A DNA stretch of 64,000 bases. Source: Pseudacidobacterium ailaaui (GTDB taxonomy: Bacteria > Acidobacteriota > Terriglobia > Terriglobales > Acidobacteriaceae). The translations under genes and the position numbers were made by a program. Shown here one piece after another: positions 1 to 64,000 of the stretch (positions are counted from its first letter, which is position 1; each line of letters opens with the position of its first letter). The stretch spans positions 62,001 through 126,000 of the forward strand of contig NZ_JIAL01000001.1 of the NCBI RefSeq assembly GCF_000688455.1. The letters are read 5' to 3'. The notes beneath the pieces were generated by a model that searched no databases, was not told the DNA's origin, and saw only the letters and a list, made by a program, of their open reading frames with translations.

Positions 1-666
1 ACCGACAAGCCCACTAACCAGAAGCAGCGCGACTGGCCGGAGTACAAGACCTGCAAATTCACTACCGAAGCCATCGTCACCGAGGGCAGCGAGAAGGGGG
101 AACTGCGGCGCATCTGCGCGAATCCCGATTGCCCGATTCACCACGCCCGCAAGCAGCGGCCCGCGAACGATGCGGCATTCAAGGCCGAGCAGGAGAAGCG
201 CCGCCACGAAGAAGCCATCGCACAGACAACCGGCCTCCGCGTCCTCAAAGCCATCGGCGATGCGGTTCCGATTCGCCTGATGAAGCGCGACCTGCTCTTT
301 ACCGCCGAACGTCTCACCGCCGCGCTGGACGAGCGCCGCATTGCAATCCTGCTACGGCTTCACAGCGTCGGCAAGGCCAACGGCACCACCGACGCCCCGG
401 CCAAACTGTTTGCGTCCTTTCTCCGCAAGGCCGACGAGGGCACGCTCGGCCGAGTTTTGGTCGAGGTTGCCGTTCTCCAGTCGGCCCACTCGCCGACCGA
501 CGCCCCCAAAGCCCTCCACGAAGCTGCCGAGTTCTACAAGGTGGACGTGGCCGCAATTACGGCCAAGGTCAAGCAAGAGTTCGCGGCGAAAGAGAAGGAC
601 AAAGAGACGAAGAAGGCCGCGCCCAAACCAGCACCCAAAGCCGCCAAGAAGGCCGCAGCAGCGTAA
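1..666 (+). CDS. ParB-like partition protein, C-terminal part (5' end outside window)
   Basis: The frame is open from base 1 to the TAA at 664-666, so about 221 C-terminal residues are visible and the start lies upstream. Near the start is a Cys/His cluster (CANPDCPIHH, about residues 39-48 of the visible part), followed by a helical charged region. The last 30 residues are a Lys/Ala/Pro-rich tail. This layout recalls the C-terminal half of ParB/Spo0J-family proteins carried on integrative elements and plasmids, where a small Cys/His motif follows the DNA-binding part. The catalytic and helix-turn-helix regions that would prove it are not in the window, so the family call rests on resemblance alone. 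A hairpin terminator follows directly, so it is not cotranscribed with hsdM. It fits a mobile island that also carries the restriction genes. Confidence 0.55.
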   Translation, partial: TDKPTNQKQRDWPEYKTCKFTTEAIVTEGSEKGELRRICANPDCPIHHARKQRPANDAAFKAEQEKRRHEEAIAQTTGLRVLKAIGDAVPIRLMKRDLLFTAERLTAALDERRIAILLRLHSVGKANGTTDAPAKLFASFLRKADEGTLGRVLVEVAVLQSAHSPTDAPKALHEAAEFYKVDVAAITAKVKQEFAAKEKDKETKKAAPKPAPKAAKKAAAA

Positions 667-690
667 CCGTCAACCCCGCAAAACCTCATC

Positions 691-720
691 GCGGAGCCGG
701 CAAACGGCTCCGCATTTTTA
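691..720 (+). terminator. Rho-independent terminator after the ParB-like gene
   Basis: A perfect 9-bp stem (GCGGAGCCG at 691-699, CGGCTCCGC at 705-713) with a 5-base loop is followed by ATTTTTA. It sits 25 bases past the stop codon and separates the ParB-like gene from the restriction operon. Confidence 0.85.
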
Positions 721-891
721 TGCTCAGCGCCCGTCTGCCCGCCCTCATTCGCGCTCCCGCCACGGCAGGAGGCCATTTTCCCCCGCCCGACGGTCACGCC
801 CGCGCTGCGGAGCAGCGCACTCTTCCAGAAACAGAATCAGCACCGGCACCAGACTTCCTTGATGCGTGGAATATCATTGGGACACGCCATT

Positions 892-3572
<2,681 letters not shown>

Positions 3573-3576
<4 letters not shown>

Positions 3577-4409
3577 CCCTTCCAGACACTTGGCAAACGA
3601 AGACATTAAAACAATTGGCTTCAATTAACTACGGTAAGTCTCCTGCGCAAATCTTGGATGATTACGGACAGTATCCTGTCCTTGGTACAGGGGGAGAAGG
3701 GCGCCAAGGAAACAACTTCTTGTATGAAGGCGACTCCATCATCCTTGGGAGAAAAGGAACGATTGACCGCGTCTTCTTCGCCTCAGGAAAATTCTGGACA
3801 ATTGACACTGCGTACTACCTCAGCAATTTCGTTGAGGCACTTCCTCGTTGGTTGTTCTACTTCTTACAAACGCAAGTTTTGCGGCAACTGAACGAGGCAA
3901 CAGGCGTTCCGAGCCTAGCCCGCGAGACACTTTACAAAATTCAGATTCCGACGCCACCTGCTATTGAACAAGCCAAGATTGCTGAGATACTTTCGACGGT
4001 GGACCGGGCGATTGAGCAGACGGAGGCGTTGATTGCCAAGCAGGAGCGCATCAAGACCGGCCTGATGCAAGACCTGCTCACACGCGGCATCGACGAACAC
4101 GGCGACCTCCGCTCCGAATCCACCCACCCGTTCAAAGACTCCCCCCTCGGCCGCATCCCAGTCGAATGGGATGTCTGGAGGATTAATGAAATCGCTAAGG
4201 TTTCCTATGGTATTTCGGATGCCATCGATACAGACAACAAAACCGGAATCGCGACGGTCATGCTGACTTGTATTTCAGCTTCAGGCGAACTTAACCTAAA
4301 CCCCAGCCTTCTAGCCTATACCTCCTCAAAGATCATAAGTGGGAGGGATATTCTCGAACCCGGAGATTTACTTTTTAACTGGAGAAACGGCAGCCAGAGT
4401 CACCTCTGA
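3573..4409 (+). pseudogene. hsdS: Type I specificity subunit HsdS, 5' part (truncated by IS21 element)
   Basis: HsdS recognises the target DNA sequence for methylation and cleavage. This part holds the first target-recognition domain (about residues 1-135), the central conserved helical spacer (about residues 136-175, ending LMQDLLTRGI) and roughly half of the second recognition domain. After Leu278 the reading frame runs into the IS element, whose first three bases supply a TGA stop at once. Joining codon 278 (CTC, 4404-4406) to GGG at 6978 restores an unbroken 405-residue HsdS, so the damage is a clean insertion with no other lesion. The 278-residue product keeps one whole recognition domain and the spacer, and might act as a half-subunit dimer. 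Its first codon overlaps the hsdM stop. Confidence 0.9.
4402..4406. repeat. Left target-site duplication (ACCTC) of the IS21 element
   Basis: ACCTC at 4402-4406 is repeated at 6973-6977, immediately outside the two ends of the insertion. Removing the element and one copy restores the hsdS frame, which confirms both boundaries. Confidence 0.9.
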
Positions 4410-4485
4410 TTTTGGCATTCTGGTCTGGCCCAGCCGCGGCAGTTAACTTTGGCCCACCTGAGAGGGTGTTGGCTACGCTTCGAGG

Positions 4486-6051
4486 ATGGGGCGATGGAAG
4501 CGTAGCTGGCTGACCAGGAGGGAGAAGGTGGAGCTTTTCGAACAGATACGCCGGGAGTATGAGTTCGGCGTTGGAACGATCGCGGGTGTGGCGCGGAAGC
4601 TTGGCGTACACCGGCGCATGGTGCGGGAAGCGCTCGGCAGCGCAGAACCCGCAGCCCCTAAGCCCCAGCAGCGGCGGCTTCGCAAGCTGGACGGAGTCAC
4701 CGATTTCATCGATCAGATACTTCGAACGGATATGGCGGCACCGCCCAAGCAGCGGCACACAGCGCGTCGCATCTTTGACCGGCTGCGAAGCGAGCTGCCG
4801 GATTTCAGCGGCAGCGAGCGGACCATACGCGGCTATGTGCAGCGCCGGCGCCAGCAACTGGGCCTTGAGTACCGCGAAGTGTTCATCGCCCAGACCTACG
4901 ACTGGGGATCTGAAGCGCAGGTCGATTGGTACGAGGCCTGGGCGGTTCTGAGTGGCGAGCGGGTTAAGCTGCAGGTCTTCGAGATGCGCTCGATGGCCGG
5001 CGGGGCGAGTTATCACCGGGCCTACACCAACGCCACACAGCAGGCTTTTCTTGAAGCTCATCAGCTGGCGTTCGCCTACTTCGATGGCGTTTTCCGGACG
5101 CTGCGCTATGACAACCTGAAGAGTGCCGTGAAGCGGATCCTGCGCGGTCATCGCCGCGAAGAGACCACCCGGTTCATCGCCTTCCGCTCGCACTGGCGGT
5201 TTCAGAGCGAGTTCTGCAACCCGGCCCGCGGCAACGAGAAGGGTGGCGTGGAAGGCGAAGGCGGCTACTTCCGGCGCAACCACTGGGTGCCACTGCCGGA
5301 AGCTGGCAGCCTGGATGAGCTGAACGCATATCTGGAACAGTGCTGCCGCGATGACCAGAACCGCATCTTGGCCGGACGTTCGGAGACGGTTGGGGCGGCG
5401 ATGCTCACCGAGCAGGCGTACCTGCTGCCGCTCGCGACCGAGCCGTTCGACCTGGCCGAGATCAGCTTCCCGACCGTGGACGGACTGCGCTCGGTGCGTG
5501 TGCGGACCAACCGCTATTCGGTGCCGTTGCGGCCAGGAACGATCGTCGAGGCTCGCGTGAACGCCGACTCGGTCGAGCTATGGCATGAAGGCAAGCGCGT
5601 CGCCCGCCATGAACGCTGCTACAGTCGCCAGCAGCAGATCCTGGATCTGGAGCACTATCTCGATGTGCTCGAACGCAAGCCCGGCGCCTTGGCCGGTTCG
5701 ACGGCTCTGGCCCAGTGGCGCCAGGCCGGGCGCTGGCCAGAGTCCTTCGACCGGCTGTGGCAGGCGCTGAACGTTCGGCATGGCCGCCAGCATGGCGCAC
5801 GGCAGATGATCGAGTTGCTTCAGCTGGGCACTGGCCACGGCTGGGAGCCGTTGCGCTCCGCCGTGGAACAGGCGCTCACGCTTGGCTGCCATGATGTAGC
5901 CGCCATCCGCCACTTGATGCTGGCGGGACATCTTGATCGTCCCACAGTGATGTCCGTCGATATCGGCCCGCTTGCCCGTTACGAACGGCCGATGCCGGTG
6001 ATGACCAGCTATGACCAGTTGCTGAGCCACTCGGCGGAGGTGACGGCATGA
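4486..6051 (+). CDS. istA: IS21-family transposase IstA
   Basis: This is the DDE transposase that cuts and joins the IS21 ends; 521 residues, a usual length. The N-terminal region (about residues 1-60) holds a helix-turn-helix ([19 protein letters not shown] then [10 protein letters not shown]). The retroviral integrase-like core follows, with likely catalytic residues Asp147 (in QVDWYEA), Asp209 (in YDNLKSAV) and Glu256 (in NEKGGVEGE). The C-terminal third is the usual IS21 Mu-transposase-like domain. The stop overlaps the istB start (ATGA) by 4 bp, the normal arrangement for coupled expression. The reading frame is intact. Confidence 0.95.
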
Positions 6052-6827
6052 AGGCATCGACCGAGAACCTGGAACAAGCCGCGGTCCAGCAGCAGTGCCG
6101 GTCCCTGCGCCTGCCCGCGGTTGCCGAACAGTGCGCACCGCTGGCCGACGTTGCCACCAAACAACGGCAGACTTATCTCCGCTACCTTGAAGCTCTGCTC
6201 ACCGCCGAGTTGGAAGAGCGCGAACGCAACACCATCGCCCGGCGTATCAAGGATGCTCGCCTGCCGCGCATGAAGACGCTCGATGAGTTCGACTTCAGCA
6301 AAGCACCGCAAGTACCCGCAACCAAGATCCACGAGTTGGCCAACGGCGGCTATATCGAACGCGCCGAGCCGGTGATCCTAATCGGCGACTGCGGGACCGG
6401 GAAAACGCATCTGTTAACTGGCCTGTGCGTGGCTGCCTGCAGGCAGAAGCGCCGCGTACGGTTCGCCACCGCGGCGGCTCTGGTGAACGAACTGGTCGAG
6501 GCCAAGCAGCAACTGCAACTTCGCCGCGTGCTGGCACGCTGGGAACGCTATGATCTGATCGCTATCGACGAGGTTGGCTATGTGCCGATGGCTGAACTAG
6601 GCGCCGAGTTCCTGTTCCAGGTCATCGCCGAGCGGGCTGAAAAGGCGGCGGTCATCCTCACAACCAACCTGCCCTTCTCCGAGTGGACCCAGGTGATCCC
6701 CAACGCCCGCCTCTGCAAGGCGCTGCTGGACCGGATCACGGATCGCGCCCACATCATCGAAACCGGCGCCGACAGCTACCGCTTCCGGCGAACGGTCGAG
6801 AAAGGACGGGTCAAACCTGCGGGCTAA
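6048..6827 (+). CDS. istB: IS21-family helper ATPase IstB
   Basis: IstB is the AAA+ ATPase, related to DnaA and DnaC, that selects target DNA and stimulates the IstA transposase. The 259-residue protein has a Walker A motif (GDCGTGKT, from residue 113) and a Walker B motif (LIAIDEVGY, about residue 170), then the sensor region [11 protein letters not shown]. The length and motifs are normal for the family. It overlaps istA by 4 bp and is the last gene of the element. A strong stem-loop follows at 6839-6881. Confidence 0.95.
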
Positions 6828-6838
6828 TCGCCGCCCCC

Positions 6839-6881
6839 GCTGGGCTTCGGGCTTCCGCTACGCTCCAGCCCGAAGCCCAGC
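6839..6881 (+). terminator. Long stem-loop downstream of istB
   Basis: A perfect 15-bp inverted repeat (GCTGGGCTTCGGGCT at 6839-6853 and its complement at 6867-6881) encloses a 13-base loop, 11 bases after the istB stop. There is no T-run behind it, so it is not a classical Rho-independent terminator, but it could stop or stabilise the IS transcript. Confidence 0.5.
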
Positions 6882-6972
6882 GCATCTCCATCCCTCTACG
6901 CTGTCCAGCAACTTGCCCCAAGTGGGCCAAAGTTAACTGCCACAGCTGGGCCAAGAAAACTTGCCAAACGCA

Positions 6973-6977
6973 ACCTC
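6973..6977. repeat. Right target-site duplication (ACCTC) of the IS21 element
   Basis: Second copy of ACCTC, directly after the right inverted repeat. The hsdS frame resumes at GGG 6978. Confidence 0.9.
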
Positions 6978-7361
6978 GGGAAAACCGCATATTTCGACAG
7001 CACTGAAGTATTTACTCATGTTGGTTTTTTACTCAAGATCAGAACGCTTAGAAGTAAATGCGATCCAAGGTACCTATGGTTTTTGATGAACTCAATGAAA
7101 TCCAACGGCTATTTTCTAACCGCGAAGATTCAAGTAAACAACACCTTCAATAGCGGTGAACTCAACGCGGTTTTTGTTGCCTTGCCACCACTGGCCGAAC
7201 AACAGGTAATCAAGAACCATCTGGATTCAGCCGAGGCGGCAATCAGGCAGTCACGTTTGGAACTCCATAAACTTGGCGACATTAAGACCGCACTCATGCA
7301 AGACCTGCTCACCGGCAGGAAGCGCGTTACTCCCCTACTGGAATTGGAACTTGCCCAATAA
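6978..7361 (+). pseudogene. hsdS: Type I specificity subunit HsdS, 3' part
   Basis: This is the remaining 127 codons of hsdS, in frame with the 5' part once the IS is removed. It begins GKTAYFDSTEVFTHVGFLLK, the continuation of the second recognition domain, and ends with the distal conserved helical region (PPLAEQQVIKNHLDSAEAAI, then LMQDLLTGRKR). The repeat of LMQDLLT in both halves is the usual internal symmetry of HsdS. The first in-frame ATG is at 7083, which would give only about 92 residues covering the C-terminal helices, so separate expression is doubtful. The DUF262 gene begins 12 bp downstream. Confidence 0.9.
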
Positions 7362-7373
7362 GAGAGGAAGAGA

Positions 7374-9134
7374 ATGCCGAACAAGAACGAGATCAAGAGC
7401 GAAAAGATTCTGGTCAAGGATGTCTTCTCGACCATGTGGTTCCGTATCCCGGAGTATCAGCGCCCCTACATCTGGGGAAAGGACGAGGTTAACGAACTGC
7501 TCGATGACCTGACCTTCGCCAGCAAGGACAAGCCCGACAGCGAATACTTCCTCGGCTCGTTCGTCTTCCAGTTCAAACAGGCACATTCCGAGCAGGAGTT
7601 CAATGAGAATGACCTGCTCGACGGCCAACAACGCATGACGACTCTATTGATGCTGCTGGCCTGCATCCGTGACGCAGCTACGAATCAGCTCGCCAAAAAC
7701 AGTTGCCAGAGTCGAATCTACCAACAAGGCGACCCTTTCTCAAGGATTCCTGAGCGAAACCGTCTTATCTTCGCTATTCGCGAAGACGTGCAGGAATTCG
7801 TAGAAATCTACGTGAAAACACCGGGAGGGACCAACAAGACTGAGGAACTCGAAAAACTCACCAAATCGCAAGCGGACACTTCAATACAAAACATGGCGCG
7901 GGCCATTCTGGAAATTCGGCAATTTCTTGGGAATCCTGAAAATGGCATCACGCCAGAAGAGCTTTTGACCTTCCTACTCAATAATGTCCTGTTCATCTAC
8001 GTCGCTACGCAGGATCTGGAAGACGCCTTTCGTCTGTTCACGATTCTGAATGATCGCGGCGTTCCATTGCGCAATAGCGATATCCTGAAATCGCTCAACC
8101 TCGGAGAACTGGACAAGGATAGCGACAAGATTAAATATGCAAAGCTGTGGGAGGAGGCCGAGAGTTCGCTGGGCGACGACTTTGACCGATTCCTGAACCA
8201 CTTGCGCACGATTTTGGTTAAAGACAAAGCTCGCCTGAGCTTGCTGCAGGAATTCGAAGATAAGATTTACTACCCCAAGGAGAGGGAAAAGGCAACTGGA
8301 CAGAAGAAGCCTGCTCTGCTGAAGAAGGGCAAAGAGACCTTTCAGCTTGTTGAGCGATATCTGAAGCATTACAACGATCTTCTCGGCGGCGGAAACTACG
8401 AAGAGACCGGGAACTCCTTCAAGTTCGACAACCTGGTCAAAGTAATGCTGACTGGTTTGCCTTCAAGTGATTGGGTGCCTCCACTGCTCCTTTACTACGA
8501 CAGATTTGGATACCTCGGACTGCTGGACTTCCTTATTGAGCTGGATAGGAAATTCTCTGCTGATTGGATGACTCAACTAACTCCAACCGAGCGCATCGAG
8601 AACATGAATCAGGTGATTCGGGTTGTCGAAGGTGCTGAATCAGCAAAGGCTGTGCTCGCGAATGCCTGTTTCCAATTCGATGCGGCCGGCCTGATGCGCA
8701 CTGTGAGCGGTACGGTATACGGCAGAAAGTATACGCGCTACCTATTACTGAAGTTGGACTTCATTTATAGCGACCCAGGCCAGTTGATGTCGATTCAAAC
8801 GCCCTCTGTCGAACACATTCTGCCTCAAACACCCAAAGAAGATAGCCAGTGGGTCATTGACTTCACAGAGCAGCAGCGTGACGAGTGGACAGACAAGCTG
8901 GGCAATCTTGTTCTGATCACGCGGGCAAAGAACTCATCCCAAGGACGCCTGAATTACAAGCACAAGAAAGCAAAGTATTTCAATGGCTCCATCACAACTT
9001 GCCCAAATTCCCTGCGGGTGTTGCAGAACAGTCAGTGGACGATGGCAGAGTTGGTGGATAACCACAAGAAAGTGTTGGGCGCTCTAGCGACGAATTACGG
9101 GATTCAGATTACGCAGGTTGAAAGCGCGCAATGA
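7374..9134 (+). CDS. DUF262/DUF1524 (GmrSD-like) nuclease-type protein within the type I R-M operon
   Basis: This 586-residue protein has the two-part layout of GmrSD-type modification-dependent restriction enzymes. The N-terminal DUF262 domain has FRIPEYQRPYIWGKDEV (about residue 22) and the DGQQR motif (from residue 83), which in this family serves nucleotide binding and hydrolysis. The C-terminal DUF1524 domain carries an HNH-like nuclease signature: EHILPQ (Glu480-His481) followed by LGNLVLITRAKNSSQG. It starts 12 bp after hsdS and overlaps hsdR by 4 bp, so it belongs to the operon and is probably produced with it. Such proteins (GmrSD, BrxU) attack phage DNA with modified cytosines, which a type I enzyme may fail to cut. 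That role is inferred from family and position, not shown. Confidence 0.85.
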   Translation: MPNKNEIKSEKILVKDVFSTMWFRIPEYQRPYIWGKDEVNELLDDLTFASKDKPDSEYFLGSFVFQFKQAHSEQEFNENDLLDGQQRMTTLLMLLACIRDAATNQLAKNSCQSRIYQQGDPFSRIPERNRLIFAIREDVQEFVEIYVKTPGGTNKTEELEKLTKSQADTSIQNMARAILEIRQFLGNPENGITPEELLTFLLNNVLFIYVATQDLEDAFRLFTILNDRGVPLRNSDILKSLNLGELDKDSDKIKYAKLWEEAESSLGDDFDRFLNHLRTILVKDKARLSLLQEFEDKIYYPKEREKATGQKKPALLKKGKETFQLVERYLKHYNDLLGGGNYEETGNSFKFDNLVKVMLTGLPSSDWVPPLLLYYDRFGYLGLLDFLIELDRKFSADWMTQLTPTERIENMNQVIRVVEGAESAKAVLANACFQFDAAGLMRTVSGTVYGRKYTRYLLLKLDFIYSDPGQLMSIQTPSVEHILPQTPKEDSQWVIDFTEQQRDEWTDKLGNLVLITRAKNSSQGRLNYKHKKAKYFNGSITTCPNSLRVLQNSQWTMAELVDNHKKVLGALATNYGIQITQVESAQ

Positions 9135-12100
9135 TCAACGAACGGTTAGCAAAAGAACTGAAGCTCGACGAGCGGAACCACGTCGAGAAGCCTCTGCTGG
9201 ACCAGTTGCATGGGCTGGGCTGGACGATCAAGGATCTCGACAGCAAGCAGCATCCTGAAGACACCGGCCGGGAGAGCTTTACCGATGTTGTTCTGCTTCC
9301 CATTCTGCGCCGGCAGTTAAAGGCGATCAACGACTGGCTGGAAGACGACCAGATGGACGAGGTGGTGAAGCAGCTCACGGCCAGCTTTCCATCGACGAGC
9401 CTGATCCAGAACAACCGTCATGTCTTCAACCTGCTCCAGGAGGGCACCAGCGTCAGCGAAAACCGCAAGACGGGCGAAAAAAGCCCAACGGTGCGCTTCA
9501 TCGACTTTGCGCATGGGGAAAACAACGACTTTCTTGCCGTTTGCCAGTTCAAGGTGTGCATCCTCGGCACGGAGCACCACATCATCCCGGACATTGTTCT
9601 GTTTCTAAACGGGCTGCCGGTGGTGGTGATCGAGTGCAAGTCGCCGAAGGTGAAGGAGCCGATTCCGGAGGCTATTGAGCAACTGCTCCGCTACAGCGAG
9701 CAGCGCGGCAGCAAGGGCGAAGGCAGCGCCCCGCTCTTTTACTACAACCAGTTCGTCGTTGCCACCTGTCGCCAGGAGGCCAAGTTCGGCACCATCACCA
9801 CGCACAGCGAAAAGCACTTCTATCGCTGGTCCGATCCCTTTCCCCGAACCGTTGACGAACTGGAGCACGGCGGCACGAGCCCCAACGACCAGCAGCGGCT
9901 GGTGGCCGGGATGCTTGCGCCGGACAACTTGCTGGACATCATCCGCACCTTCACGCTCTTCTCAACCAACGACAAAGGCGAGACGATCAAGATCGTCGGG
10001 CGCTATCAGCAGTTCCGCGCAGTAAAGCTGGCCGTGAAGCGCCTGAAGGAAGGCAAGACGCCACGCGAGCGCAGCGGCATTATCTGGCATACGCAAGGCT
10101 CCGGCAAATCGCTGACCATGATGTTCATGGTGCGCGAGATGTACCGGCATCCTGAGCTGTCGCAATGGAAGGTTGTCTTTATAACCGATCGGACCCAGTT
10201 GGAGGAGCAGCTTTCCGATACCAGCCAGAGCATCGGCTACACGGTGAAGGTGGCCGACAGCATTAAGAAGCTCAAGGAGCTGCTTGCCACCAACTCGTCC
10301 GATCTGGTGATGGCCATGATCCACAAGTTCCGTGAAGCAGATTTGACAGAGACCTTCCCGGAGTTGAACACCAGCCCGCATATTCTGGTGATGACCGACG
10401 AGGCGCACCGCTCGCAATACAACATGCTGGGAGCGAATCTCGACAAGGCGATCCCGAACGCGACGCGCATTGGCTACACCGGAACGCCGATTGAGAAGAC
10501 GGAGCGCGTTTTTGGCGATTACATCGACAAGTACACAATGCGCCAGTCGATTGAGGACGGCGTAACGCTGCAAATCGTCTATGAAGGCCGCACCCATAAA
10601 GCGGGAGTGACCGATGCCCTGGGCATGGACATTGCCTTTCACGATGTATTCAGGGATTACACGCCGCAGGAGTGCGTCCAGATTCTCGGCTACGGTTCGC
10701 GCGATGCGTACCTTGAGGCCAAGGAGACAATCAAGGCAAAGGCAAGAGACATGATCGCCCATTACGTCGAGCACGTCTTTCCGAATGGCTATAAAGCACA
10801 GATTGTGGCCACTTCACGGGAGGCAGCCGCGCGCTACAAGGAACACGTGGATGCGGCGCTCGCCGAAACGATCGCAGAATTGAAGAAGGCGAATCCAAGG
10901 GAAATTGACATTGCTTTGCTGGAGCGGATGAAGACCGATGTGGTCATTTCCGGCAGGCAAAACGATACCCAGGACCTTGCTCCGTACACCGACGCATCCA
11001 GGCACAAGACAACCATCAAAAGCTTCAAGCTGCCCTTCGGCGCGGAAGATGAGGGCGTGAATGGCGATGTCGGTATCGTGATCGTCACCAATATGCTGCT
11101 CACGGGCTTCGATGCGCCCATCGAGCAGGTGATGTATCTGGACAAGGTCATCGTTGCTCACAGCTTGCTCCAGGCGATTGCCCGGGTGAATCGCGTTGCC
11201 GGCGCGGCTAAAGAGAAGGGCTTTGTCGTCGATTACGTGGGTGTTGGACACCACTTGAAAAAGGCCCTCGACACCTATGACGAGCGTGAACAGAAAGAAA
11301 TGCTGAACACGCTGAGCTTTCCGGAAGAAGAACTTAGGGCGCTGAGGGCAAGCAGAGACGCAGTCATGGAATTTCTCAACAAGAACGGCCTGACTGATCT
11401 GACGGACCACGACGCATTCTTCGATCTCTTCTATGACGAAGACCTGCGGTTTGAATTCATGACGCTCTTCCAAACATATACGCGATGCCTGAACGTAGTC
11501 TTTCCCGCCAAGGAAGCGTTGGGCTTCATGCCAGAATATGAAGCGCTTGCGGAGGTCAATGTCCTTGCGGGAAAACATTGCAGGGATGCGCGGCTGAGCA
11601 TGAGGGGCATCCCTCCGAAACTTCGGAAAATTACTGATGCCTTTCTTGAGTCGCAGGGAATCCAAGTAAAAGTTGAGCCTATCTCAATCCTGGATGAAGA
11701 TTTCCAAAAAGACGTTAGCAGCCGGACCCGGACGAAGACAAAAGCAGCAGAGATAGAGCACGCCATTCGTCACCATCTTGATGTTGAATTGAATGACGAC
11801 CCAGACCTGCGGGCTTCGTTTGCAGAGGCGCTCCGCTTGATTCTTGCGGAGTTCCAGGACAACTGGAATAAGGTTTATGAGGAGTTAGAAAAACTTCGAC
11901 TGCGGATTATCAATGCCGCAAAAGAGCCGACATATGGCTTGCACCGCAAGAAGCAAATGCCATTCTTCCGAGTACTCAAAAAGGAGATTTATGGTGAAGC
12001 CGAGCTGGACGACGATTCAATCTCTGCACTCGTTTCGCTTACACAGCAAGTCTTCGGAGAAGTCGAGCGCGAGTTGAAGCTGACGGGGTTCTGGGAGAGC

Positions 12101-12259
12101 ATACCTGCGCGAAACAAACTGAGGGCAGACATTCAGAGAACGCTTCTACAAACAGAGTTTTCCAGGCTGCCAGGGATCGTGCAAAACCGGACCCACATCG
12201 TTAGCCGAATTATGGAAATCGCCGAGAAGAACAGCGACGCGATTCTATACGCCGCATGA
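9131..12259 (+). CDS. hsdR: Type I restriction endonuclease, motor/nuclease subunit HsdR
   Basis: HsdR translocates DNA with ATP and cuts it away from the recognition site. The 1,042-residue protein has an N-terminal PD-(D/E)xK nuclease (Asp154 in DIVLFLNGLP, Glu168 and Lys170 in VIECKSP). The SF2 helicase core follows: Walker A in HTQGSGKS (from about residue 321), DEAH near residue 423, motif III GYTGTPI, and motif VI QAIARVNR. A C-terminal helical region (about residues 740-1042) would bind the HsdM/HsdS core. The reading frame is intact and of normal length. It overlaps the DUF262 gene and the metallopeptidase gene by 4 bp each. Because hsdS is broken, HsdR may have no partner to direct it unless a half-HsdS or another specificity subunit works with it. 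Confidence 0.95.
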   Translation: MINERLAKELKLDERNHVEKPLLDQLHGLGWTIKDLDSKQHPEDTGRESFTDVVLLPILRRQLKAINDWLEDDQMDEVVKQLTASFPSTSLIQNNRHVFNLLQEGTSVSENRKTGEKSPTVRFIDFAHGENNDFLAVCQFKVCILGTEHHIIPDIVLFLNGLPVVVIECKSPKVKEPIPEAIEQLLRYSEQRGSKGEGSAPLFYYNQFVVATCRQEAKFGTITTHSEKHFYRWSDPFPRTVDELEHGGTSPNDQQRLVAGMLAPDNLLDIIRTFTLFSTNDKGETIKIVGRYQQFRAVKLAVKRLKEGKTPRERSGIIWHTQGSGKSLTMMFMVREMYRHPELSQWKVVFITDRTQLEEQLSDTSQSIGYTVKVADSIKKLKELLATNSSDLVMAMIHKFREADLTETFPELNTSPHILVMTDEAHRSQYNMLGANLDKAIPNATRIGYTGTPIEKTERVFGDYIDKYTMRQSIEDGVTLQIVYEGRTHKAGVTDALGMDIAFHDVFRDYTPQECVQILGYGSRDAYLEAKETIKAKARDMIAHYVEHVFPNGYKAQIVATSREAAARYKEHVDAALAETIAELKKANPREIDIALLERMKTDVVISGRQNDTQDLAPYTDASRHKTTIKSFKLPFGAEDEGVNGDVGIVIVTNMLLTGFDAPIEQVMYLDKVIVAHSLLQAIARVNRVAGAAKEKGFVVDYVGVGHHLKKALDTYDEREQKEMLNTLSFPEEELRALRASRDAVMEFLNKNGLTDLTDHDAFFDLFYDEDLRFEFMTLFQTYTRCLNVVFPAKEALGFMPEYEALAEVNVLAGKHCRDARLSMRGIPPKLRKITDAFLESQGIQVKVEPISILDEDFQKDVSSRTRTKTKAAEIEHAIRHHLDVELNDDPDLRASFAEALRLILAEFQDNWNKVYEELEKLRLRIINAAKEPTYGLHRKKQMPFFRVLKKEIYGEAELDDDSISALVSLTQQVFGEVERELKLTGFWESIPARNKLRADIQRTLLQTEFSRLPGIVQNRTHIVSRIMEIAEKNSDAILYAA

Positions 12260-12942
12260 ACGATCTGGAATACAAAATCGTGCGATCGCCGAAACGAAGG
12301 ACGCTGACTATCACAGTCGAGCGAGACCGGACGATCATCGTCCATGCGCCAGAGAACGCTTCAGACAAAGCGATAGCTCACGTGATGAATAGCAAGCGCC
12401 AGTGGATTTATGGGAAGCTCCATCACGAGCAGAAGTATCAGGACCGAATTCATCCTCCCGGCAAGGAGGTAGTGAATGGAGAGTCAGCACCGTATCTTGG
12501 CAGGGATTATCGAATTGAGATTGCCGAGACCGAGAGCGGTGAGGTGGAATTTTCCGATGGTTTCAAGGTTCCCGTTTCACACCAGAACAAAAAGCGTGCA
12601 GCTTTGAAGTCGTGGTATATCGATCGGGCAAAAGAGACAATCCTGCTTCGTGTTAACGCAGCTGCCAAAGAACTGGGCGTCAAGTTCAAAGCCGCAAAGA
12701 TCGTTGATAATCGATATCGCTGGGGATCTTGTACGGTAAATGGCGCTGTGAACTTCAATTGGCGACTCATCAAGGCACCGATCTTCGTAATCGACTACGT
12801 GGTTGTCCACGAACTAGCGCATCTGTTGGAAAACAATCATACGGCTCGGTTTTGGAACATTGTTCGCGCGGCCTCTCCCACGATGGCAAAGGCGAAGGCT
12901 TGGCTAAAAGAGCACGGACAATGTCTTGAGGAAGAGGTATAG
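12256..12942 (+). CDS. YgjP-like (DUF45) zinc metallopeptidase-family protein
   Basis: The 228-residue protein belongs to the YgjP/SprT-like metallopeptidase group (DUF45). The zinc-binding motif HELAHLLENNH gives His185, Glu186, His189 and His195. WGSC (about residue 156) with NWRLIKAP is also typical. Genes of this family often end type I restriction operons, and here the ATG overlaps the hsdR stop by 4 bp, which argues for a linked function such as processing or turnover of the large subunits. The substrate is unknown. No gene follows for about 260 bp, so this is the last gene of the operon. Confidence 0.87.
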   Translation: MNDLEYKIVRSPKRRTLTITVERDRTIIVHAPENASDKAIAHVMNSKRQWIYGKLHHEQKYQDRIHPPGKEVVNGESAPYLGRDYRIEIAETESGEVEFSDGFKVPVSHQNKKRAALKSWYIDRAKETILLRVNAAAKELGVKFKAAKIVDNRYRWGSCTVNGAVNFNWRLIKAPIFVIDYVVVHELAHLLENNHTARFWNIVRAASPTMAKAKAWLKEHGQCLEEEV

Positions 12943-13177
12943 CCGCTGAACTTCCGAGATGGATTTTATACTTTACCGCAAGCCGCTTTTACAGGCGGCG
13001 CTTCACGAACCGCAGCGATGACGTTTGATGGAGAACGAAAATGGAGGTCGGACGCTTTCAGGCCGCGCATTGCTCAGCGTAATGAAAGCGCCAATCCTGC
13101 AGTGATGCATTCCGTTCTGGTGTGTCTGTCTTCTGGTATATTCAAACAATCTGTTAGGAGTGATTTCCTGATTATAT

Positions 13178-13207
13178 GCAAAATAATGCTTTTTTAGATT
13201 ATTTTTG
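13178..13207. promoter_or_regulatory. Possible AbiEi operator (AT-rich inverted repeat)
   Basis: GCAAAATAAT (13178-13187) and ATTATTTTTG (13198-13207) form an imperfect inverted repeat 10 bp apart, directly in front of the abiEi start. AbiEi antitoxins of characterised systems repress their own promoter by binding inverted repeats there. The assignment rests on position and symmetry only. Confidence 0.35.
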
Positions 13208-13210
13208 TGT

Positions 13211-14041
13211 ATGATTGGGGAGATGGCATCGCTTGAGTCCTACCTAGATCAGCAGCTCGCTCAAGGGCGCGCTTACTTCACCAAAGAAGAGGCCAGGAGA
13301 AGACTCGGCTTATCGCCGTCTGCGTTTGCCGCAGCCGCTCTTCGGCTAGCGAAGAAGCGCAAGCTCATCAACGCTCGCCACGAGTTCTACCTGATTCTAC
13401 GCCCCGAAGACTGGAGCCTCGGTGCGCCAGACCCCGTCCGCTGGATCGACCCTCTGATGCAGCACCAACGCACCGACTATCGCGTTTCACTCCTGCGCGC
13501 GGCGGCGTTTCACGGCGCATCCCATCAGGCCGCAATGGTATTCCAGATTGTTGTTCCAAAGCAGCTTCGCTTGCTTGAGATCGGCCGCCACCGGCTGCAA
13601 TTCCTCTACCAGGCGCCGGGAATCTTCGAACAGGTGAATCGGCCGGAATGGCTGGACAAGATCAAGACCGCTGAGGGCTTCACTAAAGTCGCTGGGGTCG
13701 AGCTGACTCTGCTGGATTGCGTGCGCTACTTCCATCAGGCATCCGGGATTGCCGGAGTCGCACAGATCGTGAAAGACATCGGGGGCAAAGCGGCTCCGCG
13801 CAAGCTGGCGAAGATCGCTGGGTTCTATGAGAACTCTGCGGTTCGCCGGCTGGGGTATCTGCTCGATCTGGCAGGCCACTCCCGGCAGTCGGCGGCGCTG
13901 GAGCCGTTCGCGGCCCAGGCGAAATCGTTCAAGCCGCTTGACCCAGCCATCCGGCCGATTCAGGAAACCGCTGCGAATTCCGCCGAGAGAAACACCAAGT
14001 GGCGTCTCACGATTCATGAGCCGGTGGAGGTGGACTTTTGA
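13211..14041 (+). CDS. abiEi: AbiEi-type antitoxin / transcriptional autoregulator
   Basis: This is the antitoxin half of a type IV AbiE toxin-antitoxin pair. The N-terminal region has a winged-helix fold (YFTKEEARRRLGLSPSAFAAA, then LAKKRKLINARHEFYLI), and the rest matches the AbiEi C-terminal domain (ESYLDQQLAQGRAYFT, then GVELTLLDCVRYFHQASGIAGVAQIV). About 276 residues is normal. The start is uncertain: TTG 13205, ATG 13211 and ATG 13223 are all in frame and none has a well-spaced ribosome site. The stop overlaps the toxin start by 4 bp. In known systems AbiEi binds its own promoter and opposes AbiEii without a stable complex. The pair often causes abortive infection, which fits its place beside restriction genes. 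Confidence 0.85.
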   Translation: MIGEMASLESYLDQQLAQGRAYFTKEEARRRLGLSPSAFAAAALRLAKKRKLINARHEFYLILRPEDWSLGAPDPVRWIDPLMQHQRTDYRVSLLRAAAFHGASHQAAMVFQIVVPKQLRLLEIGRHRLQFLYQAPGIFEQVNRPEWLDKIKTAEGFTKVAGVELTLLDCVRYFHQASGIAGVAQIVKDIGGKAAPRKLAKIAGFYENSAVRRLGYLLDLAGHSRQSAALEPFAAQAKSFKPLDPAIRPIQETAANSAERNTKWRLTIHEPVEVDF

Positions 14042-14904
14042 TTCCCGACGCATACCTCATCGAGTGGACGGCAAAGGCTCCGTGGCCCGACATGCGGCAA
14101 GTGGAACAGGACCTCATCATCAGCCGTGCCCTCTGTGACCTGTTCAACGCCGCCGAACTGCAAGGCAAGATTGCCTTCCGCGGCGGCACTGCGCTCCACA
14201 AGCTGCTCTTCGCGCAACCGCTGCGGTATTCCGAAGACATTGATCTCGTCCAGACAGAAGCGGAGTCGATTGGCTCTACGGTCAATGCCGTGCGCAAGGC
14301 CCTATCGTGGCTCGGCGACTGCAAGAGGGAACAGGCCGGCCATTCCATTCATCTCATCTTTCGCTATACTCCCGAAGCGGACGCGAGCACGAAGCTCAAG
14401 CTCAAGGTTGAGATCAACACTCGTGAGCATGTCTGCCTGCTCGGACTGAAGCGCTACCCATTTTCTGTAAATAGCCGTTGGCATAAGGCGGAGGCAGAGG
14501 TCGTCTCGTTCGAGCCGGAAGAACTTTTCGGGACGAAGCTGCGGGCACTTCTGCAGCGGCGCAAGACCCGTGACCTGTTCGATTTGTATGAAGGACTGAA
14601 GCAACTGAATCTGGACTGCGGCAAGCTTCTTGCCTGCTTCGACCACTACCTTGCGCTGGAGGGCACGCCCATACATCGTGCCGCTGCGGAGGAGCGCATG
14701 CTGCAAAAGTTGGAGCGCAGCTTGACCGAGGACATTGAGCCGCTGCTTCCGGCCGGAGTCCGTTTTGATGAGCAAGAAGCGCTGCGAGCCTTTGCCATGG
14801 TGTGGGCGGAACTGATTGTCCATATCCAGGGCGAGGCGTGGAAGCTTTCGGCGAAGATCATCGATGATCTTCGAAAGAAACACTTCCCCAGTCTGCTGCG
14901 GTGA
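14038..14904 (+). CDS. abiEii: AbiEii-type nucleotidyltransferase toxin
   Basis: This is the toxin half of the AbiE pair, a DNA polymerase beta-like nucleotidyltransferase of 288 residues. The nucleotide-binding motif GGTALHK begins at residue 49, and the metal-binding SEDIDL motif gives Asp67 and Asp69. The third part of the fold follows around KLKVEINTRE. The start is TTG at 14038, giving MIPDAYLIEWTAKAPWPDMR, which matches the usual N-terminus of this family and overlaps the antitoxin stop. The target (tRNA or another RNA) cannot be told from the sequence. No defect is visible. Confidence 0.87.
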   Translation: MIPDAYLIEWTAKAPWPDMRQVEQDLIISRALCDLFNAAELQGKIAFRGGTALHKLLFAQPLRYSEDIDLVQTEAESIGSTVNAVRKALSWLGDCKREQAGHSIHLIFRYTPEADASTKLKLKVEINTREHVCLLGLKRYPFSVNSRWHKAEAEVVSFEPEELFGTKLRALLQRRKTRDLFDLYEGLKQLNLDCGKLLACFDHYLALEGTPIHRAAAEERMLQKLERSLTEDIEPLLPAGVRFDEQEALRAFAMVWAELIVHIQGEAWKLSAKIIDDLRKKHFPSLLR

Positions 14905-15225
14905 CAGCTCGCACAGATGGGGAATGGAACAAGAACCCGAACCGATACATATGAAAGATCCGAAACCACTGTCCCGCAGTTTGTCCCAAGCGTCAGTATG
15001 GCGATCATCCTTCGGTTCCTCCACGATCAGGCTTCGAGAACCGGGCTGATTTTGAGGATTCTGACCCAACTTCTGACCCAGAATCGTTGTGGGATTCGGC
15101 TAGGCCGGAGTGCTATTTCCGGGGTCAAACCGAGGTTCAATTGCGCGCCGAAAGGGCTCCAAAAACGACTTCCGGCGTCACGCTACTCCGCAGAAAGCAT
15201 TGATACTCCAAGGGTTACAAGCCGA
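14905..15225. other. Non-coding stretch before the tRNA-Asn fragment, with short direct repeats
   Basis: No convincing gene lies in these 321 bases. TTCTGACCCA occurs twice (15059-15068 and 15071-15080), about 150 bp from the tRNA fragment. Short direct repeats near an attachment site are often arm sites for a tyrosine integrase; that is only a possibility here. Confidence 0.4.
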
Positions 15226-15271
<46 letters not shown>

Positions 15272-15275
15272 TAAA

Positions 15276-16553
15276 TCAACAATTTACGACTTCCCCACCA
15301 TTCGGCTTCGCCAAACTTCGCCAAATTGCATCAGGACCTTTAAGGGTTCTCCCCTTCAGACCCAACTCTGCATTTGGCATCTCCCAGTCGCCGAGCACCG
15401 CTGAGGTGCGCGAGTTCACGGCAGCGAGAACGCTTCGTTCGATGGTCTGAACGTATACGTCGCCCGTCGTCTTGATGCTCGCGTGCCGCAATATCCCCTG
15501 AGTGTCCTTCAGTGTTCCGTGCTGCTGCATGTCGGTCCCCAGCGTCCGCCGCATCACTTGAAACGTGACCAGGCGATCAGGAATTCCGAGCTTTCGAGAG
15601 ACCGGGCGAATGCGCCACCGGAGGAAGTTCTTCCCCCACCTCGGCACCGCCTGGCCCTTCCGCTCCCCTCGCCCAAATGTCGGAAACATTAGAGCCTCTG
15701 GTGAGGAATCCTTGGAGAGCTTTCGCCAAGACTCGATTACGGGTCGAATCCGCTCCGGAACAGGGATAGGAGTCTTGCTCTGTTTGGTTTTCAGACGGCC
15801 GTTGTAAAACTGCCCCTCGTAGGCGGTTCCGTGGGGCAGAAGAGCGTCGCCGGTCCAGGACTTCCATTGCAGCCCCATGACCTCGCTGGCTCTCGGTCCG
15901 CAGAAGATTCCGATGCACAGCAGGCAAAGATCGTGCACGTCCTCGATAGCTCCAATGAGGGCAAGGATCTGTTCCCTTGTCATCACGGGCTTTTCTGCCA
16001 TTTTTGCCTGAGGCATGGTCACGTCTTCTCCTGGGTTTTCGGCGATGTACTTGTGCTTCTTTGCCATCCGGGTGATCGCCCGAATGTTGGAGAAGCAGGA
16101 GCGAACTACAGAATCCGAATAGCCCTTTGCAGCCATTTCGTTGAGAAAAATCTGAATCTGAAACGAATTCAGCTTCTTCAGCGGCAGGTCTCCAAATTTT
16201 GATACCAGATAATGCTCAAGCTGGTAGCTATTCGTCTTGCGATATGCAGGGCTCCATTTGCCCTGTCGCATTGGAATGTAGCGTTCCTTCACAAACCAGC
16301 GAAACGTTACTGAGTCATCGGAAGGAATTGCGGGCATTTCGGCGAGCATGCCGCATTCCTTCAGAATCTTCTCACGCAACAATTGCTCCGCCTTCCACTT
16401 CGGATTTCCCGCCTTGGGGCAGATCGCGACGTTGCGATACTTTCGGACCTCCTTCCCGTCGGCGTCCCGACCGTAAATCACATATTTCCCATACCACTTT
16501 TTCACCTTCTTCCCGCAAAGGTAGACGGTGCCTTGCTGATATTTCATTGCCAT
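15276..16553 (-). CDS. Tyrosine recombinase (integrase) next to the tRNA-Asn fragment
   Basis: This is a site-specific recombinase of about 425 residues. An N-terminal DNA-binding part (SYQLEHYLVSKFGDLPLKKLN) precedes the catalytic domain. The first catalytic Arg is Arg221 in GPRASEVMGLQW. The second box reads FQVMRRTLGTDMQQHG, where the more usual His is Gln. LRHAS holds the next His, and the nucleophile is Tyr367 in GDVYVQTI. An upstream in-frame start (16613) exists, but ATG 16553 or 16547 gives the natural N-terminus MAMKYQQGTVYL. The gene ends 6 bp from the tRNA-Asn CCA, a common position for island integrases. It lies on the right-hand side of the fragment, so it probably belongs to an element on that side. 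Confidence 0.92.
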   Translation of the reverse strand: MAMKYQQGTVYLCGKKVKKWYGKYVIYGRDADGKEVRKYRNVAICPKAGNPKWKAEQLLREKILKECGMLAEMPAIPSDDSVTFRWFVKERYIPMRQGKWSPAYRKTNSYQLEHYLVSKFGDLPLKKLNSFQIQIFLNEMAAKGYSDSVVRSCFSNIRAITRMAKKHKYIAENPGEDVTMPQAKMAEKPVMTREQILALIGAIEDVHDLCLLCIGIFCGPRASEVMGLQWKSWTGDALLPHGTAYEGQFYNGRLKTKQSKTPIPVPERIRPVIESWRKLSKDSSPEALMFPTFGRGERKGQAVPRWGKNFLRWRIRPVSRKLGIPDRLVTFQVMRRTLGTDMQQHGTLKDTQGILRHASIKTTGDVYVQTIERSVLAAVNSRTSAVLGDWEMPNAELGLKGRTLKGPDAIWRSLAKPNGGEVVNC

Positions 16554-16602
16554 TGCGCTCTCCGTATTCTGCTTCCGGTCCTGGTCGTGGAGAACAATTC
16601 CT

Positions 16603-16878
16603 TCATACACCACTACGGCGCAGAGGGAAAGAGCTTGTGGTATTCAACTCTTGCATAAAGGCTTCGACATCCTGTTTCCGATATCGCATCAACGGACCGA
16701 GCTTAACGCCGCGGATTCGCGGCGAGCGCCTCGTAGTGTGGTCCCGGACCCAACGTTCGGAGACGCCAAGCCTTACGGCAACTTGTCGGGCGTTCAATAG
16801 CGGCTCATCGTCGGTGTCCGACGACGTGGACGGCGATTCTTCTAAGGGATAGCGATTCTGCAGGATTGATGCGGCCAT
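16603..16878 (-). CDS. Excisionase-like helix-turn-helix DNA-binding protein
   Basis: This 91-residue protein has a MerR/AlpA-type winged-helix segment (LLNARQVAVRLGVSERWVRD, about residues 27-46) followed by VKLGPLMRYRKQDVEAFM. This is the usual form of excisionases and directionality factors that sit next to tyrosine integrases. It lies 50 bp upstream of the integrase on the same strand, so the two probably form one transcript. It would bend the attachment DNA and favour excision; that is inferred from family and position. Confidence 0.8.
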   Translation of the reverse strand: MAASILQNRYPLEESPSTSSDTDDEPLLNARQVAVRLGVSERWVRDHTTRRSPRIRGVKLGPLMRYRKQDVEAFMQELNTTSSFPLRRSGV

Positions 16879-17051
16879 GAGTGACCTCGATTAGGGGAGT
16901 TTGAAGGAGGCGCGCTCCGCCGGAGTCGAGATGTCCGATCGGTTTTGCCCCGCCTTTTCATCAGCGTCCGCCGAAGCTGCTCCACTGTCCAAGACTTCTC
17001 ACCGATGACGCCATAGGCCGGACCGATTGCAGATTTGCGCGCAGTCTGCTC

Positions 17052-17071
17052 AGGTCACCAAAAAGTGACCT
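17052..17071. promoter_or_regulatory. Inverted repeat in the xis/LysR divergent region (possible operator)
   Basis: AGGTCAC (17052-17058) and GTGACCT (17065-17071) form a perfect 7-bp inverted repeat with a 6-base gap. It lies about 100 bp before the LysR start and about 175 bp before the excisionase-like gene on the other strand. It could be a binding site for either regulator. Confidence 0.35.
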
Positions 17072-17167
17072 ATTGACGCCGATGATTCGTCACCGCAACC
17101 TGAGATCGATACGTAATCACGAAAGAAGCACGGTAAGGTCCCTTTGACGTTTCTGCCCTGGTTCCCC

Positions 17168-18136
17168 ATGGAGGTCGTGGGCATATCTGACTTGCTGGAG
17201 TTCCGTTTGCTGAAGTACATCGCGATGATCGCCGAAACCGGCAACTTTACACGCGCCGCAGAGAAGCTGTACCTGGCTCAACCTTCGCTGAGCGAGCAGA
17301 TCAAAAATCTCGAAGAGGGACTCGGGATTGAGCTCTTCGACCGCAGCGGGAAAAGAGTGGAACCAACCCCCGCCGGCCTCGTCCTCATCAGCTATGCCAA
17401 AGGAGCCGTTCGCGAGCGCAACGAGATCGTGAAAGCCGCACGAGCGATTCATCAAGGGGAAGTGCCGCCGTTGCGTCTCGGCTTTTCCAGCTTTGCGCCC
17501 ACCGTCGTTCTTGAAGGATTGCAGCGGCTCTACGAAAGCGTCTTTCCGGCGTGTCCTGTGCATTTGGCTGGAGGCAATGCAGCGCAAATTGTGGAACGCC
17601 TGAGAAATAAGACACTCGACTGTGCACTGCTTCCCATGCCGGTAGAAGGAGACGATCTTGCTGTGTTGCAGATTGGCAGCACGCCGTTGGTCGTTTGCAT
17701 GAGGACTGACGATCCGCTCGCGCAGCTCACCGAGATTCGGCCATCAGAAATGGCCGACCGGCTCACGGTATTCCGTGACCCGGAGAGTCACCCTTCAGCG
17801 CACAAGCGGCTGCTTGAAATGCTTGCTGAGTACGGTGTTCGACCCCAGGCTGCCTGTGCTGCAGCGACACCCGCCGAGGTGCAATGGATGGTACAGAAGG
17901 GCTTTGGCCTTGCGCTCATCAGCGGACAATTGAAATTGGAACCGTCGCTGACCACCCGTGCAATTGCTGGCGTCACGTGGACCGCTGACACAGCGTTCGT
18001 CCATCACGCGGCGGCGTATCACCTCGCACTGCCATTACTCGTTCGACATCTACGGAAAGGTGGCAATCCCAAACCTCGCAGATCGGAGCAGCGCAAGAAG
18101 AACCAGAGTGCGGTTCAATTGGAACTGCTGACATAA
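17168..18136 (+). CDS. LysR-family transcriptional regulator
   Basis: The 322-residue protein (ATG 17168; an in-frame TTG lies at 17144) has the LysR N-terminal helix-turn-helix (LLKYIAMIAETGNFTRAAEK, then LYLAQPSLSEQIKNLEEGLG) and a periplasmic-binding-protein-like effector domain from about residue 85. The effector cannot be named from the sequence. Its nearest neighbours are the integrase pair and decayed gene fragments, with no metabolic gene divergent from it, so its target is unclear. It may be cargo of the element or a remnant of a larger transferred piece. The C-terminal tail is Lys/Arg/Gln-rich. Confidence 0.88.
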   Translation: MEVVGISDLLEFRLLKYIAMIAETGNFTRAAEKLYLAQPSLSEQIKNLEEGLGIELFDRSGKRVEPTPAGLVLISYAKGAVRERNEIVKAARAIHQGEVPPLRLGFSSFAPTVVLEGLQRLYESVFPACPVHLAGGNAAQIVERLRNKTLDCALLPMPVEGDDLAVLQIGSTPLVVCMRTDDPLAQLTEIRPSEMADRLTVFRDPESHPSAHKRLLEMLAEYGVRPQAACAAATPAEVQWMVQKGFGLALISGQLKLEPSLTTRAIAGVTWTADTAFVHHAAAYHLALPLLVRHLRKGGNPKPRRSEQRKKNQSAVQLELLT

Positions 18137-18283
18137 GGCCCTGCCTCTACATCAACACAGGGCCTACAACTTACAGTCAATGAACTCGTTGGTCTGTACG
18201 CGGCAGGCAACAACCAGTTTCGGATTTGCTCATCATGCGGATATGGTCGCGCTTGTCGGCCAGGTTCTTTTCCGGCAGTTAAC

Positions 18284-18448
18284 GGTGATGGTCACGTCTC
18301 CATCGACACCACCAACATCTATGCCGAAGTCGATCTGGAACGCAAGGCACAGATGCTGGCGCATAGCAATGCACTCTCCACCCCTGCCGTCTCCAAACGG
18401 CCCTGGAAAGACAACCCATCTCTGATGGCCTTCCTCCGCTCTCTCTGA
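18284..18448 (+). pseudogene. C-terminal remnant of a tyrosine recombinase
   Basis: One frame reads HVSIDTTNIYAEVDLERKAQ and ends in PSLMAFLRSL with a TGA at 18446-18448. This is the end of a tyrosine recombinase, with the nucleophile Tyr in NIYAEVDLE. The upstream 100 or so bases are open in the same frame but do not resemble a recombinase: the expected Arg/His box is absent, so the gene was broken by a rearrangement. The family is that of recombinases found in threes (RIT-like elements). Inverted repeats follow at once. Confidence 0.75.
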
Positions 18449-18450
18449 TT

Positions 18451-18564
18451 ACTTATGTTGCGCAAGCAGCGCTGCACAGCCGCATGATTACTGGGCCTCA
18501 ACGCTGCTACGCAAGATAACTTCCTGCGCAACATAAGTGCGCTTATGTAGCGCACAACATAAGC
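18451..18564. repeat. Cluster of inverted repeats after the recombinase remnant
   Basis: ACTTATGTTGCGCA (18451-18464) has a perfect inverted copy TGCGCAACATAAGT (18525-18538). Close by, GCTTATGT (18541-18548) is inverted as ACATAAGC (18557-18564), with CGCA between. All four share the core CTTATGT. Such paired palindromic sites next to the end of a tyrosine recombinase gene look like the binding sites or terminus of the element the recombinase came from. Confidence 0.7.
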
Positions 18565-18598
18565 ACACGAGCTTCTGCACAAAAGCGAACGCCGCACG

Positions 18599-18711
18599 AT
18601 GACCACCGCCACGGTGCGGGAGACAGAGGCCGAGGCCGTGGCCTTCATCGTTGGACAGGCCATCGGCCTTGAGATGGGCCGTGCATCGTCTGACTACATC
18701 CAGATGTACGC
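18599..18711 (+). pseudogene. ArdC-like (zincin) C-terminal fragment
   Basis: About 38 residues (TVRETEAEAVAFIVGQAIGL, then ASSDYIQMY) match the C-terminal zincin-like region of ArdC-type antirestriction/conjugation proteins. The family motif RETEAEAVAF is clear. The rest of the gene is missing on both sides, and the frame runs straight into an IclR fragment. It is probably debris of a conjugative element. Confidence 0.6.
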
Positions 18712-19056
18712 GGGAAAGCAATTCTTGCGTTTCAATCGGCAGACACCATCGATCGCATGCTGGAAGCTTATGGACTTATCAAACGTATCGAGCACAATAT
18801 TATTGACCGTCAGGCCCTGTGGCCCGAGCTGGAGCGAGTCCGGAAAGAAGGCGTGGCTTTTGACCGTGAAGACTCCATGCTAGGAGGCCTCTGCATTGGA
18901 GCACCCATCCGGGATGCCGATGGGCGTGTGATTGTGGCCCTGAGTGTCTCCACTCCGATCCAGCGGATCCCGCCCGACCGGGAAAAGCAGGTTCAGGAAG
19001 GTGTGCTCAGGGTTGCCCAGGCTGTATCTGTTGCTCTGCTTGCCGCGAATGGTTGA
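18709..19056 (+). pseudogene. IclR-family regulator, C-terminal effector domain fragment
   Basis: From CGC 18709 the frame reads RGKAILAFQSADTIDRMLEA and ends in AANG with a TGA at 19054-19056. The GKAILAF box, the DREDSMLGGLCIGAPIRDAD segment and ALSVSTP are characteristic of the IclR effector-binding domain. The N-terminal winged-helix DNA-binding domain is absent, replaced by the ArdC-like fragment. The first ATG is at 18757. Without a DNA-binding domain it is unlikely to regulate transcription. Confidence 0.75.
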
Positions 19057-19102
19057 GTCGGCAGACAGAGCAGCAGCTTTTAGTAGACGAGCCTTGACCA
19101 CC

Positions 19103-21133
19103 TTATTCTGGCTGAATACCTGATTCGTTGATGACTTTCTGCGCTTCTGCAGGCCACTCTTTGTTCGCAACCAAATGGTCCTGGAGGATGAGACAGTCGC
19201 TTTCAGGAATCCAGCGTTCTCCGGTTTTGTCCGAATTGTGCCAGTTGCCGATGGCGCGATTGTCAGAGGTAATTTTCAAGGCGTAGAGCTTGCCCACTGT
19301 ATTGGCAAATAACCAGAAGCCCTGCGTCTCTACGACATTGTTCAGCAGGCGGATGTGCTTGCTGCCTTCATCCGTGTAGAGGCCGATTCTGTCTCCGAGA
19401 TCGAAAAGGTAGTTATTCCGGATAACGGTGCCTGGAGAAGAAGACAGATTGTAGATGGCCCCGCCATCGACGAAGTATTTCTTCACGCCATGTATGCGGT
19501 TATAGGCGACAAGATTGTTTCGCAGGATGGTCGGAGTCTGGAATACAGGATTGACTGTATAGCCATGCTGGTTGTCCCGGTAGTTCGGGTTACCGCCTTG
19601 ATCGTTATAGCCCCATCCCCATCCAATATCGATGCCGTCATACATCAGGTCTGAGACATCGTTGTGAACAATCTCAGCCCCATCAAAATATGTGCTGAGG
19701 ATGCCGGCGTTGTCTTTGTAATCCAGGCTGACAGTGCTGACATAGTTGTTGTCAATCATCAGATGACGGTTAGTCATGCGCGGATCAGACGGGTGATGAG
19801 CGTCCTTTTGAACTCCACCTGCCAGGACCGCCGCGGCAGACAGAACTGCGAAGTGGCAGTGCGTAACGCGCACGCCATCAGTTCCCAAGCCAATTCCGCT
19901 TGCATTGGACCCGGCATCGTTACCGATCCCAAGCCCGACCATGCCGAGTTGGCTAAAGCTGTCGTGGTCGAATGTAACGTTATGCGCTGCGGCTACCTGG
20001 ATGGCTGCGGGAATCTGCGACCAGTGCTGGCGCATGGATTCAAATTCCACGCAGCCGCGATTGCAAGTCTGGAATGCGTTGCTGGGGTGTGTTGGAGCTA
20101 GGTCCTTAAGGTAGGCTCCGCTTTGCTGGCTTGCAAAGCCGGTATTTTCAGAAGGCCCAAGCCAGGTGGTGTAACGAAAGCTCAGCCCTTTGAATGTTAA
20201 ATTCTGTATCGGCTGCTTGTACGTGCCGGCAATGCTCAGCAATAATTGAAGGCGGGGCAGCATCACCGTAATATTATTGATGTCTCGATCTTCATCGAGC
20301 TTTACATAAAGCTTGCCCGCGTATGGATCGAGATACCAAAGATTGCGGTGAGGTTGTAGAACGTTCGGCTCCGACATGAGCTCCAGCGCATTGAGGAGAT
20401 AGAAATGCTTGCCGTTATTTCGCTTTGCCTCGCTGGGCACATCGTAGCCCCAGGTGTTATTCGCCCACGAGGGCTGCGCCATTTTCAGAACTACTCCATC
20501 AGTAGTGGGCTGAACGCTCTCAACCGGCGCATAGCGATCGGTGAAGCTCCCAAGCACTTCCAATTCCATTTGAGACGGATTTTTGACTTTACTGAGCCAG
20601 GCGAGATTGCGGTTGTGAATGATGAGCTCGTCTGACGTTATTTCTATGTCCTCTGTCTTGATCTCCTTCGAGGTGCGGTCTCCGAGAACTCCGTCGAAGT
20701 ACAACTGACGTGAATTAACGCCCGCAGGAACATCAGCTACATATATATGTTCCGCAGCCTTGTATACCTGCCAGCCGGTAACTCGAACTCCGCCGGAAAA
20801 TATGGGGTGCGCTCCTGACGCAGCCTGCCATGTGACGTGATGGCTGCCCTGTCCTCCATCTTCGGAACGAAAATTCAGCGGGGCATCGAGAGAATATGTA
20901 CCGTCTTCAATCAGCACGGTTACATCACTGGATGCATTCAAGGCGCGCACTGCGGTCTGAGCGCGTGCAACCGTCTGAAAAGGATGAGAACGGGTGCCGT
21001 CAGCGCCATCACTGCCATTGGTTGATACGTAAAGAGTCCTTGTTGTCTGCACATGACTGTAAACGGGCAGTACGGCAGTGTCACCCCCTAGGATGCAGAG
21101 GAGTGCCACGATTCGCTTTTGTCTCATCTTCAT
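19103..21133 (-). CDS. Secreted right-handed beta-helix protein (GH141-like carbohydrate-active enzyme)
   Basis: The 676-residue protein has a signal peptide (residues 1 to about 28, ending VYSHVQ) and the start TLYVSTNGSDGADGTRSHPF typical of secreted parallel beta-helix proteins. PIFSGGVRVTGWQ and SRQLYFDGV follow, a pattern seen in GH141-type glycosidases, and later coils carry repeated right-handed beta-helix strands (NNYVSTVSLDYKDNAGILST, RNNLVAYNRIHG). Catalytic residues cannot be assigned by eye, so GH141 is a suggestion. It would cut a plant-type polysaccharide or side chain outside the cell. It is the last gene of the minus-strand run begun by the TonB receptor, but a 194-bp gap and a degenerate regulon motif in front of it suggest it may also have its own promoter. 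Confidence 0.75.
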   Translation of the reverse strand: MKMRQKRIVALLCILGGDTAVLPVYSHVQTTRTLYVSTNGSDGADGTRSHPFQTVARAQTAVRALNASSDVTVLIEDGTYSLDAPLNFRSEDGGQGSHHVTWQAASGAHPIFSGGVRVTGWQVYKAAEHIYVADVPAGVNSRQLYFDGVLGDRTSKEIKTEDIEITSDELIIHNRNLAWLSKVKNPSQMELEVLGSFTDRYAPVESVQPTTDGVVLKMAQPSWANNTWGYDVPSEAKRNNGKHFYLLNALELMSEPNVLQPHRNLWYLDPYAGKLYVKLDEDRDINNITVMLPRLQLLLSIAGTYKQPIQNLTFKGLSFRYTTWLGPSENTGFASQQSGAYLKDLAPTHPSNAFQTCNRGCVEFESMRQHWSQIPAAIQVAAAHNVTFDHDSFSQLGMVGLGIGNDAGSNASGIGLGTDGVRVTHCHFAVLSAAAVLAGGVQKDAHHPSDPRMTNRHLMIDNNYVSTVSLDYKDNAGILSTYFDGAEIVHNDVSDLMYDGIDIGWGWGYNDQGGNPNYRDNQHGYTVNPVFQTPTILRNNLVAYNRIHGVKKYFVDGGAIYNLSSSPGTVIRNNYLFDLGDRIGLYTDEGSKHIRLLNNVVETQGFWLFANTVGKLYALKITSDNRAIGNWHNSDKTGERWIPESDCLILQDHLVANKEWPAEAQKVINESGIQPE

Positions 21134-21289
21134 GACTTTATCTTTATTCTTCCTGTTGAAACTGGATTCCTTTCTCTGAGTTGCACAGCAAAAAGCGGTG
21201 CTGCTGGAGTTGGCTGCTTGCAGGTGGCTTCGGCATGCCGCTTAATGTATCGATGCGAAGAATGATTGCGCTTCTCATTTTGGGGCTAA

Positions 21290-21310
21290 ATTCTTATCAT
21301 TTTTTTGCCG
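21290..21310 (+). promoter_or_regulatory. Degenerate copy of the regulon motif upstream of the beta-helix gene
   Basis: TATCAT (21295-21300) followed by TTTTTTGCCG resembles the motif TATCAyTTTTTGTCG, with one extra T and a T-to-C change. It lies about 160-180 bp upstream of the beta-helix gene start and has the same orientation relative to its target as the better copies. Weak taken alone. Confidence 0.4.
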
Positions 21311-21327
21311 CCCTAGCTTTTGACTCT

Positions 21328-22173
21328 TCAGCAGTCCATAGAGCACAAGCGGTTCCATAACTTCTGGATTTCAAGACGCAGTCTTTTGGCATCCTCCCAA
21401 CTATCAGGGAAAGTCGAAAGCGCATAGCCGCCTTCTACCGGGCCTAGTTCAGGGCAAATAAAAATTTCCCGTTCATGGTTCCGATTGTCGGCGAGCCAGC
21501 ACTCAAGCAGGGCAGAAGCAAAGGGAAGCCAGTCCAGAACCTCTTTTGTGAGCCCACCATCGCGGTTGGTGATGGGAATCTGAACATGATGGCCGTTGAA
21601 AGGACGGAAATGGAACTGTTGCGCGTTCTGGATCAGGTCAGGACGAACGAGGAGCCGCTTAACAAAGTTGTCCGGAACCAGATGCTTGACGACAGCGAAG
21701 TGGGAGAAGTCCCAGGAGATAGGCAGTAGCTGGCCGGTTGTCTGCTGGTACGCATTGGCCAGGGCATAGGTCTTTTCCGGTGTTTCTGTGCAGGTGCCGC
21801 GGTGCGATTCGATGGCAGGCAGCAAGCCCAGGCAATGACCCTCTTCCATGAGCGTGAGCGTTAACTGGAGAGCTTCAGCAGTGAGCACGTGGTCACCCGC
21901 GAGTTGAACATTCACATGGGTTGCGCCATACTGTTTGAGATCCTGTAGCAGACCGGGGAACGCAGAGGCCTGGTCTGAAGCCATGCCGCCAACAAAGATC
22001 AAACCCCTGCGCGTAGCAGCCTCATAGAGCTCAGGGCTTGGCGCCCAGCATACGCCATCAAAACCAGCTTCTTTGATTGCCTGTAGCTTTTCATCCAGGC
22101 TCCATTCGTTTTCCCGGGACGGATAGTGCATCAATGTCCACAGGTTTGCGATGTGACGCAGGATAGGCTTCAT
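21328..22173 (-). CDS. Sugar-phosphate isomerase/epimerase-like TIM-barrel protein
   Basis: The 281-residue protein fits the xylose-isomerase-like TIM-barrel family (AP endonuclease 2 fold): EKLQAIKEAGFDGVCWAPSP at the N-terminus, LLPAIESHRGTCTETPEKT in the middle, and ISWDFSHFAV and ICPELGPV later, which place Glu, Asp and His residues as metal ligands. No signal peptide is present, so it acts in the cytoplasm. It lies between the TPR gene and the beta-helix gene in one run, which suggests that it converts a sugar released by the locus. The exact substrate is not visible. Confidence 0.8.
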   Translation of the reverse strand: MKPILRHIANLWTLMHYPSRENEWSLDEKLQAIKEAGFDGVCWAPSPELYEAATRRGLIFVGGMASDQASAFPGLLQDLKQYGATHVNVQLAGDHVLTAEALQLTLTLMEEGHCLGLLPAIESHRGTCTETPEKTYALANAYQQTTGQLLPISWDFSHFAVVKHLVPDNFVKRLLVRPDLIQNAQQFHFRPFNGHHVQIPITNRDGGLTKEVLDWLPFASALLECWLADNRNHEREIFICPELGPVEGGYALSTFPDSWEDAKRLRLEIQKLWNRLCSMDC

Positions 22174-22287
22174 GACCAGAAAGACTCCTCATCGCCGCAA
22201 GGCGATTTCTGATAGTAGTTTGTTGTATAGATACAAGTTCTCAGAAATGTTCAGAGACATGAAGGCTAAATGGCTGGCAGCGGTGTT

Positions 22288-23547
22288 TTACGGATGAGCT
22301 TTTGTGCGAACTTCTGCCAAGGCTTGTCTCTGGTGGTCTTCCGCGATATATAAAGCTCGCTGTGCGGCGATATTTCCCGGGTCTTTTTGCAAAACTTCCT
22401 TAATCTCGGCGATTCCTTCACTCCAGCGATGGAGGCGGCAGAGCGCAAGGCCATAGTTCAGCCGAAAGCCTTCCTGTTCGGGGTTTAGTTCCAGGGCCGC
22501 GCGATATTTTTCTATGGCTTTGGCTAGCTCGTTCTGCCTCTCCATCTCTATACCCTCATCCTCAAGTCTTTGGGCTTCAAGAGAGTGTTTACCTGCCTCG
22601 TCTCCTTTTGCCGTCAGCGCCTTTACCTGGACCTGCAAATTCTTTGCTTCTTCTGTGAGGCCTTCTTTCCGGAGAGCTCGCTCCAGCTTGTAAAGTACTG
22701 CAACGGTTTCGGCGGGCATGTATTTGCGCGCCAGTTGCAGGTGGATAGCGGCATTATGTGCATCTCCCTGTGACAGATATTCAGAGCCTAATTCGTACTG
22801 CAATTCTGGATCGTGCGGAGCGTATGCGACCGCATGCTGAAAGGCTGCCAGGGCAGCGGCTTCATGATTTGCCGCTCGCTCAGTCCGCCCCAGAGCGAGC
22901 CAGGCTTCAGGATAGTCAGGCTTGAGTTTGGTAGCTGCGATGAGCTCTGGAATAGCTTTTTGCTCGTCGTCATGATCGGTGTAGATTTTTGCCAGCAAAT
23001 AATGAGCAGTGGCAGCGGCAGGGCCGGAGGGATCGAGTGAAATGGCAGATTGCAGCTCTTTCATGGCGCTAGGCATATCGTTGGTTGCCGCCAGCGTCAT
23101 GGCCAGATTGACATGCAGGCGCGCCTTTTGAGGATCGAGCACAATCGCCTGTTCGAATGCTTTGCGCGCTGCATCGAACTCCGCAAACCTGGTTAACGCT
23201 GTTCCCAGGGCAGCATAGGCCGAAGCTGAATCCGGGCGCAATTCGATCGCCCTGGTCAGATGTTGAATTGCTTCGGAACGCCTCCCCAGTAGCGCATTCA
23301 ACTGCCCAAGAAGCACAAGGGCATCTGTATTGTCAGGGTCTGATTGAAGCAGATTCTCAAGAACGAGAGATGCTTTGTCATAAGACCCGATGGAAAAGAG
23401 ATACTGTGCCTGACTTAACGGCGTATTTTGCGCATAGACCGGCGGGCAGAAACAAAGCACCGACAGCAGGAACAGAGACACACAAGGAAAAAGTGCGCTG
23501 CTTGAAAAGAGTTGAGATATTGCTTTGACCGGAAGGGATCGCCGCAT
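22288..23547 (-). CDS. Secreted/envelope TPR-repeat protein downstream of a TonB receptor
   Basis: This protein of about 419 residues has a signal peptide (ending PPVYAQ) and then about ten tetratricopeptide repeats (for example AYAALGTALTRFAEFDAARK and AWLALGRTERAANHEAAALA). TPR arrays form a helical scaffold for binding partners. ATG 23547 is chosen over 23577 because a GGAG site lies 7 bases before it and the signal peptide then starts naturally. The gene lies 89 bp downstream of the TonB receptor stop on the same strand, so the two are probably cotranscribed. The second receptor in this window is also followed by TPR genes. Confidence 0.9.
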   Translation of the reverse strand: MRRSLPVKAISQLFSSSALFPCVSLFLLSVLCFCPPVYAQNTPLSQAQYLFSIGSYDKASLVLENLLQSDPDNTDALVLLGQLNALLGRRSEAIQHLTRAIELRPDSASAYAALGTALTRFAEFDAARKAFEQAIVLDPQKARLHVNLAMTLAATNDMPSAMKELQSAISLDPSGPAAATAHYLLAKIYTDHDDEQKAIPELIAATKLKPDYPEAWLALGRTERAANHEAAALAAFQHAVAYAPHDPELQYELGSEYLSQGDAHNAAIHLQLARKYMPAETVAVLYKLERALRKEGLTEEAKNLQVQVKALTAKGDEAGKHSLEAQRLEDEGIEMERQNELAKAIEKYRAALELNPEQEGFRLNYGLALCRLHRWSEGIAEIKEVLQKDPGNIAAQRALYIAEDHQRQALAEVRTKAHP

Positions 23548-23636
23548 CCCGATACTCCAGGTGAAAGCAGCAGGCACCGGTTAAAGTGCCTGCCGCAGTA
23601 ATAGCGTTGAGAATCTGTTTCCATCCGGCAGCATAC

Positions 23637-26600
23637 TCAGAAGGATAACCGGAGCGCAAATTGAAGCTGACGCGGCGGATTCTCTATCGAAGAGACCCTA
23701 CCGAACCCACCGCCGTTGAGCGTAGTCCCTGGAGGCGCATAGTTAATGATGTTGAAGAGATTGAATGCTTCTGCCCGAAATTGCAGCGAAGCCTCGTCAT
23801 GTACGGGGAAGCTGCGAAAGACCGAGAAATCGAAAGTTGTGGCATGGTCGCTGAACAGGAAGTTACGCGGCGCGTTGCCATATTGATGGTCAGGTATGCT
23901 GAATGCTGCCGTATTGAACCACTCGTTCAAAGTTGGGTGAGAAAGATGCGGATTTCCAACCAGGTTGGCGCGTGCATAAGAATAAGGCGTACCAATATTT
24001 GCCACATCACCATTGACCAGAACGGTGAATGGCTGACCTGACCGGATGCTGAAGATGGAATTCGTCTGCCATCCTCCGACAATCCACGCAAGCGGCCCCG
24101 AATTCAAATATGTTTTACCGGGACCAAGAGGAGGCTCCCACAGCATGCTTGCAGAGAAGAAATGCGGCACGTCGAAGCCCGAGAGCCCCCGGTTGGAGTC
24201 TGGGTCATAGTAATTCTGGATGCCGCCTCCGGGGCCATTCTCCGCGCCGAAAAAACCGCTCGATCCGTTATCGATGGATTTCGACCACGTGTAAGAGACC
24301 AGATATTGCAATCCATTTCTGAAGCGCTTATTCGCATTGAGCTGTAGTGACTGGTAATTGGCAGCACCGATGCTTCTCCCGAAATAGAGAGAATTTTCGT
24401 ATGGATAGGGGCGTCTCGCGTTTACCTGGTCGGCATTGCCCGGACCAGGATAAAGCGCAGTGTTCGCTACACCTGTATAATCAAGATGATGTGTAGCGCT
24501 GCCTACATAGGCCATGGAAACTGCTAGGTCCTTGGTTACCTGGCGCTGAATTTCAAGATTCCACTGCTGCGAGAGCGGCACCTGCTTTTTGGGGTCTGCG
24601 TTCCAGTAATTGGTTCCCCATGGCGATGCTGCCGGGAGAGGCGCGGCGGAAAGCGTCTGCAAGTCCTGTAGATACGTGAGAGGCGCCCCAGTCGTCTGGT
24701 TGACTGCCAGGAAAGAGCTCTGCGCATCTGGCCAGTTGCCTACATGGTTGCCCATGTCCTGGATGAAGCCTGCATACTCGTCGTATACGATGCCGTAACC
24801 GCCGCGAATCACAGTTTCCGGATTGAGCGAGTAGGCAAAGCCGACATGGGGACCAATATTGGCATTCTGCGGGCAGCGAAATGATGCGCAGGAAGCAAGG
24901 GTAATGTGCTCTCCGTAAGGAATATTCGCCAGGTTCCCGTCACCTGGAATGCAGGGTGCTTTGCCGGTGGTGTTGCATGGTGGGGGCAGCTTGCTCCCAC
25001 CGATTACATACTCGCCGGTATTTGCATCAAAGCCACTGTAGAGGGCTCCGGTCAGGTTGCCGATCGGCTGTCGCTTGTCATAACGGAGACCCAGATTCAG
25101 CGTAAGTTTTTTTGAAACAGTCCATTGGTCCTGCGCATAGATGGCCCATATCGGGAAAGACATGCTCCAGTTCTGATTGAGAAATGCCTGCTGCGTCGGC
25201 AGGCCCAAGAGCGCTGATGCCAAAGATGCGCCAGTCGAGCCTACGTTATTCGGGTCGGCGGTCGTATCGTTGATGAAAGAGTAAGTCTGGTCAGAATACG
25301 CGCGGGTCTCGTACTGCTGCAGAAGCCACTGGAAGCCGAAGCTGAAATGATGATTGCCTTTGAGCCATGAGACATTCGCTCCGGTTTGATACACATGATC
25401 CTGCTGGTTGACCAGATTTTCACCCGCGCTCGACCACGGCATCTGCAGAACCAACTGTGGTATGCCATAGGTTGAAAGGCCCGAAAATCCAACTTGCTTT
25501 GCTGCGCCTGGACCGTTTGAAAAGAGCTTGTTCTGGATGATCGGTGTAGCCGAATACCCAAACTTTACGTCGAGGACCAGCGATGGGCTGAATTGATGAA
25601 TCCAGTCGCCACCTGTATTATTGCGCGGCCGGTCGGTGATAGTGTTCAGCAGGCGGGTTACCGGAGTTGTATCTGTATTATGAAAGCGCGTAAAGCGGCC
25701 ATTGATCACATCTTTTGGTCCAAGCGTTTCGTCGATCCTGACCTGATAGGTGTCGCTGTCATCTACCTGGGGCTCATCTTCGATGGCGTTATATTGAGGG
25801 ACAGCAGGATTGGAATAATTTGGCCGATCGACATATGCCTGAAAATACGCCTGGGCCATGATGGAGATTCTGTTCGGCGGGATAATGTTGTCGGAAAATT
25901 GCTGGCGAACGAATCCGCTTGGAGCGGATGAGCTGGCCGTCGTTGTTTTCGGATCGTAGATGTTATGACCGATTAGAGAATGAGAGAAGTCGCCGGACAA
26001 CTCAGCATCGGTGGGCACATAGTACAATGCCTGCGTCGCTTTTTTATAACGCCATCCTTCATAAGCAAAATAGAAAAATGTCTTTCCTTTGCCTTCATAT
26101 AGCCTAGGAATCCATACAGGTCCACCCAGCGTGGCTCCAAATTCATTCTGATGAAATGCTACAGGGCCGGAACGGTTAGCATCAGCAAACGGATCGCGGG
26201 CGTCGAAGAAGTTATTCCGCAGATACTCCCATGCTGAGCCGTGGAAGGCGCTGCTTCCTCCCTTGGACACGAGGTTGATAATGCCTCCAATCGCGCCTCC
26301 ATATTGGGCGTCATCGTTGTGTGACTGGACTTTGAATTCCTGCACGGCATCGACGATGGGCAGCACAGCATATCCGCTATAAATATTGACAGTGTTGAAG
26401 ATACCATCCAGATAGTAGAGGTTCGACCGGTTCCATTGCCCATTTACATTAGGGCGAAAAACGGGGCTGCCGGGAATCGTTACATCGGCAAGATAACTTG
26501 TTCCTCCACCTGCACCCTGCTGGTTCTGCACCGGTGTTACGCCTGGAGTGAGGATGAGAAGCTGGGTAAAGTTTCTTCCATTCAGCGGCAGATCGTTTAC

Positions 26601-27050
26601 CACTTTGGTCTCGATCACGGTGCCAAGCTCGGAGGTGGCTGTCTGGAGCTGAGGCGCCGAGCCTGTAACTTCCACCTGCTCTTCCACATTGCCGAGACTG
26701 AGCGTGTAATTGAGAGAAACGGTCTGGTTGACCTGGATTGGAATTGCCTGTTGTTCAACTTTCTTGAAACCCGCCGCAGTAACTACAATGGAGTAAGTGC
26801 CGGGCAGAATATTCGTGAAGACAAAGTGTCCATCCTGGTTCGAGAAAGTTTTTCGCTCAACTTTCGTATCGTTGCTGGAAAGCGTGATGGATGCCTGAGG
26901 AATGGCTGCTCCTGAAGGATCAGTAATCGTTCCATTCATCTCCCCTGTCGAAGTCTGCGCCATGATAGCAACTGGGGATAAGAGCAACATACCTGCTGAG
27001 AGTAAGAGTCCATTACACAAAGTTATTTTTAAACGTTCTGCTTTATGCAT
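23637..27050 (-). CDS. Oar-like TonB-dependent receptor with carboxypeptidase-regulatory-like domain
   Basis: An outer-membrane transporter of 1,137 residues. A signal peptide (ending VAIMAQ) is followed by a carboxypeptidase-regulatory-like domain (GEMNGTITDPSGAAIPQASI, about residues 35-120), then a plug domain (VVNDLPLNGRNFTQLLILTP) and a long beta-barrel ending in the aromatic LQFALRLSF. This layout is characteristic of the large receptor families of Acidobacteria. The start is set at ATG 27050 because AGGAGGA lies about 10 bases before it; an upstream GTG-type start at 27083 lacks this. It probably imports glycans or their fragments. It heads the run receptor, TPR, isomerase, beta-helix, and a regulon motif lies about 205 bp upstream. 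Confidence 0.93.
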   Translation of the reverse strand: MHKAERLKITLCNGLLLSAGMLLLSPVAIMAQTSTGEMNGTITDPSGAAIPQASITLSSNDTKVERKTFSNQDGHFVFTNILPGTYSIVVTAAGFKKVEQQAIPIQVNQTVSLNYTLSLGNVEEQVEVTGSAPQLQTATSELGTVIETKVVNDLPLNGRNFTQLLILTPGVTPVQNQQGAGGGTSYLADVTIPGSPVFRPNVNGQWNRSNLYYLDGIFNTVNIYSGYAVLPIVDAVQEFKVQSHNDDAQYGGAIGGIINLVSKGGSSAFHGSAWEYLRNNFFDARDPFADANRSGPVAFHQNEFGATLGGPVWIPRLYEGKGKTFFYFAYEGWRYKKATQALYYVPTDAELSGDFSHSLIGHNIYDPKTTTASSSAPSGFVRQQFSDNIIPPNRISIMAQAYFQAYVDRPNYSNPAVPQYNAIEDEPQVDDSDTYQVRIDETLGPKDVINGRFTRFHNTDTTPVTRLLNTITDRPRNNTGGDWIHQFSPSLVLDVKFGYSATPIIQNKLFSNGPGAAKQVGFSGLSTYGIPQLVLQMPWSSAGENLVNQQDHVYQTGANVSWLKGNHHFSFGFQWLLQQYETRAYSDQTYSFINDTTADPNNVGSTGASLASALLGLPTQQAFLNQNWSMSFPIWAIYAQDQWTVSKKLTLNLGLRYDKRQPIGNLTGALYSGFDANTGEYVIGGSKLPPPCNTTGKAPCIPGDGNLANIPYGEHITLASCASFRCPQNANIGPHVGFAYSLNPETVIRGGYGIVYDEYAGFIQDMGNHVGNWPDAQSSFLAVNQTTGAPLTYLQDLQTLSAAPLPAASPWGTNYWNADPKKQVPLSQQWNLEIQRQVTKDLAVSMAYVGSATHHLDYTGVANTALYPGPGNADQVNARRPYPYENSLYFGRSIGAANYQSLQLNANKRFRNGLQYLVSYTWSKSIDNGSSGFFGAENGPGGGIQNYYDPDSNRGLSGFDVPHFFSASMLWEPPLGPGKTYLNSGPLAWIVGGWQTNSIFSIRSGQPFTVLVNGDVANIGTPYSYARANLVGNPHLSHPTLNEWFNTAAFSIPDHQYGNAPRNFLFSDHATTFDFSVFRSFPVHDEASLQFRAEAFNLFNIINYAPPGTTLNGGGFGRVSSIENPPRQLQFALRLSF

Positions 27051-27254
27051 TCGTTTTGCGTCCTCCTGAACACGGCCTGACATGCCTTAGTAAATTGCGA
27101 GCGATGACGATGCTGACAATCACCGCTACGGGAGCAGAACCAGGGTAGTGATGCAGCAGCACAAGGATTCTTCGGTGCGTTTGCGAGGCTCGTCCTGATT
27201 CAGTTGAGCAATATACAAACCGCATATAAAGGCAGGCTTCTCATTTTGTCTGTG

Positions 27255-27275
27255 AGTTGATATCACTTTTTGTCG
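27255..27275 (+). promoter_or_regulatory. Regulon motif copy 1, upstream of the TonB receptor
   Basis: The core TATCACTTTTTGTCG (27261-27275) preceded by AGTTGA is identical in its core to copy 2 at 28635-28655. It lies about 205-225 bp upstream of the TonB receptor start and reads on the opposite strand to that gene, the same orientation as the other copies relative to their targets. A likely binding site for the AraC-family regulator encoded at 29527-30345. Confidence 0.65.
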
Positions 27276-27371
27276 TTCGCGGATGAGGCAAAACCGGAAA
27301 GTTGTACCGGATGGGACTAGAAATACATTGGCGGTTAAGGTTCTCCAGGGGAAAAGCCAGGAGGAGTCAAC

Positions 27372-27545
27372 ATGCCGAAGAAACAGCACACAGATGAACA
27401 GATCATCTTCGCGCTCAGGCAGCATGAGGGCGGCGAGAAGACGGCTGATATCTGCCGCAGGCTGGACGTCAGTCAGGCTACTTTCTACCTATGGAAGATC
27501 AAGCTCGGGAGAACCTTGACCACCAAAATCTCCAGTTACCGCTGA
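27372..27545 (+). pseudogene. Truncated IS3-family transposase OrfA remnant
   Basis: The first 47 or so codons (MPKKQHTDEQIIFALRQHEG, then GEKTADICRRLDVSQATFYL) match the helix-turn-helix N-terminus of IS3-group OrfA proteins, with a good AGGAGGAG ribosome site before the ATG. After WKIKLGR the sequence leaves the family and stops at 27545 (57 codons). OrfB and inverted repeats are not visible. It is a dead scrap of an insertion sequence. Confidence 0.8.
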
Positions 27546-27758
27546 TCCAGAAATTCGGGGCGTCTCTCAACCACGAGCACTCTCACTTACCCGGACTAAA
27601 CCAAGGGGGCGGCTCAAAAAGATATTTCAAAAGTGATAAGAACCAGTGGTATTTGCCAGAAAGGGAGAAAGCCATGCCGGTAAAGAACCGGCATGGCATA
27701 GAGGGGGCAGGCACGTTAACGTCAGACCGAAGCACTGGCGAGTGCTGCCGGGGATGTA

Positions 27759-28580
27759 TTACACTGCCTTCTTCTGCGCGTCCGGGAATGGCCCGTACTT
27801 TTCAGCCGTATCGTTTGCATGATCGTAGATATTTTTCCCGTTCTTCAGAAAAGGAGTTGCCAGTGCCCACAGCTTGCCATCAGGCCGATTGATAGGCGCG
27901 GCACTGTATTGCGGCAGATAGATGCGCCGCATGCGATTGGTCCGGTTTGCTCCGCTGCGGTGAAGGACAAAGCTATCGAAGGCGACAATACTTCCAGCCG
28001 GAACGATCACTGGATCGCCAGGATCGGTTCCACTATAGCCAATGAGGTCGTTTGTTCCTTCTTCCTTGATATGGTCGATAATCTGCCCGCGTGTTCCCGC
28101 GCGCGAATGGGGCAGCAGATACACGGTGCCGTTCTCCTCGTTGACATCGTCGAGAGTGCACCAGCAGGTGACGTAAGGATCATGCCTAGTTGATGGATCG
28201 TACCATTTCACGTAGCCACTATCCTGATGCCATGAGAATTTCATGCCCTGCTCGGCGCCCTTGACAACCCACTGTTCGTGAAAGAGATAGGCTTCTGGTC
28301 CCACTGTAGCTTTTGCCACTTCGGCCATCAGGTCACTGAAAATAAACTGCCAGATGCGACTGCTCAACCGGTATCGGTTGTTGATGAAGTACCGCTTGCC
28401 GCGATGGCTCAAGTTGTCGGTTTTTACTCCTTTGGCATCCATGATTGAGTCATAGTAGCCAAGGTAGTAAGAGCATTCCTCGCGCAACATGGAGAGCATG
28501 TCCTGAGGAATTACTCCAGGAAGCATCATAAAGCCTTCCTGGCGGTATTGTTCCCTTTGTTCTGCGGAAATCGTAATCAT
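27759..28580 (-). CDS. Phytanoyl-CoA dioxygenase (PhyH)-family Fe(II)/2-oxoglutarate oxygenase
   Basis: The 273-residue protein has the double-stranded beta-helix signature of PhyH enzymes: the iron facial triad HQD (in KFSWHQDSGYVKW) with a distal His (in FVLHRSGAN) and an Arg nearby for 2-oxoglutarate. It would hydroxylate a small molecule in the cytoplasm; the substrate is unknown. ATG 28580 is chosen because the residues after it (MITISAEQREQYRQEGF) match the family. The longer frame to 28871 would add about 97 residues unlike the family and overlap the SDR gene. It is divergent from the SDR gene, and the motif at 28635-28655 lies 55-75 bp upstream, so it probably belongs to the regulon. 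Confidence 0.87.
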   Translation of the reverse strand: MITISAEQREQYRQEGFMMLPGVIPQDMLSMLREECSYYLGYYDSIMDAKGVKTDNLSHRGKRYFINNRYRLSSRIWQFIFSDLMAEVAKATVGPEAYLFHEQWVVKGAEQGMKFSWHQDSGYVKWYDPSTRHDPYVTCWCTLDDVNEENGTVYLLPHSRAGTRGQIIDHIKEEGTNDLIGYSGTDPGDPVIVPAGSIVAFDSFVLHRSGANRTNRMRRIYLPQYSAAPINRPDGKLWALATPFLKNGKNIYDHANDTAEKYGPFPDAQKKAV

Positions 28581-28634
28581 GACAATATGCAATGTATCGA
28601 AATTGATGGTTCTCGGGCTTCTCACTTTTCGACA

Positions 28635-28655
28635 AGTTGCTATCACTTTTTGTCG
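28635..28655 (+). promoter_or_regulatory. Regulon motif copy 2, between the PhyH and SDR genes
   Basis: AGTTGC (28635-28640) followed by TATCACTTTTTGTCG (28641-28655) differs from copy 1 at one position in 21. It lies 55-75 bp upstream of the PhyH start, a normal place for an activator site, and about 107 bp upstream of the SDR gene on the other strand. Confidence 0.65.
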
Positions 28656-28761
28656 CGGAACGTTGCTTTTTCTGTCCTGCGGTGTGATTCCTTCGAACCT
28701 GGCGGGAGTCTGGTTTGATGTACTCTTGAGGTGGTCCAGATAACTTTCAACAGGAAGACGC

Positions 28762-29517
28762 ATGAGCACAGTAGATACTTCTCGTACAGCATTGGTAACG
28801 GGCGCCTCTCGTGGGTTGGGCGCAGCCATTGCGATAGAACTGGGAGCCATCGGAGCGAAAGTCGCCGTCAATTATTTCCAGAGTAAGACTGGAGCAGAGC
28901 GGGTCTGTGAGCAGATCAAGGCAAAAGGCGGAACGGCCCAAGCCTTTCAGGCTGACGTGCGGTGCGAAGATGAAATTGCGCGGTTGACAGATCAGATCAG
29001 TAAAGCTTTTGGCAGCATCGATATTCTTGTGCTCAATGCGACTGGCCCGCAGCCGCTTCTTTCCATCGAAGAGCAGACTTGGGAGTCCTATCTCGATCAG
29101 CTGATTTTTTTTGTGAAGTCTCCATTGCTGCTGCTCAAGAGCGTGCTGCCGGCAATGAAGCGGAAAGGCTTTGGAAGAGTCATCAATATTGGCAGCGAAG
29201 TTGTAGAGCTTGGCAATCCGCGGTTTGCCAACTATGTTTCGGCCAAGGGTGCGCAACTGGGACTGACCCGCTCCTGGGCGCGCGAGCTTGCTCCTGCGGG
29301 CATTACCGTGAACCTGGTAGCGCCAGGCTGGATTCCCACGGAACGTCACACGGATGCAACGCAGGAAGAGATGGACAGCTACACGTCGAATGTGCCGATG
29401 CAGCACATGGGAAATCCAGAGGCTGTAGCGAAGATGGTGGCTTTCCTTGCTGGGGATGGCGCAGGCTTTATCACCGGCCAGAAGTTTGCCGTCAACGGAG
29501 GCAACACGCTGCTGTAA
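28762..29517 (+). CDS. Short-chain dehydrogenase/reductase
   Basis: The 251-residue protein is a classical SDR: NAD(P)-binding TGASRGLG at residues 14-21, NATG in place of the usual NNAG, catalytic Ser in NIGSEVVEL, and YVSAK with the catalytic Tyr and Lys. LVAPGWIPTERH follows. It would oxidise or reduce an alcohol or carbonyl group, perhaps on a sugar acid or on the product of the neighbouring PhyH enzyme. The substrate is not known. It is divergent from PhyH and convergent with the AraC gene. Confidence 0.9.
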   Translation: MSTVDTSRTALVTGASRGLGAAIAIELGAIGAKVAVNYFQSKTGAERVCEQIKAKGGTAQAFQADVRCEDEIARLTDQISKAFGSIDILVLNATGPQPLLSIEEQTWESYLDQLIFFVKSPLLLLKSVLPAMKRKGFGRVINIGSEVVELGNPRFANYVSAKGAQLGLTRSWARELAPAGITVNLVAPGWIPTERHTDATQEEMDSYTSNVPMQHMGNPEAVAKMVAFLAGDGAGFITGQKFAVNGGNTLL

Positions 29518-29526
29518 GTTCCCCGT

Positions 29527-30345
29527 TTACCGAGGAGGTCTGATCTGCCGGTATTGCATGGGAGAATACCCCATGACGTGCTTGAACACTCTGTGAAATT
29601 GCGGGTAACTGCCAAAGCCAGCTTCAAGCGCTGCTTCCAGCATGTTCTGACGCTGGCCTGTCCCATAGATCTGTAGAAATCGCTCGACGCGTTGCCGATT
29701 GCGGAAATCGACGATAGTGAAACCGGTTTGCTCCTTGAACAGCCGGCTGAGCCGAGTGGCACTGAGGCCGGCCTGATGAGCCAGATCATCAAGAGTAAGG
29801 TTGCCGAGAGTGTCACGAATAAGATGGGCGGCTCGTTCTACGGCAGGATGCACATCGCGCACTGGAACATCGCGGGCCCTTTCAAAGCTGAGCCATGAAG
29901 AAAGCAATCCATACGAGAGCCCGGCATTTAGAAAATTCGTCTGCTCCGATGCATTGCAGAGCTCCGTAAACAGATCTTCAAGCCGGTCCAGGTCATGCTC
30001 GGCGAGGCGGCGGCAGAATTCTCCGGCCGGCTCTTTTTGAAGAAGTATGCGGGTTTTTGCGTCGTTTGCGATTCGCCGCACCATGCGTCGCTTGAAGACG
30101 CCGATCCACATTTCGAAGTCCGGTGTCTGCTCAAAGAGCAGGTGCTCCTGAGCGGGGAACAGCCACAACAGGTCTCCGCGCCGTATGCTGTAGCGCCGGT
30201 TTCCGAGGAGGTACGTACCGCTTCCGCGGGTGACAAGGTTCAGCTCCAACTCGGCATGGTGATGCCGCTTATGGGCGAGCCCAAGGTTACGATAATGCCA
30301 GATGCTTCCGTCTACTTCTGGCGGGAGGTTAAGATGTGTACGCAT
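29527..30345 (-). CDS. AraC-family transcriptional regulator of the carbohydrate locus
   Basis: The 272-residue protein has an N-terminal cupin sensor domain (HHHAELELNLVTRGSGTYLL) and two C-terminal helix-turn-helix motifs (LTLDDLAHQAGLSATRLSRL and MLEAALEAGFGSYPQFHRVF) typical of AraC/XylS activators. The start is taken as ATG 30345. The longer TTG start at 30366 would place the regulon motif inside the gene. It is divergent from the GPH symporter, and the motif at 30348-30368 lies right before its own start, which suggests autoregulation together with activation of the symporter and GH31 genes. The inducer is probably a sugar, which is an inference from its neighbours. Confidence 0.9.
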   Translation of the reverse strand: MRTHLNLPPEVDGSIWHYRNLGLAHKRHHHAELELNLVTRGSGTYLLGNRRYSIRRGDLLWLFPAQEHLLFEQTPDFEMWIGVFKRRMVRRIANDAKTRILLQKEPAGEFCRRLAEHDLDRLEDLFTELCNASEQTNFLNAGLSYGLLSSWLSFERARDVPVRDVHPAVERAAHLIRDTLGNLTLDDLAHQAGLSATRLSRLFKEQTGFTIVDFRNRQRVERFLQIYGTGQRQNMLEAALEAGFGSYPQFHRVFKHVMGYSPMQYRQIRPPR

Positions 30346-30347
30346 AG

Positions 30348-30368
30348 CGACAAAAAATGATAACAATT
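30348..30368 (-). promoter_or_regulatory. Regulon motif copy 3, between the AraC gene and the symporter
   Basis: On the minus strand AATTGT is followed by TATCATTTTTTGTCG, one base different in the core from copies 1 and 2. It ends 2 bp before the AraC start and lies 101-146 bp upstream of the symporter start (depending on which start is used). Relative to the symporter it has the same orientation as copies 1 and 2 have relative to their targets. Confidence 0.6.
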
Positions 30369-30493
30369 TAATGGAGAAATGAGAAGCCTGTTGCAGGCAG
30401 TCGTCATTTAGAGTTTCCGGTAGGGGGGAAGCTCTGCGAATTGATGCCTGCCAGGCTCAATACCAGGAAGTGACTCAGGAAGTCTCCGGAGTT

Positions 30494-31855
30494 ATGAAGA
30501 ATTCCGTCCTCACGACACGCCTCAGCTACACTGCCAGCGAGGTCGCCGGGCAGCTTATCTTTTGTGTCGTCTCCTTTTATCTGCTCAAATTTTATACCGA
30601 TGTCTACGGAATATCCGCGGCCGCGGCAGGCACAATTCTGTTGCTGGCGCGTTCTGTCGACGCCATTGATGCACCATTATGGGGGATTCTTTTTGATAAG
30701 ACACATAGCCGCTGGGGAAAGAGCCGGCCATGGTTTCTCTGGCTTTGCGTGCCTTTTGCTTTCTTCGGCGTGCTCACTTTTGTAACACCGAGTTTTGGCG
30801 CAATGGCAAAAGTTATCTATGCGGCAGCTACCTACGTGGTCTGTAGCATTCTCTATACAGGAATCAATACTCCTGTTACTTCTATCCTCTCCGCCCTGAC
30901 CGGGGATACCCACGAACGGATTACACTTACCAGTTTCCGTATGTTCGGGTCGAAGCTAGGGGTGCTGATTGTTAACCTGACCGTCCTGAAAATGGTTACA
31001 TGGCTAGGGCGCGGGAATGACCGCCTCGGATTCATGCTTGTTATGCCCATGTATGCCTGTGGAACGGTTCTGCTATACCTGCTCGCCTTCCGTAATTTGA
31101 AGGAAGTCGTAACGAGCGAAAAACATCGCCTCTCGATCCGGCAGAGTTTTGCCGCGCTCCATGGAAATGGGCCCTGGTTCATCATTTTCTTCAGCAGCTT
31201 TTTCTTCTGGATTGCATTCGTCTCGCGCATCTCGGCGGCTCCCTACTTTTTTCAGTACGTGCTTCGCCGCAAAGATTTGATTTCTGTGGCGAACAGCCTG
31301 GATGTGATATCGCTAGCCACGATTGTTCTTCTACCGTGGTTCTGCCGGCGATTTACAAAGCGCACAGTGTGGGTGGCCAGCCTTGCGGGGGCGATTGTGA
31401 GCCAGGTCGTAATCCAGGCTGGGGTTGCAGAATCATCGTCCGCGATTGTCATGACCGGGTGGTCTCTCGGGTTCCTCACCAGCGGCGTAGCAATGGCGAT
31501 ACCGTTCTCGACCCTTTCTGACAGCGTGGATTACGGAGAGTGGAAACGGGGTGTTCGAGCCGTTGGTCTGCTCACCGCACTGGGTGCGGCATTTTGCCTG
31601 AAGGCAGGAAGCGGCCTGGGAGGAGCGTTGCCGGCATGGATTCTCAGCTGGTATTCGTATGTGCCGAATGTGGAGCAAACGCAGCGCTCGCTCCACGGCA
31701 TTGAATTGAGCTTTATCTGGCTCCCGGCGCTTTGCTACGCACTGGCGGCGATTCCTGTGTTTTTTTACTACCGATATGAATGCCTTGAGCTAAGGATCCG
31801 CAAGGAGCTTGAGCAGCGCCGCTCCATGGCTACAGCGATCAGCAGCAGCGTATAA
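30494..31855 (+). CDS. GPH-family (glycoside-pentoside-hexuronide) cation symporter
   Basis: The protein of about 453 residues (ATG 30494; a GTG at 30470 is also possible) has about 12 hydrophobic membrane segments. GPH features include RSVDAIDAPLWGILFDKTHS early, with the DP(A/L)xG-like box, and the central loop GVRAVGLLTALGAAF. It would import a glycoside or sugar with H+ or Na+. The GH31 gene starts 12 bp after its stop, so the two are one operon. The pair has the same makeup as E. coli yicJ (transporter) and yicI (alpha-xylosidase). Divergent AraC regulator and motif copy 3 lie upstream. Confidence 0.9.
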   Translation: MKNSVLTTRLSYTASEVAGQLIFCVVSFYLLKFYTDVYGISAAAAGTILLLARSVDAIDAPLWGILFDKTHSRWGKSRPWFLWLCVPFAFFGVLTFVTPSFGAMAKVIYAAATYVVCSILYTGINTPVTSILSALTGDTHERITLTSFRMFGSKLGVLIVNLTVLKMVTWLGRGNDRLGFMLVMPMYACGTVLLYLLAFRNLKEVVTSEKHRLSIRQSFAALHGNGPWFIIFFSSFFFWIAFVSRISAAPYFFQYVLRRKDLISVANSLDVISLATIVLLPWFCRRFTKRTVWVASLAGAIVSQVVIQAGVAESSSAIVMTGWSLGFLTSGVAMAIPFSTLSDSVDYGEWKRGVRAVGLLTALGAAFCLKAGSGLGGALPAWILSWYSYVPNVEQTQRSLHGIELSFIWLPALCYALAAIPVFFYYRYECLELRIRKELEQRRSMATAISSSV

Positions 31856-31867
31856 ACCGGAGAGTGC

Positions 31868-34336
31868 ATGTTTGCCATTGAAAGCAGCGATGAATTCGCC
31901 GTGCTCACATCAGAGACTGGACACCGCCTGCGTATTGGGTTTCCGGGCGAATCAATTGCCCGCATTACCTATGTGGAAAGTCAGGAGTTCAGCGATGCGA
32001 CGAGCAGGATCGTTACAGCCGAAAAGAAGTACTTTGCGCCCGCAATCAGCGAGGATAGGGGCTGCTATTACCTAGCTGTACCAGCCTTGACGCTGGTTGT
32101 GGACAAGCAAACCGGGTCTATCCGCTACCAGGACGCAAGGGGCAGGCTGCTGTTCCGCGAGCCTGAGCGCGGCGGCAAGTGGCTTACGCGGAAGAAGATT
32201 TATCGCAATGTCTTTAAGCCAAACAAAGAAATTACCTATGGGCTTGGGATTGATGGCGCGCGGGCCATTGTTTCTCCGGATGAAACAGTGTTTGACCGGG
32301 AGGCTTTTGAAGCCAAGCTAGAATTTGTTTTCAGCAAGGGTGAAGCACTTTTCGGCCTTGGCTCTCATGAAGAAGGCTATGGCAACCTGCGCGGCAAATC
32401 ACGCGAGCTGTATCAGCAGAACATGAAGGCAGTCGTACCGTACTTTGTGTCTTCGCGCGGATATGGAGTGCTCTTTGATTGCTGCTCGCTCATGACATTT
32501 CACGATGATGCGCTGGGCTCCTACCTGTGGGCGGATGTGGTGAATGAGCTTGATTTTTATGTTATTGAGGGGAAGACGTTCGACGAGATTACACGCCACT
32601 ATTATGAGCTGACTGGCAAACCTCCTATGCTGCCCAAGTGGGCTCTGGGATACGTGCAATCGAAGGAGCGGTATGTGAATGCGCGCGAGCTTGTGGACGT
32701 GGTTAGCGAATACCGGCGCCGCCGCATTCCTCTTGATGTCATCGTGCTTGATTGGAAGTCGTGGCCGAACGGTGCGGGTTGGGGGCAGAAGTCGTTTGAC
32801 ACAATTCGCTTCCCCGATCCGGATGCCATGACGTCAGAGCTGCATGCCATGGGCGCTCGGCTGATGGTGTCGATATGGCCAATTATGACGGGCGGATGCT
32901 CCAATCAGATGGAATTGCTTGATCGCGGCCTTATGCTGGGCAATCAATCGACATACAATGCCTTTCTTGCAGAAGCACGCGAATGCTACTGGCAGCAGGC
33001 CAGGAACGGGCTCTTTGATCATGGCGTGGATGCGTGGTGGTGCGATTGCACGGAACCTTTTGAGGCGGACTGGGCTGGTGCAGTGAAACCGGAGCCGCAC
33101 GCCCGGCTTGCGATCAATACGCAACAAGCGAAGCGATATCTCGATGAAGGTGAGATCAACGCATATTCTCTCATGCACTCACAATGCATCTATGAGGGGC
33201 AGCGCAGGGCAACAAGCGCGAAGCGCGTTGTCAATCTAACAAGGTCCTCATATGCGGGACAGCACCGCTACGGCACGATAACGTGGAGCGGCGATATTTG
33301 CGGTACATGGGAGACGCTGCGGCGCTCTATCTCCGAAGGCTTGAATTTCTGCGCGACCGGTGAACCGTACTGGACGCTCGATATCGGCGGCTTTTTTATC
33401 GATAACAAGCGGGAGCTATGGTTCTGGCGAGGAGACTATTCCGAGGGTTGCCGCGGTATTACCGGTATGGAAGCGATGGAGCCCGATCCTGCCGATACAG
33501 GCTGCCGTGATCGTGGCTATTGGGAGCTCTACACGCGATGGCTGCAATATGCAGTCTTTCTGCCGGTGTTCCGCTCTCATGGAACAGACGCAGCGCGTGA
33601 GATATGGCGTTTCGGTGAGGAGGGCACTCTTTTCTACGATGTCATTGCGGAGTTCATCCGGTTGCGCTACAGGATGATGCCTTATCTGTATTCGCTTATG
33701 GCCCAGGTCACCCTCTCGGGTTCGATGATGATGCGTCCTTTGGCGCTGGATTTTCCCGATGACCTGAAGACGCACGAAATTACCGATCAGTATCTTTTCG
33801 GGCTGTCGCTTCTGGTCTGCCCTGTCACGACGCCCATGTACTATGGCCGGAACTCGCAGCCGATTACAGACACTTCTAAAACGCGGCCTGTGTATCTTCC
33901 GGCAGGGCATCGCTGGTTCAACTTCTGGACGAATGCTGTGTATGACGGGGGGCAAACGATTTTGGCTGATGCTCCGATCGAGAAAATACCCCTCTATGTG
34001 CGCGCAGGCACGGTTTTTCCGATGACAGAAGTGATGCAGTATACCAGCGAGATTCCGGATGCAGCATATGAAATACGAATCTACTGTGGGGCCGATGCCA
34101 GCTTCACCATCTACGAAGACGATGGCGATGGGTATGACTACGAAAGAGGGGCATTTGCCCTGGTTCATCTCGTGTGGAATGAAACACCGGGAGACCTTCT
34201 CATTTCTGCGCGCGAAGGCCAGTTTCCTTCTCTCGTGAAAGAGCGCGATTACAGAATAGTCTTCATCTCAGCTTCAGACTCCTCCATAAAAACAGTGCGA
34301 TATCGAGGAGAAGAGGTTTGCGTCAGCATTGCATAA
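31868..34336 (+). CDS. Glycoside hydrolase family 31 (alpha-xylosidase-like, cytoplasmic)
   Basis: The 822-residue protein has an N-terminal beta-sandwich domain and a GH31 (alpha/beta)8 barrel. The nucleophile is Asp393 in WWCDCTEPFE, and the acid/base is probably Asp476 in TWSGDICGTWETLRRS. HGTDAAREIWRFGEE and the distal beta domains follow. It has no signal peptide, so it cleaves an imported oligosaccharide in the cytoplasm. GH31 enzymes include alpha-xylosidases and alpha-glucosidases; the C-x-E-P context and the pairing with a GPH symporter favour alpha-xyloside, but this is not decisive. It starts 12 bp after the symporter stop (GGAGAG before ATG) and ends the AraC-regulated plus-strand unit. 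Confidence 0.92.
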   Translation: MFAIESSDEFAVLTSETGHRLRIGFPGESIARITYVESQEFSDATSRIVTAEKKYFAPAISEDRGCYYLAVPALTLVVDKQTGSIRYQDARGRLLFREPERGGKWLTRKKIYRNVFKPNKEITYGLGIDGARAIVSPDETVFDREAFEAKLEFVFSKGEALFGLGSHEEGYGNLRGKSRELYQQNMKAVVPYFVSSRGYGVLFDCCSLMTFHDDALGSYLWADVVNELDFYVIEGKTFDEITRHYYELTGKPPMLPKWALGYVQSKERYVNARELVDVVSEYRRRRIPLDVIVLDWKSWPNGAGWGQKSFDTIRFPDPDAMTSELHAMGARLMVSIWPIMTGGCSNQMELLDRGLMLGNQSTYNAFLAEARECYWQQARNGLFDHGVDAWWCDCTEPFEADWAGAVKPEPHARLAINTQQAKRYLDEGEINAYSLMHSQCIYEGQRRATSAKRVVNLTRSSYAGQHRYGTITWSGDICGTWETLRRSISEGLNFCATGEPYWTLDIGGFFIDNKRELWFWRGDYSEGCRGITGMEAMEPDPADTGCRDRGYWELYTRWLQYAVFLPVFRSHGTDAAREIWRFGEEGTLFYDVIAEFIRLRYRMMPYLYSLMAQVTLSGSMMMRPLALDFPDDLKTHEITDQYLFGLSLLVCPVTTPMYYGRNSQPITDTSKTRPVYLPAGHRWFNFWTNAVYDGGQTILADAPIEKIPLYVRAGTVFPMTEVMQYTSEIPDAAYEIRIYCGADASFTIYEDDGDGYDYERGAFALVHLVWNETPGDLLISAREGQFPSLVKERDYRIVFISASDSSIKTVRYRGEEVCVSIA

Positions 34337-34599
34337 CGCTGTGCCGACGATACGAGGTGTAATGCAATGACAAGCTTTTCTGTTTCCTATCCTTGTTGAG
34401 AGTCGGGTGCGGGTGAAAGGCGATTCGAAGACTGGCGGACGATCAGTTATCTTGGATTTCAGATAGCCGCCGCCTTGGGGAGGGTTCCTTGAACTTAGAA
34501 GCAACTGCGTTACACTAACTATCTCTTCGGTCTAAATCATCGGGCATCCCAGCATATGGTTGCAGTTTCATCACTGCAAATGGGAAGGGAGATGTGAGA

Positions 34600-35307
34600 A
34601 TGCATACTCTCATGCAATGGAGTATCTTGGCGCTAATCGTAGGTTTGCCGATGTGGCAGGCAACTCCTGTGAATCTTGCTCAAAAGAATCTCATAGTTAA
34701 CCCTTCGCCGAGCAAGGGGACAGCTTTAGAACAGATAGTAGAGATTGCGAGACACAATCACATTCCGCTAGGTGTTGTAGTTGACGGCGGCGAGATTTGC
34801 CAAAGGGACCTGAAAGTAAAGATGCTCTCAAACATGACGCTAGACTCGCTAGTGCAACAAGTGAATGGGCAACTGAATGAATATCGGTTGACCATCGACG
34901 GCGGGACCCTGGCGCTACGTCCCATTGCGCTGCGGAGCAATATCAACAAATTGCTTAATCTGAAGATTACTGACTTTCGAACACATGAAGGAACGATGCA
35001 GGCGCTGGGTATCAATTTGTGGATATGGATTCGGGCGGTTTTTGAACCGAAGAGTGGGAGTGTAGTAAGCATCATCTCCAATCCAGACAGCCCGATCATA
35101 TCGGGCTTTCACATCCCTGGTCCCGCAACCGTCGAATACCTCCTGAATCAGATCGTCAAGCAAGATCCCGGGGGAGTGTGGATCCTATCTGGTCTTACTG
35201 CTGACTGGGAAACATCACAAAGAGATCCAATCACTGTGACAGACTACTCCGAAGAAGAAGTACAGCGTGATGCGGTGGATGCGTGCCGTGCAGCCGCAAA
35301 ACCATAG
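34600..35307 (+). CDS. Exported protein with STN/secretin-like domain (uncharacterised)
   Basis: The protein of about 235 residues has an N-terminal hydrophobic signal region (MQWSILALIVGLPMWQATPV) and a segment resembling the short STN-type domain of secretins and TonB-system proteins (ALEQIVEIARHNHIPLGVVV and LDSLVQQVNGQLNEYRLTID). Small proteins of this type are common in Acidobacteria and their role is unknown. ATG 34600 has GGAAGGGAG before it; a GTG at 34594 is also in frame. It stands alone, about 260 bp after the GH31 gene. Confidence 0.6.
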   Translation: MHTLMQWSILALIVGLPMWQATPVNLAQKNLIVNPSPSKGTALEQIVEIARHNHIPLGVVVDGGEICQRDLKVKMLSNMTLDSLVQQVNGQLNEYRLTIDGGTLALRPIALRSNINKLLNLKITDFRTHEGTMQALGINLWIWIRAVFEPKSGSVVSIISNPDSPIISGFHIPGPATVEYLLNQIVKQDPGGVWILSGLTADWETSQRDPITVTDYSEEEVQRDAVDACRAAAKP

Positions 35308-35897
35308 AGGCGGGCTCATAACAAAAATCGCGCTCAGAAGAATATCTGGTTCGATGGGACGCAAATGGGTAAGAGAACTCGGGCATTTTCTAATCAGCTT
35401 AGCTGCTAAACGCTGCCCGCATAGCGGAGTTGGTGCGATTGCCGCCCTTCTCAAGATGGAACTGAGATTTTGGATTGAGCTTTTCCGCCCTGCGTTTATT
35501 TGAATGGCTTCGTGCAGTGTCGAACATTGATACCAAGCTGAAGAAAATTGCAGAGAAAACTATGCATTTCAATAAATGCTTTTATCTTTGCAGCTTCTTC
35601 AATGTACACGGTTACCTTGTCACGTCGATTCCCGCGAATGTTCCTACCCTTCCTTGACAGTCGAGTTTTCAGATCGCTATATTTCGCAAGGCAGAGGCAA
35701 TGTACCTCTGCAGAGAACAAAACCACGAACAGCATCAGTCCTGCTGTTACCTGATGTATTTGATGGAAACATCTTTCAACAGGTGAAAAAGAGACCGCGC
35801 TCTTGTCTACTGCCTTTCTGAAGTTTGGAAAGGGGCAAAGACGGTATGGCGGGAGCAGAAAAATAACTTTAAGCAAGTCTTTTTCGGGAGACCAGAA
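35308..35897. other. Non-coding stretch before the second TonB receptor
   Basis: In these 590 bases no gene with recognisable similarity or good ribosome site is seen. The last part is AT-rich with the leader of the TonB receptor (GGGAGACC before ATG). It probably holds that gene's promoter. No copy of the regulon motif was found here. Confidence 0.5.
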
Positions 35898-38800
35898 ATG
35901 ATCACTCGCACATGCAAGGCCCTGGCCTGCGGCCTGGGTATTGCTCTTCTTTCACTTCTTCCCTTCTCATCTCACGCACAGGCGATTTACGGTTCCATCT
36001 ACGGAACGGTCACTGACAATACCGGGGCCGTCGTACCGAATGCTACCGTAACGATTACTGATGAGGCGAAAGGAACATCGACCACCGTACAAACGAATGG
36101 CTCTGGCGCCTATACCGTCGATCACCTGATTCCGGACAAGTATGACGTAAAGGTGGAGGCCTCGGGCTTTCAGACCTTTGAAGCCAAAGGTATTCAGGTG
36201 TTCGCAGACGCGGCGCCTAAAGTAGATGCTCAGCTCCAGATCGGTGGTGCATCGCAGACGGTGACCGTCAATGCCGATGCAATTCCGGTACTGAAGACCG
36301 ACCGCGCTGATGTTTCTACAGAATTTACGACCAAGACCATCACGGACCTGCCCATACCTGACCGCAACTTCACCAACATCCAGTTGCTTCTGCCGGGCGC
36401 GCAGCCTCTGGGCTGGGGCCATGCTGCATCAGAAAATCCGCAGGCCAGCAAACAGATCCAGGTAGATGGACAGGCCTTTGGCGGCGTCGCCTTCCAGCTG
36501 GACGGAACAGACAACCAGGACCCTATTCTTGGAATCATCGTCATCAATCCTCCTCTTGACGCACTCTCTGAGACGAAGATCACGACGCAGAACTTTGACG
36601 CTGAGTTCGGCAAGGCTGTTTCGTCATTTGTAATGGCGCAGACCAAGTCCGGATCCAACAGCTTCCACGGTACGGCCTACGACTACCGCGAAAGCAACGC
36701 CAACCTTGCTCGCGACCCTTACACACAATTCCAGCCGGACCCGGTCACGGGCCACTTTCTCCCTCCAGGCTTGAAAAACCAGTTTGGCGGCACACTGGGC
36801 GGCCCCATCATCAAGGACAAGCTCTTTTTCTTCGGCGACTATGAAGGAATTCGCCAGAAGGTGGGCATCTCTTACACCGCAACGGTTCCCACCAAGTTGT
36901 TGACGGCCACCTGTCTCGGCCAGCAGACGGGGCCCAGCGGCATTCCTGGCTGCGACTTCAGCGAATATCCGAACACCATTTATCAGCAGACACCATCCGG
37001 CCCTCAACCCTACCCGGGAAATGTCATTCCGACGGCCCAGCTTTCTCCTCAGGCCCTGGCGCTGATGAAGCTCCTTCAGCCTTATGCTCCAAACACCAGC
37101 GGAGCGCTCAACGGCACCAAGAACAACTATGCTGCCAGCGGCACTGGAGGATTCAACTCTGACCAGTGGGGCCAGCGCATTGACTGGCAGGCGACGACCA
37201 GGACCCATGTCTTTGAACGCTTCAGCCGCTTTACAGACACCTTGACCGGCAAGACCATGTTCGGTGCCGCAGGCGGTCCTGGCTTCGGGCTGCAGGGATA
37301 CGGCGGCACATCCAAGGGCGCCAATGACAGTCTGGCTGCAGGTTTTGACATGGCCCTGAGCCCGTCACTGCTGACTGACTTCCGCATCGGCTACTACCGC
37401 TATAACATTGTCACTGCCAAATATGATCAGGGAACAGATTTCGCCACCCAGTTGGGCATCCCTGGCCTGAATACGGGCAGCTCCTTTACCAGCGGCGCTC
37501 CCGCATTTAACATTGCGGACTCCGACCGGTCTGGAAACGAAACCGCAAACAACGCACAGTCGCAGGGACCCCAATACGGCAGCGGGTTGAACATCAACCG
37601 TTGCAACTGCCCTCTGACTGAGAAGGAAGACCAGTTCCAGATTGTAAACAACTGGACCAAGATCATCGGCAACCATTCCTTCAAGTTTGGGGCCGACCTG
37701 CGTTATGCCCGCAACCTGCGCGTTCCCAGTGACACCAACCGTGCTGGCGAGCTCCGGTTTGATCCCGGTCCAACTTCCAACGGCTCTACCGGAGGTCTGG
37801 GTTTTGCAACCTTCGTTCTGGGGGATGTCACTAACTTCGGCCGCTATGTCAGCGTCTCTACGAACGCCAAGGAGTTCCAGAAGCGTTTCTTCTTCTATGG
37901 GCAGGACACTTGGCGTGTGACCTCTAACCTCACACTCAATCTCGGTGTTCGCTATGAGCTCTACTTCCCTGAATCGGTAAATGCAAAGGGCAATGGCGCG
38001 CTCATGAACCTGAAGGACGGCTACCTGCGGGTCGCCGGCTATGGCAACATTCCGAGCAACATGGGATGGAGCCCGGCAACCAATGCCTGGAACCCTCGTA
38101 TTGGCCTGGCCTATCAGCTCGATCCAAAGACCGTCATCCGCGCGGGTTATGGCCGCAGCTTTGACATTGGTGTCTTTGGTTCGATCTTCGGACACGTTGT
38201 CACCCAAAACCTCCCCGTCTTGGCAAACCAGGCAGTCTCTTCCCCGAACACTCTCAGTTATGCATTCAATCTCAGCTCCGGACCGCCAGCCAACGTCTTC
38301 CCGACGGTGCCTTCCAACGGACTGCTCCCTGCTCCGGGATACGCAGTCAGCCCCAAGGCCCGGCCAAACAGTCTGCGGCTGCCCACTCTGGATGCCTGGA
38401 ACCTCAGCATTCAGCGTGCCCTTACACCCACGCTTTCTGTAACGATGGCGTATGTTGGCAACAAAGGCACCCATACTCTGAGTGCGGGTGACGGGAACAA
38501 CACTAACCCGAACGAAGCAGGTATTTTCCTGCCTGCGTCCTATAGTGTCAATGGGCAGACCCTGCACTATGACCCCAGTGTCAACCCCAGCACGCTGTAT
38601 CCCGGACAGACCATCCCTGGCATATCCACCAATAACGGCACAGCAATCTCCAATTTCCTCTCACGTTACTATGGTGGGACCTTGGCGGCCTGCCAGGATC
38701 CAAATTACGCAACGCCGTCGGGCCTCACGCCGGGTATGTGCGGCTGGACCAATGGCATCAGCTACTATGGCGATGATCAAGATACAGAGTTCAATGCTCT

Positions 38801-39560
38801 GCAACTGAGCATGGCCAAACAGTTGACTCATGGCCTGTCCTTTAATGTGAACTATGCATGGCAGCGTGGATACAACTTCAACAGCAGTTATGCCACTTGG
38901 GACAGGACTGCTGTGAAAGGACGCGATGACAGCATCCGCGAACAGCAGATCATTGGCTATGGCACCTGGAACCTTCCCTTCGGGAGAAACCAGTGGATTG
39001 GCAGCAATGTTCCTCGTTTCGTGGATGAGATTATTGGTGGCTGGCAGTTCAGCCCTGTCATTACCTGGTCCACAGGCCTACCCTTCACTGTTGGGTATAC
39101 CAACTGCGGCCTGTCCGTTCCGGGAGACGCACCATGCTATCCCAACGGAAAGGCTGGGTATATAAAAACACATCTCACAGCCTTTGACCCAGTAAGCCAT
39201 ACCCGTACCTTCTTTAGTGGAGTTACCTGCTCGGATCCAAAGGCAGGACTCACCCCAACCTCACCCTGCGGTCAGTTCACCGCCCCAGGGTTGGACCAGA
39301 TTGGCAACATGGGAAGAAACAGCGTCTTCGGACCGCATTTCTTTAACGGCGACTTGTCGCTGCAAAAGAACTTCCCCATCTATGAAAGCCTGCTGGCACA
39401 GTTCCGCGTAGATGCCTTTAATGGATTCAACCACATCAACGCTGGAAACCCCGGACAGACGAACATTGACGGCGGGCCGTTCACCATTACAGGCGAACCG
39501 GCACTCAACGTCTATACCAATCCGCGACAACTGCAATTTTCGCTGCGTCTCCAGTTCTAA
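35898..39560 (+). CDS. Oar-like TonB-dependent receptor with carboxypeptidase-regulatory-like domain (second copy)
   Basis: An outer-membrane transporter of 1,220 residues. A signal peptide ends SSHAQA, followed by a carboxypeptidase-regulatory-like domain (GSIYGTVTDNTGAVVPNATV), a plug domain (ITDLPIPDRNFTNIQLLLPG, then LDGTDNQDPI) and a long beta-barrel ending LQFSLRLQF. It has the same layout as the receptor at 23637-27050 but is clearly divergent in sequence, so they are different subfamilies, not recent duplicates. GGGAGACC lies before the ATG. A strong terminator follows at 39580-39605 before the two TPR genes. The substrate is unknown. Confidence 0.95.
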   Translation: MITRTCKALACGLGIALLSLLPFSSHAQAIYGSIYGTVTDNTGAVVPNATVTITDEAKGTSTTVQTNGSGAYTVDHLIPDKYDVKVEASGFQTFEAKGIQVFADAAPKVDAQLQIGGASQTVTVNADAIPVLKTDRADVSTEFTTKTITDLPIPDRNFTNIQLLLPGAQPLGWGHAASENPQASKQIQVDGQAFGGVAFQLDGTDNQDPILGIIVINPPLDALSETKITTQNFDAEFGKAVSSFVMAQTKSGSNSFHGTAYDYRESNANLARDPYTQFQPDPVTGHFLPPGLKNQFGGTLGGPIIKDKLFFFGDYEGIRQKVGISYTATVPTKLLTATCLGQQTGPSGIPGCDFSEYPNTIYQQTPSGPQPYPGNVIPTAQLSPQALALMKLLQPYAPNTSGALNGTKNNYAASGTGGFNSDQWGQRIDWQATTRTHVFERFSRFTDTLTGKTMFGAAGGPGFGLQGYGGTSKGANDSLAAGFDMALSPSLLTDFRIGYYRYNIVTAKYDQGTDFATQLGIPGLNTGSSFTSGAPAFNIADSDRSGNETANNAQSQGPQYGSGLNINRCNCPLTEKEDQFQIVNNWTKIIGNHSFKFGADLRYARNLRVPSDTNRAGELRFDPGPTSNGSTGGLGFATFVLGDVTNFGRYVSVSTNAKEFQKRFFFYGQDTWRVTSNLTLNLGVRYELYFPESVNAKGNGALMNLKDGYLRVAGYGNIPSNMGWSPATNAWNPRIGLAYQLDPKTVIRAGYGRSFDIGVFGSIFGHVVTQNLPVLANQAVSSPNTLSYAFNLSSGPPANVFPTVPSNGLLPAPGYAVSPKARPNSLRLPTLDAWNLSIQRALTPTLSVTMAYVGNKGTHTLSAGDGNNTNPNEAGIFLPASYSVNGQTLHYDPSVNPSTLYPGQTIPGISTNNGTAISNFLSRYYGGTLAACQDPNYATPSGLTPGMCGWTNGISYYGDDQDTEFNALQLSMAKQLTHGLSFNVNYAWQRGYNFNSSYATWDRTAVKGRDDSIREQQIIGYGTWNLPFGRNQWIGSNVPRFVDEIIGGWQFSPVITWSTGLPFTVGYTNCGLSVPGDAPCYPNGKAGYIKTHLTAFDPVSHTRTFFSGVTCSDPKAGLTPTSPCGQFTAPGLDQIGNMGRNSVFGPHFFNGDLSLQKNFPIYESLLAQFRVDAFNGFNHINAGNPGQTNIDGGPFTITGEPALNVYTNPRQLQFSLRLQF

Positions 39561-39579
39561 CGGGAACGCGGCCTTGCAT

Positions 39580-39605
39580 GAGGGGAGCAAATGCTCCCCT
39601 CTTTT
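39580..39605 (+). terminator. Rho-independent terminator after the second TonB receptor
   Basis: A perfect 10-bp stem (GAGGGGAGCA at 39580-39589, TGCTCCCCTC at 39592-39601) with a 2-base loop is followed by TTTT. An ATG at 39591 falls inside this hairpin, which is why the following gene is taken to start at 39630. Confidence 0.9.
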
Positions 39606-39629
39606 AATTTCGATAGACTTCCTTCAGCC

Positions 39630-40622
39630 ATGTACAAGTTTTTCCTGTTTTGTCTGATGGGACTGCCTCTCTGCTACCTGATGGCGCAGCCAGCCGGGCC
39701 TTCGCTCAACCATGCCCGTCAGCTATGGGTCCAGGGCAGGCTTGACGAAGCGCTTGCTGAAACTGAGGCGCTCCGCAAAGTGAATCCTGAACCGGCGGAA
39801 GTGGAACGCCTGCGCGGCTTTATTTTTTATCAGCAGAACAAACTGAGTGAAGCGGACTCGTCTTTTGCTCTGGCCCTCCAGCAGGACCCCAAAGACAAAG
39901 ATGCAATGGAAATGCGCGGCGTGACCCTGTTCCGCATGGGGCGTGCAGCCGATGCCATTCCATTCCTCGAAGCAGCTCGCGCCTCCATTCCCGGAGCAAA
40001 TATCGATCCCAACTACGTGCTGGGGGCTTCTTATCTCCAGGTACAGCGCTATGATGATGCCCGCCACGCCTTTGCCGCCCAATATGGATTTGCCCCCGAC
40101 TCCGCACCGGCTTTTCTTTTGACCGCACGCATGGCCCTGCATCAGGAACTGGTGGCAGCCGCCGAGCAATCTGCACAGAAGGCATCGCAACTGGACCCGA
40201 AACTGCCCGGTGCGCACTTGATTTTGGCCGAAATTGCTCTTGCCCGGGCCGACACGACCCGGGCCATTGACGAGCTCGAAAAGGAGCAGGCGCTCAATCC
40301 GCTAAACGGAGAAATCTATGATCGGCTCGGCGACGCCTATGTCCGGAATGGTCAATACGACAAGGCGCAACAGGCGTTAAACTGTGCTGTTCTGCTGGAA
40401 CCAAATGCCACCGGGCCCTATATCCTTCTGGGAAAGGCCCTTCTGGGGCAACAGAATCCGCTCATGGCGGCCATGTATCTTGAACACGCGCTTAAGATGG
40501 ACCCCGGCAATTACATTGCGCATTCCATTCTGGCGCAGGTCTATCGCGCCGAGGGCCGCAAGGACGACGCAGCCAGAGAATTTCAGATGGCCGAAAAGCT
40601 CCAGTCAGGAACACAGCACTAG
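39630..40622 (+). CDS. Secreted TPR-repeat protein (first of two after the TonB receptor)
   Basis: The protein of about 330 residues has a signal peptide (MYKFFLFCLMGLPLCYLMAQ) and about eight tetratricopeptide repeats (for example LSEADSSFALALQQDPKDKD and YDKAQQALNCAVLLEPNATG). ATG 39630 is chosen because an earlier in-frame ATG lies in the terminator stem. The stop overlaps the next TPR gene by one base, so the two are one unit, probably acting on the same partner. Its repeats are shorter and fewer than the next protein. Confidence 0.9.
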   Translation: MYKFFLFCLMGLPLCYLMAQPAGPSLNHARQLWVQGRLDEALAETEALRKVNPEPAEVERLRGFIFYQQNKLSEADSSFALALQQDPKDKDAMEMRGVTLFRMGRAADAIPFLEAARASIPGANIDPNYVLGASYLQVQRYDDARHAFAAQYGFAPDSAPAFLLTARMALHQELVAAAEQSAQKASQLDPKLPGAHLILAEIALARADTTRAIDELEKEQALNPLNGEIYDRLGDAYVRNGQYDKAQQALNCAVLLEPNATGPYILLGKALLGQQNPLMAAMYLEHALKMDPGNYIAHSILAQVYRAEGRKDDAAREFQMAEKLQSGTQH

Positions 40623-40624
40623 TG

Positions 40625-42382
40625 ATGCATCGTTGGAATACAAAAGGGAAAGTCCCACTCTCGATCTATGCGTTGCTGTGGCTAACGTCGGGTTTCGGCA
40701 GTTCTTTGTTTGCCCAGCAAACCACCCGGTTGCATGAAGCCGATGCTGCATTCCGGGCCGGATATGCCGCGGCTGCGAGCGGCGATCTTGCCACAGCGCG
40801 GCAGCAGTTTGAACGCGTGGTTCAGCTGGCGCCCCAGATCGAAGAGGGACACAGCGCCCTGGGCAGCGTCCTCTGCCAGACGGGGGACTACGCGGCGGCC
40901 GTGCGGGAACTCGAAAAGGCCCTGGCACTCAAACCCGCTGACAAAAGTGCGCAGGAAAACCTCGCGATCGCTTATACACAAACAGGAAATCCACAGAAGG
41001 CACTTTTGCTCTTTGAAAAAATTGACAGTGCTGACCCGCTCGTCCTGGCAGCCTATGCCCGCGCCCTCGCAGCCACGGGCCGGCTGCCCGAGGCCCTGGA
41101 CAAAACACAGCGCGCCATCCGTGAGGCGCCACAGAATGCCGTGCTCTATGATCAGCTTGGCACTCTTGAAGCGCAGACGCAGAACTGGCCAGAGGCCAGA
41201 AATGCCTTTGAACACGCCCTTCAACTGGACCCTCATCTTGCGGCGGCACACATGCATCTGGGCGCGGCCTTCAACCATATGCAGCAGCCGCAAAGCGCCA
41301 TTCCTGAGCTGACCGAGGCCCTCCATTTGGACCCGAAGAATGCAATCGCCCATCTGGAGCTAGGCAAGGCCCTGGCTGCAAGCGATCAGGATGATGCAGC
41401 CATTCCACACTTTCGGCAGGCCCTCTCTCTGGACCCGTCTCTCACTGAGGCGGCCAATCAGTTAGCAATGGCACTGCAACGCACTGGCCAGGAGAATGAG
41501 GCCATTCCTCTTTTTCAAAAGGTCATCGCTGCTGATCCTGCAAACACTTCGGCGCTTACCAATATCGGGCTTGCTCTTGTGCAGACCGGCCATGCCAAGG
41601 ATGCCGTTTCTTATTATCGTCGTGCACTTGCACTGGCCCCCCAGGATGCGACCACGCATCAAGACCTGGGGGTCGCCTATCTGCAGCAAAGCGACATCGA
41701 GGATGCAATCCGCGAGTTCCAGGCAGCGCTGGCCATCGCACCGGACACTCCGCAGCTCCACTACAATCTGGGCCTGGCATACAAACTCAAGGACGACCTT
41801 GCTCGTGCCGTCCCAGAGCTTGAAACCGCAGCCAGACTCGACCCCTCCTCTCCGGACCCGCCTTACACACTCGGTGTGCTCTACATGCAGCAGGGACGCT
41901 TCGATGACGCGGCAGCAGAACTCAGGACCGCTCTGGATCGCCGGCCCGGCAATGGAGATGGCTGGGCCCTCCTGGGCAGTATTTACAAGCAGCAGGCAAA
42001 GTACGATGATGCGGCTAGGGCCCTGCGCATGGCCATCCAGCTGTTGCCCAATCAACCCGGCCCCCATATCACGCTGGCCAGCGTCCTGCAGGAACAAGGC
42101 AAGCGGGAAGAGGCCGCGGCGGAGCGGAAAATCGCCGCAGACCTCACTCGCGTGGCGGTGAACCGCCAGCGGGCCATTTTTGCCACCAATACCGGCAATG
42201 CGCTGTTACAAAAGGGAGAAGTCGCCGATGCCATCTCCCGCTATCAGGAAGCCATCAGCAGCGATCCGGCCTATGCCGAAGCACACCGCCAGCTGGCCCT
42301 CGCCTATGAAAGGCAGGGACGTTCCGCTGATGCCGATGCCGAACGAAAAAAAGCCGCAGCTTTAGAACCAGGCCATCCATAG
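40625..42382 (+). CDS. Large secreted TPR-repeat protein (second of two)
   Basis: The 585-residue protein has a signal peptide (LTSGFGSSLFAQ) and about 15 tetratricopeptide repeats spread through almost its whole length (for example NAFEHALQLDPHLAAAHMHL and AVSYYRRALALAPQDATTHQ). It should form a long helical solenoid in the periplasm or on the outer membrane. Its in-frame GTG (40622) overlaps the previous stop. The gene is followed 41 bp later by the histidine kinase gene, which may be separate. Confidence 0.9.
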   Translation: MHRWNTKGKVPLSIYALLWLTSGFGSSLFAQQTTRLHEADAAFRAGYAAAASGDLATARQQFERVVQLAPQIEEGHSALGSVLCQTGDYAAAVRELEKALALKPADKSAQENLAIAYTQTGNPQKALLLFEKIDSADPLVLAAYARALAATGRLPEALDKTQRAIREAPQNAVLYDQLGTLEAQTQNWPEARNAFEHALQLDPHLAAAHMHLGAAFNHMQQPQSAIPELTEALHLDPKNAIAHLELGKALAASDQDDAAIPHFRQALSLDPSLTEAANQLAMALQRTGQENEAIPLFQKVIAADPANTSALTNIGLALVQTGHAKDAVSYYRRALALAPQDATTHQDLGVAYLQQSDIEDAIREFQAALAIAPDTPQLHYNLGLAYKLKDDLARAVPELETAARLDPSSPDPPYTLGVLYMQQGRFDDAAAELRTALDRRPGNGDGWALLGSIYKQQAKYDDAARALRMAIQLLPNQPGPHITLASVLQEQGKREEAAAERKIAADLTRVAVNRQRAIFATNTGNALLQKGEVADAISRYQEAISSDPAYAEAHRQLALAYERQGRSADADAERKKAAALEPGHP

Positions 42383-42423
42383 ACGGCTGTACATGCGTAC
42401 CTTTGCTCCACTAGAGTGAAAGC

Positions 42424-43791
42424 GTGTACGAGCCGAAGCTCATCCTGATTACTCTGCTCATCAAGCTGGGTGTGGCTGCTGCTGTATCCAGCGCCCTGGC
42501 CCGCGCCCGCACCTTTCAACGGCTCCTCTTTACGGAAGACCGTAACGCCGGACAGACCCTGGGCCTGCTGGCTTTTATCTGTATTCCGCTCACACTGGGG
42601 GTATGGGTGCGTGTTATCGTGCCTAACTTTTATGCCGCCGATATCTCCTTTGAAACAACCGTCCTTCTTGGCATTCTTATGGGTCCCTGGTCAGCACTGG
42701 CTGGCGGGGCGATGCTGTCGCTGCCGGCCATGCTGCACCATGAATATCTCAGCCTGCCTTTTAATCTGGCCGTAGGTGCCATCGCCGGAATGTACGGCCG
42801 TTTTGTGGAAGAAGAAGAAGTCTGGTCTTTCTCTCCTTTTGTCGACCTCAGTATCTACCGGTGGATACGCAGAAACCTGCGCAAGCCGCGCTTCGACCGC
42901 CAGGTCCTGCTGCTTGCTTTGATTGTCGGCCTGGAGATCTGCCGCGGCTGGATTAGCAGCATGTATCCCCATCGCCTCTTCGCTCTAGTGGGGCCTTCCT
43001 GGCCCATACGAGTGGCCGTATGGGCCTGCTCTGCCATGGTAGTCGGCATCCCTCTCAAAATATGGAACGCCATCCGCATTGAACAAAAACTCGAAGAGCA
43101 GAAGCGATTGCTGCTGGAGGCGCGACTGGATGCTCTCCAGCGTCAGATTAATCCCCACTTTCTTTTCAATACGCTCAACTCGATTGCCTCCCTGGTGCGC
43201 TCACGTCCGGAACAGGCGCGGGAGCTGATCGTCAGGCTGGCCAACATCCTGCGCGCTTTGCTCAAGGAGCATGACTCCTACGTCCTTCTGCGTGACGAAT
43301 TGAGCTTTACCGATGATTACCTGAGCATCGAAGTCGTCCGCTTTGGTCCGGACAAGCTCAAAGTTGTCAAGGAAATTGATCCCGCCACGCTGGACCTCCC
43401 GGTGCCCAGCATGATTCTGCAGCCGCTGATTGAGAACAGCATCAAGCATGGTCTGGAGCCGCGTATCAGTGGTGGCACCATTACTCTCCGGAGCCGGCTG
43501 ATTCAGGGAAAGCTCCTCATTGAAGTGGAGGACGATGGAGTCGGTATTGCTCCCGGACGTTTTCACTCAAGTGGCGTCCTGCGCCAGGGCACGGGAATCG
43601 GCATGAACAATGTGCGGGAGCGGCTTGAAGTGCTCTTTGGCGATGCTGCCAAATTTGATGTCACCAGTCGTCCCGGACGGGGCACGCTGATTAGTATGGA
43701 GATGCCCACAGCAAATTATGATGACGGCGAGACAACCGGCGAGACAACCTCGCCCGTCATGTCCCCGGCCCGCTCCAGCACCCGCTCATAA
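42424..43791 (+). CDS. LytS-type sensor histidine kinase (no adjacent response regulator)
   Basis: The 455-residue protein (GTG start 42424) has an N-terminal 5TM LytS-type membrane sensor region (about residues 5-215), then a His_kinase domain with the phosphoacceptor in RQINPHFLFNTLNSIASL (about residue 243), a Bergerat ATP-binding fold with ILQPLIENSIKHG (N-box) and GIGMNNVRERL. LytTR-type response regulators usually sit beside such kinases; none is seen here. Its 3' end overlaps bshA (opposite strand) by 76 bp, and the C-terminal 20 or so residues (TTGETTSPVMSPARSSTRS) are low-complexity. Confidence 0.9.
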   Translation: MYEPKLILITLLIKLGVAAAVSSALARARTFQRLLFTEDRNAGQTLGLLAFICIPLTLGVWVRVIVPNFYAADISFETTVLLGILMGPWSALAGGAMLSLPAMLHHEYLSLPFNLAVGAIAGMYGRFVEEEEVWSFSPFVDLSIYRWIRRNLRKPRFDRQVLLLALIVGLEICRGWISSMYPHRLFALVGPSWPIRVAVWACSAMVVGIPLKIWNAIRIEQKLEEQKRLLLEARLDALQRQINPHFLFNTLNSIASLVRSRPEQARELIVRLANILRALLKEHDSYVLLRDELSFTDDYLSIEVVRFGPDKLKVVKEIDPATLDLPVPSMILQPLIENSIKHGLEPRISGGTITLRSRLIQGKLLIEVEDDGVGIAPGRFHSSGVLRQGTGIGMNNVRERLEVLFGDAAKFDVTSRPGRGTLISMEMPTANYDDGETTGETTSPVMSPARSSTRS

Positions 43792-44903
43792 AAATTCTCG
43801 TAGAGCGGAATAATTTTGCTGGAGCAGAAACGCTTTTGTGCTGTCTGGCGGGCGGCCTCTGCCATGGATTGCAGTTTCTGCGCATCGGTAAGCAGCTCCA
43901 CGGCGCCTTGGGCCATCGCTTCCACGTCCCCCACGGCAAACAACCTGCCATTGACGCCATCCTCGATGAGTTCCGGCACTCCTCCTACCCTGGTCGCGAT
44001 TGCCGGAACACGGCAGGCCATCGCTTCCAGGGCCGCCAACCCGAACGACTCCAGCTCGCTTGGCATGAGCATCAGGTCTGCCAGAGGCAACAGATCATTT
44101 ACGCTGTCTTGCTTGCCCAGAAAATGCACGCGCTCCTGGATACCATGGCGTTTGGCCAGCCACTCAGCCGCCGAGCGGTCTGGACCGTCTCCCACAAGCA
44201 ACAAATGCGCAGGCACAGATTGGTTGACACGAGCCATAATTTCCACTGCGTCCGTCACCCGCTTTACAGGGCGGAAATTTGAAAGGTGGACCAGAATCTT
44301 TTCATCGGAGGCAGCATAGCGCGCACGTTCCTGGCGTCGTATCTCCTCGGAAACTGGTGCATAGACATCACAGTTTACGAAGTTTGGAATGACCTCGATT
44401 GGACTCTTGGTTTTAAACTCCTGAATCGTACGTTCCTTCAGATATTGAGAAATTGAGGTGATCCCGTCGCTCTGCTCGATGGAAAACCGAGTAATCGGCA
44501 GATAGGAACGGTCGAGTCCGACAAGCGTAATGTCTGTGCCGTGAAGGGTCGTCACAAAGGGAAGATGGCGTCCACGTGCAGCCAGCATCTGCTGGGCCAG
44601 CAACGCGCTTACCGAATGGGGAATGGCATAGTGCACATGCAGCAGATCAAGCCCATAATACTCCGCCACCTCTGCCATCCGTGAGGCCAGCGCCAGATCA
44701 TAGGGGGGATACTCAAACAAGGGATAATTTGAGACTGGGACCTCATGGTACCAGATTCCTTCTTCACGCCCAGTAAGCCGGAACGGCTGCGAATAGGTGA
44801 TGAAGTGCACCTGATGGCCGGCGCGTGCCAGTTCAATACCAAGCTCCGTTGCTACAACGCCGCTGCCACCATATGTGGGATAACAGGTAATTCCGATTTT
44901 CAT
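43716..44903 (-). CDS. bshA: N-acetyl-alpha-D-glucosaminyl L-malate synthase BshA (bacillithiol synthesis)
   Basis: BshA is a GT4-family glycosyltransferase that joins GlcNAc from UDP-GlcNAc to L-malate, the first step of bacillithiol synthesis. The 395-residue protein starts MKIGITCYPTYGGSGVVATE (ATG 44903; longer frames lack this family start). HVHYAIPHSVSA, TTLHGTDITLVG and PSELESFGLAALEAMACRVP are characteristic. The C-terminal tail MTGEVVSPVVSPSS is low-complexity and lies in the overlap with the kinase gene. No bshB or bshC is in the window. The flanking YdjC-family gene is a different deacetylase family. Confidence 0.93.
   Translation of the reverse strand: MKIGITCYPTYGGSGVVATELGIELARAGHQVHFITYSQPFRLTGREEGIWYHEVPVSNYPLFEYPPYDLALASRMAEVAEYYGLDLLHVHYAIPHSVSALLAQQMLAARGRHLPFVTTLHGTDITLVGLDRSYLPITRFSIEQSDGITSISQYLKERTIQEFKTKSPIEVIPNFVNCDVYAPVSEEIRRQERARYAASDEKILVHLSNFRPVKRVTDAVEIMARVNQSVPAHLLLVGDGPDRSAAEWLAKRHGIQERVHFLGKQDSVNDLLPLADLMLMPSELESFGLAALEAMACRVPAIATRVGGVPELIEDGVNGRLFAVGDVEAMAQGAVELLTDAQKLQSMAEAARQTAQKRFCSSKIIPLYENFYERVLERAGDMTGEVVSPVVSPSS
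43726..43749. repeat. 12-bp tandem duplication in the overlap of two convergent genes
   Basis: GGCGAGACAACC is repeated back-to-back (43726-43737, 43738-43749). It lies in the 76-bp region shared by the histidine kinase and bshA, and is read by both as two copies of a four-residue unit (GETT in the kinase, GEVV and SPVV-like in BshA). Confidence 0.8.
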
Positions 44904-44997
44904 GGGCCGCCCGGTTACTGCATTTGACGATGACGCCAGTGTACCGGATTCAGAACAGCACATCTTTTCATTAGGTATGGAGAGCAACTCGGCCTTT

Positions 44998-45837
44998 TTA
45001 TAGCTGCCCAAAATGGATGACCTTTATCTGCGCGCCGGGAACGGCTTTGAGCAGTGCCCTGCGCTCGATATCCCGCGACTCCCGAAGCCTGGTCCGCTGC
45101 CGCTGAAGGTCGGCATCGTTGTACCCGGGATGACAGACCAGCTCCCAGGTCCCCTCTGGCAGGGCAGAGAGAAGATGCTCTGCAGTTGGCTCATCCAGTG
45201 AGCCGGTGGCCAGCACTCCGATGGCGCCGTCCGTTGTCATCAATCCGGATTTCCTGATTTCCCGGGCAAAGGAGGCGCTCTGAGAGCGTAATAGCCGCAC
45301 CTGCATCTTCCGGACCCGCCCCGCTCTGCTGGTGGCTTGTAATGCCCAATCCGGTTCAAAAGGGTTTCGGATGGCCTTCACCCCGCACGCCAGAGCAGCA
45401 CGCACTAGCGGCCGGAGGACCCGCGGAAACATATGTGTATGTTTATGGGTATCGACGTGGGTCACAGAAATACCGGCCAGTTGCAATTTCCGGATCTGCG
45501 CAACTGCCTCTTTCTCAATGTCGGTTTCAGAGATCCGTCCGCAAAGCAGGTCGGCAACAAAGGCGCCCAGCTTGGGCCGGAATTCTGTGCCGCTCACCAG
45601 TGAAGGTATCTCCCTGACAGGAAGTGCGGGAATGCCATCCACCAGCACCACATGGCAACCCACGCCGAGCGAAGACATCTGTGCGGCCTGTGAAACCGCC
45701 TCTGCAAAAGGGCCATCTGGGGCTGTGGCCATTAAGGTCGCGGAGGAAAGCGCGTTTGCAGCATGTAGTTCTGCCACAGCACGATTGATACCTGGAGTTA
45801 AACCGTAATCATCTGCGTTCACAATCAGGCGGCGCAC
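44998..45837 (-). CDS. YdjC/ChbG-family carbohydrate deacetylase-like protein
   Basis: The protein of about 279 residues belongs to the YdjC/ChbG family, metal-dependent deacetylases of N-acetylated sugars; members such as HpnK act in hopanoid synthesis. Metal-binding features are NADDYGLTPGIN at the start and VDTHKHTHMFPRV in the middle, and the C-terminal WELVCHPGYND. GTG 45837 is chosen as the start because MRRLIVNADDYG then follows; an upstream ATG at 45903 adds 22 unrelated residues. It lies 94 bp from bshA on the same strand, so a common transcript is possible, but it is not a BshB (LmbE-type) deacetylase. Confidence 0.87.
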   Translation of the reverse strand: MRRLIVNADDYGLTPGINRAVAELHAANALSSATLMATAPDGPFAEAVSQAAQMSSLGVGCHVVLVDGIPALPVREIPSLVSGTEFRPKLGAFVADLLCGRISETDIEKEAVAQIRKLQLAGISVTHVDTHKHTHMFPRVLRPLVRAALACGVKAIRNPFEPDWALQATSRAGRVRKMQVRLLRSQSASFAREIRKSGLMTTDGAIGVLATGSLDEPTAEHLLSALPEGTWELVCHPGYNDADLQRQRTRLRESRDIERRALLKAVPGAQIKVIHFGQL

Positions 45838-45951
45838 AAGGCACAGTCTACCAGTGATTCTCCAGCCTGAAGCAGGCGGCAGATCAGAATCCTGGTTGCG
45901 CAACCGCCATACTTTGCTTCTTTCCCTGCTAGAATAAAAAAGTCCTTTCCG

Positions 45952-46028
45952 GGGCGGTTAGCTCAGTTGGTTAGAGCGCCTGCCTTACAAGCAGGAGGTC
46001 GCAGGTTCGAGCCCTGCACTGCCCACCA
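45952..46028 (+). tRNA. tRNA-Val (anticodon TAC)
   Basis: The 77-base sequence folds as a full cloverleaf. Acceptor strands GGGCGGT (45952-45958) and ACTGCCC (46018-46024) pair with one G-T, followed by discriminator A and CCA (46026-46028). The anticodon loop CTTACAA gives anticodon TAC (valine), and the T-loop is TTCGAGC. It stands between the YdjC gene (minus) and ispG (plus). No integration debris is seen at its 3' end. Confidence 0.95.
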
Positions 46029-46275
46029 TCCCTACCCGGGTTACGCATGCGCGAAAGATTCCGCTGTACAGCTCCGTGACCGACATCCCACACTGCTCCT
46101 GAGAACATGGGTGTGGAAGCCGGGACCATGACCATGCAGCCCTGATCAGACTCCGGCCGTGAAATCAAAGAGATACTTTCTGTTTTCTCCGATAAGGGAC
46201 CCTCTGCTTTTGGAAGACCCGTTTTATGGATTTCTTCCGTACTTTTGTTCCTTGTACACTGATATTGAGGAATTT

Positions 46276-47526
46276 ATGCCAGTCATTCAGCGCAGAAAAA
46301 CCGTCACCGTCCGGATAGGCAATGTCCGCGTCGGTTCCGAGGCGCCCGTGGCCGTCCAGTCCATGACCAACACTGATACCGCCGATGTTCCGGCGACCAT
46401 TCAGCAAGTGGCCGCATTGGCTGCCGCTGGGTCAGAACTCGTCCGTGTAACAGTGAACAACGACGATGCTGCCCGGGCCGTACCCTACATTGTGGAAGGG
46501 CTGGCAAAGGCCGGGATTCACGTCCCCATCATCGGTGATTTCCACTACAACGGCCATATTTTGCTCAAGAAATATCCGGACTGCGCCAAAGCGCTGGCCA
46601 AATATCGCATCAATCCGGGAAATGTCTCCATTGGACGCAAGGACGACGACAATTTCCGTACCATGATTGAGTGCGCAATCGAAAACGACAAGCCGGTCCG
46701 CATTGGCGTCAACTGGGGTTCCCTGGACCAGGCGCTTCTGACGCGCCTGATGGATGAAAACTCCCGGCGCCCCGACCCTCTGGATGCGCGCGACGTCATG
46801 ATGGAAGCCATGTGCCGCAGTGCACTGGATTCGGCCGCAGCCGCTGAGCACTACGGCCTTGCCCACGACAAAATCATCATTAGCGGAAAAGTCAGCGGCG
46901 TCCGTGACCTGATTGATGTCTATGAGATGCTGGCCAGCCGCTGCGATTATCCTTTGCACCTTGGCCTGACCGAGGCCGGTATGGGCATGAAAGGGATCGT
47001 CGCCTCCACGGCCGGACTGGCCCCGCTGCTGCTGAAAGGCATTGGCGATACCATCCGGGTCTCACTCACGCCCAAGCCGGGCGGAGACCGCACCGAAGAG
47101 GTGCTCACGGCGCAGCAGATTCTGCAATCCCTGGGAATCCGCAGCTTCACGCCCCAGGTCACCGCCTGCCCCGGATGTGGCCGTACCACCAGCACCTTCT
47201 TCCAGGAACTGGCCCAGCAAATACAAAACTATCTGCGCGATTCCATGCCCGTCTGGCGGCAGCGCTACCCAGGCGTTGAGGAGTTGAAGCTCGCCGTCAT
47301 GGGCTGCGTGGTCAATGGACCCGGCGAATCCAAACACGCCAACATTGGCATCTCGCTGCCCGGCACTTTCGAGGAGCCGAAGGCCCCGGTCTATGTGGAT
47401 GGCCGCCTGCTGACCACCCTGCGCGGCGACACAATTGTCGAGGACTTCAAAAGGATCCTCAATGAGTATGTGGAAACACGCTATGGTAGCCGCTCAGCCA
47501 CAGAAGAACTTGTCTCTGCGCATTGA
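46276..47526 (+). CDS. ispG: 4-hydroxy-3-methylbut-2-enyl diphosphate synthase IspG (GcpE)
   Basis: IspG makes HMBPP from MEcPP in the MEP isoprenoid pathway, using a [4Fe-4S] cluster and flavodoxin. The 416-residue protein (ATG 46276 with GAGG five bases before; longer frame to 46159 has no family similarity) starts [28 protein letters not shown]-like [26 protein letters not shown], and the cluster cysteines in [10 protein letters not shown] and [10 protein letters not shown] are all present. Length and motifs are normal. It is a core gene, convergent with trmFO. Confidence 0.95.
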
Positions 47527-47547
47527 TTTCTGCAAGAGAACTGCCGC

Positions 47548-48891
47548 TTAAAAAGAGTGGACCGCTGGATTGACTGCTGTCTGCCACCATTGTGCGAACG
47601 CCGCCAATGCGCGTTCGCACTGCACACGGTGGCGTTCCTTTTTGTTCCGTATCTCTTTCCGCAATTTCTCTTCAAGAGGCACCAGCAAGTCAAAGGTAAT
47701 ATTGGCCGGCTGAAAATTTTCAGGATCGGCGTGGGTGATGTAATGCACCAGCGCTCCGAGAGCCGTGGCCCTGGGAACAGGCACCGGTCTTGCGCCCAAC
47801 GCCGCATGTGCTGCATAGAGTCCCGCCAGGAAACCACTGGCAATGGATTCTGTGTATCCCTCCACGCCGGAAATCTGCCCCGCAAAGTAAATGTTGGGAT
47901 ACTCGCGCAGATTCAGCGTCTCCATTAATACGCGCGGAGCATTGATGTATGTGTTGCGATGAATCTGCCCATAGCGCAGAAATCTCGCCCCTTCCAGGCC
48001 GGGGATCATGCGCAGCACCCGCGCCTGCTCGCCATACTTGAGATGGTTTTGAAAGCCGACCAGATTATACGAGTCAGCGCGGAGATTTTCGCAGCGCAGC
48101 TGCACGACCGCATATGGCGTCTTTCCCGTTCGCGGATCGCGCAGGCCAACGGGTTTCATCGGACCAAACCGTAACGTATCGCGACCGCGCCGTGCCAGCT
48201 CCTCAATCGGCAGGCAGCCTTCAAAATAGCAGAGCTTTTCCCATGCTTTTTCCTGCACCGTCTCCGCGGAAACCAAAGCATCATAGAAGGCGTCGTATTC
48301 TTCCTTCGTGAAGGGACAGTTGATGTAATCTGCCGTGCCTTTGTCCCAGCGTGCTGCAAAGTAGACGCGGTCCATATTGATGGAATCAGCTTCCACAATC
48401 GGACTGATGGAGTCATAGAACGCGAGGTGGCTGCTTCCCGTCAGGCGCGCAATCTCTTCCGATAGCGCAGAGGACGTCAATGGCCCAGAGGCCACAATTG
48501 TGATACCGTCCTCAGGACCAAGCCTGGTCACTTCCTCACGATGCACATGGATGCGCGGCTCCCGTTCCAGGGCTTCCGTTATCTGCCGCGAAAACTCTAC
48601 GCGGTCCACTGCGAGAGCGTGCCCGGCAGGCACAGCACTGGCGTCAGCACATGCCAGCAGGGGCGACCCTGCCCTGCGCAACTCCTGCTTCAGTAGCCAT
48701 GGGGCGCTGTTTTCGCTCTCAGACTTCAAAGAATTGGAACAGACGAGCTCTCCAAAGTCAGCCGTTTGGTGCGCCGGGGTTGAACGCACGGGGCGCATTT
48801 CATAAAGATCAACCTCCACGCCCATGCGCGCAGCAACCAGAGCTGCCTCCGGGCCCGCAAGCCCTCCGCCAATCACCCGAATCCGGCTCAC
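47548..48891 (-). CDS. trmFO: tRNA m5U54 methyltransferase TrmFO (folate/FAD-dependent)
   Basis: TrmFO methylates uridine 54 in the T-loop of tRNA with methylenetetrahydrofolate and FAD. The 447-residue protein begins with the FAD-binding motif VIGGGLAGPEAALVAARMGV, followed by PAHQTADFGELVCSNSLKS and later YINAPRVLMETL, FAGQISGVEGYTESIASGFL. The length is normal. Its ATG overlaps the GNAT gene stop by 4 bp, so the two genes are coupled. Confidence 0.95.
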   Translation of the reverse strand: MSRIRVIGGGLAGPEAALVAARMGVEVDLYEMRPVRSTPAHQTADFGELVCSNSLKSESENSAPWLLKQELRRAGSPLLACADASAVPAGHALAVDRVEFSRQITEALEREPRIHVHREEVTRLGPEDGITIVASGPLTSSALSEEIARLTGSSHLAFYDSISPIVEADSINMDRVYFAARWDKGTADYINCPFTKEEYDAFYDALVSAETVQEKAWEKLCYFEGCLPIEELARRGRDTLRFGPMKPVGLRDPRTGKTPYAVVQLRCENLRADSYNLVGFQNHLKYGEQARVLRMIPGLEGARFLRYGQIHRNTYINAPRVLMETLNLREYPNIYFAGQISGVEGYTESIASGFLAGLYAAHAALGARPVPVPRATALGALVHYITHADPENFQPANITFDLLVPLEEKLRKEIRNKKERHRVQCERALAAFAQWWQTAVNPAVHSF

Positions 48892-49376
48892 GCCCGCACC
48901 TCATCGGCCGCAGCCAGTGCCTGCAATGCCTGGTCGGTCACGCGCATGCGCCGCCATTCCTGCAGCAGGGTGGCCCCAATCGAGTGATAAAACCGGATGG
49001 CAGGCCCATTCCATTCGAGCACGTCCCATTGCAGCCGTTTGCAGCCGCGCTTCACAGCAACCGCAGCCACCTCACGCAGCAGGGCCTTTCCGATGCCTCT
49101 GCCGCGGAACTCCGGACGCACGAACAAATCTTCCAGATGCAGACTGGGGCCCTGCCAGGTAGAGTAAATCGGGAAGTAAAGAGCAAACCCCGCAGCCTGC
49201 TGGTCTTCCTCCGCAATCAGACACTCGTAATAACGGTTTTCTCCAAAGCCGTCCCTCAGCAATTCCATTTCGGTGATTCTCACCGCGTGTGGCTCGCGTT
49301 CATACTCGGCAAGTTCTCTGATGAACGAGTAGATCAAAGGAACATCGGCTGGCGTAGCAGAGCGGATATGCGTCAT
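48888..49376 (-). CDS. GNAT-family N-acetyltransferase
   Basis: The 162-residue protein is a GNAT acetyltransferase resembling the diamine (spermidine/spermine-type) group: RELAEYEREPHAVRITEMEL at the N-terminus, LHLEDLFVRPEFRGRGIGKA with the acetyl-CoA-binding RGRGIG, and ENGPA-like EWNGPAIRFYHSIGAT. The substrate is not known. Its stop overlaps the trmFO start; the RND gene ends 72 bp upstream on the same strand. Confidence 0.9.
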   Translation of the reverse strand: MTHIRSATPADVPLIYSFIRELAEYEREPHAVRITEMELLRDGFGENRYYECLIAEEDQQAAGFALYFPIYSTWQGPSLHLEDLFVRPEFRGRGIGKALLREVAAVAVKRGCKRLQWDVLEWNGPAIRFYHSIGATLLQEWRRMRVTDQALQALAAADEVRA

Positions 49377-49448
49377 AAGGTACTGTTTCTATTTTATGAG
49401 AACAAGGCCCTGCCGCCCTGCTCGAAGCAGGAGACAAACCGATCTGGA

Positions 49449-52400
49449 TCAGAGCATTTCCCGACTGCGCGTCAGATAGTAATAGACCACAGGAGTCACC
49501 ACCAGACTCAGCACCATGGAGATGCACAGTCCTCCGATGACCGCAATGGCAAGCGGTTGCAGCATCTGGGATCCGGACCCAATGGCAAAGGCCAGTGGCA
49601 ACATCCCGCAGACGGCGGCAATTGCAGTCATCAGAATGGGTCGCAGCCGCCGCTGCGCTGCATGGACCATCGCGTCACGTGGCGAAACCCCTTCCGCACG
49701 GAACTTCTCGTCCGCATCCAGCAGCAGGATCCCATTTTTCGCCACAATTCCGATGACCATGATCAGGCCCATAAATGAGGCGACATTGAACGTGGTGCCA
49801 GTAAGAAGCAGTGCAAATACGACCCCAGCGATCGAAAGTACAGACGAGGCAAGAATCGCAGCCGGCGCTGCGAAATTTCGGAACTCCGTCAACAGGACCC
49901 CAAATACCAGCGCGAGCGCTAACAGCAGCACTCGCATCAGATCATGAAACGACTTCTGCTGTTCCTCGTAGGTCCCTCCATAGGTCACCCGCACATTCGG
50001 TGGCAAATGGAGACCCGCCACTGCCTGCTGCACCTGTGCCATCGCCGTACCCAGGTCTGATCCTTCCAGCCTGCCCGTGACGACAATCATCTGCTGCAGG
50101 TTTTCCCTGCGGATTTCATTCTGCGGCGGCAATTGTTGAATATTTGCCAAGGATCCAAGAGTGGCGGTATGCCCCGTGCTGCTGTTGAAGACCGTATTTT
50201 CAATTGCCTCAAGAGAACTGCGCGTTGCCTCGCCTAATCGCACACGAATCGTGTAAGGCCGGTTGTTTGCAATCAATGGGTCCGTTGTCGGGATGCCATC
50301 CAGAATACTGGTCGCATCCTGAGATACCTCCTGCGGCGTGAATCCAAGGCGGGCTGCAACCACTGGGTCCACCTGAAAATTCGTTGCAGGACCACTGATT
50401 GTGTTCTCTACCCCATTCTGCACGTCCACGACACCCGGAATTTTGCTGATCGTATCTGCGACCCGCTCGCCTAGCTGGTTCAACAGGTTCTGATCATTGG
50501 CAAAGATTTTGATCTGGATCGGTTCCGGGGAGTTCGACAAGTCGCCGATCATGTCCTGCAGGACCTGCGTAAATTCAATGTCCAACTCCGGTTCGGAGGC
50601 CCGGATCTTTTCGCGGACGTCCGCCATGATTTCGTCAATTCCCCGGTCGCGGTCTTTTTTCAGCTTTACGGAAATGTCCCCGGTATTTGCCTCTGTGACC
50701 GCAGCCAGCCCTAACTGCAGCCCGGTCCTCCGCGATGTACTCTCCACCTCCGGGGTCGACTGCAGAATACGCTCCACATGCTCCAGCACACGATTGGTCT
50801 CTGACAACGAGCTTCCGGCTGGCATGATGTAGTCCAGAATAAAGCCGCCCTCGTCCATCTCCGGAAGCATGTCAGAACCCAGCGACTGATAAGCAAACCA
50901 TGTCCCAAGAATGAGGACGATGCACCCGGCAGCGAGCAGCAGCGGTCTTGAAAGCGCCAGATTAAGGGCCCGGCCATGCCATCCCATCACCCGACGCAGC
51001 AAACGGCCCGGACCGGCATGACGCTCTTGTCTCTGCTCGCGTAGCAGAACAAGACCAAGTCCCGGCGTCCAGGTCAGGGCCAGCAGCAGGGACGTCAACA
51101 ACGCCGCCGTCATGGTTACTGCAAGCGCACGGAAGAAGCTTCCCGTCACTCCGGAAACAGAAATGAGCGGCAGAAAGACAACCACCGGTGTGATCGTGGA
51201 GCCAATCAGTGGCTTCGTGATTTCCGCCAGCGCCTTGCGCACTGCCTCCACCCGCGTTTCGCCGGAGTCGCGGTGCAGGACGATGTTCTCGACCACCACA
51301 ATTGCGTCATCAATCACCAATCCGATGGCGGCCGCCAGACCACCGAGGGTCATCAGGTTAAAGCTCTCGCCAATCACCCAGAGAAAGACAATCGTAACCG
51401 CTACTGTTACAGGAATGACGAGCCCGGCAATGATGGATGAGGTCCAGTCGCGCAAAAAGAGAAACAGGATGACGCAGGCCAGCACAAGTCCAATCAGAAT
51501 GGCGTCGCGCACACTCGAAATACTCTCGCGCACCAGCTCCGACTGGTCATAGAAGGGCGCGAGCTTCACTCCCGGCGGAAGCTTCTTTTGGAGCTGTTGC
51601 ACCTCATCGGCGACTGCGTTCGCCACAGCCACGGTATTACTGGAAGGCTGCCTTGTAATGTTCAACAAAACTGCAGGCTTGCCGTTCGCCGTGACTACGG
51701 TGTAAACAGGCAGCGTGCCCGGCCTCACATCTGCTACATCGGCCACGCGGACCGGGGCCCCTCCCGGCGTGGTCTTGATGACCAGCTGGCCCAGTTCAGA
51801 AGCACTGTGTACCTGTGCTCCTACCAGGCCCAGAATGAGTTGATGGTTCTCCTCATACAGGCCGGGAGAATCAATGATATTGGATGCCTGGATTGCATTC
51901 ACCAGGTCCGTAATGGTCACGGCGGAAGCCTGCATCCGCGCCATGTCCGGCACCACATGAAATTCAGGGACCTGTCCTCCCTGCACCGTGACCATGCTGA
52001 CTCCGGCAACCCGGTTCAGTGGCGGCTTCAACTCATAGGTCGCTAGCTCCCACAGCTGGGTCTGCGAAAGGGTGTCCGAGGTGAGGCTGTAGCCAAGGAT
52101 GGGAAATGTGGCAAAGGTCAAACGGTTGGTCGTAATGCGCGCCGTGGGCGGCAGTGTTTGCTCAACTTTTGCCAGCGCCGCATCTACCAGTTGCAGCGTG
52201 CGGAACATGTCCACATTCCAGTTGAAAAATAGGCTTACTTCCGCCGACCCGCGGCTGGTTGTGGACCGCACTGTCTCCAGACCGGGAACGCTGTTCACCG
52301 CATCTTCTATCGGTTTGGTGATGGTCACCTGCATCTGCTCAACCGGCATTACGCCGTTGTCCACGCCGATCACCACGCGCGGAAAATTCGTCTCAGGAAA

Positions 52401-52538
52401 AACAGAGATGGGCACCTGAAACGCCAGATACACTCCCACCACGGTAAGAACAACGGCAAAGAAAAAGACTGTCCGCACCGAGCGCGAAAGCCAGAAATTC
52501 TGTGTTTCCGGCACCACCAAAGGAGGGGTGCTAATCAT
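49449..52538 (-). CDS. RND-family multidrug/solute efflux permease
   Basis: The 1,029-residue inner-membrane pump (ATG 52538; GTG 52547 also possible) has the RND layout of two sets of six membrane segments and two large periplasmic loops. The start is RSVRTVFFFAVVLTVVGVYL. The proton-relay aspartates lie in AAAIGLVIDDAIVVVENIVL. QVPISVFPETNFPRVVIGVD marks the first loop. It is the last gene of a tolC-MFP-RND operon and has a strong GGTGGAG site. It overlaps the adaptor stop by 8 bp. The exported compound cannot be told; no metal-binding Met clusters typical of CusA are obvious. Confidence 0.93.
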   Translation of the reverse strand: MISTPPLVVPETQNFWLSRSVRTVFFFAVVLTVVGVYLAFQVPISVFPETNFPRVVIGVDNGVMPVEQMQVTITKPIEDAVNSVPGLETVRSTTSRGSAEVSLFFNWNVDMFRTLQLVDAALAKVEQTLPPTARITTNRLTFATFPILGYSLTSDTLSQTQLWELATYELKPPLNRVAGVSMVTVQGGQVPEFHVVPDMARMQASAVTITDLVNAIQASNIIDSPGLYEENHQLILGLVGAQVHSASELGQLVIKTTPGGAPVRVADVADVRPGTLPVYTVVTANGKPAVLLNITRQPSSNTVAVANAVADEVQQLQKKLPPGVKLAPFYDQSELVRESISSVRDAILIGLVLACVILFLFLRDWTSSIIAGLVIPVTVAVTIVFLWVIGESFNLMTLGGLAAAIGLVIDDAIVVVENIVLHRDSGETRVEAVRKALAEITKPLIGSTITPVVVFLPLISVSGVTGSFFRALAVTMTAALLTSLLLALTWTPGLGLVLLREQRQERHAGPGRLLRRVMGWHGRALNLALSRPLLLAAGCIVLILGTWFAYQSLGSDMLPEMDEGGFILDYIMPAGSSLSETNRVLEHVERILQSTPEVESTSRRTGLQLGLAAVTEANTGDISVKLKKDRDRGIDEIMADVREKIRASEPELDIEFTQVLQDMIGDLSNSPEPIQIKIFANDQNLLNQLGERVADTISKIPGVVDVQNGVENTISGPATNFQVDPVVAARLGFTPQEVSQDATSILDGIPTTDPLIANNRPYTIRVRLGEATRSSLEAIENTVFNSSTGHTATLGSLANIQQLPPQNEIRRENLQQMIVVTGRLEGSDLGTAMAQVQQAVAGLHLPPNVRVTYGGTYEEQQKSFHDLMRVLLLALALVFGVLLTEFRNFAAPAAILASSVLSIAGVVFALLLTGTTFNVASFMGLIMVIGIVAKNGILLLDADEKFRAEGVSPRDAMVHAAQRRLRPILMTAIAAVCGMLPLAFAIGSGSQMLQPLAIAVIGGLCISMVLSLVVTPVVYYYLTRSREML

Positions 52539-53811
52539 CGTCTCCACCTCTCTGATGCGCCGCAGGCTTTTCTTGGCCAGAGGAAGCCAGCTTTACCCTG
52601 GTTCCATCATCCAGACTGTATGCGCCTTCAGTAATGACCATGTCCGCCGGCGTAACACCGCTCATGATCTGGACTTCTTTCTCGTCCCGGATTCCCGTCT
52701 GCACCCGCCTTTTGTGCGCCACCCCATCTGGACTCATCACCATTACGGAGGTGCTGCCGTCCTGTGCCGAAAGCAAGGCACTGATCGGGACCTTGACGGC
52801 ATTGCTCACGGCCTTTGTCTGTATGGCAACATGGACCGGCGTGCCTACTTTCAAGGCACCATCTTTGTTTTCGGCCCTTACCCATATTTCGATGGTTGTG
52901 CTGCCAGGATCGAGCGCCGGGCTAACCAGTGAAACCTTGGCCGGCACGGTTTCTTCCATTCCTGGAACAGTCACGACTGCCGGGTCGCCCACTTTGAGCT
53001 GCTGGGCCAGCAATTGCGAAATGTGCAGCTTTGCCAGCAGCGCCGAAGTGTCCATCACTGTCAGCAGTGGCGCCCCTGCCGCCGCTGTTTCGCCTGCAAA
53101 GAGCGGTCGGTCCGTCACCACTCCATCAATCGGGCTACGGATTTCCGAGTAGCTCACCTGTGCTTCTGCGCCAAGATATCTGCCTTTGGCAGACTCCAGC
53201 TGGCCCTGCGCCGCCTTCAGTGCCGCCTCACGGCTGACTGTCTGCATGGAATCAAGGTGCTTCTTCGCCGAATCATATGCCGCCTGCGCCTGTACCAGCG
53301 CAGCCACTGCAGTGTCCAGATCGCGGCCCGGAATCGCCCCTTCCGCAAAAAGCTGTTTACGACTCTTCACAATGCTCTGGTTGAGTTCCAGATTGGCTTT
53401 TGCCTGTGCGAAATCCAACTCGGCCTTCTGATAGTCTTCCGGGACCTGTGCTTTCGTCGCTGTCGCGTACGCTGCCTCGGCCGCGGTATAGCTGCCCTGA
53501 TTGTCCAGGGCTGCAGCTTCCAGATCGCGGTTTTCGAGCACCGCAAGCAACTGCCCGGCCTTCACGTGTGATCCGCGCTGCACATAAAACTTCTTCACCG
53601 GCGCGCTGATCTTCGGTGCAATTGCAGCCTGCGCCAACGGAGCCAGCACAGCATCGGCCGTAATGTGCGCCGCCATCGGTCCAACTTCCGGATGCTCAGC
53701 CTGCACTTCAACCTCTACCTGAAGTGCGGCCTCTTTTTTTGCACAGCCGGCAAACGCCAGCGCGGCAACCAGAGTGACTGAGCAATATGTTTTTCCTGAG
53801 ATTCTCAGCAT
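52531..53811 (-). CDS. RND efflux periplasmic adaptor (membrane fusion) lipoprotein
   Basis: The 426-residue adaptor joins the inner-membrane pump to the outer-membrane channel. The signal peptide ends in the lipobox LAFAGC, so it is a lipoprotein with Cys22 as the modified residue. KKFYVQRGSHVKAGQLLAVL is the biotinyl-lipoyl-like segment, followed by a coiled-coil hairpin rich in Ala/Gln/Lys (about residues 95-205), and EIRSPIDGVVTDRPLFAGET is the returning lipoyl half. It lies 9 bp downstream of the tolC-like gene and overlaps the RND gene. Confidence 0.93.
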   Translation of the reverse strand: MLRISGKTYCSVTLVAALAFAGCAKKEAALQVEVEVQAEHPEVGPMAAHITADAVLAPLAQAAIAPKISAPVKKFYVQRGSHVKAGQLLAVLENRDLEAAALDNQGSYTAAEAAYATATKAQVPEDYQKAELDFAQAKANLELNQSIVKSRKQLFAEGAIPGRDLDTAVAALVQAQAAYDSAKKHLDSMQTVSREAALKAAQGQLESAKGRYLGAEAQVSYSEIRSPIDGVVTDRPLFAGETAAAGAPLLTVMDTSALLAKLHISQLLAQQLKVGDPAVVTVPGMEETVPAKVSLVSPALDPGSTTIEIWVRAENKDGALKVGTPVHVAIQTKAVSNAVKVPISALLSAQDGSTSVMVMSPDGVAHKRRVQTGIRDEKEVQIMSGVTPADMVITEGAYSLDDGTRVKLASSGQEKPAAHQRGGDDD

Positions 53812-53820
53812 CGTTTTCTC

Positions 53821-55134
53821 TTACAAGGTCCCTGTTAATGTCTGCAAATTCGCCAACGCCATCTCGTAGCGGACGCGCCCATCCTCGCGCGCATTTTCTG
53901 CCAGAGTCAGCGCATTCTGTGCATCCACCACTTCCAGCACCGTGGCCTCACCGCCTGTGTAGCGCATTTTGGTCAGCCGCAGACTGTCCGCAGCTGTCTG
54001 CACACTCTGGTCCAGTGAAGCAAGCTGGTTGTGTGCAGCCACCGCTTCGGAATAATACTCATCAAGTTCCGCAATCAGCCTGCGCTGCGCGGCCGTCAAA
54101 GCCACACGCGCTGCATCGCGGCGTATCTCGCTCTGCCGGACTTTGTGCTGCGTCGAAAGCCAGTCCCATACCGGAATGTCCACCGTCACCATCGCGGAGT
54201 AGCCCAGGTTATGCAGCCCATCCGGCCCGCGGACCGCAAACTGCGGCGCATCGATTCCATACATCGCGCTCACTCCCAGGTCCGGCAGATACGCAGCGCG
54301 CGCAGCCAATACCTCCGCATCACTCTGCCGCAACGCCGCAAACGCGCTCTTGATGTCAGGATTGTTTGCCGACGCTGCAGCTTCCACCTCGGCGCGCGTC
54401 GGTAAACCATCGCGGATCGGGGCCTCCTGGAGCACATACTGCGTGCGCGGGTCGGGAAAAAGCAGTACCCCCAGCTCCAGACGCGCTCTTTCTGCTGCAA
54501 CTTTGGCATCTTCCAGGTCACGACGACGCTGCTGCTGCTCTAGCTGGGCCTTGATGACATCGGCATGGGCCGCCTCGCGCGCCGCCTCGCGCTTCTGCGT
54601 CAGGTCCACAAAGGCATCGGCCTCGCCAGCCGCCCGGGTGGCAACCTGCAATTTCTGGTCGGCGGAAAGAAGCCCATAGTAAAGACCCACCACTGTCGCC
54701 ACCAGTCCTCTTCTTGCCACTTCCAATTGCGCTTCTGCAAATGCGGCGGCAGCATCGGCCCGCTTGATCTCAGCCACTCCGGCAAGCCCGACTGTCTCAT
54801 TCACCACGCCCTGGCTTGTATATTCGTGGACTGCATTATTGGCAATAAAACGCGGAGTCGTAGTCCCCGTGCCGCCTTGAGTGTAAAGATACTGGTTGTG
54901 ATAGACCGCATTCGGCAAAAGTGCCGCACGCGCAATCGAGCGGTCCAGCGCTGCTACTTTGCTGTCTGCCACGCTTGCGGCAAACGCAGGCTCATTGGCC
55001 TCGGCCCTTCGGATGGCCTCATCCAGGGTGATGGTGACCGGAGCAGTCACGGCCGTTTGCTGGGCATACAGCCCACATACAGACAAAAGCCCCGCCATCA
55101 CCGCCACAAATCCTGCTCTGTAATTCACGCCCAT
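53821..55134 (-). CDS. TolC-family outer-membrane efflux protein
   Basis: The 437-residue protein (ATG 55134; GTG 55137 also in frame) has a signal peptide (ending CGLYAQ) and two long outer-membrane efflux protein (OEP) repeats of coiled coil, for example TLDEAIRRAEANEPAFAASV and AVLEVVDAQNALTLAENAR-type segments. It forms the exit duct of the tripartite pump. It is the first gene of the operon tolC, MFP, RND, divergent from pntAA. The 243-bp gap between them probably holds the promoters of both. Confidence 0.92.
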   Translation of the reverse strand: MGVNYRAGFVAVMAGLLSVCGLYAQQTAVTAPVTITLDEAIRRAEANEPAFAASVADSKVAALDRSIARAALLPNAVYHNQYLYTQGGTGTTTPRFIANNAVHEYTSQGVVNETVGLAGVAEIKRADAAAAFAEAQLEVARRGLVATVVGLYYGLLSADQKLQVATRAAGEADAFVDLTQKREAAREAAHADVIKAQLEQQQRRRDLEDAKVAAERARLELGVLLFPDPRTQYVLQEAPIRDGLPTRAEVEAAASANNPDIKSAFAALRQSDAEVLAARAAYLPDLGVSAMYGIDAPQFAVRGPDGLHNLGYSAMVTVDIPVWDWLSTQHKVRQSEIRRDAARVALTAAQRRLIAELDEYYSEAVAAHNQLASLDQSVQTAADSLRLTKMRYTGGEATVLEVVDAQNALTLAENAREDGRVRYEMALANLQTLTGTL

Positions 55135-55380
55135 CACCTTTTACCTTAATGTTCATAACCTTAATGCTTCGTGAAGGATATAAGACGAAAACAGCCTGTC
55201 GAATACCACTCCTTTTGAGGACGGTCTTTCCTTGTCTACCATGCGATGAAGAGGGGGAAACCTTTCGCCCAGTCATTCCATTGCTTTATTCCCCATAAAG
55301 ATTTTTCTAATCTCATCAACGAAAACCTTGCCAAACGATAAATAAATTGAATACCTTGGCTGCCCAAGGAGAATTTTGGA

Positions 55381-56547
55381 TTGCCTGGGACCCTTGGGAT
55401 TCTGCTGGAGACCTTCCCTCAGGAACGCCGGGTAGCGCTCGTACCCCGCCAGTGCGAAGCGCTCAAAAAAGCCGGACTTGAGGTCATCATGGAACAGTCT
55501 GCTGGCGCTTCAGCAGGCTTTCCCGACGAACTATACGTAGCACGTGGTGCGCGCATCGCCAGCCGCGAAGATGTCTTTGAGCAGGCCGACATCATCGCCC
55601 AGGTGCGCTGTCTTGGCGCCAATCCTGAAGCAGGCCGTGCCGATCTCAGGAATTTCCGCCCCGGTCAGGTGCTCATTGGTTTCGCTGAACCACTCACGGC
55701 GATTCAGGAATGCTCCAGCCTGGCCAGTGCCGGAGTTTCCCTGCTTGCACTCGAGTTGATTCCGCGCATCACGCGCGCCCAGAGTATGGACGCTCTTTCC
55801 TCGATGGCCACCATCGCCGGTTACCGTGCCGTTCTTCTCGCAGCAATGCATCTGCCCAAAATCTTTCCATTGCTCATGACGGCCGCCGGAACCATCACTC
55901 CGGCCAAGGTCTTTGTTCTTGGAGCAGGCGTCGCCGGACTCCAGGCCATCGCCACCGCCCGCCGTCTGGGGGCCGTCGTCAGCGCATATGACGTGCGCTC
56001 TGCCGTCAAGGAACAAGTGGAAAGCGTCGGGGCAAAATTCGTCGTGCTGGCCGTGGAAGCGGAAGCTGCGGAAGACAAGGGCGGATACGCCAAAGCCCTC
56101 GGGGAAGACTTTTACCGCAAACAGCGCGAGCAACTCACTGAGGTGCTTCGCGAACAGGACGTTGTCATCACTACGGCGGCCGTGCCCGGGCGCAAAGCCC
56201 CCGTGCTGATTACCGCCGAGATGGTTTCTGCCATGCAGCCCGGCTCCGTAATCGTGGACATCGCCGCCGAACGCGGCGGTAACTGTGAACTCACCAGGGC
56301 AGGCGAAACCATCGTCCACCATGATGTGACGATCCTCGGCCCGGTCAACCTGCCATCAAGCGTCCCCAACCATGCCAGCCAGATGTTTTCGGCCAATATT
56401 GCCGCAGTAACCAAATTGCTGATACAGAACGGCAGTATCTCGCTCAATCTTGAGGACGAGATCATCCGCGAGGCCCTGGTCACACACCAGGGCCGCATCG
56501 TGCATCCGCGCGTCGCAGAGCTTGCAGCTTCAGGTGCTCCTGCTTAG
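55381..56547 (+). CDS. pntAA: NAD(P) transhydrogenase alpha subunit, part 1 (NAD-binding)
   Basis: Subunit of the proton-pumping transhydrogenase that reduces NADP+ with NADH, using the proton gradient. The 388-residue protein holds the domain I fold: TFPQERRVALVPRQCEALKK at the N-terminus, ARAQSMDALSSMATIAGYRA, and the Rossmann motif FVLGAGVAGLQAIATARRLG. The start is TTG 55381, supported by AAGGAG 9 bases before it; no other start matches. It is part of a split alpha subunit (pntAA/pntAB), as in many bacteria. Confidence 0.95.
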   Translation: MPGTLGILLETFPQERRVALVPRQCEALKKAGLEVIMEQSAGASAGFPDELYVARGARIASREDVFEQADIIAQVRCLGANPEAGRADLRNFRPGQVLIGFAEPLTAIQECSSLASAGVSLLALELIPRITRAQSMDALSSMATIAGYRAVLLAAMHLPKIFPLLMTAAGTITPAKVFVLGAGVAGLQAIATARRLGAVVSAYDVRSAVKEQVESVGAKFVVLAVEAEAAEDKGGYAKALGEDFYRKQREQLTEVLREQDVVITTAAVPGRKAPVLITAEMVSAMQPGSVIVDIAAERGGNCELTRAGETIVHHDVTILGPVNLPSSVPNHASQMFSANIAAVTKLLIQNGSISLNLEDEIIREALVTHQGRIVHPRVAELAASGAPA

Positions 56548-56568
56548 CACGGACTTGAGGAGAAAGAA

Positions 56569-56865
56569 ATGCCAGCAGATTTTATCTCAAATCTTTATGT
56601 CTTCATCCTTGCTGGATTTGTCGGCTTTGAGCTGATCAAGCGGGTATCACCGCTTTTGCATACGCCGCTGATGTCACTGACCAATGCCCTGGACGCCATC
56701 GTCGTCGTCGCGGCCATCATCATCACCGGGAGACACGGAACGCCTTTGACCACCACACTTGGGGCCATTGCGATCGCTGCCTCGTTCAGCAATATGGTCG
56801 GCGGCTTCTTCATCACAGACCGAATGGTGCGCATGTTCAAGTCCGGCGGAGCAAAAAGACCATGA
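56569..56865 (+). CDS. pntAB: NAD(P) transhydrogenase alpha subunit, part 2 (membrane)
   Basis: The 98-residue protein forms part of the membrane proton channel (domain II), with about three hydrophobic segments (VFILAGFVGFELIKRV, LDAIVVVAAIIITG, LGAIAIAASFSNMVGGFFIT). GAGGAGAAAGAA precedes the ATG. It overlaps pntB by 4 bp. Confidence 0.93.
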   Translation: MPADFISNLYVFILAGFVGFELIKRVSPLLHTPLMSLTNALDAIVVVAAIIITGRHGTPLTTTLGAIAIAASFSNMVGGFFITDRMVRMFKSGGAKRP

Positions 56866-58256
56866 ACGCAGTGGCTATCGAGCAATATCTTCACTTCGCA
56901 TACATCACCGCAATTGTTCTCTTCATCCTCGCGCTGAAATGGCTGAGCTCGCCTGTCAGCGCCCGCCGGGGCGTGCTCGCCGGCGAAATCGCAGCCGCTT
57001 TGGCCGTCCTTGCCACGCTGAACAACCCGGAAGTCGTGGCCTACAAGTGGATCCTCATCGCGCTGATGATCGGCGCCGGAATCGGCATTCCCCTCGGCAT
57101 GGTGAAAATCACGGCGGTCCCGCAGCGGACGGCCTTGAGCCACGCTTTCGGCGCATTGTCGGCAGCCATGATCGGCATCGCTGAGTACTACGAGGGGCTT
57201 GACCATCTGACCCGCTTTGGTATGGGCGAGATTGCACTGGAAGTCATCATCGGCTCGCTCACCTTCACCGGAAGCCTCATCGCCGCAGGAAAGCTACAGG
57301 AAATCCTGCCCCAGCGTCCGATTGTCTATAAGGGACAAAACATTGTCAGCCTCTCTGTGCTCGCCGCGGCCCTGGTCCTTGCCATTGCGCTGGTCATCCA
57401 TCCGCAGCATACCGCCCTGTTCGTCGCCATGGTCATCGTGGCACTGGTCTTCGGCGTCCTTCTGGTCACCCCCATCGGTGGCGCAGACATGCCAACTGTC
57501 ATCTCTCTGTTGAACTCTTATGCGGGCTTCTCCGCTGCACTCCTGGGCTTTGTGCTGAACAGCAAGATGCTCATCGTTGCCGGGGCCCTTGACGGTTCCT
57601 CAGGATTCATCCTTTCGGTCATTATGTGCCGCGCTATGAACCGGTCATTCACCAACGTCCTCTTCGGAGCGTTCGGAACTGTCCAGACGACCGCAGTGAA
57701 AACCGAAGCGCGCCCCATCCGCTCCGCCAGTGCGGAGGAAGCAGCGCAAATCCTCGATGCTGCCCGCAAGGTCGTCATCATCCCCGGTTACGGGATGGCC
57801 GTGGCCCAGGCCCAGCACAAGCTTCGTGAGCTTTACGATGTCCTGAGCAAACGCGGTGTCGAAGTCAGCTTTGCCATTCATCCCGTCGCGGGGCGTATGC
57901 CTGGACACATGAACGTCCTTCTCGCCGAGGCCGATGTCCCCTACGACCGCCTGATTGAAATGGACGAGATCAACCCTGAATTCCCGCGAACAGACGTCGC
58001 CCTGGTCATCGGCGCCAATGACGTTGTGAATCCGGCAGCGCGGTTCACCAAAGGCAGCCCTATCTCCGGAATGCCTATCCTCAATGCCTATGAAGCCCGT
58101 ACCGTCATGGTCATTAAGCGCAGCATGAGTCCCGGTTTTGCCGGAATTGATAATGACCTTTACTACCTGGACAAGACCCTGATGCTCTTCGGAGATGCAA
58201 AGGCCTTCGTCGGCAGTTTAATCAAGGAGCTGAATGCAGTGGCCGCAGGCGTTTGA
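56862..58256 (+). CDS. pntB: NAD(P) transhydrogenase beta subunit
   Basis: The 464-residue subunit has about eight or nine membrane segments (domain II) and a cytoplasmic NADP-binding domain III. The latter has IPGYGMAVAQAQHKLRELYD, the conserved HPVAGRMPGHMNVLLAEADV and DVALVIGANDVVNPAA. The length is normal. It is the last gene of the three-gene pnt operon, whose AUG overlaps pntAB by 4 bp. Confidence 0.96.
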   Translation: MNAVAIEQYLHFAYITAIVLFILALKWLSSPVSARRGVLAGEIAAALAVLATLNNPEVVAYKWILIALMIGAGIGIPLGMVKITAVPQRTALSHAFGALSAAMIGIAEYYEGLDHLTRFGMGEIALEVIIGSLTFTGSLIAAGKLQEILPQRPIVYKGQNIVSLSVLAAALVLAIALVIHPQHTALFVAMVIVALVFGVLLVTPIGGADMPTVISLLNSYAGFSAALLGFVLNSKMLIVAGALDGSSGFILSVIMCRAMNRSFTNVLFGAFGTVQTTAVKTEARPIRSASAEEAAQILDAARKVVIIPGYGMAVAQAQHKLRELYDVLSKRGVEVSFAIHPVAGRMPGHMNVLLAEADVPYDRLIEMDEINPEFPRTDVALVIGANDVVNPAARFTKGSPISGMPILNAYEARTVMVIKRSMSPGFAGIDNDLYYLDKTLMLFGDAKAFVGSLIKELNAVAAGV

Positions 58257-58333
58257 AGCCCAAGACTCCCAGCCAGTGCAGGCTAGTGAGGTAAGTACCT
58301 GAAAATAAATTCTTTCCTATCCTAGTGGCAACA

Positions 58334-58363
58334 GGCCTCCACTCTCAGAGGCCCAGACATTTT
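58334..58363 (+). terminator. Weak hairpin downstream of pntB
   Basis: GGCCTC (58334-58339) and GAGGCC (58348-58353) form a 6-bp stem, followed 7 bases later by TTTTT. The stem is short and the T-run displaced, so a terminator role is possible but unsure. Confidence 0.35.
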
Positions 58364-58464
58364 TCTGCGAGCAGCTTGGCCATGATGGCATTCAAATTGC
58401 ATCATGCACCGATATCCATGCCAGTCTGGCATGATATTTTGTGTGGTCTAAAGGAGTGGATTTC

Positions 58465-59811
58465 ATGGCGACCGTACTTGCCGGCAGCGCCCGTCAACTG
58501 AAGGACAAAATTGCATCACGTAGCGCCCGTATCGGCGTCGTAGGCATGGGATATGTGGGTCTTCCCCTGGCTCTGCTGTTTAGCGAGGAACGTTTTCGCG
58601 TCACCGGGTTTGATATCGACCCTCAGAAGGTCCAGACCCTGAACAACGGTGGTTCCTATATTGTCCGTATTCCGGCAACGGAAATTCAGGCAGCGCAGGA
58701 AAAAGGTTTCCATGCGACCTCGGAATATTCCCAGATCCGGGAGATGGACGTCGTCATTATCTGCGTACCCACTCCCCTGAATGAATTTCACGAGCCGGAC
58801 CTGAGCTTTATCCGCAATACGGCCCTGGCCATCGCCCCTGAGGTCCACGAAGGCCAGCTCATTATTCTGGAAAGCACGACCTATCCTGGCACTACAGAGG
58901 AGTTGCTTGTTCCCATCCTCGAAAAGGAAAACTGCCTGGGACTGAGTGTGGCGCGCAAACCCGGAGACAGCGGCTTTTACGTCGCTTTTTCTCCGGAGCG
59001 TGAAGACCCGGGCAATGACACCGTGGCCCGCCGTGATATCCCGAAAGTTGTTGGCGGTGTCGGTCCAGAAGCCCAGGAGCTGGCTTCGGCTGTATACTCA
59101 AGCATCTTCAACCGTACCGTTTCGGTTTCGTCCCCGGCGGCGGCCGAAATGACGAAACTGCTTGAAAATATCTATCGCTGTGTCAACATCGCCCTGGTCA
59201 ATGAACTCAAGCAGCTTTGCCATCGCATGGGCATTGATATCTTTGAGGTCATCGATGCCGCCAAGACCAAACCCTTCGGATTCCAGGCCTTTTATCCCGG
59301 TCCGGGACTCGGCGGACACTGCATCCCGATTGACCCGTTCTATCTTTCCTGGAAAGCCAAACAATACGACTTCCAGACCAAATTCATCGAGCTGGCCGGC
59401 GAAGTCAACCTGGCCATGCCTTATTATGTCGTGGAACAAACCGCTGAGGCCCTTAACCGCCATAGGAAGCCTCTGAATGGCTCCAGGGTGCTCATCCTCG
59501 GAATGGCCTATAAAAAAGACATCGATGATCTGCGAGAATCGCCCTCACTGACCATCATTGAGCTGCTCCGGCAGAAAGGCGCAATCGTTGCTTACAACGA
59601 TCCTTTCTTCCCCTATGTTGGCAAAGGCCGCCACTATCATCTGGACATGCACTGCACTCCTCTCGACGATCTCTCACAGTTTGATTGCGTCCTGATCGTG
59701 ACTGACCATTCGGATTACGACTATCAGCGCATTGTCCGCGAATCTCAGCTTGTAGTCGATACACGCAATGCCACCAAAGGGATTTCTTCACCCAAAATCG
59801 TCCGGTGCTGA
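58465..59811 (+). CDS. UDP-sugar (UDP-GlcNAc/ManNAc type) 6-dehydrogenase
   Basis: The 448-residue enzyme oxidises the C6 of a UDP-sugar to the uronate with two NAD+. The Rossmann motif IGVVGMGYVGLPLALLFSEE starts near residue 24. PGPGLGGHCIPIDPFYL holds the catalytic Cys and FSPEREDPGN is typical of the WbpA/TviB group that acts on HexNAc rather than glucose; the substrate is not certain. ATG 58465 has AAAGGAG nine bases before it; the frame is open to a GTG at 58441. It may supply surface polysaccharide synthesis, but no transferase cluster is next to it. Confidence 0.9.
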   Translation: MATVLAGSARQLKDKIASRSARIGVVGMGYVGLPLALLFSEERFRVTGFDIDPQKVQTLNNGGSYIVRIPATEIQAAQEKGFHATSEYSQIREMDVVIICVPTPLNEFHEPDLSFIRNTALAIAPEVHEGQLIILESTTYPGTTEELLVPILEKENCLGLSVARKPGDSGFYVAFSPEREDPGNDTVARRDIPKVVGGVGPEAQELASAVYSSIFNRTVSVSSPAAAEMTKLLENIYRCVNIALVNELKQLCHRMGIDIFEVIDAAKTKPFGFQAFYPGPGLGGHCIPIDPFYLSWKAKQYDFQTKFIELAGEVNLAMPYYVVEQTAEALNRHRKPLNGSRVLILGMAYKKDIDDLRESPSLTIIELLRQKGAIVAYNDPFFPYVGKGRHYHLDMHCTPLDDLSQFDCVLIVTDHSDYDYQRIVRESQLVVDTRNATKGISSPKIVRC

Positions 59812-59935
59812 GAATACAGCGCAGGGGCATGGCAGGAATCATCCTATGGTTTCCATGCCTCTGCAGCCCGGAAAAGTCCAACCCTCTCTGCGGAAAGCTC
59901 CGGGCCTCCCCCAGCGTTTCCCTTGCTTCCCGTGG

Positions 59936-61006
59936 TCAGGCCCCGAAAAGTGCTGGCTGCTCCGGCATTTCCTCCGGCCCTCGGAAATTACTCAGGCCCA
60001 CACCTGCCAACCGAAACCGCTGCCTGTCCCCCAGGCCGACGCGCTCCCTTAAACGAAGCGCAATCCGCGCCAGTTCGTCGCACGTGGCCAGAGGCCATGC
60101 CAGGGTATAACTGCGGGTGAGGATTTTGAACTCCGGGGTCTTCAGCTTCAAGACAACTGTGCGTGCCTGGCGAGGGTCCTTGCACGCCGCTGCCCAGACC
60201 TTTTCTGCCAGCCGGCGGACGACTGGTTCCATTTCATCAAGTGTCATGTCTCGCTCAAAGGTGTCCTCGGCGGAAATCGATTTGGTGGGCTGGTCAGTCA
60301 TCACCGGACGATTGTCGATTCCGCGCGCCAGATCATAGAGACGCACGCCGTAGCGCCCGAAGCGATCTTCGAGGAAAGAAAGCTCTAGGCCCCTTAAATG
60401 ACCAACCGTCCTCACCCCAACTTCTTCCAGACGCTTTTGCATGACTTTGCCCACCCCCGGGATGCGCCCAACTGGCAGAGGAAGGAGAAACTCGTCCACC
60501 TCCTCTGGCTGAATGACAAAAAGCCCGTCCGGCTTCTTCCAGTCCGAGGCAATTTTGGCCAGAAATTTGTTTGGGGCCACGCCGGCAGAGGCCGTCAACT
60601 GCAATTCCTCGCGGATCTGTTGCCGGATGACCTTGGCAACGCGCGTCGCCGTCGGCAGACCGGTTTTGTTCTCAGTGACGTCCAGATAAGCCTCATCTAA
60701 GGACAAAGGCTCGATTCTGTCTGTATGCCGCAGAAGGATGTCGCGCACCTGACGCGACACATTCCGGTAGCGATGGAAGTCCGGAGGAATGAAGATGGCC
60801 TCCGGACAGAGTCGCTCGGCCCTTGAGGAGGGCATGGCAGAGTGTATCCCGAATTTGCGCGCCTCATAGGATGCTGCACAAACCACGGAGCGGCTTCCTC
60901 GCCATGCAACAACGACGGGCCTTCCTCGCAGCCGAGGGTTGTCCCGCTGTTCTACGGAAGCATAGAAGGCATCCATGTCCACGTGGATGATCTTGCGGCG
61001 CTCCAC
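59936..61006 (-). CDS. dinB: DNA polymerase IV (DinB, Y-family)
   Basis: The 356-residue Y-family polymerase copies past damaged bases. DMDAFYASVEQRDNP at the N-terminus and LSLDEAYLDVTENKTG hold the catalytic acidic residues. ASAGVAPNKFLAKIASDWKK and PVGRIPGVGKVMQKRLEEVG follow, and the little-finger domain ends with SNFRGPEEMPEQPALF, close to a beta-clamp binding tail. The length is normal. It is convergent with the UDP-sugar dehydrogenase. Confidence 0.95.
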   Translation of the reverse strand: MERRKIIHVDMDAFYASVEQRDNPRLRGRPVVVAWRGSRSVVCAASYEARKFGIHSAMPSSRAERLCPEAIFIPPDFHRYRNVSRQVRDILLRHTDRIEPLSLDEAYLDVTENKTGLPTATRVAKVIRQQIREELQLTASAGVAPNKFLAKIASDWKKPDGLFVIQPEEVDEFLLPLPVGRIPGVGKVMQKRLEEVGVRTVGHLRGLELSFLEDRFGRYGVRLYDLARGIDNRPVMTDQPTKSISAEDTFERDMTLDEMEPVVRRLAEKVWAAACKDPRQARTVVLKLKTPEFKILTRSYTLAWPLATCDELARIALRLRERVGLGDRQRFRLAGVGLSNFRGPEEMPEQPALFGA

Positions 61007-61333
61007 TCCCCTATTTTCGCATTACTTTCGCCTAAGGCCATCTAGTTTTCTTGGCAATTGACACTTTCATGCGGTCGGCAAAGCAAGGGACCGTCGAGCA
61101 AAAATTTCCGGTAAGAGGGAAAAGTGACCATGTAAAAGTGCCGTAGTGGCCAAATGATGCGCCTGTGCCTGGCTGGACAAACTCGCCGGATGGAACTGCA
61201 AGTTACTCAAAATAAAGAGTAAAAGATTTCTTATCTCGATTTTCCTTACTTTGGCATCCGAACTGCTATTTGTTTCAGCGTAACGGGCGCTGCGCAGCAT
61301 CCGGAGTGTGTTCGAGTAAATACGGTGACAGAT
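61007..61333. other. Divergent intergenic region between dinB and the OmpA-like gene
   Basis: About 320 bases without a supported gene. TTGACA occurs at 61058-61063, but no good -10 box stands at the right distance. No LexA box was recognised in front of dinB. Confidence 0.4.
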
Positions 61334-62302
61334 ATGGACAACAAAATGAAAGCAAGTTCGAGACTCGACCTCAGGGCATTTGCTGCGTTGCTTCTGGCTG
61401 CCAGCCTGGGCCTCCCTGCTTATGCTCAATCCAGCCAGCAGACCACTCCTGCTTCCAGCGCTCAGGTCCAGACGGGTACATCCGCAAATGGGATGAACCC
61501 CAGCGACAGCAGTACATACGCAACGGGCCAGCCCCTTTCGACAAAATCGAATGAAGGATTTTGGGGGCACCTGAATCCTTTTGCCCGTAAGAAATGGGTA
61601 AATCGCCAGTTGAATCCTGTAAAAGACCGCTTGAATGAGCTCGACCAGCTGACGGCAAAGAATGCCAACGACATCAAAGATGTAGACAGCAGAGCACAGG
61701 CAGGAATCCGACAGGCGCAAAGCACCGCCGATCAGGCCAATCAAACTGCACAGCAGGCCAATTCCACGGCGACACAAGCGCAAACTATGGCCCAACAGGC
61801 CAGCGATCAGTCCAGCAAGCTGAATACTACGGTTGCCGGTCTGGACCAGTACCAAAAGGTCAATGACACCATTATCCGCTTTCATCCTGGGCAAACCGTA
61901 TTGAATGCCAGGGCCAAAGAGGCCCTGGACCAAATTGCCGAACAGGCGCAGGGTCAAAAGGGTTACATCATCGAGGTAGAGGGCCATTCGCCGGTGCGTG
62001 GGCAAAGCGGAATCCAGAGCTCACAGCGCATGGCGGATGCGGTCGTGCGCTACCTCGTCACCGAAAAGCAGATCCCGGTTTATCGCATTCATCAAGTTGC
62101 GATGGGCAACGCAAAAATGGAAACCGACAGTGGCGAAGCTATTTCTGGCAGCGCCGTGCGGGTTTCTACCATGCAAAACAGTTTAGCGGCCTTGAACTCG
62201 ACATCATCGAATGCGGGTTCGCCGATTGGTGCGACGCAGCAGACTTCCGCGCAGCCCTCCCCTCAGGGTGCTGCGTCGCAGCCAGCGGTTCCACAACAAT
62301 AA
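61334..62302 (+). CDS. OmpA-like envelope protein with coiled-coil region
   Basis: The 322-residue protein has a signal peptide (AALLLAASLGLPAYAQ), a Ser/Thr/Gln-rich linker, a coiled-coil region (about residues 110-165, many Gln/Ala: TADQANQTAQQANSTATQAQ) and an OmpA C-terminal domain. The latter has IIRFHPGQTVLNARAKEALD and the ring-binding motif VEGHSPVRGQSGIQSSQRMA. It would anchor the outer membrane to peptidoglycan. ATG 61334 or 61346 may be used; a GTG at 61325 is also in frame. The C-terminus is a long Ser/Gln/Pro tail. A strong terminator follows. Confidence 0.88.
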   Translation: MDNKMKASSRLDLRAFAALLLAASLGLPAYAQSSQQTTPASSAQVQTGTSANGMNPSDSSTYATGQPLSTKSNEGFWGHLNPFARKKWVNRQLNPVKDRLNELDQLTAKNANDIKDVDSRAQAGIRQAQSTADQANQTAQQANSTATQAQTMAQQASDQSSKLNTTVAGLDQYQKVNDTIIRFHPGQTVLNARAKEALDQIAEQAQGQKGYIIEVEGHSPVRGQSGIQSSQRMADAVVRYLVTEKQIPVYRIHQVAMGNAKMETDSGEAISGSAVRVSTMQNSLAALNSTSSNAGSPIGATQQTSAQPSPQGAASQPAVPQQ

Positions 62303-62358
62303 AGACCAGAAAAGGTCCGCAACCAAGCTCTCACACAACGAGAGAACCAAGGCAGATT

Positions 62359-62387
62359 GGCCCCTCCCCCGAGGGGCCCTTTTTTTT
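62359..62387 (+). terminator. Rho-independent terminator after the OmpA-like gene
   Basis: A perfect 8-bp stem (GGCCCCTC at 62359-62366, GAGGGGCC at 62371-62378) with a 4-base loop is followed by C and eight T. Confidence 0.92.
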
Positions 62388-62546
62388 GCAAGATTTTTAA
62401 AATTTAAGCCCTTTATTCCTACCACTTTTGCCATCTTACTTTTTGAAGATTTCAAAAGTAACAACTTTTGATTCTCGAAGGTAATCAGATTATGTATCTT
62501 AAGGTAAGTCTGTGCGTTGTTTAACCAAGCAGACTGGGGACCCCCC

Positions 62547-63776
62547 GTGAGGACACTACATCTCATCCGCAGCATGAACCCCCAGGACGGCGGCCCGCCA
62601 GAAGTAGTCCGTCAGCTCTCGCAAAAGGTCGTTGACTTGGGAGATTCCGTTGAAATTGCCTGTCTTGACCATCCATCGGAAAGATTTTTGCAATCCCTTC
62701 CTTGCCCGGTGCATGCCTTGGGGCCAGCATCGGGGATCTATGGATATTCCGCCAAATTACCAGGTTGGTTGGAGCGCAACATCTTGCGTTTTGATCATTT
62801 GATTATTCACGGTGTCTGGCAATTCGTGACGATGGCAGGAAGCCGGGCCGCGTATGGCCGCATTCCCTATTTTGTCTTTGTCCATGGCGCAATGGATCCT
62901 TGGTTTAAGCGACAATACCCGCTGAAGCACCTGAAAAAATGTCTCTACTGGCCTCTGCTTTACCCAGCGCTCCACCGGGCAAATGCGCTGCTTTTTACCG
63001 GAACTCAGGAGAAAAATCTGACGACTGAAAGTTTCTGGCCTCATGCATGGCGCTCCCGGGTACTCACACTGGGAATCGACCCTCCGGAGGAAAAGATTGC
63101 TTCTCAGGTTGAGGCCTTTTCCTTGCATGTCCCAGAGGTCCGTGACCGCCGCTTTTTCCTTTTTATGGCCCGGATACACGAGAAAAAAGGCTGCGATCTG
63201 CTCATCCGCGCATTTGCACGTCTGGGAGCAGAGCATCCTGATGTGGACCTGGTCATGGCTGGTCCGGACCAGTCTGGATACAAAGCACAACTCCAGGAAA
63301 TCGTGAGGCTGTGCGGCCTGGAACATCGCGTACACTGGCCAGGAATGCTTACAGGCGAGGCAAAGTACGGCGCCTATCGCAGTTGTGAAGCCTTTGTCCT
63401 TCCCTCTCACCAGGAGAATTTTGGCGTTGCCGTGGCTGAAGCGCTCGCTTGTGGACGGCCTGTTCTGATTTCCAACAAGGTAGAAATCTGGAAGCAGATT
63501 ACCGATGAAGGGGCCGGGCTGGTGGACGATGACTCCCTGGAGGGAACGGAGCGGCTTCTGACCAGATGGCTAAGAATGGACACCGAAGAACAGCATCGCA
63601 TCGCCAATCGGGCGCGCCCCTGCTTCGAGAAGTATTTTTCCCTTACAAATAGTGCGCGGATGCTTCAGGAAATCCTTGTCTCAGAGGCAAACCCGTCACC
63701 CAAGTCCCAGCAGCTGGGCATTTCTTTGCATGGCCTGGATACAAAAAGCGATGTGCGCTTCGAGCGGAACACCTAG
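62547..63776 (+). CDS. GT4-family glycosyltransferase
   Basis: The protein of about 409 residues is a GT-B fold, family 4 transferase. The N-terminal domain starts MRTLHLIRSMNPQDGGPPEV, and the C-terminal domain holds RIHEKKGCDLLIRAFARLG, HRVHWPGMLTGEAKYGAYRS, and the E-x7-E motif in PSHQENFGVAVAEALACGRP. GTG 62547 is chosen because TGGGGA lies six bases before and the family start follows; a TTG at 62517 is also open. It probably adds a sugar to a surface glycan. Its last 81 bp overlap the convergent HD gene. Confidence 0.88.
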   Translation: MRTLHLIRSMNPQDGGPPEVVRQLSQKVVDLGDSVEIACLDHPSERFLQSLPCPVHALGPASGIYGYSAKLPGWLERNILRFDHLIIHGVWQFVTMAGSRAAYGRIPYFVFVHGAMDPWFKRQYPLKHLKKCLYWPLLYPALHRANALLFTGTQEKNLTTESFWPHAWRSRVLTLGIDPPEEKIASQVEAFSLHVPEVRDRRFFLFMARIHEKKGCDLLIRAFARLGAEHPDVDLVMAGPDQSGYKAQLQEIVRLCGLEHRVHWPGMLTGEAKYGAYRSCEAFVLPSHQENFGVAVAEALACGRPVLISNKVEIWKQITDEGAGLVDDDSLEGTERLLTRWLRMDTEEQHRIANRARPCFEKYFSLTNSARMLQEILVSEANPSPKSQQLGISLHGLDTKSDVRFERNT

Positions 63777-64000
63777 TTCTTCCGCACCCTGGATGATGTC
63801 TGCACGGCTGACCGAGCGGGCAAAGGCCTTGTCCTTCAGCTTTTTACGGACCCCGGCCACTTCCACTTCATGAATGGACCGGGAAGGTTTCACCAGGGCG
63901 CAGGCGGTAAGAAATCCGGCCAGCTCATCGCAGGCAAAAAGCGCTTTTGCTAAATGTGTTCCACGTGGAACATTTGTATAGCTGGCATGTGCCAGAATGG
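63696..64000 (-). CDS. HD-superfamily hydrolase-like protein, C-terminal part (5' end outside window)
   Basis: The frame is open from the window end to the stop at 63696. It reads ILAHASYTNVPRGTHLAKAL, FACDELAGFLTACALVKPSR, then VRKKLKDKAFARSVSRADII, a pattern seen in the C-terminus of a bacterial HD-domain phosphohydrolase-like family. The HD metal motif itself lies outside the window, so the identification is by this C-terminal match alone. It is convergent with the GT4 gene and overlaps it by 81 bp. The parS-like palindrome at 63957-63972 lies inside it. Confidence 0.7.
   Translation of the reverse strand, partial: ILAHASYTNVPRGTHLAKALFACDELAGFLTACALVKPSRSIHEVEVAGVRKKLKDKAFARSVSRADIIQGAEELGVPLEAHIAFCIQAMQRNAQLLGLG
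63957..63972. promoter_or_regulatory. parS-like 16-bp palindrome (probable ParB-binding site)
   Basis: TGTTCCACGTGGAACA is a perfect palindrome that differs from the common parS consensus TGTTTCACGTGAAACA at two symmetric positions, a form known from other bacteria. It lies inside the coding region of the HD gene, as many parS sites do. No second copy was found in the window. Confidence 0.65.

Follow-up and report, generated by a model that had tools for sequence, protein, structure and literature searches.

Genes at the locus

We analyzed a 64,000-nucleotide stretch of the Pseudacidobacterium ailaaui genome (the window), in which a gene for an AraC-family regulator lies among genes for glycoside hydrolases, transport proteins and oxidoreductases. 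The genes are listed below by their window coordinates.

19103..21133, minus strand: GH141-like glycoside hydrolase, right-handed beta-helix (BT_1002, E 4.2e-41; catalytic Asp pair kept)
21328..22173, minus strand: TIM-barrel-like protein, conserved beside araC in relatives (65-74% identity, six loci)
22288..23577, minus strand: TPR protein (profile match)
23637..27083, minus strand: TonB-dependent receptor, CarboxypepD_reg / OMP_b-brl_4 (profile match)
27759..28580, minus strand: PhyH-type Fe(II)/2-oxoglutarate oxygenase (PF05721, 1.4e-21; H118-x-D120 and H207 invariant)
28762..29517, plus strand: SDR oxidoreductase between PhyH and araC (profile match)
29527..30345, minus strand: AraC-family regulator (PF00165, PF12833 and PF02311 above cut-off; orthologues found)
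30470..31855, plus strand: GPH-family sugar symporter (TIGR00792, 4.4e-110, above cut-off)
31868..34336, plus strand: GH31 glycosidase of the alpha-xylosidase (BoGH31A/Xyl31A) group, by nearest solved relatives

The C-terminal domain of the regulator contains two helix-turn-helix motifs (PF00165, 7.7e-21; PF12833, 1.9e-17; both above their cut-offs), and its N-terminal AraC_binding cupin scored 41.6 bits against a cut-off of 21.1 (PF02311). Activation by a ligand bound through the N-terminal cupin is the usual mode in the AraC family. The best NCBIfam score was obtained with the arabinose AraC model NF007860, at 86.5 bits against an equivalog cut-off of 208, and an identity as arabinose AraC was therefore rejected.

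The gene that the initial annotation had listed only as a beta-helix gene encodes a GH141-like enzyme, which matched BT_1002 over residues 27-616; the GH141_M insertion domain (PF21231) reached 20.1 bits, under its cut-off of 27. The catalytic pair D523/D564 of BT1002 (numbers from PMC10154630, with a chain numbering offset of 5 that was deduced from the 41-residue interval) aligned with D556 and D588, and the BT1002-type Gln is also kept (residues from PMC10154630 and PMC12786026).

On the basis of its sequence, the GH31 protein is alpha-xylosidase-like: among solved relatives it is nearest to alpha-xylosidases (BoGH31A, E 2.3e-142), its blocks WWCDCTEP and WSGDI align with those of BoGH31A, and the catalytic Asp positions are kept. 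The co-occurrence of a 2-oxoglutarate oxygenase with a GPH symporter raised the possibility of a sulfoquinovosidase-type GH31, which was rejected since YihQ matched at only 3.9e-17. The nearest solved relative of the PhyH protein is EvdO2 (E 1.7e-12). The TIM-like protein had no family match in the profile searches, and the term "TIM barrel" reflects a reading by eye. Structures predicted from two-row alignments were poor for both the PhyH and the TIM-like protein (mean pLDDT of 36 and 45, respectively).

A direct repeat upstream of four transcription units

The 15-mer TATCACTTTTTGTCG, which the initial annotation had reported twice in identical form (27261-27275 and 28641-28655, plus strand) and once with one change (30348-30362, minus strand), is present in the sequence as described. 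The copies before the TonB, PhyH and GPH genes and the fourth copy before the beta-helix gene all face their gene in the same direction, also as described. The abundance of this 15-mer in the window is unremarkable by itself: with up to three mismatches, four copies were found against 1.25 expected, and 4 of 100 shuffles reached four. The motif had been taken for an asymmetric site of 21 bp; instead, it is the distal half of a direct repeat of 40-41 bp with two half-sites and a repeat spacing of 21/22 bp. Read toward the downstream gene, the consensus is CGACAAAAARTGATAnCAA-n8/9-AAARTGAGAAGCC, from which copy 4 departs at a few positions. The four sites, which are predicted operators, and the hexamers downstream of them are located as follows.

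21244..21249, minus strand: -10-like hexamer TACATT of the GH141-like gene, 22 bp after TGAGAA
21269..21309, minus strand: predicted operator copy 4, upstream of the GH141-like gene (both half-sites; profile E 1.6e-10)
27210..27215, minus strand: -10-like hexamer TATATT of the TonB unit, 22 bp after TGAGAA
27235..27275, minus strand: predicted operator copy 1, upstream of the TonB-TPR-TIM unit (profile E 2.4e-11)
28591..28596, minus strand: -10-like hexamer TACATT of PhyH, 22 bp after TGAGAA
28616..28655, minus strand: predicted operator copy 2, upstream of PhyH (profile E 2.9e-11)
30348..30388, plus strand: predicted operator copy 3, between araC and the GPH gene (profile E 2.6e-12)
30409..30414, plus strand: -10-like hexamer TAGAGT of GPH-GH31, 23 bp after TGAGAA

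Both half-sites occur in all four window copies, with 15 or 16 bp between RTGATA and RTGAGAAG. When the window was scanned with the profile without filtering, the four copies scored E <= 1.6e-10 and the next best match 0.16. The fourth copy, noted earlier before the beta-helix gene, is thus present at 21269-21309, although as a full site and not in the degenerate form ascribed to it. Copy 3 had been described as touching the start of the AraC gene, and the likely start codon, an ATG with its first base at 30345, indeed lies 2 nt from the end of this copy.

The sites are exclusive to this locus within the 3.69-Mb genome. The bipartite pattern AAAARTGATANNAAN{11,12}RTGAGAA gave four matches, all at the four window sites, and the reversed-pattern control gave none. 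A profile of the site (R1) recovered the same four sites over the whole genome and nothing else up to E = 10. The shorter core TATCAYTTTTTGTCG with up to two mismatches has five copies genome-wide, of which three are the window copies; we regard the remaining two (L004 and L005) as chance matches, since L004 lies within a coding frame and neither was reported by R1. The motif is therefore not scattered at random across the genome without enrichment at promoters, a possibility that the initial annotation had named as evidence against a regulon.

The promoters share a constant layout. Among the 11 sites of the window and its relatives, RTGATA and RTGAGAA are spaced by 21 or 22 bp in every case, and a TAnAnT hexamer lies exactly 22 bp past TGAGAA in nine and 23 bp past it in a tenth; the Verrucomicrobiia promoter has no recognizable -10 element at a spacing of 22-23 bp. 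No -35 consensus was seen at these promoters. The hexamer at a fixed distance, together with this missing consensus, suggests that the proximal half-site (RTGAGAAGCC) covers the -35 region: it occupies the location of the -35 box, and about 19 bp separate its end from the -10 hexamer, which is left free. AraC-family sites are typically direct repeats of about 21 bp, and class II AraC promoters have their proximal half-site over the -35 region. Both features of this layout, the direct repeat of about 21 bp and the proximal half-site at -35 with a -10 hexamer at a fixed distance, are found here. The PhyH start lies about 10 nt past its -10 hexamer, so that its mRNA would be nearly leaderless.

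The opposite strand of the operator carries TTCTCA-16/17-TATCAY, a sigma70-like promoter directed toward an almost leaderless araC, whose start lies within about a dozen bases of this element in most loci. Because this promoter is contained in the operator, bound AraC should cover it and repress its own gene.

Conservation and gene order in related genomes

We next compared the locus across 300 related genomes, including the window's own. An AraC orthologue (at least 57% identity) was found in 7 of them, with 57-64% identity in the six other relatives, and the R1 matches fell in exactly these seven genomes. R1 was built from most of the sites found, so these positives are partly built in; independent of its training are the 293 genomes with no AraC orthologue, none of which has the site, one genome (G175) that was left out of profile building, and the pattern controls. 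G207 was also omitted from the profile as nearly identical to G187. The site thus co-occurs with AraC orthologues in all seven site-bearing genomes and in no relative that lacks the AraC gene, as the initial annotation had anticipated for an AraC-controlled regulon. A pattern match in one further genome (G255) was rejected as a site: this genome has no AraC orthologue, and the match lacks the CGAC part and was not reported by R1.

The PhyH orthologue occurs in the same 7 of 300 genomes as AraC and the site. A Verrucomicrobiia MAG (L014) also has an AraC protein of 64% identity, PhyH, and the site at the same place; extra core matches with 1-2 mismatches in this genome had no support from R1 and were discarded. 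An SDR protein of 28% identity is also encoded near the TIM gene of this MAG, and whether the SDR oxidoreductase of the window belongs to the regulon is uncertain.

The position of copy 3 is kept in the orthologous loci. Five genomes have 2 nt between the end of the site and the araC start, and two (G187 and G207) have 14 nt; in G175 araC and the site lie at the ends of different contigs. Identity among seven orthologous promoters is 94% and 88% in the half-sites, against 31-35% in the linker and spacer; the sites of G175, G187 and G207 carry a C at the T position of RTGATA. The recognition helices of the AraC orthologues are 57-64% invariant, against 35% over the whole protein. The sample of orthologues behind the comparative analysis is small (n = 8) and partly related, G187 and G207 being nearly identical.

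In five relatives (G064, G066, G157, G187 and G207), the genes form one operon in the order site-PhyH-GPH-GH31-beta-helix (GH141), with araC divergent, and a TIM-like gene is convergent to araC in G064, G066, G157, G175 and the Verrucomicrobiia MAG. The window carries these genes as separate units (PhyH, GPH-GH31, beta-helix and TonB-TPR-TIM), every one of which has its own site. The unit of the relatives contains no close counterpart of the TonB and TPR genes, which appear to have been recruited. A split operon that kept the operator on each piece would be a clean case in nature of regulation that persists after the operon itself has broken up. Moreover, the presence of the unit and its operator in two phyla suggests that the switch was transferred together with its genes.

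Regulatory model, substrate and known systems

Based on the exclusivity of the sites, their conservation and their co-occurrence with the AraC orthologue, the AraC-controlled carbohydrate regulon proposed in the initial annotation is very probably real. We consider it highly likely that the four sites are operators of the AraC protein encoded at 29527-30345, forming a small regulon with class-II-like activation and negative autoregulation of araC. Ligand-bound AraC, the ligand probably being a sugar from the substrate, would occupy the direct repeat and bring RNA polymerase to four promoters, those of TonB-TPR-TIM, PhyH, GPH-GH31 and the GH141-like gene, while repressing its own almost leaderless gene through the promoter on the opposite strand. 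Physical binding by AraC, activation rather than repression, autoregulation and the ligand are what we infer here from features seen directly, namely the sites, their genome-wide exclusivity, conservation and spacing, the co-occurrence with AraC and PhyH, and an operon split with one site per part.

An unlikely alternative is that AraC binds the sites chiefly to keep the four units repressed, with release by an inducer. The operator does extend across the promoter region, and two modes are known for many cupin AraC proteins; however, the proximal half-site replaces the missing -35 element and lies about 19 bp before a free -10 hexamer, which fits activation. It is considerably less probable that another regulator, travelling with the PhyH operon, binds the sites. 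Since the distribution of PhyH equals that of AraC, co-occurrence does not single out AraC, but AraC is the sole DNA-binding protein recognized in the conserved set, and the repeat spacing is that of its family.

The motif might also be merely a sigma70 promoter (TTCTCA-N16/17-TATCAY) toward araC and no operator at all. The hexamer spacing and the end of the element 2 nt before araC in 5 of 7 measurable loci agree with this, yet no gene follows copies 1 and 4 on that side (where a transposase remnant and a convergent gene lie, respectively), and the whole half-sites, beyond the hexamers, are conserved and shared by nothing else in the genome; we consider this explanation very improbable. The transposase remnant adjoining copy 1 could also point to ends or pieces of a mobile repeat. 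This origin has next to no likelihood, because the flanks of the four copies are dissimilar (17-39% identity), no other genomic copies exist, and the site lies in the same place in seven other genomes. The dissimilar flanks indicate that the copies are not recent duplicates of a longer repeat and argue for selection.

The gene content leads us to hypothesize that the substrate is pectin, possibly chain A of rhamnogalacturonan II (RG-II), and an RG-II fragment is plausible. BT1002 (GH141) releases 2-O-methyl-D-xylose-alpha-1,3-L-fucose from RG-II chain A (PMC10154630); GH141 also includes a xylanase and fucanases (PMC12786026), which keeps the RG-II reading a hypothesis. Genes near the unit in relatives encode GH28, GH95, alpha-L-rhamnosidase, glucuronyl-esterase-like, D-threonate-kinase-like and PdxA proteins; GH28, GH95 and the rhamnosidase adjoin the unit only in relatives, and the window unit has the GH141-like enzyme. 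The Verrucomicrobiia locus contains sugar-acid dehydratases, an SDR and an RraA-like aldolase. A more specific reading, to which we give a low probability, is that the regulon is a dedicated pathway for this side-chain-A disaccharide. The GH141-like enzyme would release it, the GPH symporter would import it and the GH31 alpha-xylosidase would split it; the PhyH oxygenase would attack, and perhaps O-demethylate, the methylated xylose, and AraC would sense a methylated sugar. To our knowledge, the linkage in this disaccharide is the one that Bacteroides thetaiotaomicron leaves uncut. If this reading is true, the locus would provide an enzyme for that linkage, and its oxygenase would act on a methylated sugar in a new reaction. 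Literature searches on the RG-II linkage and on methyl-xylose demethylases returned nothing usable.

AraC-family regulons with direct-repeat operators have long been known as a kind. No report of this particular regulon was found in the literature searched, a scope outside which most subscription journals fell. Comparative genomics supports a well-defined predicted operator and regulon for an AraC-family protein for which no described regulon was found. The regulon would tie an alpha-xylosidase-type GH31, a GH141-like enzyme and an uncharacterized PhyH oxygenase into one pathway, whose substrate might be a rare methylated side chain of pectin.

The locus resembles RG-II utilization in Bacteroides in its GH141-like beta-helix enzyme with both catalytic Asp residues and the BT1002-type Gln, and in the pectin enzymes (GH28, GH95 and rhamnosidase) beside the unit in relatives. 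It differs in that no SusC/SusD pair was recognized and in that an AraC regulator, an alpha-xylosidase-type GH31 and a PhyH oxygenase belong to the unit. Escherichia coli AraC exerts class II activation at araBAD through araI1-araI2, with half-sites of about 21 bp, and its gene is divergent and autoregulated. The protein described here likewise combines an AraC_binding domain with two helix-turn-helix motifs, its predicted operator has direct-repeat half-sites of about 21 bp with the proximal half at the -35 region, and its gene is divergent and apparently autoregulated. In contrast to the E. coli system, the half-site is different, araC is almost leaderless, no distal looping site was detected, and the genes predicted to be controlled are those for GPH, GH31, GH141 and PhyH rather than araBAD. 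The order of a GPH symporter followed by an alpha-xylosidase-type GH31 enzyme without an obvious signal peptide recalls yicJI of E. coli. However, the GH31 protein matches the BoGH31A/Xyl31A group (E 2.3e-142) more closely than YicI (1e-37), and here PhyH, GH141-like and TonB genes are added together with a dedicated AraC regulator.

Integrase gene, transposase remnant and a second receptor in the window

15276-16613, minus strand: phage-type integrase gene, ~2.5 kb from the regulon end
27372-27509, plus strand: transposase first ORF remnant (HTH_Tnp_1), between the TonB promoter and PhyH
35898-39560, plus strand: second TonB-dependent receptor; it and the regulon's receptor belong to one family

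The integrase gene may mark a mobile region, and the transposase remnant is possibly a trace of the rearrangement behind the operon split. The second receptor is followed by TPR genes, and neither it nor these genes carried any copy of the operator, the predicted AraC-family target.

Elsewhere in the same genome, near G000:C1:340.7 kb, a 133-bp unit was repeated in at least six tandem copies with 98% matches (locus L004, 1-841), and open frames traversed the copies. A Replic_Relax-like gene adjoins this repeat.

Neighboring genes in relatives

L012 1543-7210, in G066: D-threonate-kinase-like and PdxA-like genes, sodium symporter, iron alcohol dehydrogenase

This set adjoins the unit in G066 and points to an intermediate that is a C4 sugar acid. 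Judged by eye, similar genes also lie beside the unit in two further relatives, G064 and G157.

The core in a Verrucomicrobiia MAG

L014 9106-18173, in a Verrucomicrobiia MAG: AraC-PhyH-TIM core with its own operator

Here the partners are sugar-acid dehydratases, an SDR, an RraA-like aldolase and an MFS transporter, in place of GPH, GH31 and GH141. This is the same core in a different phylum and a different pathway context.
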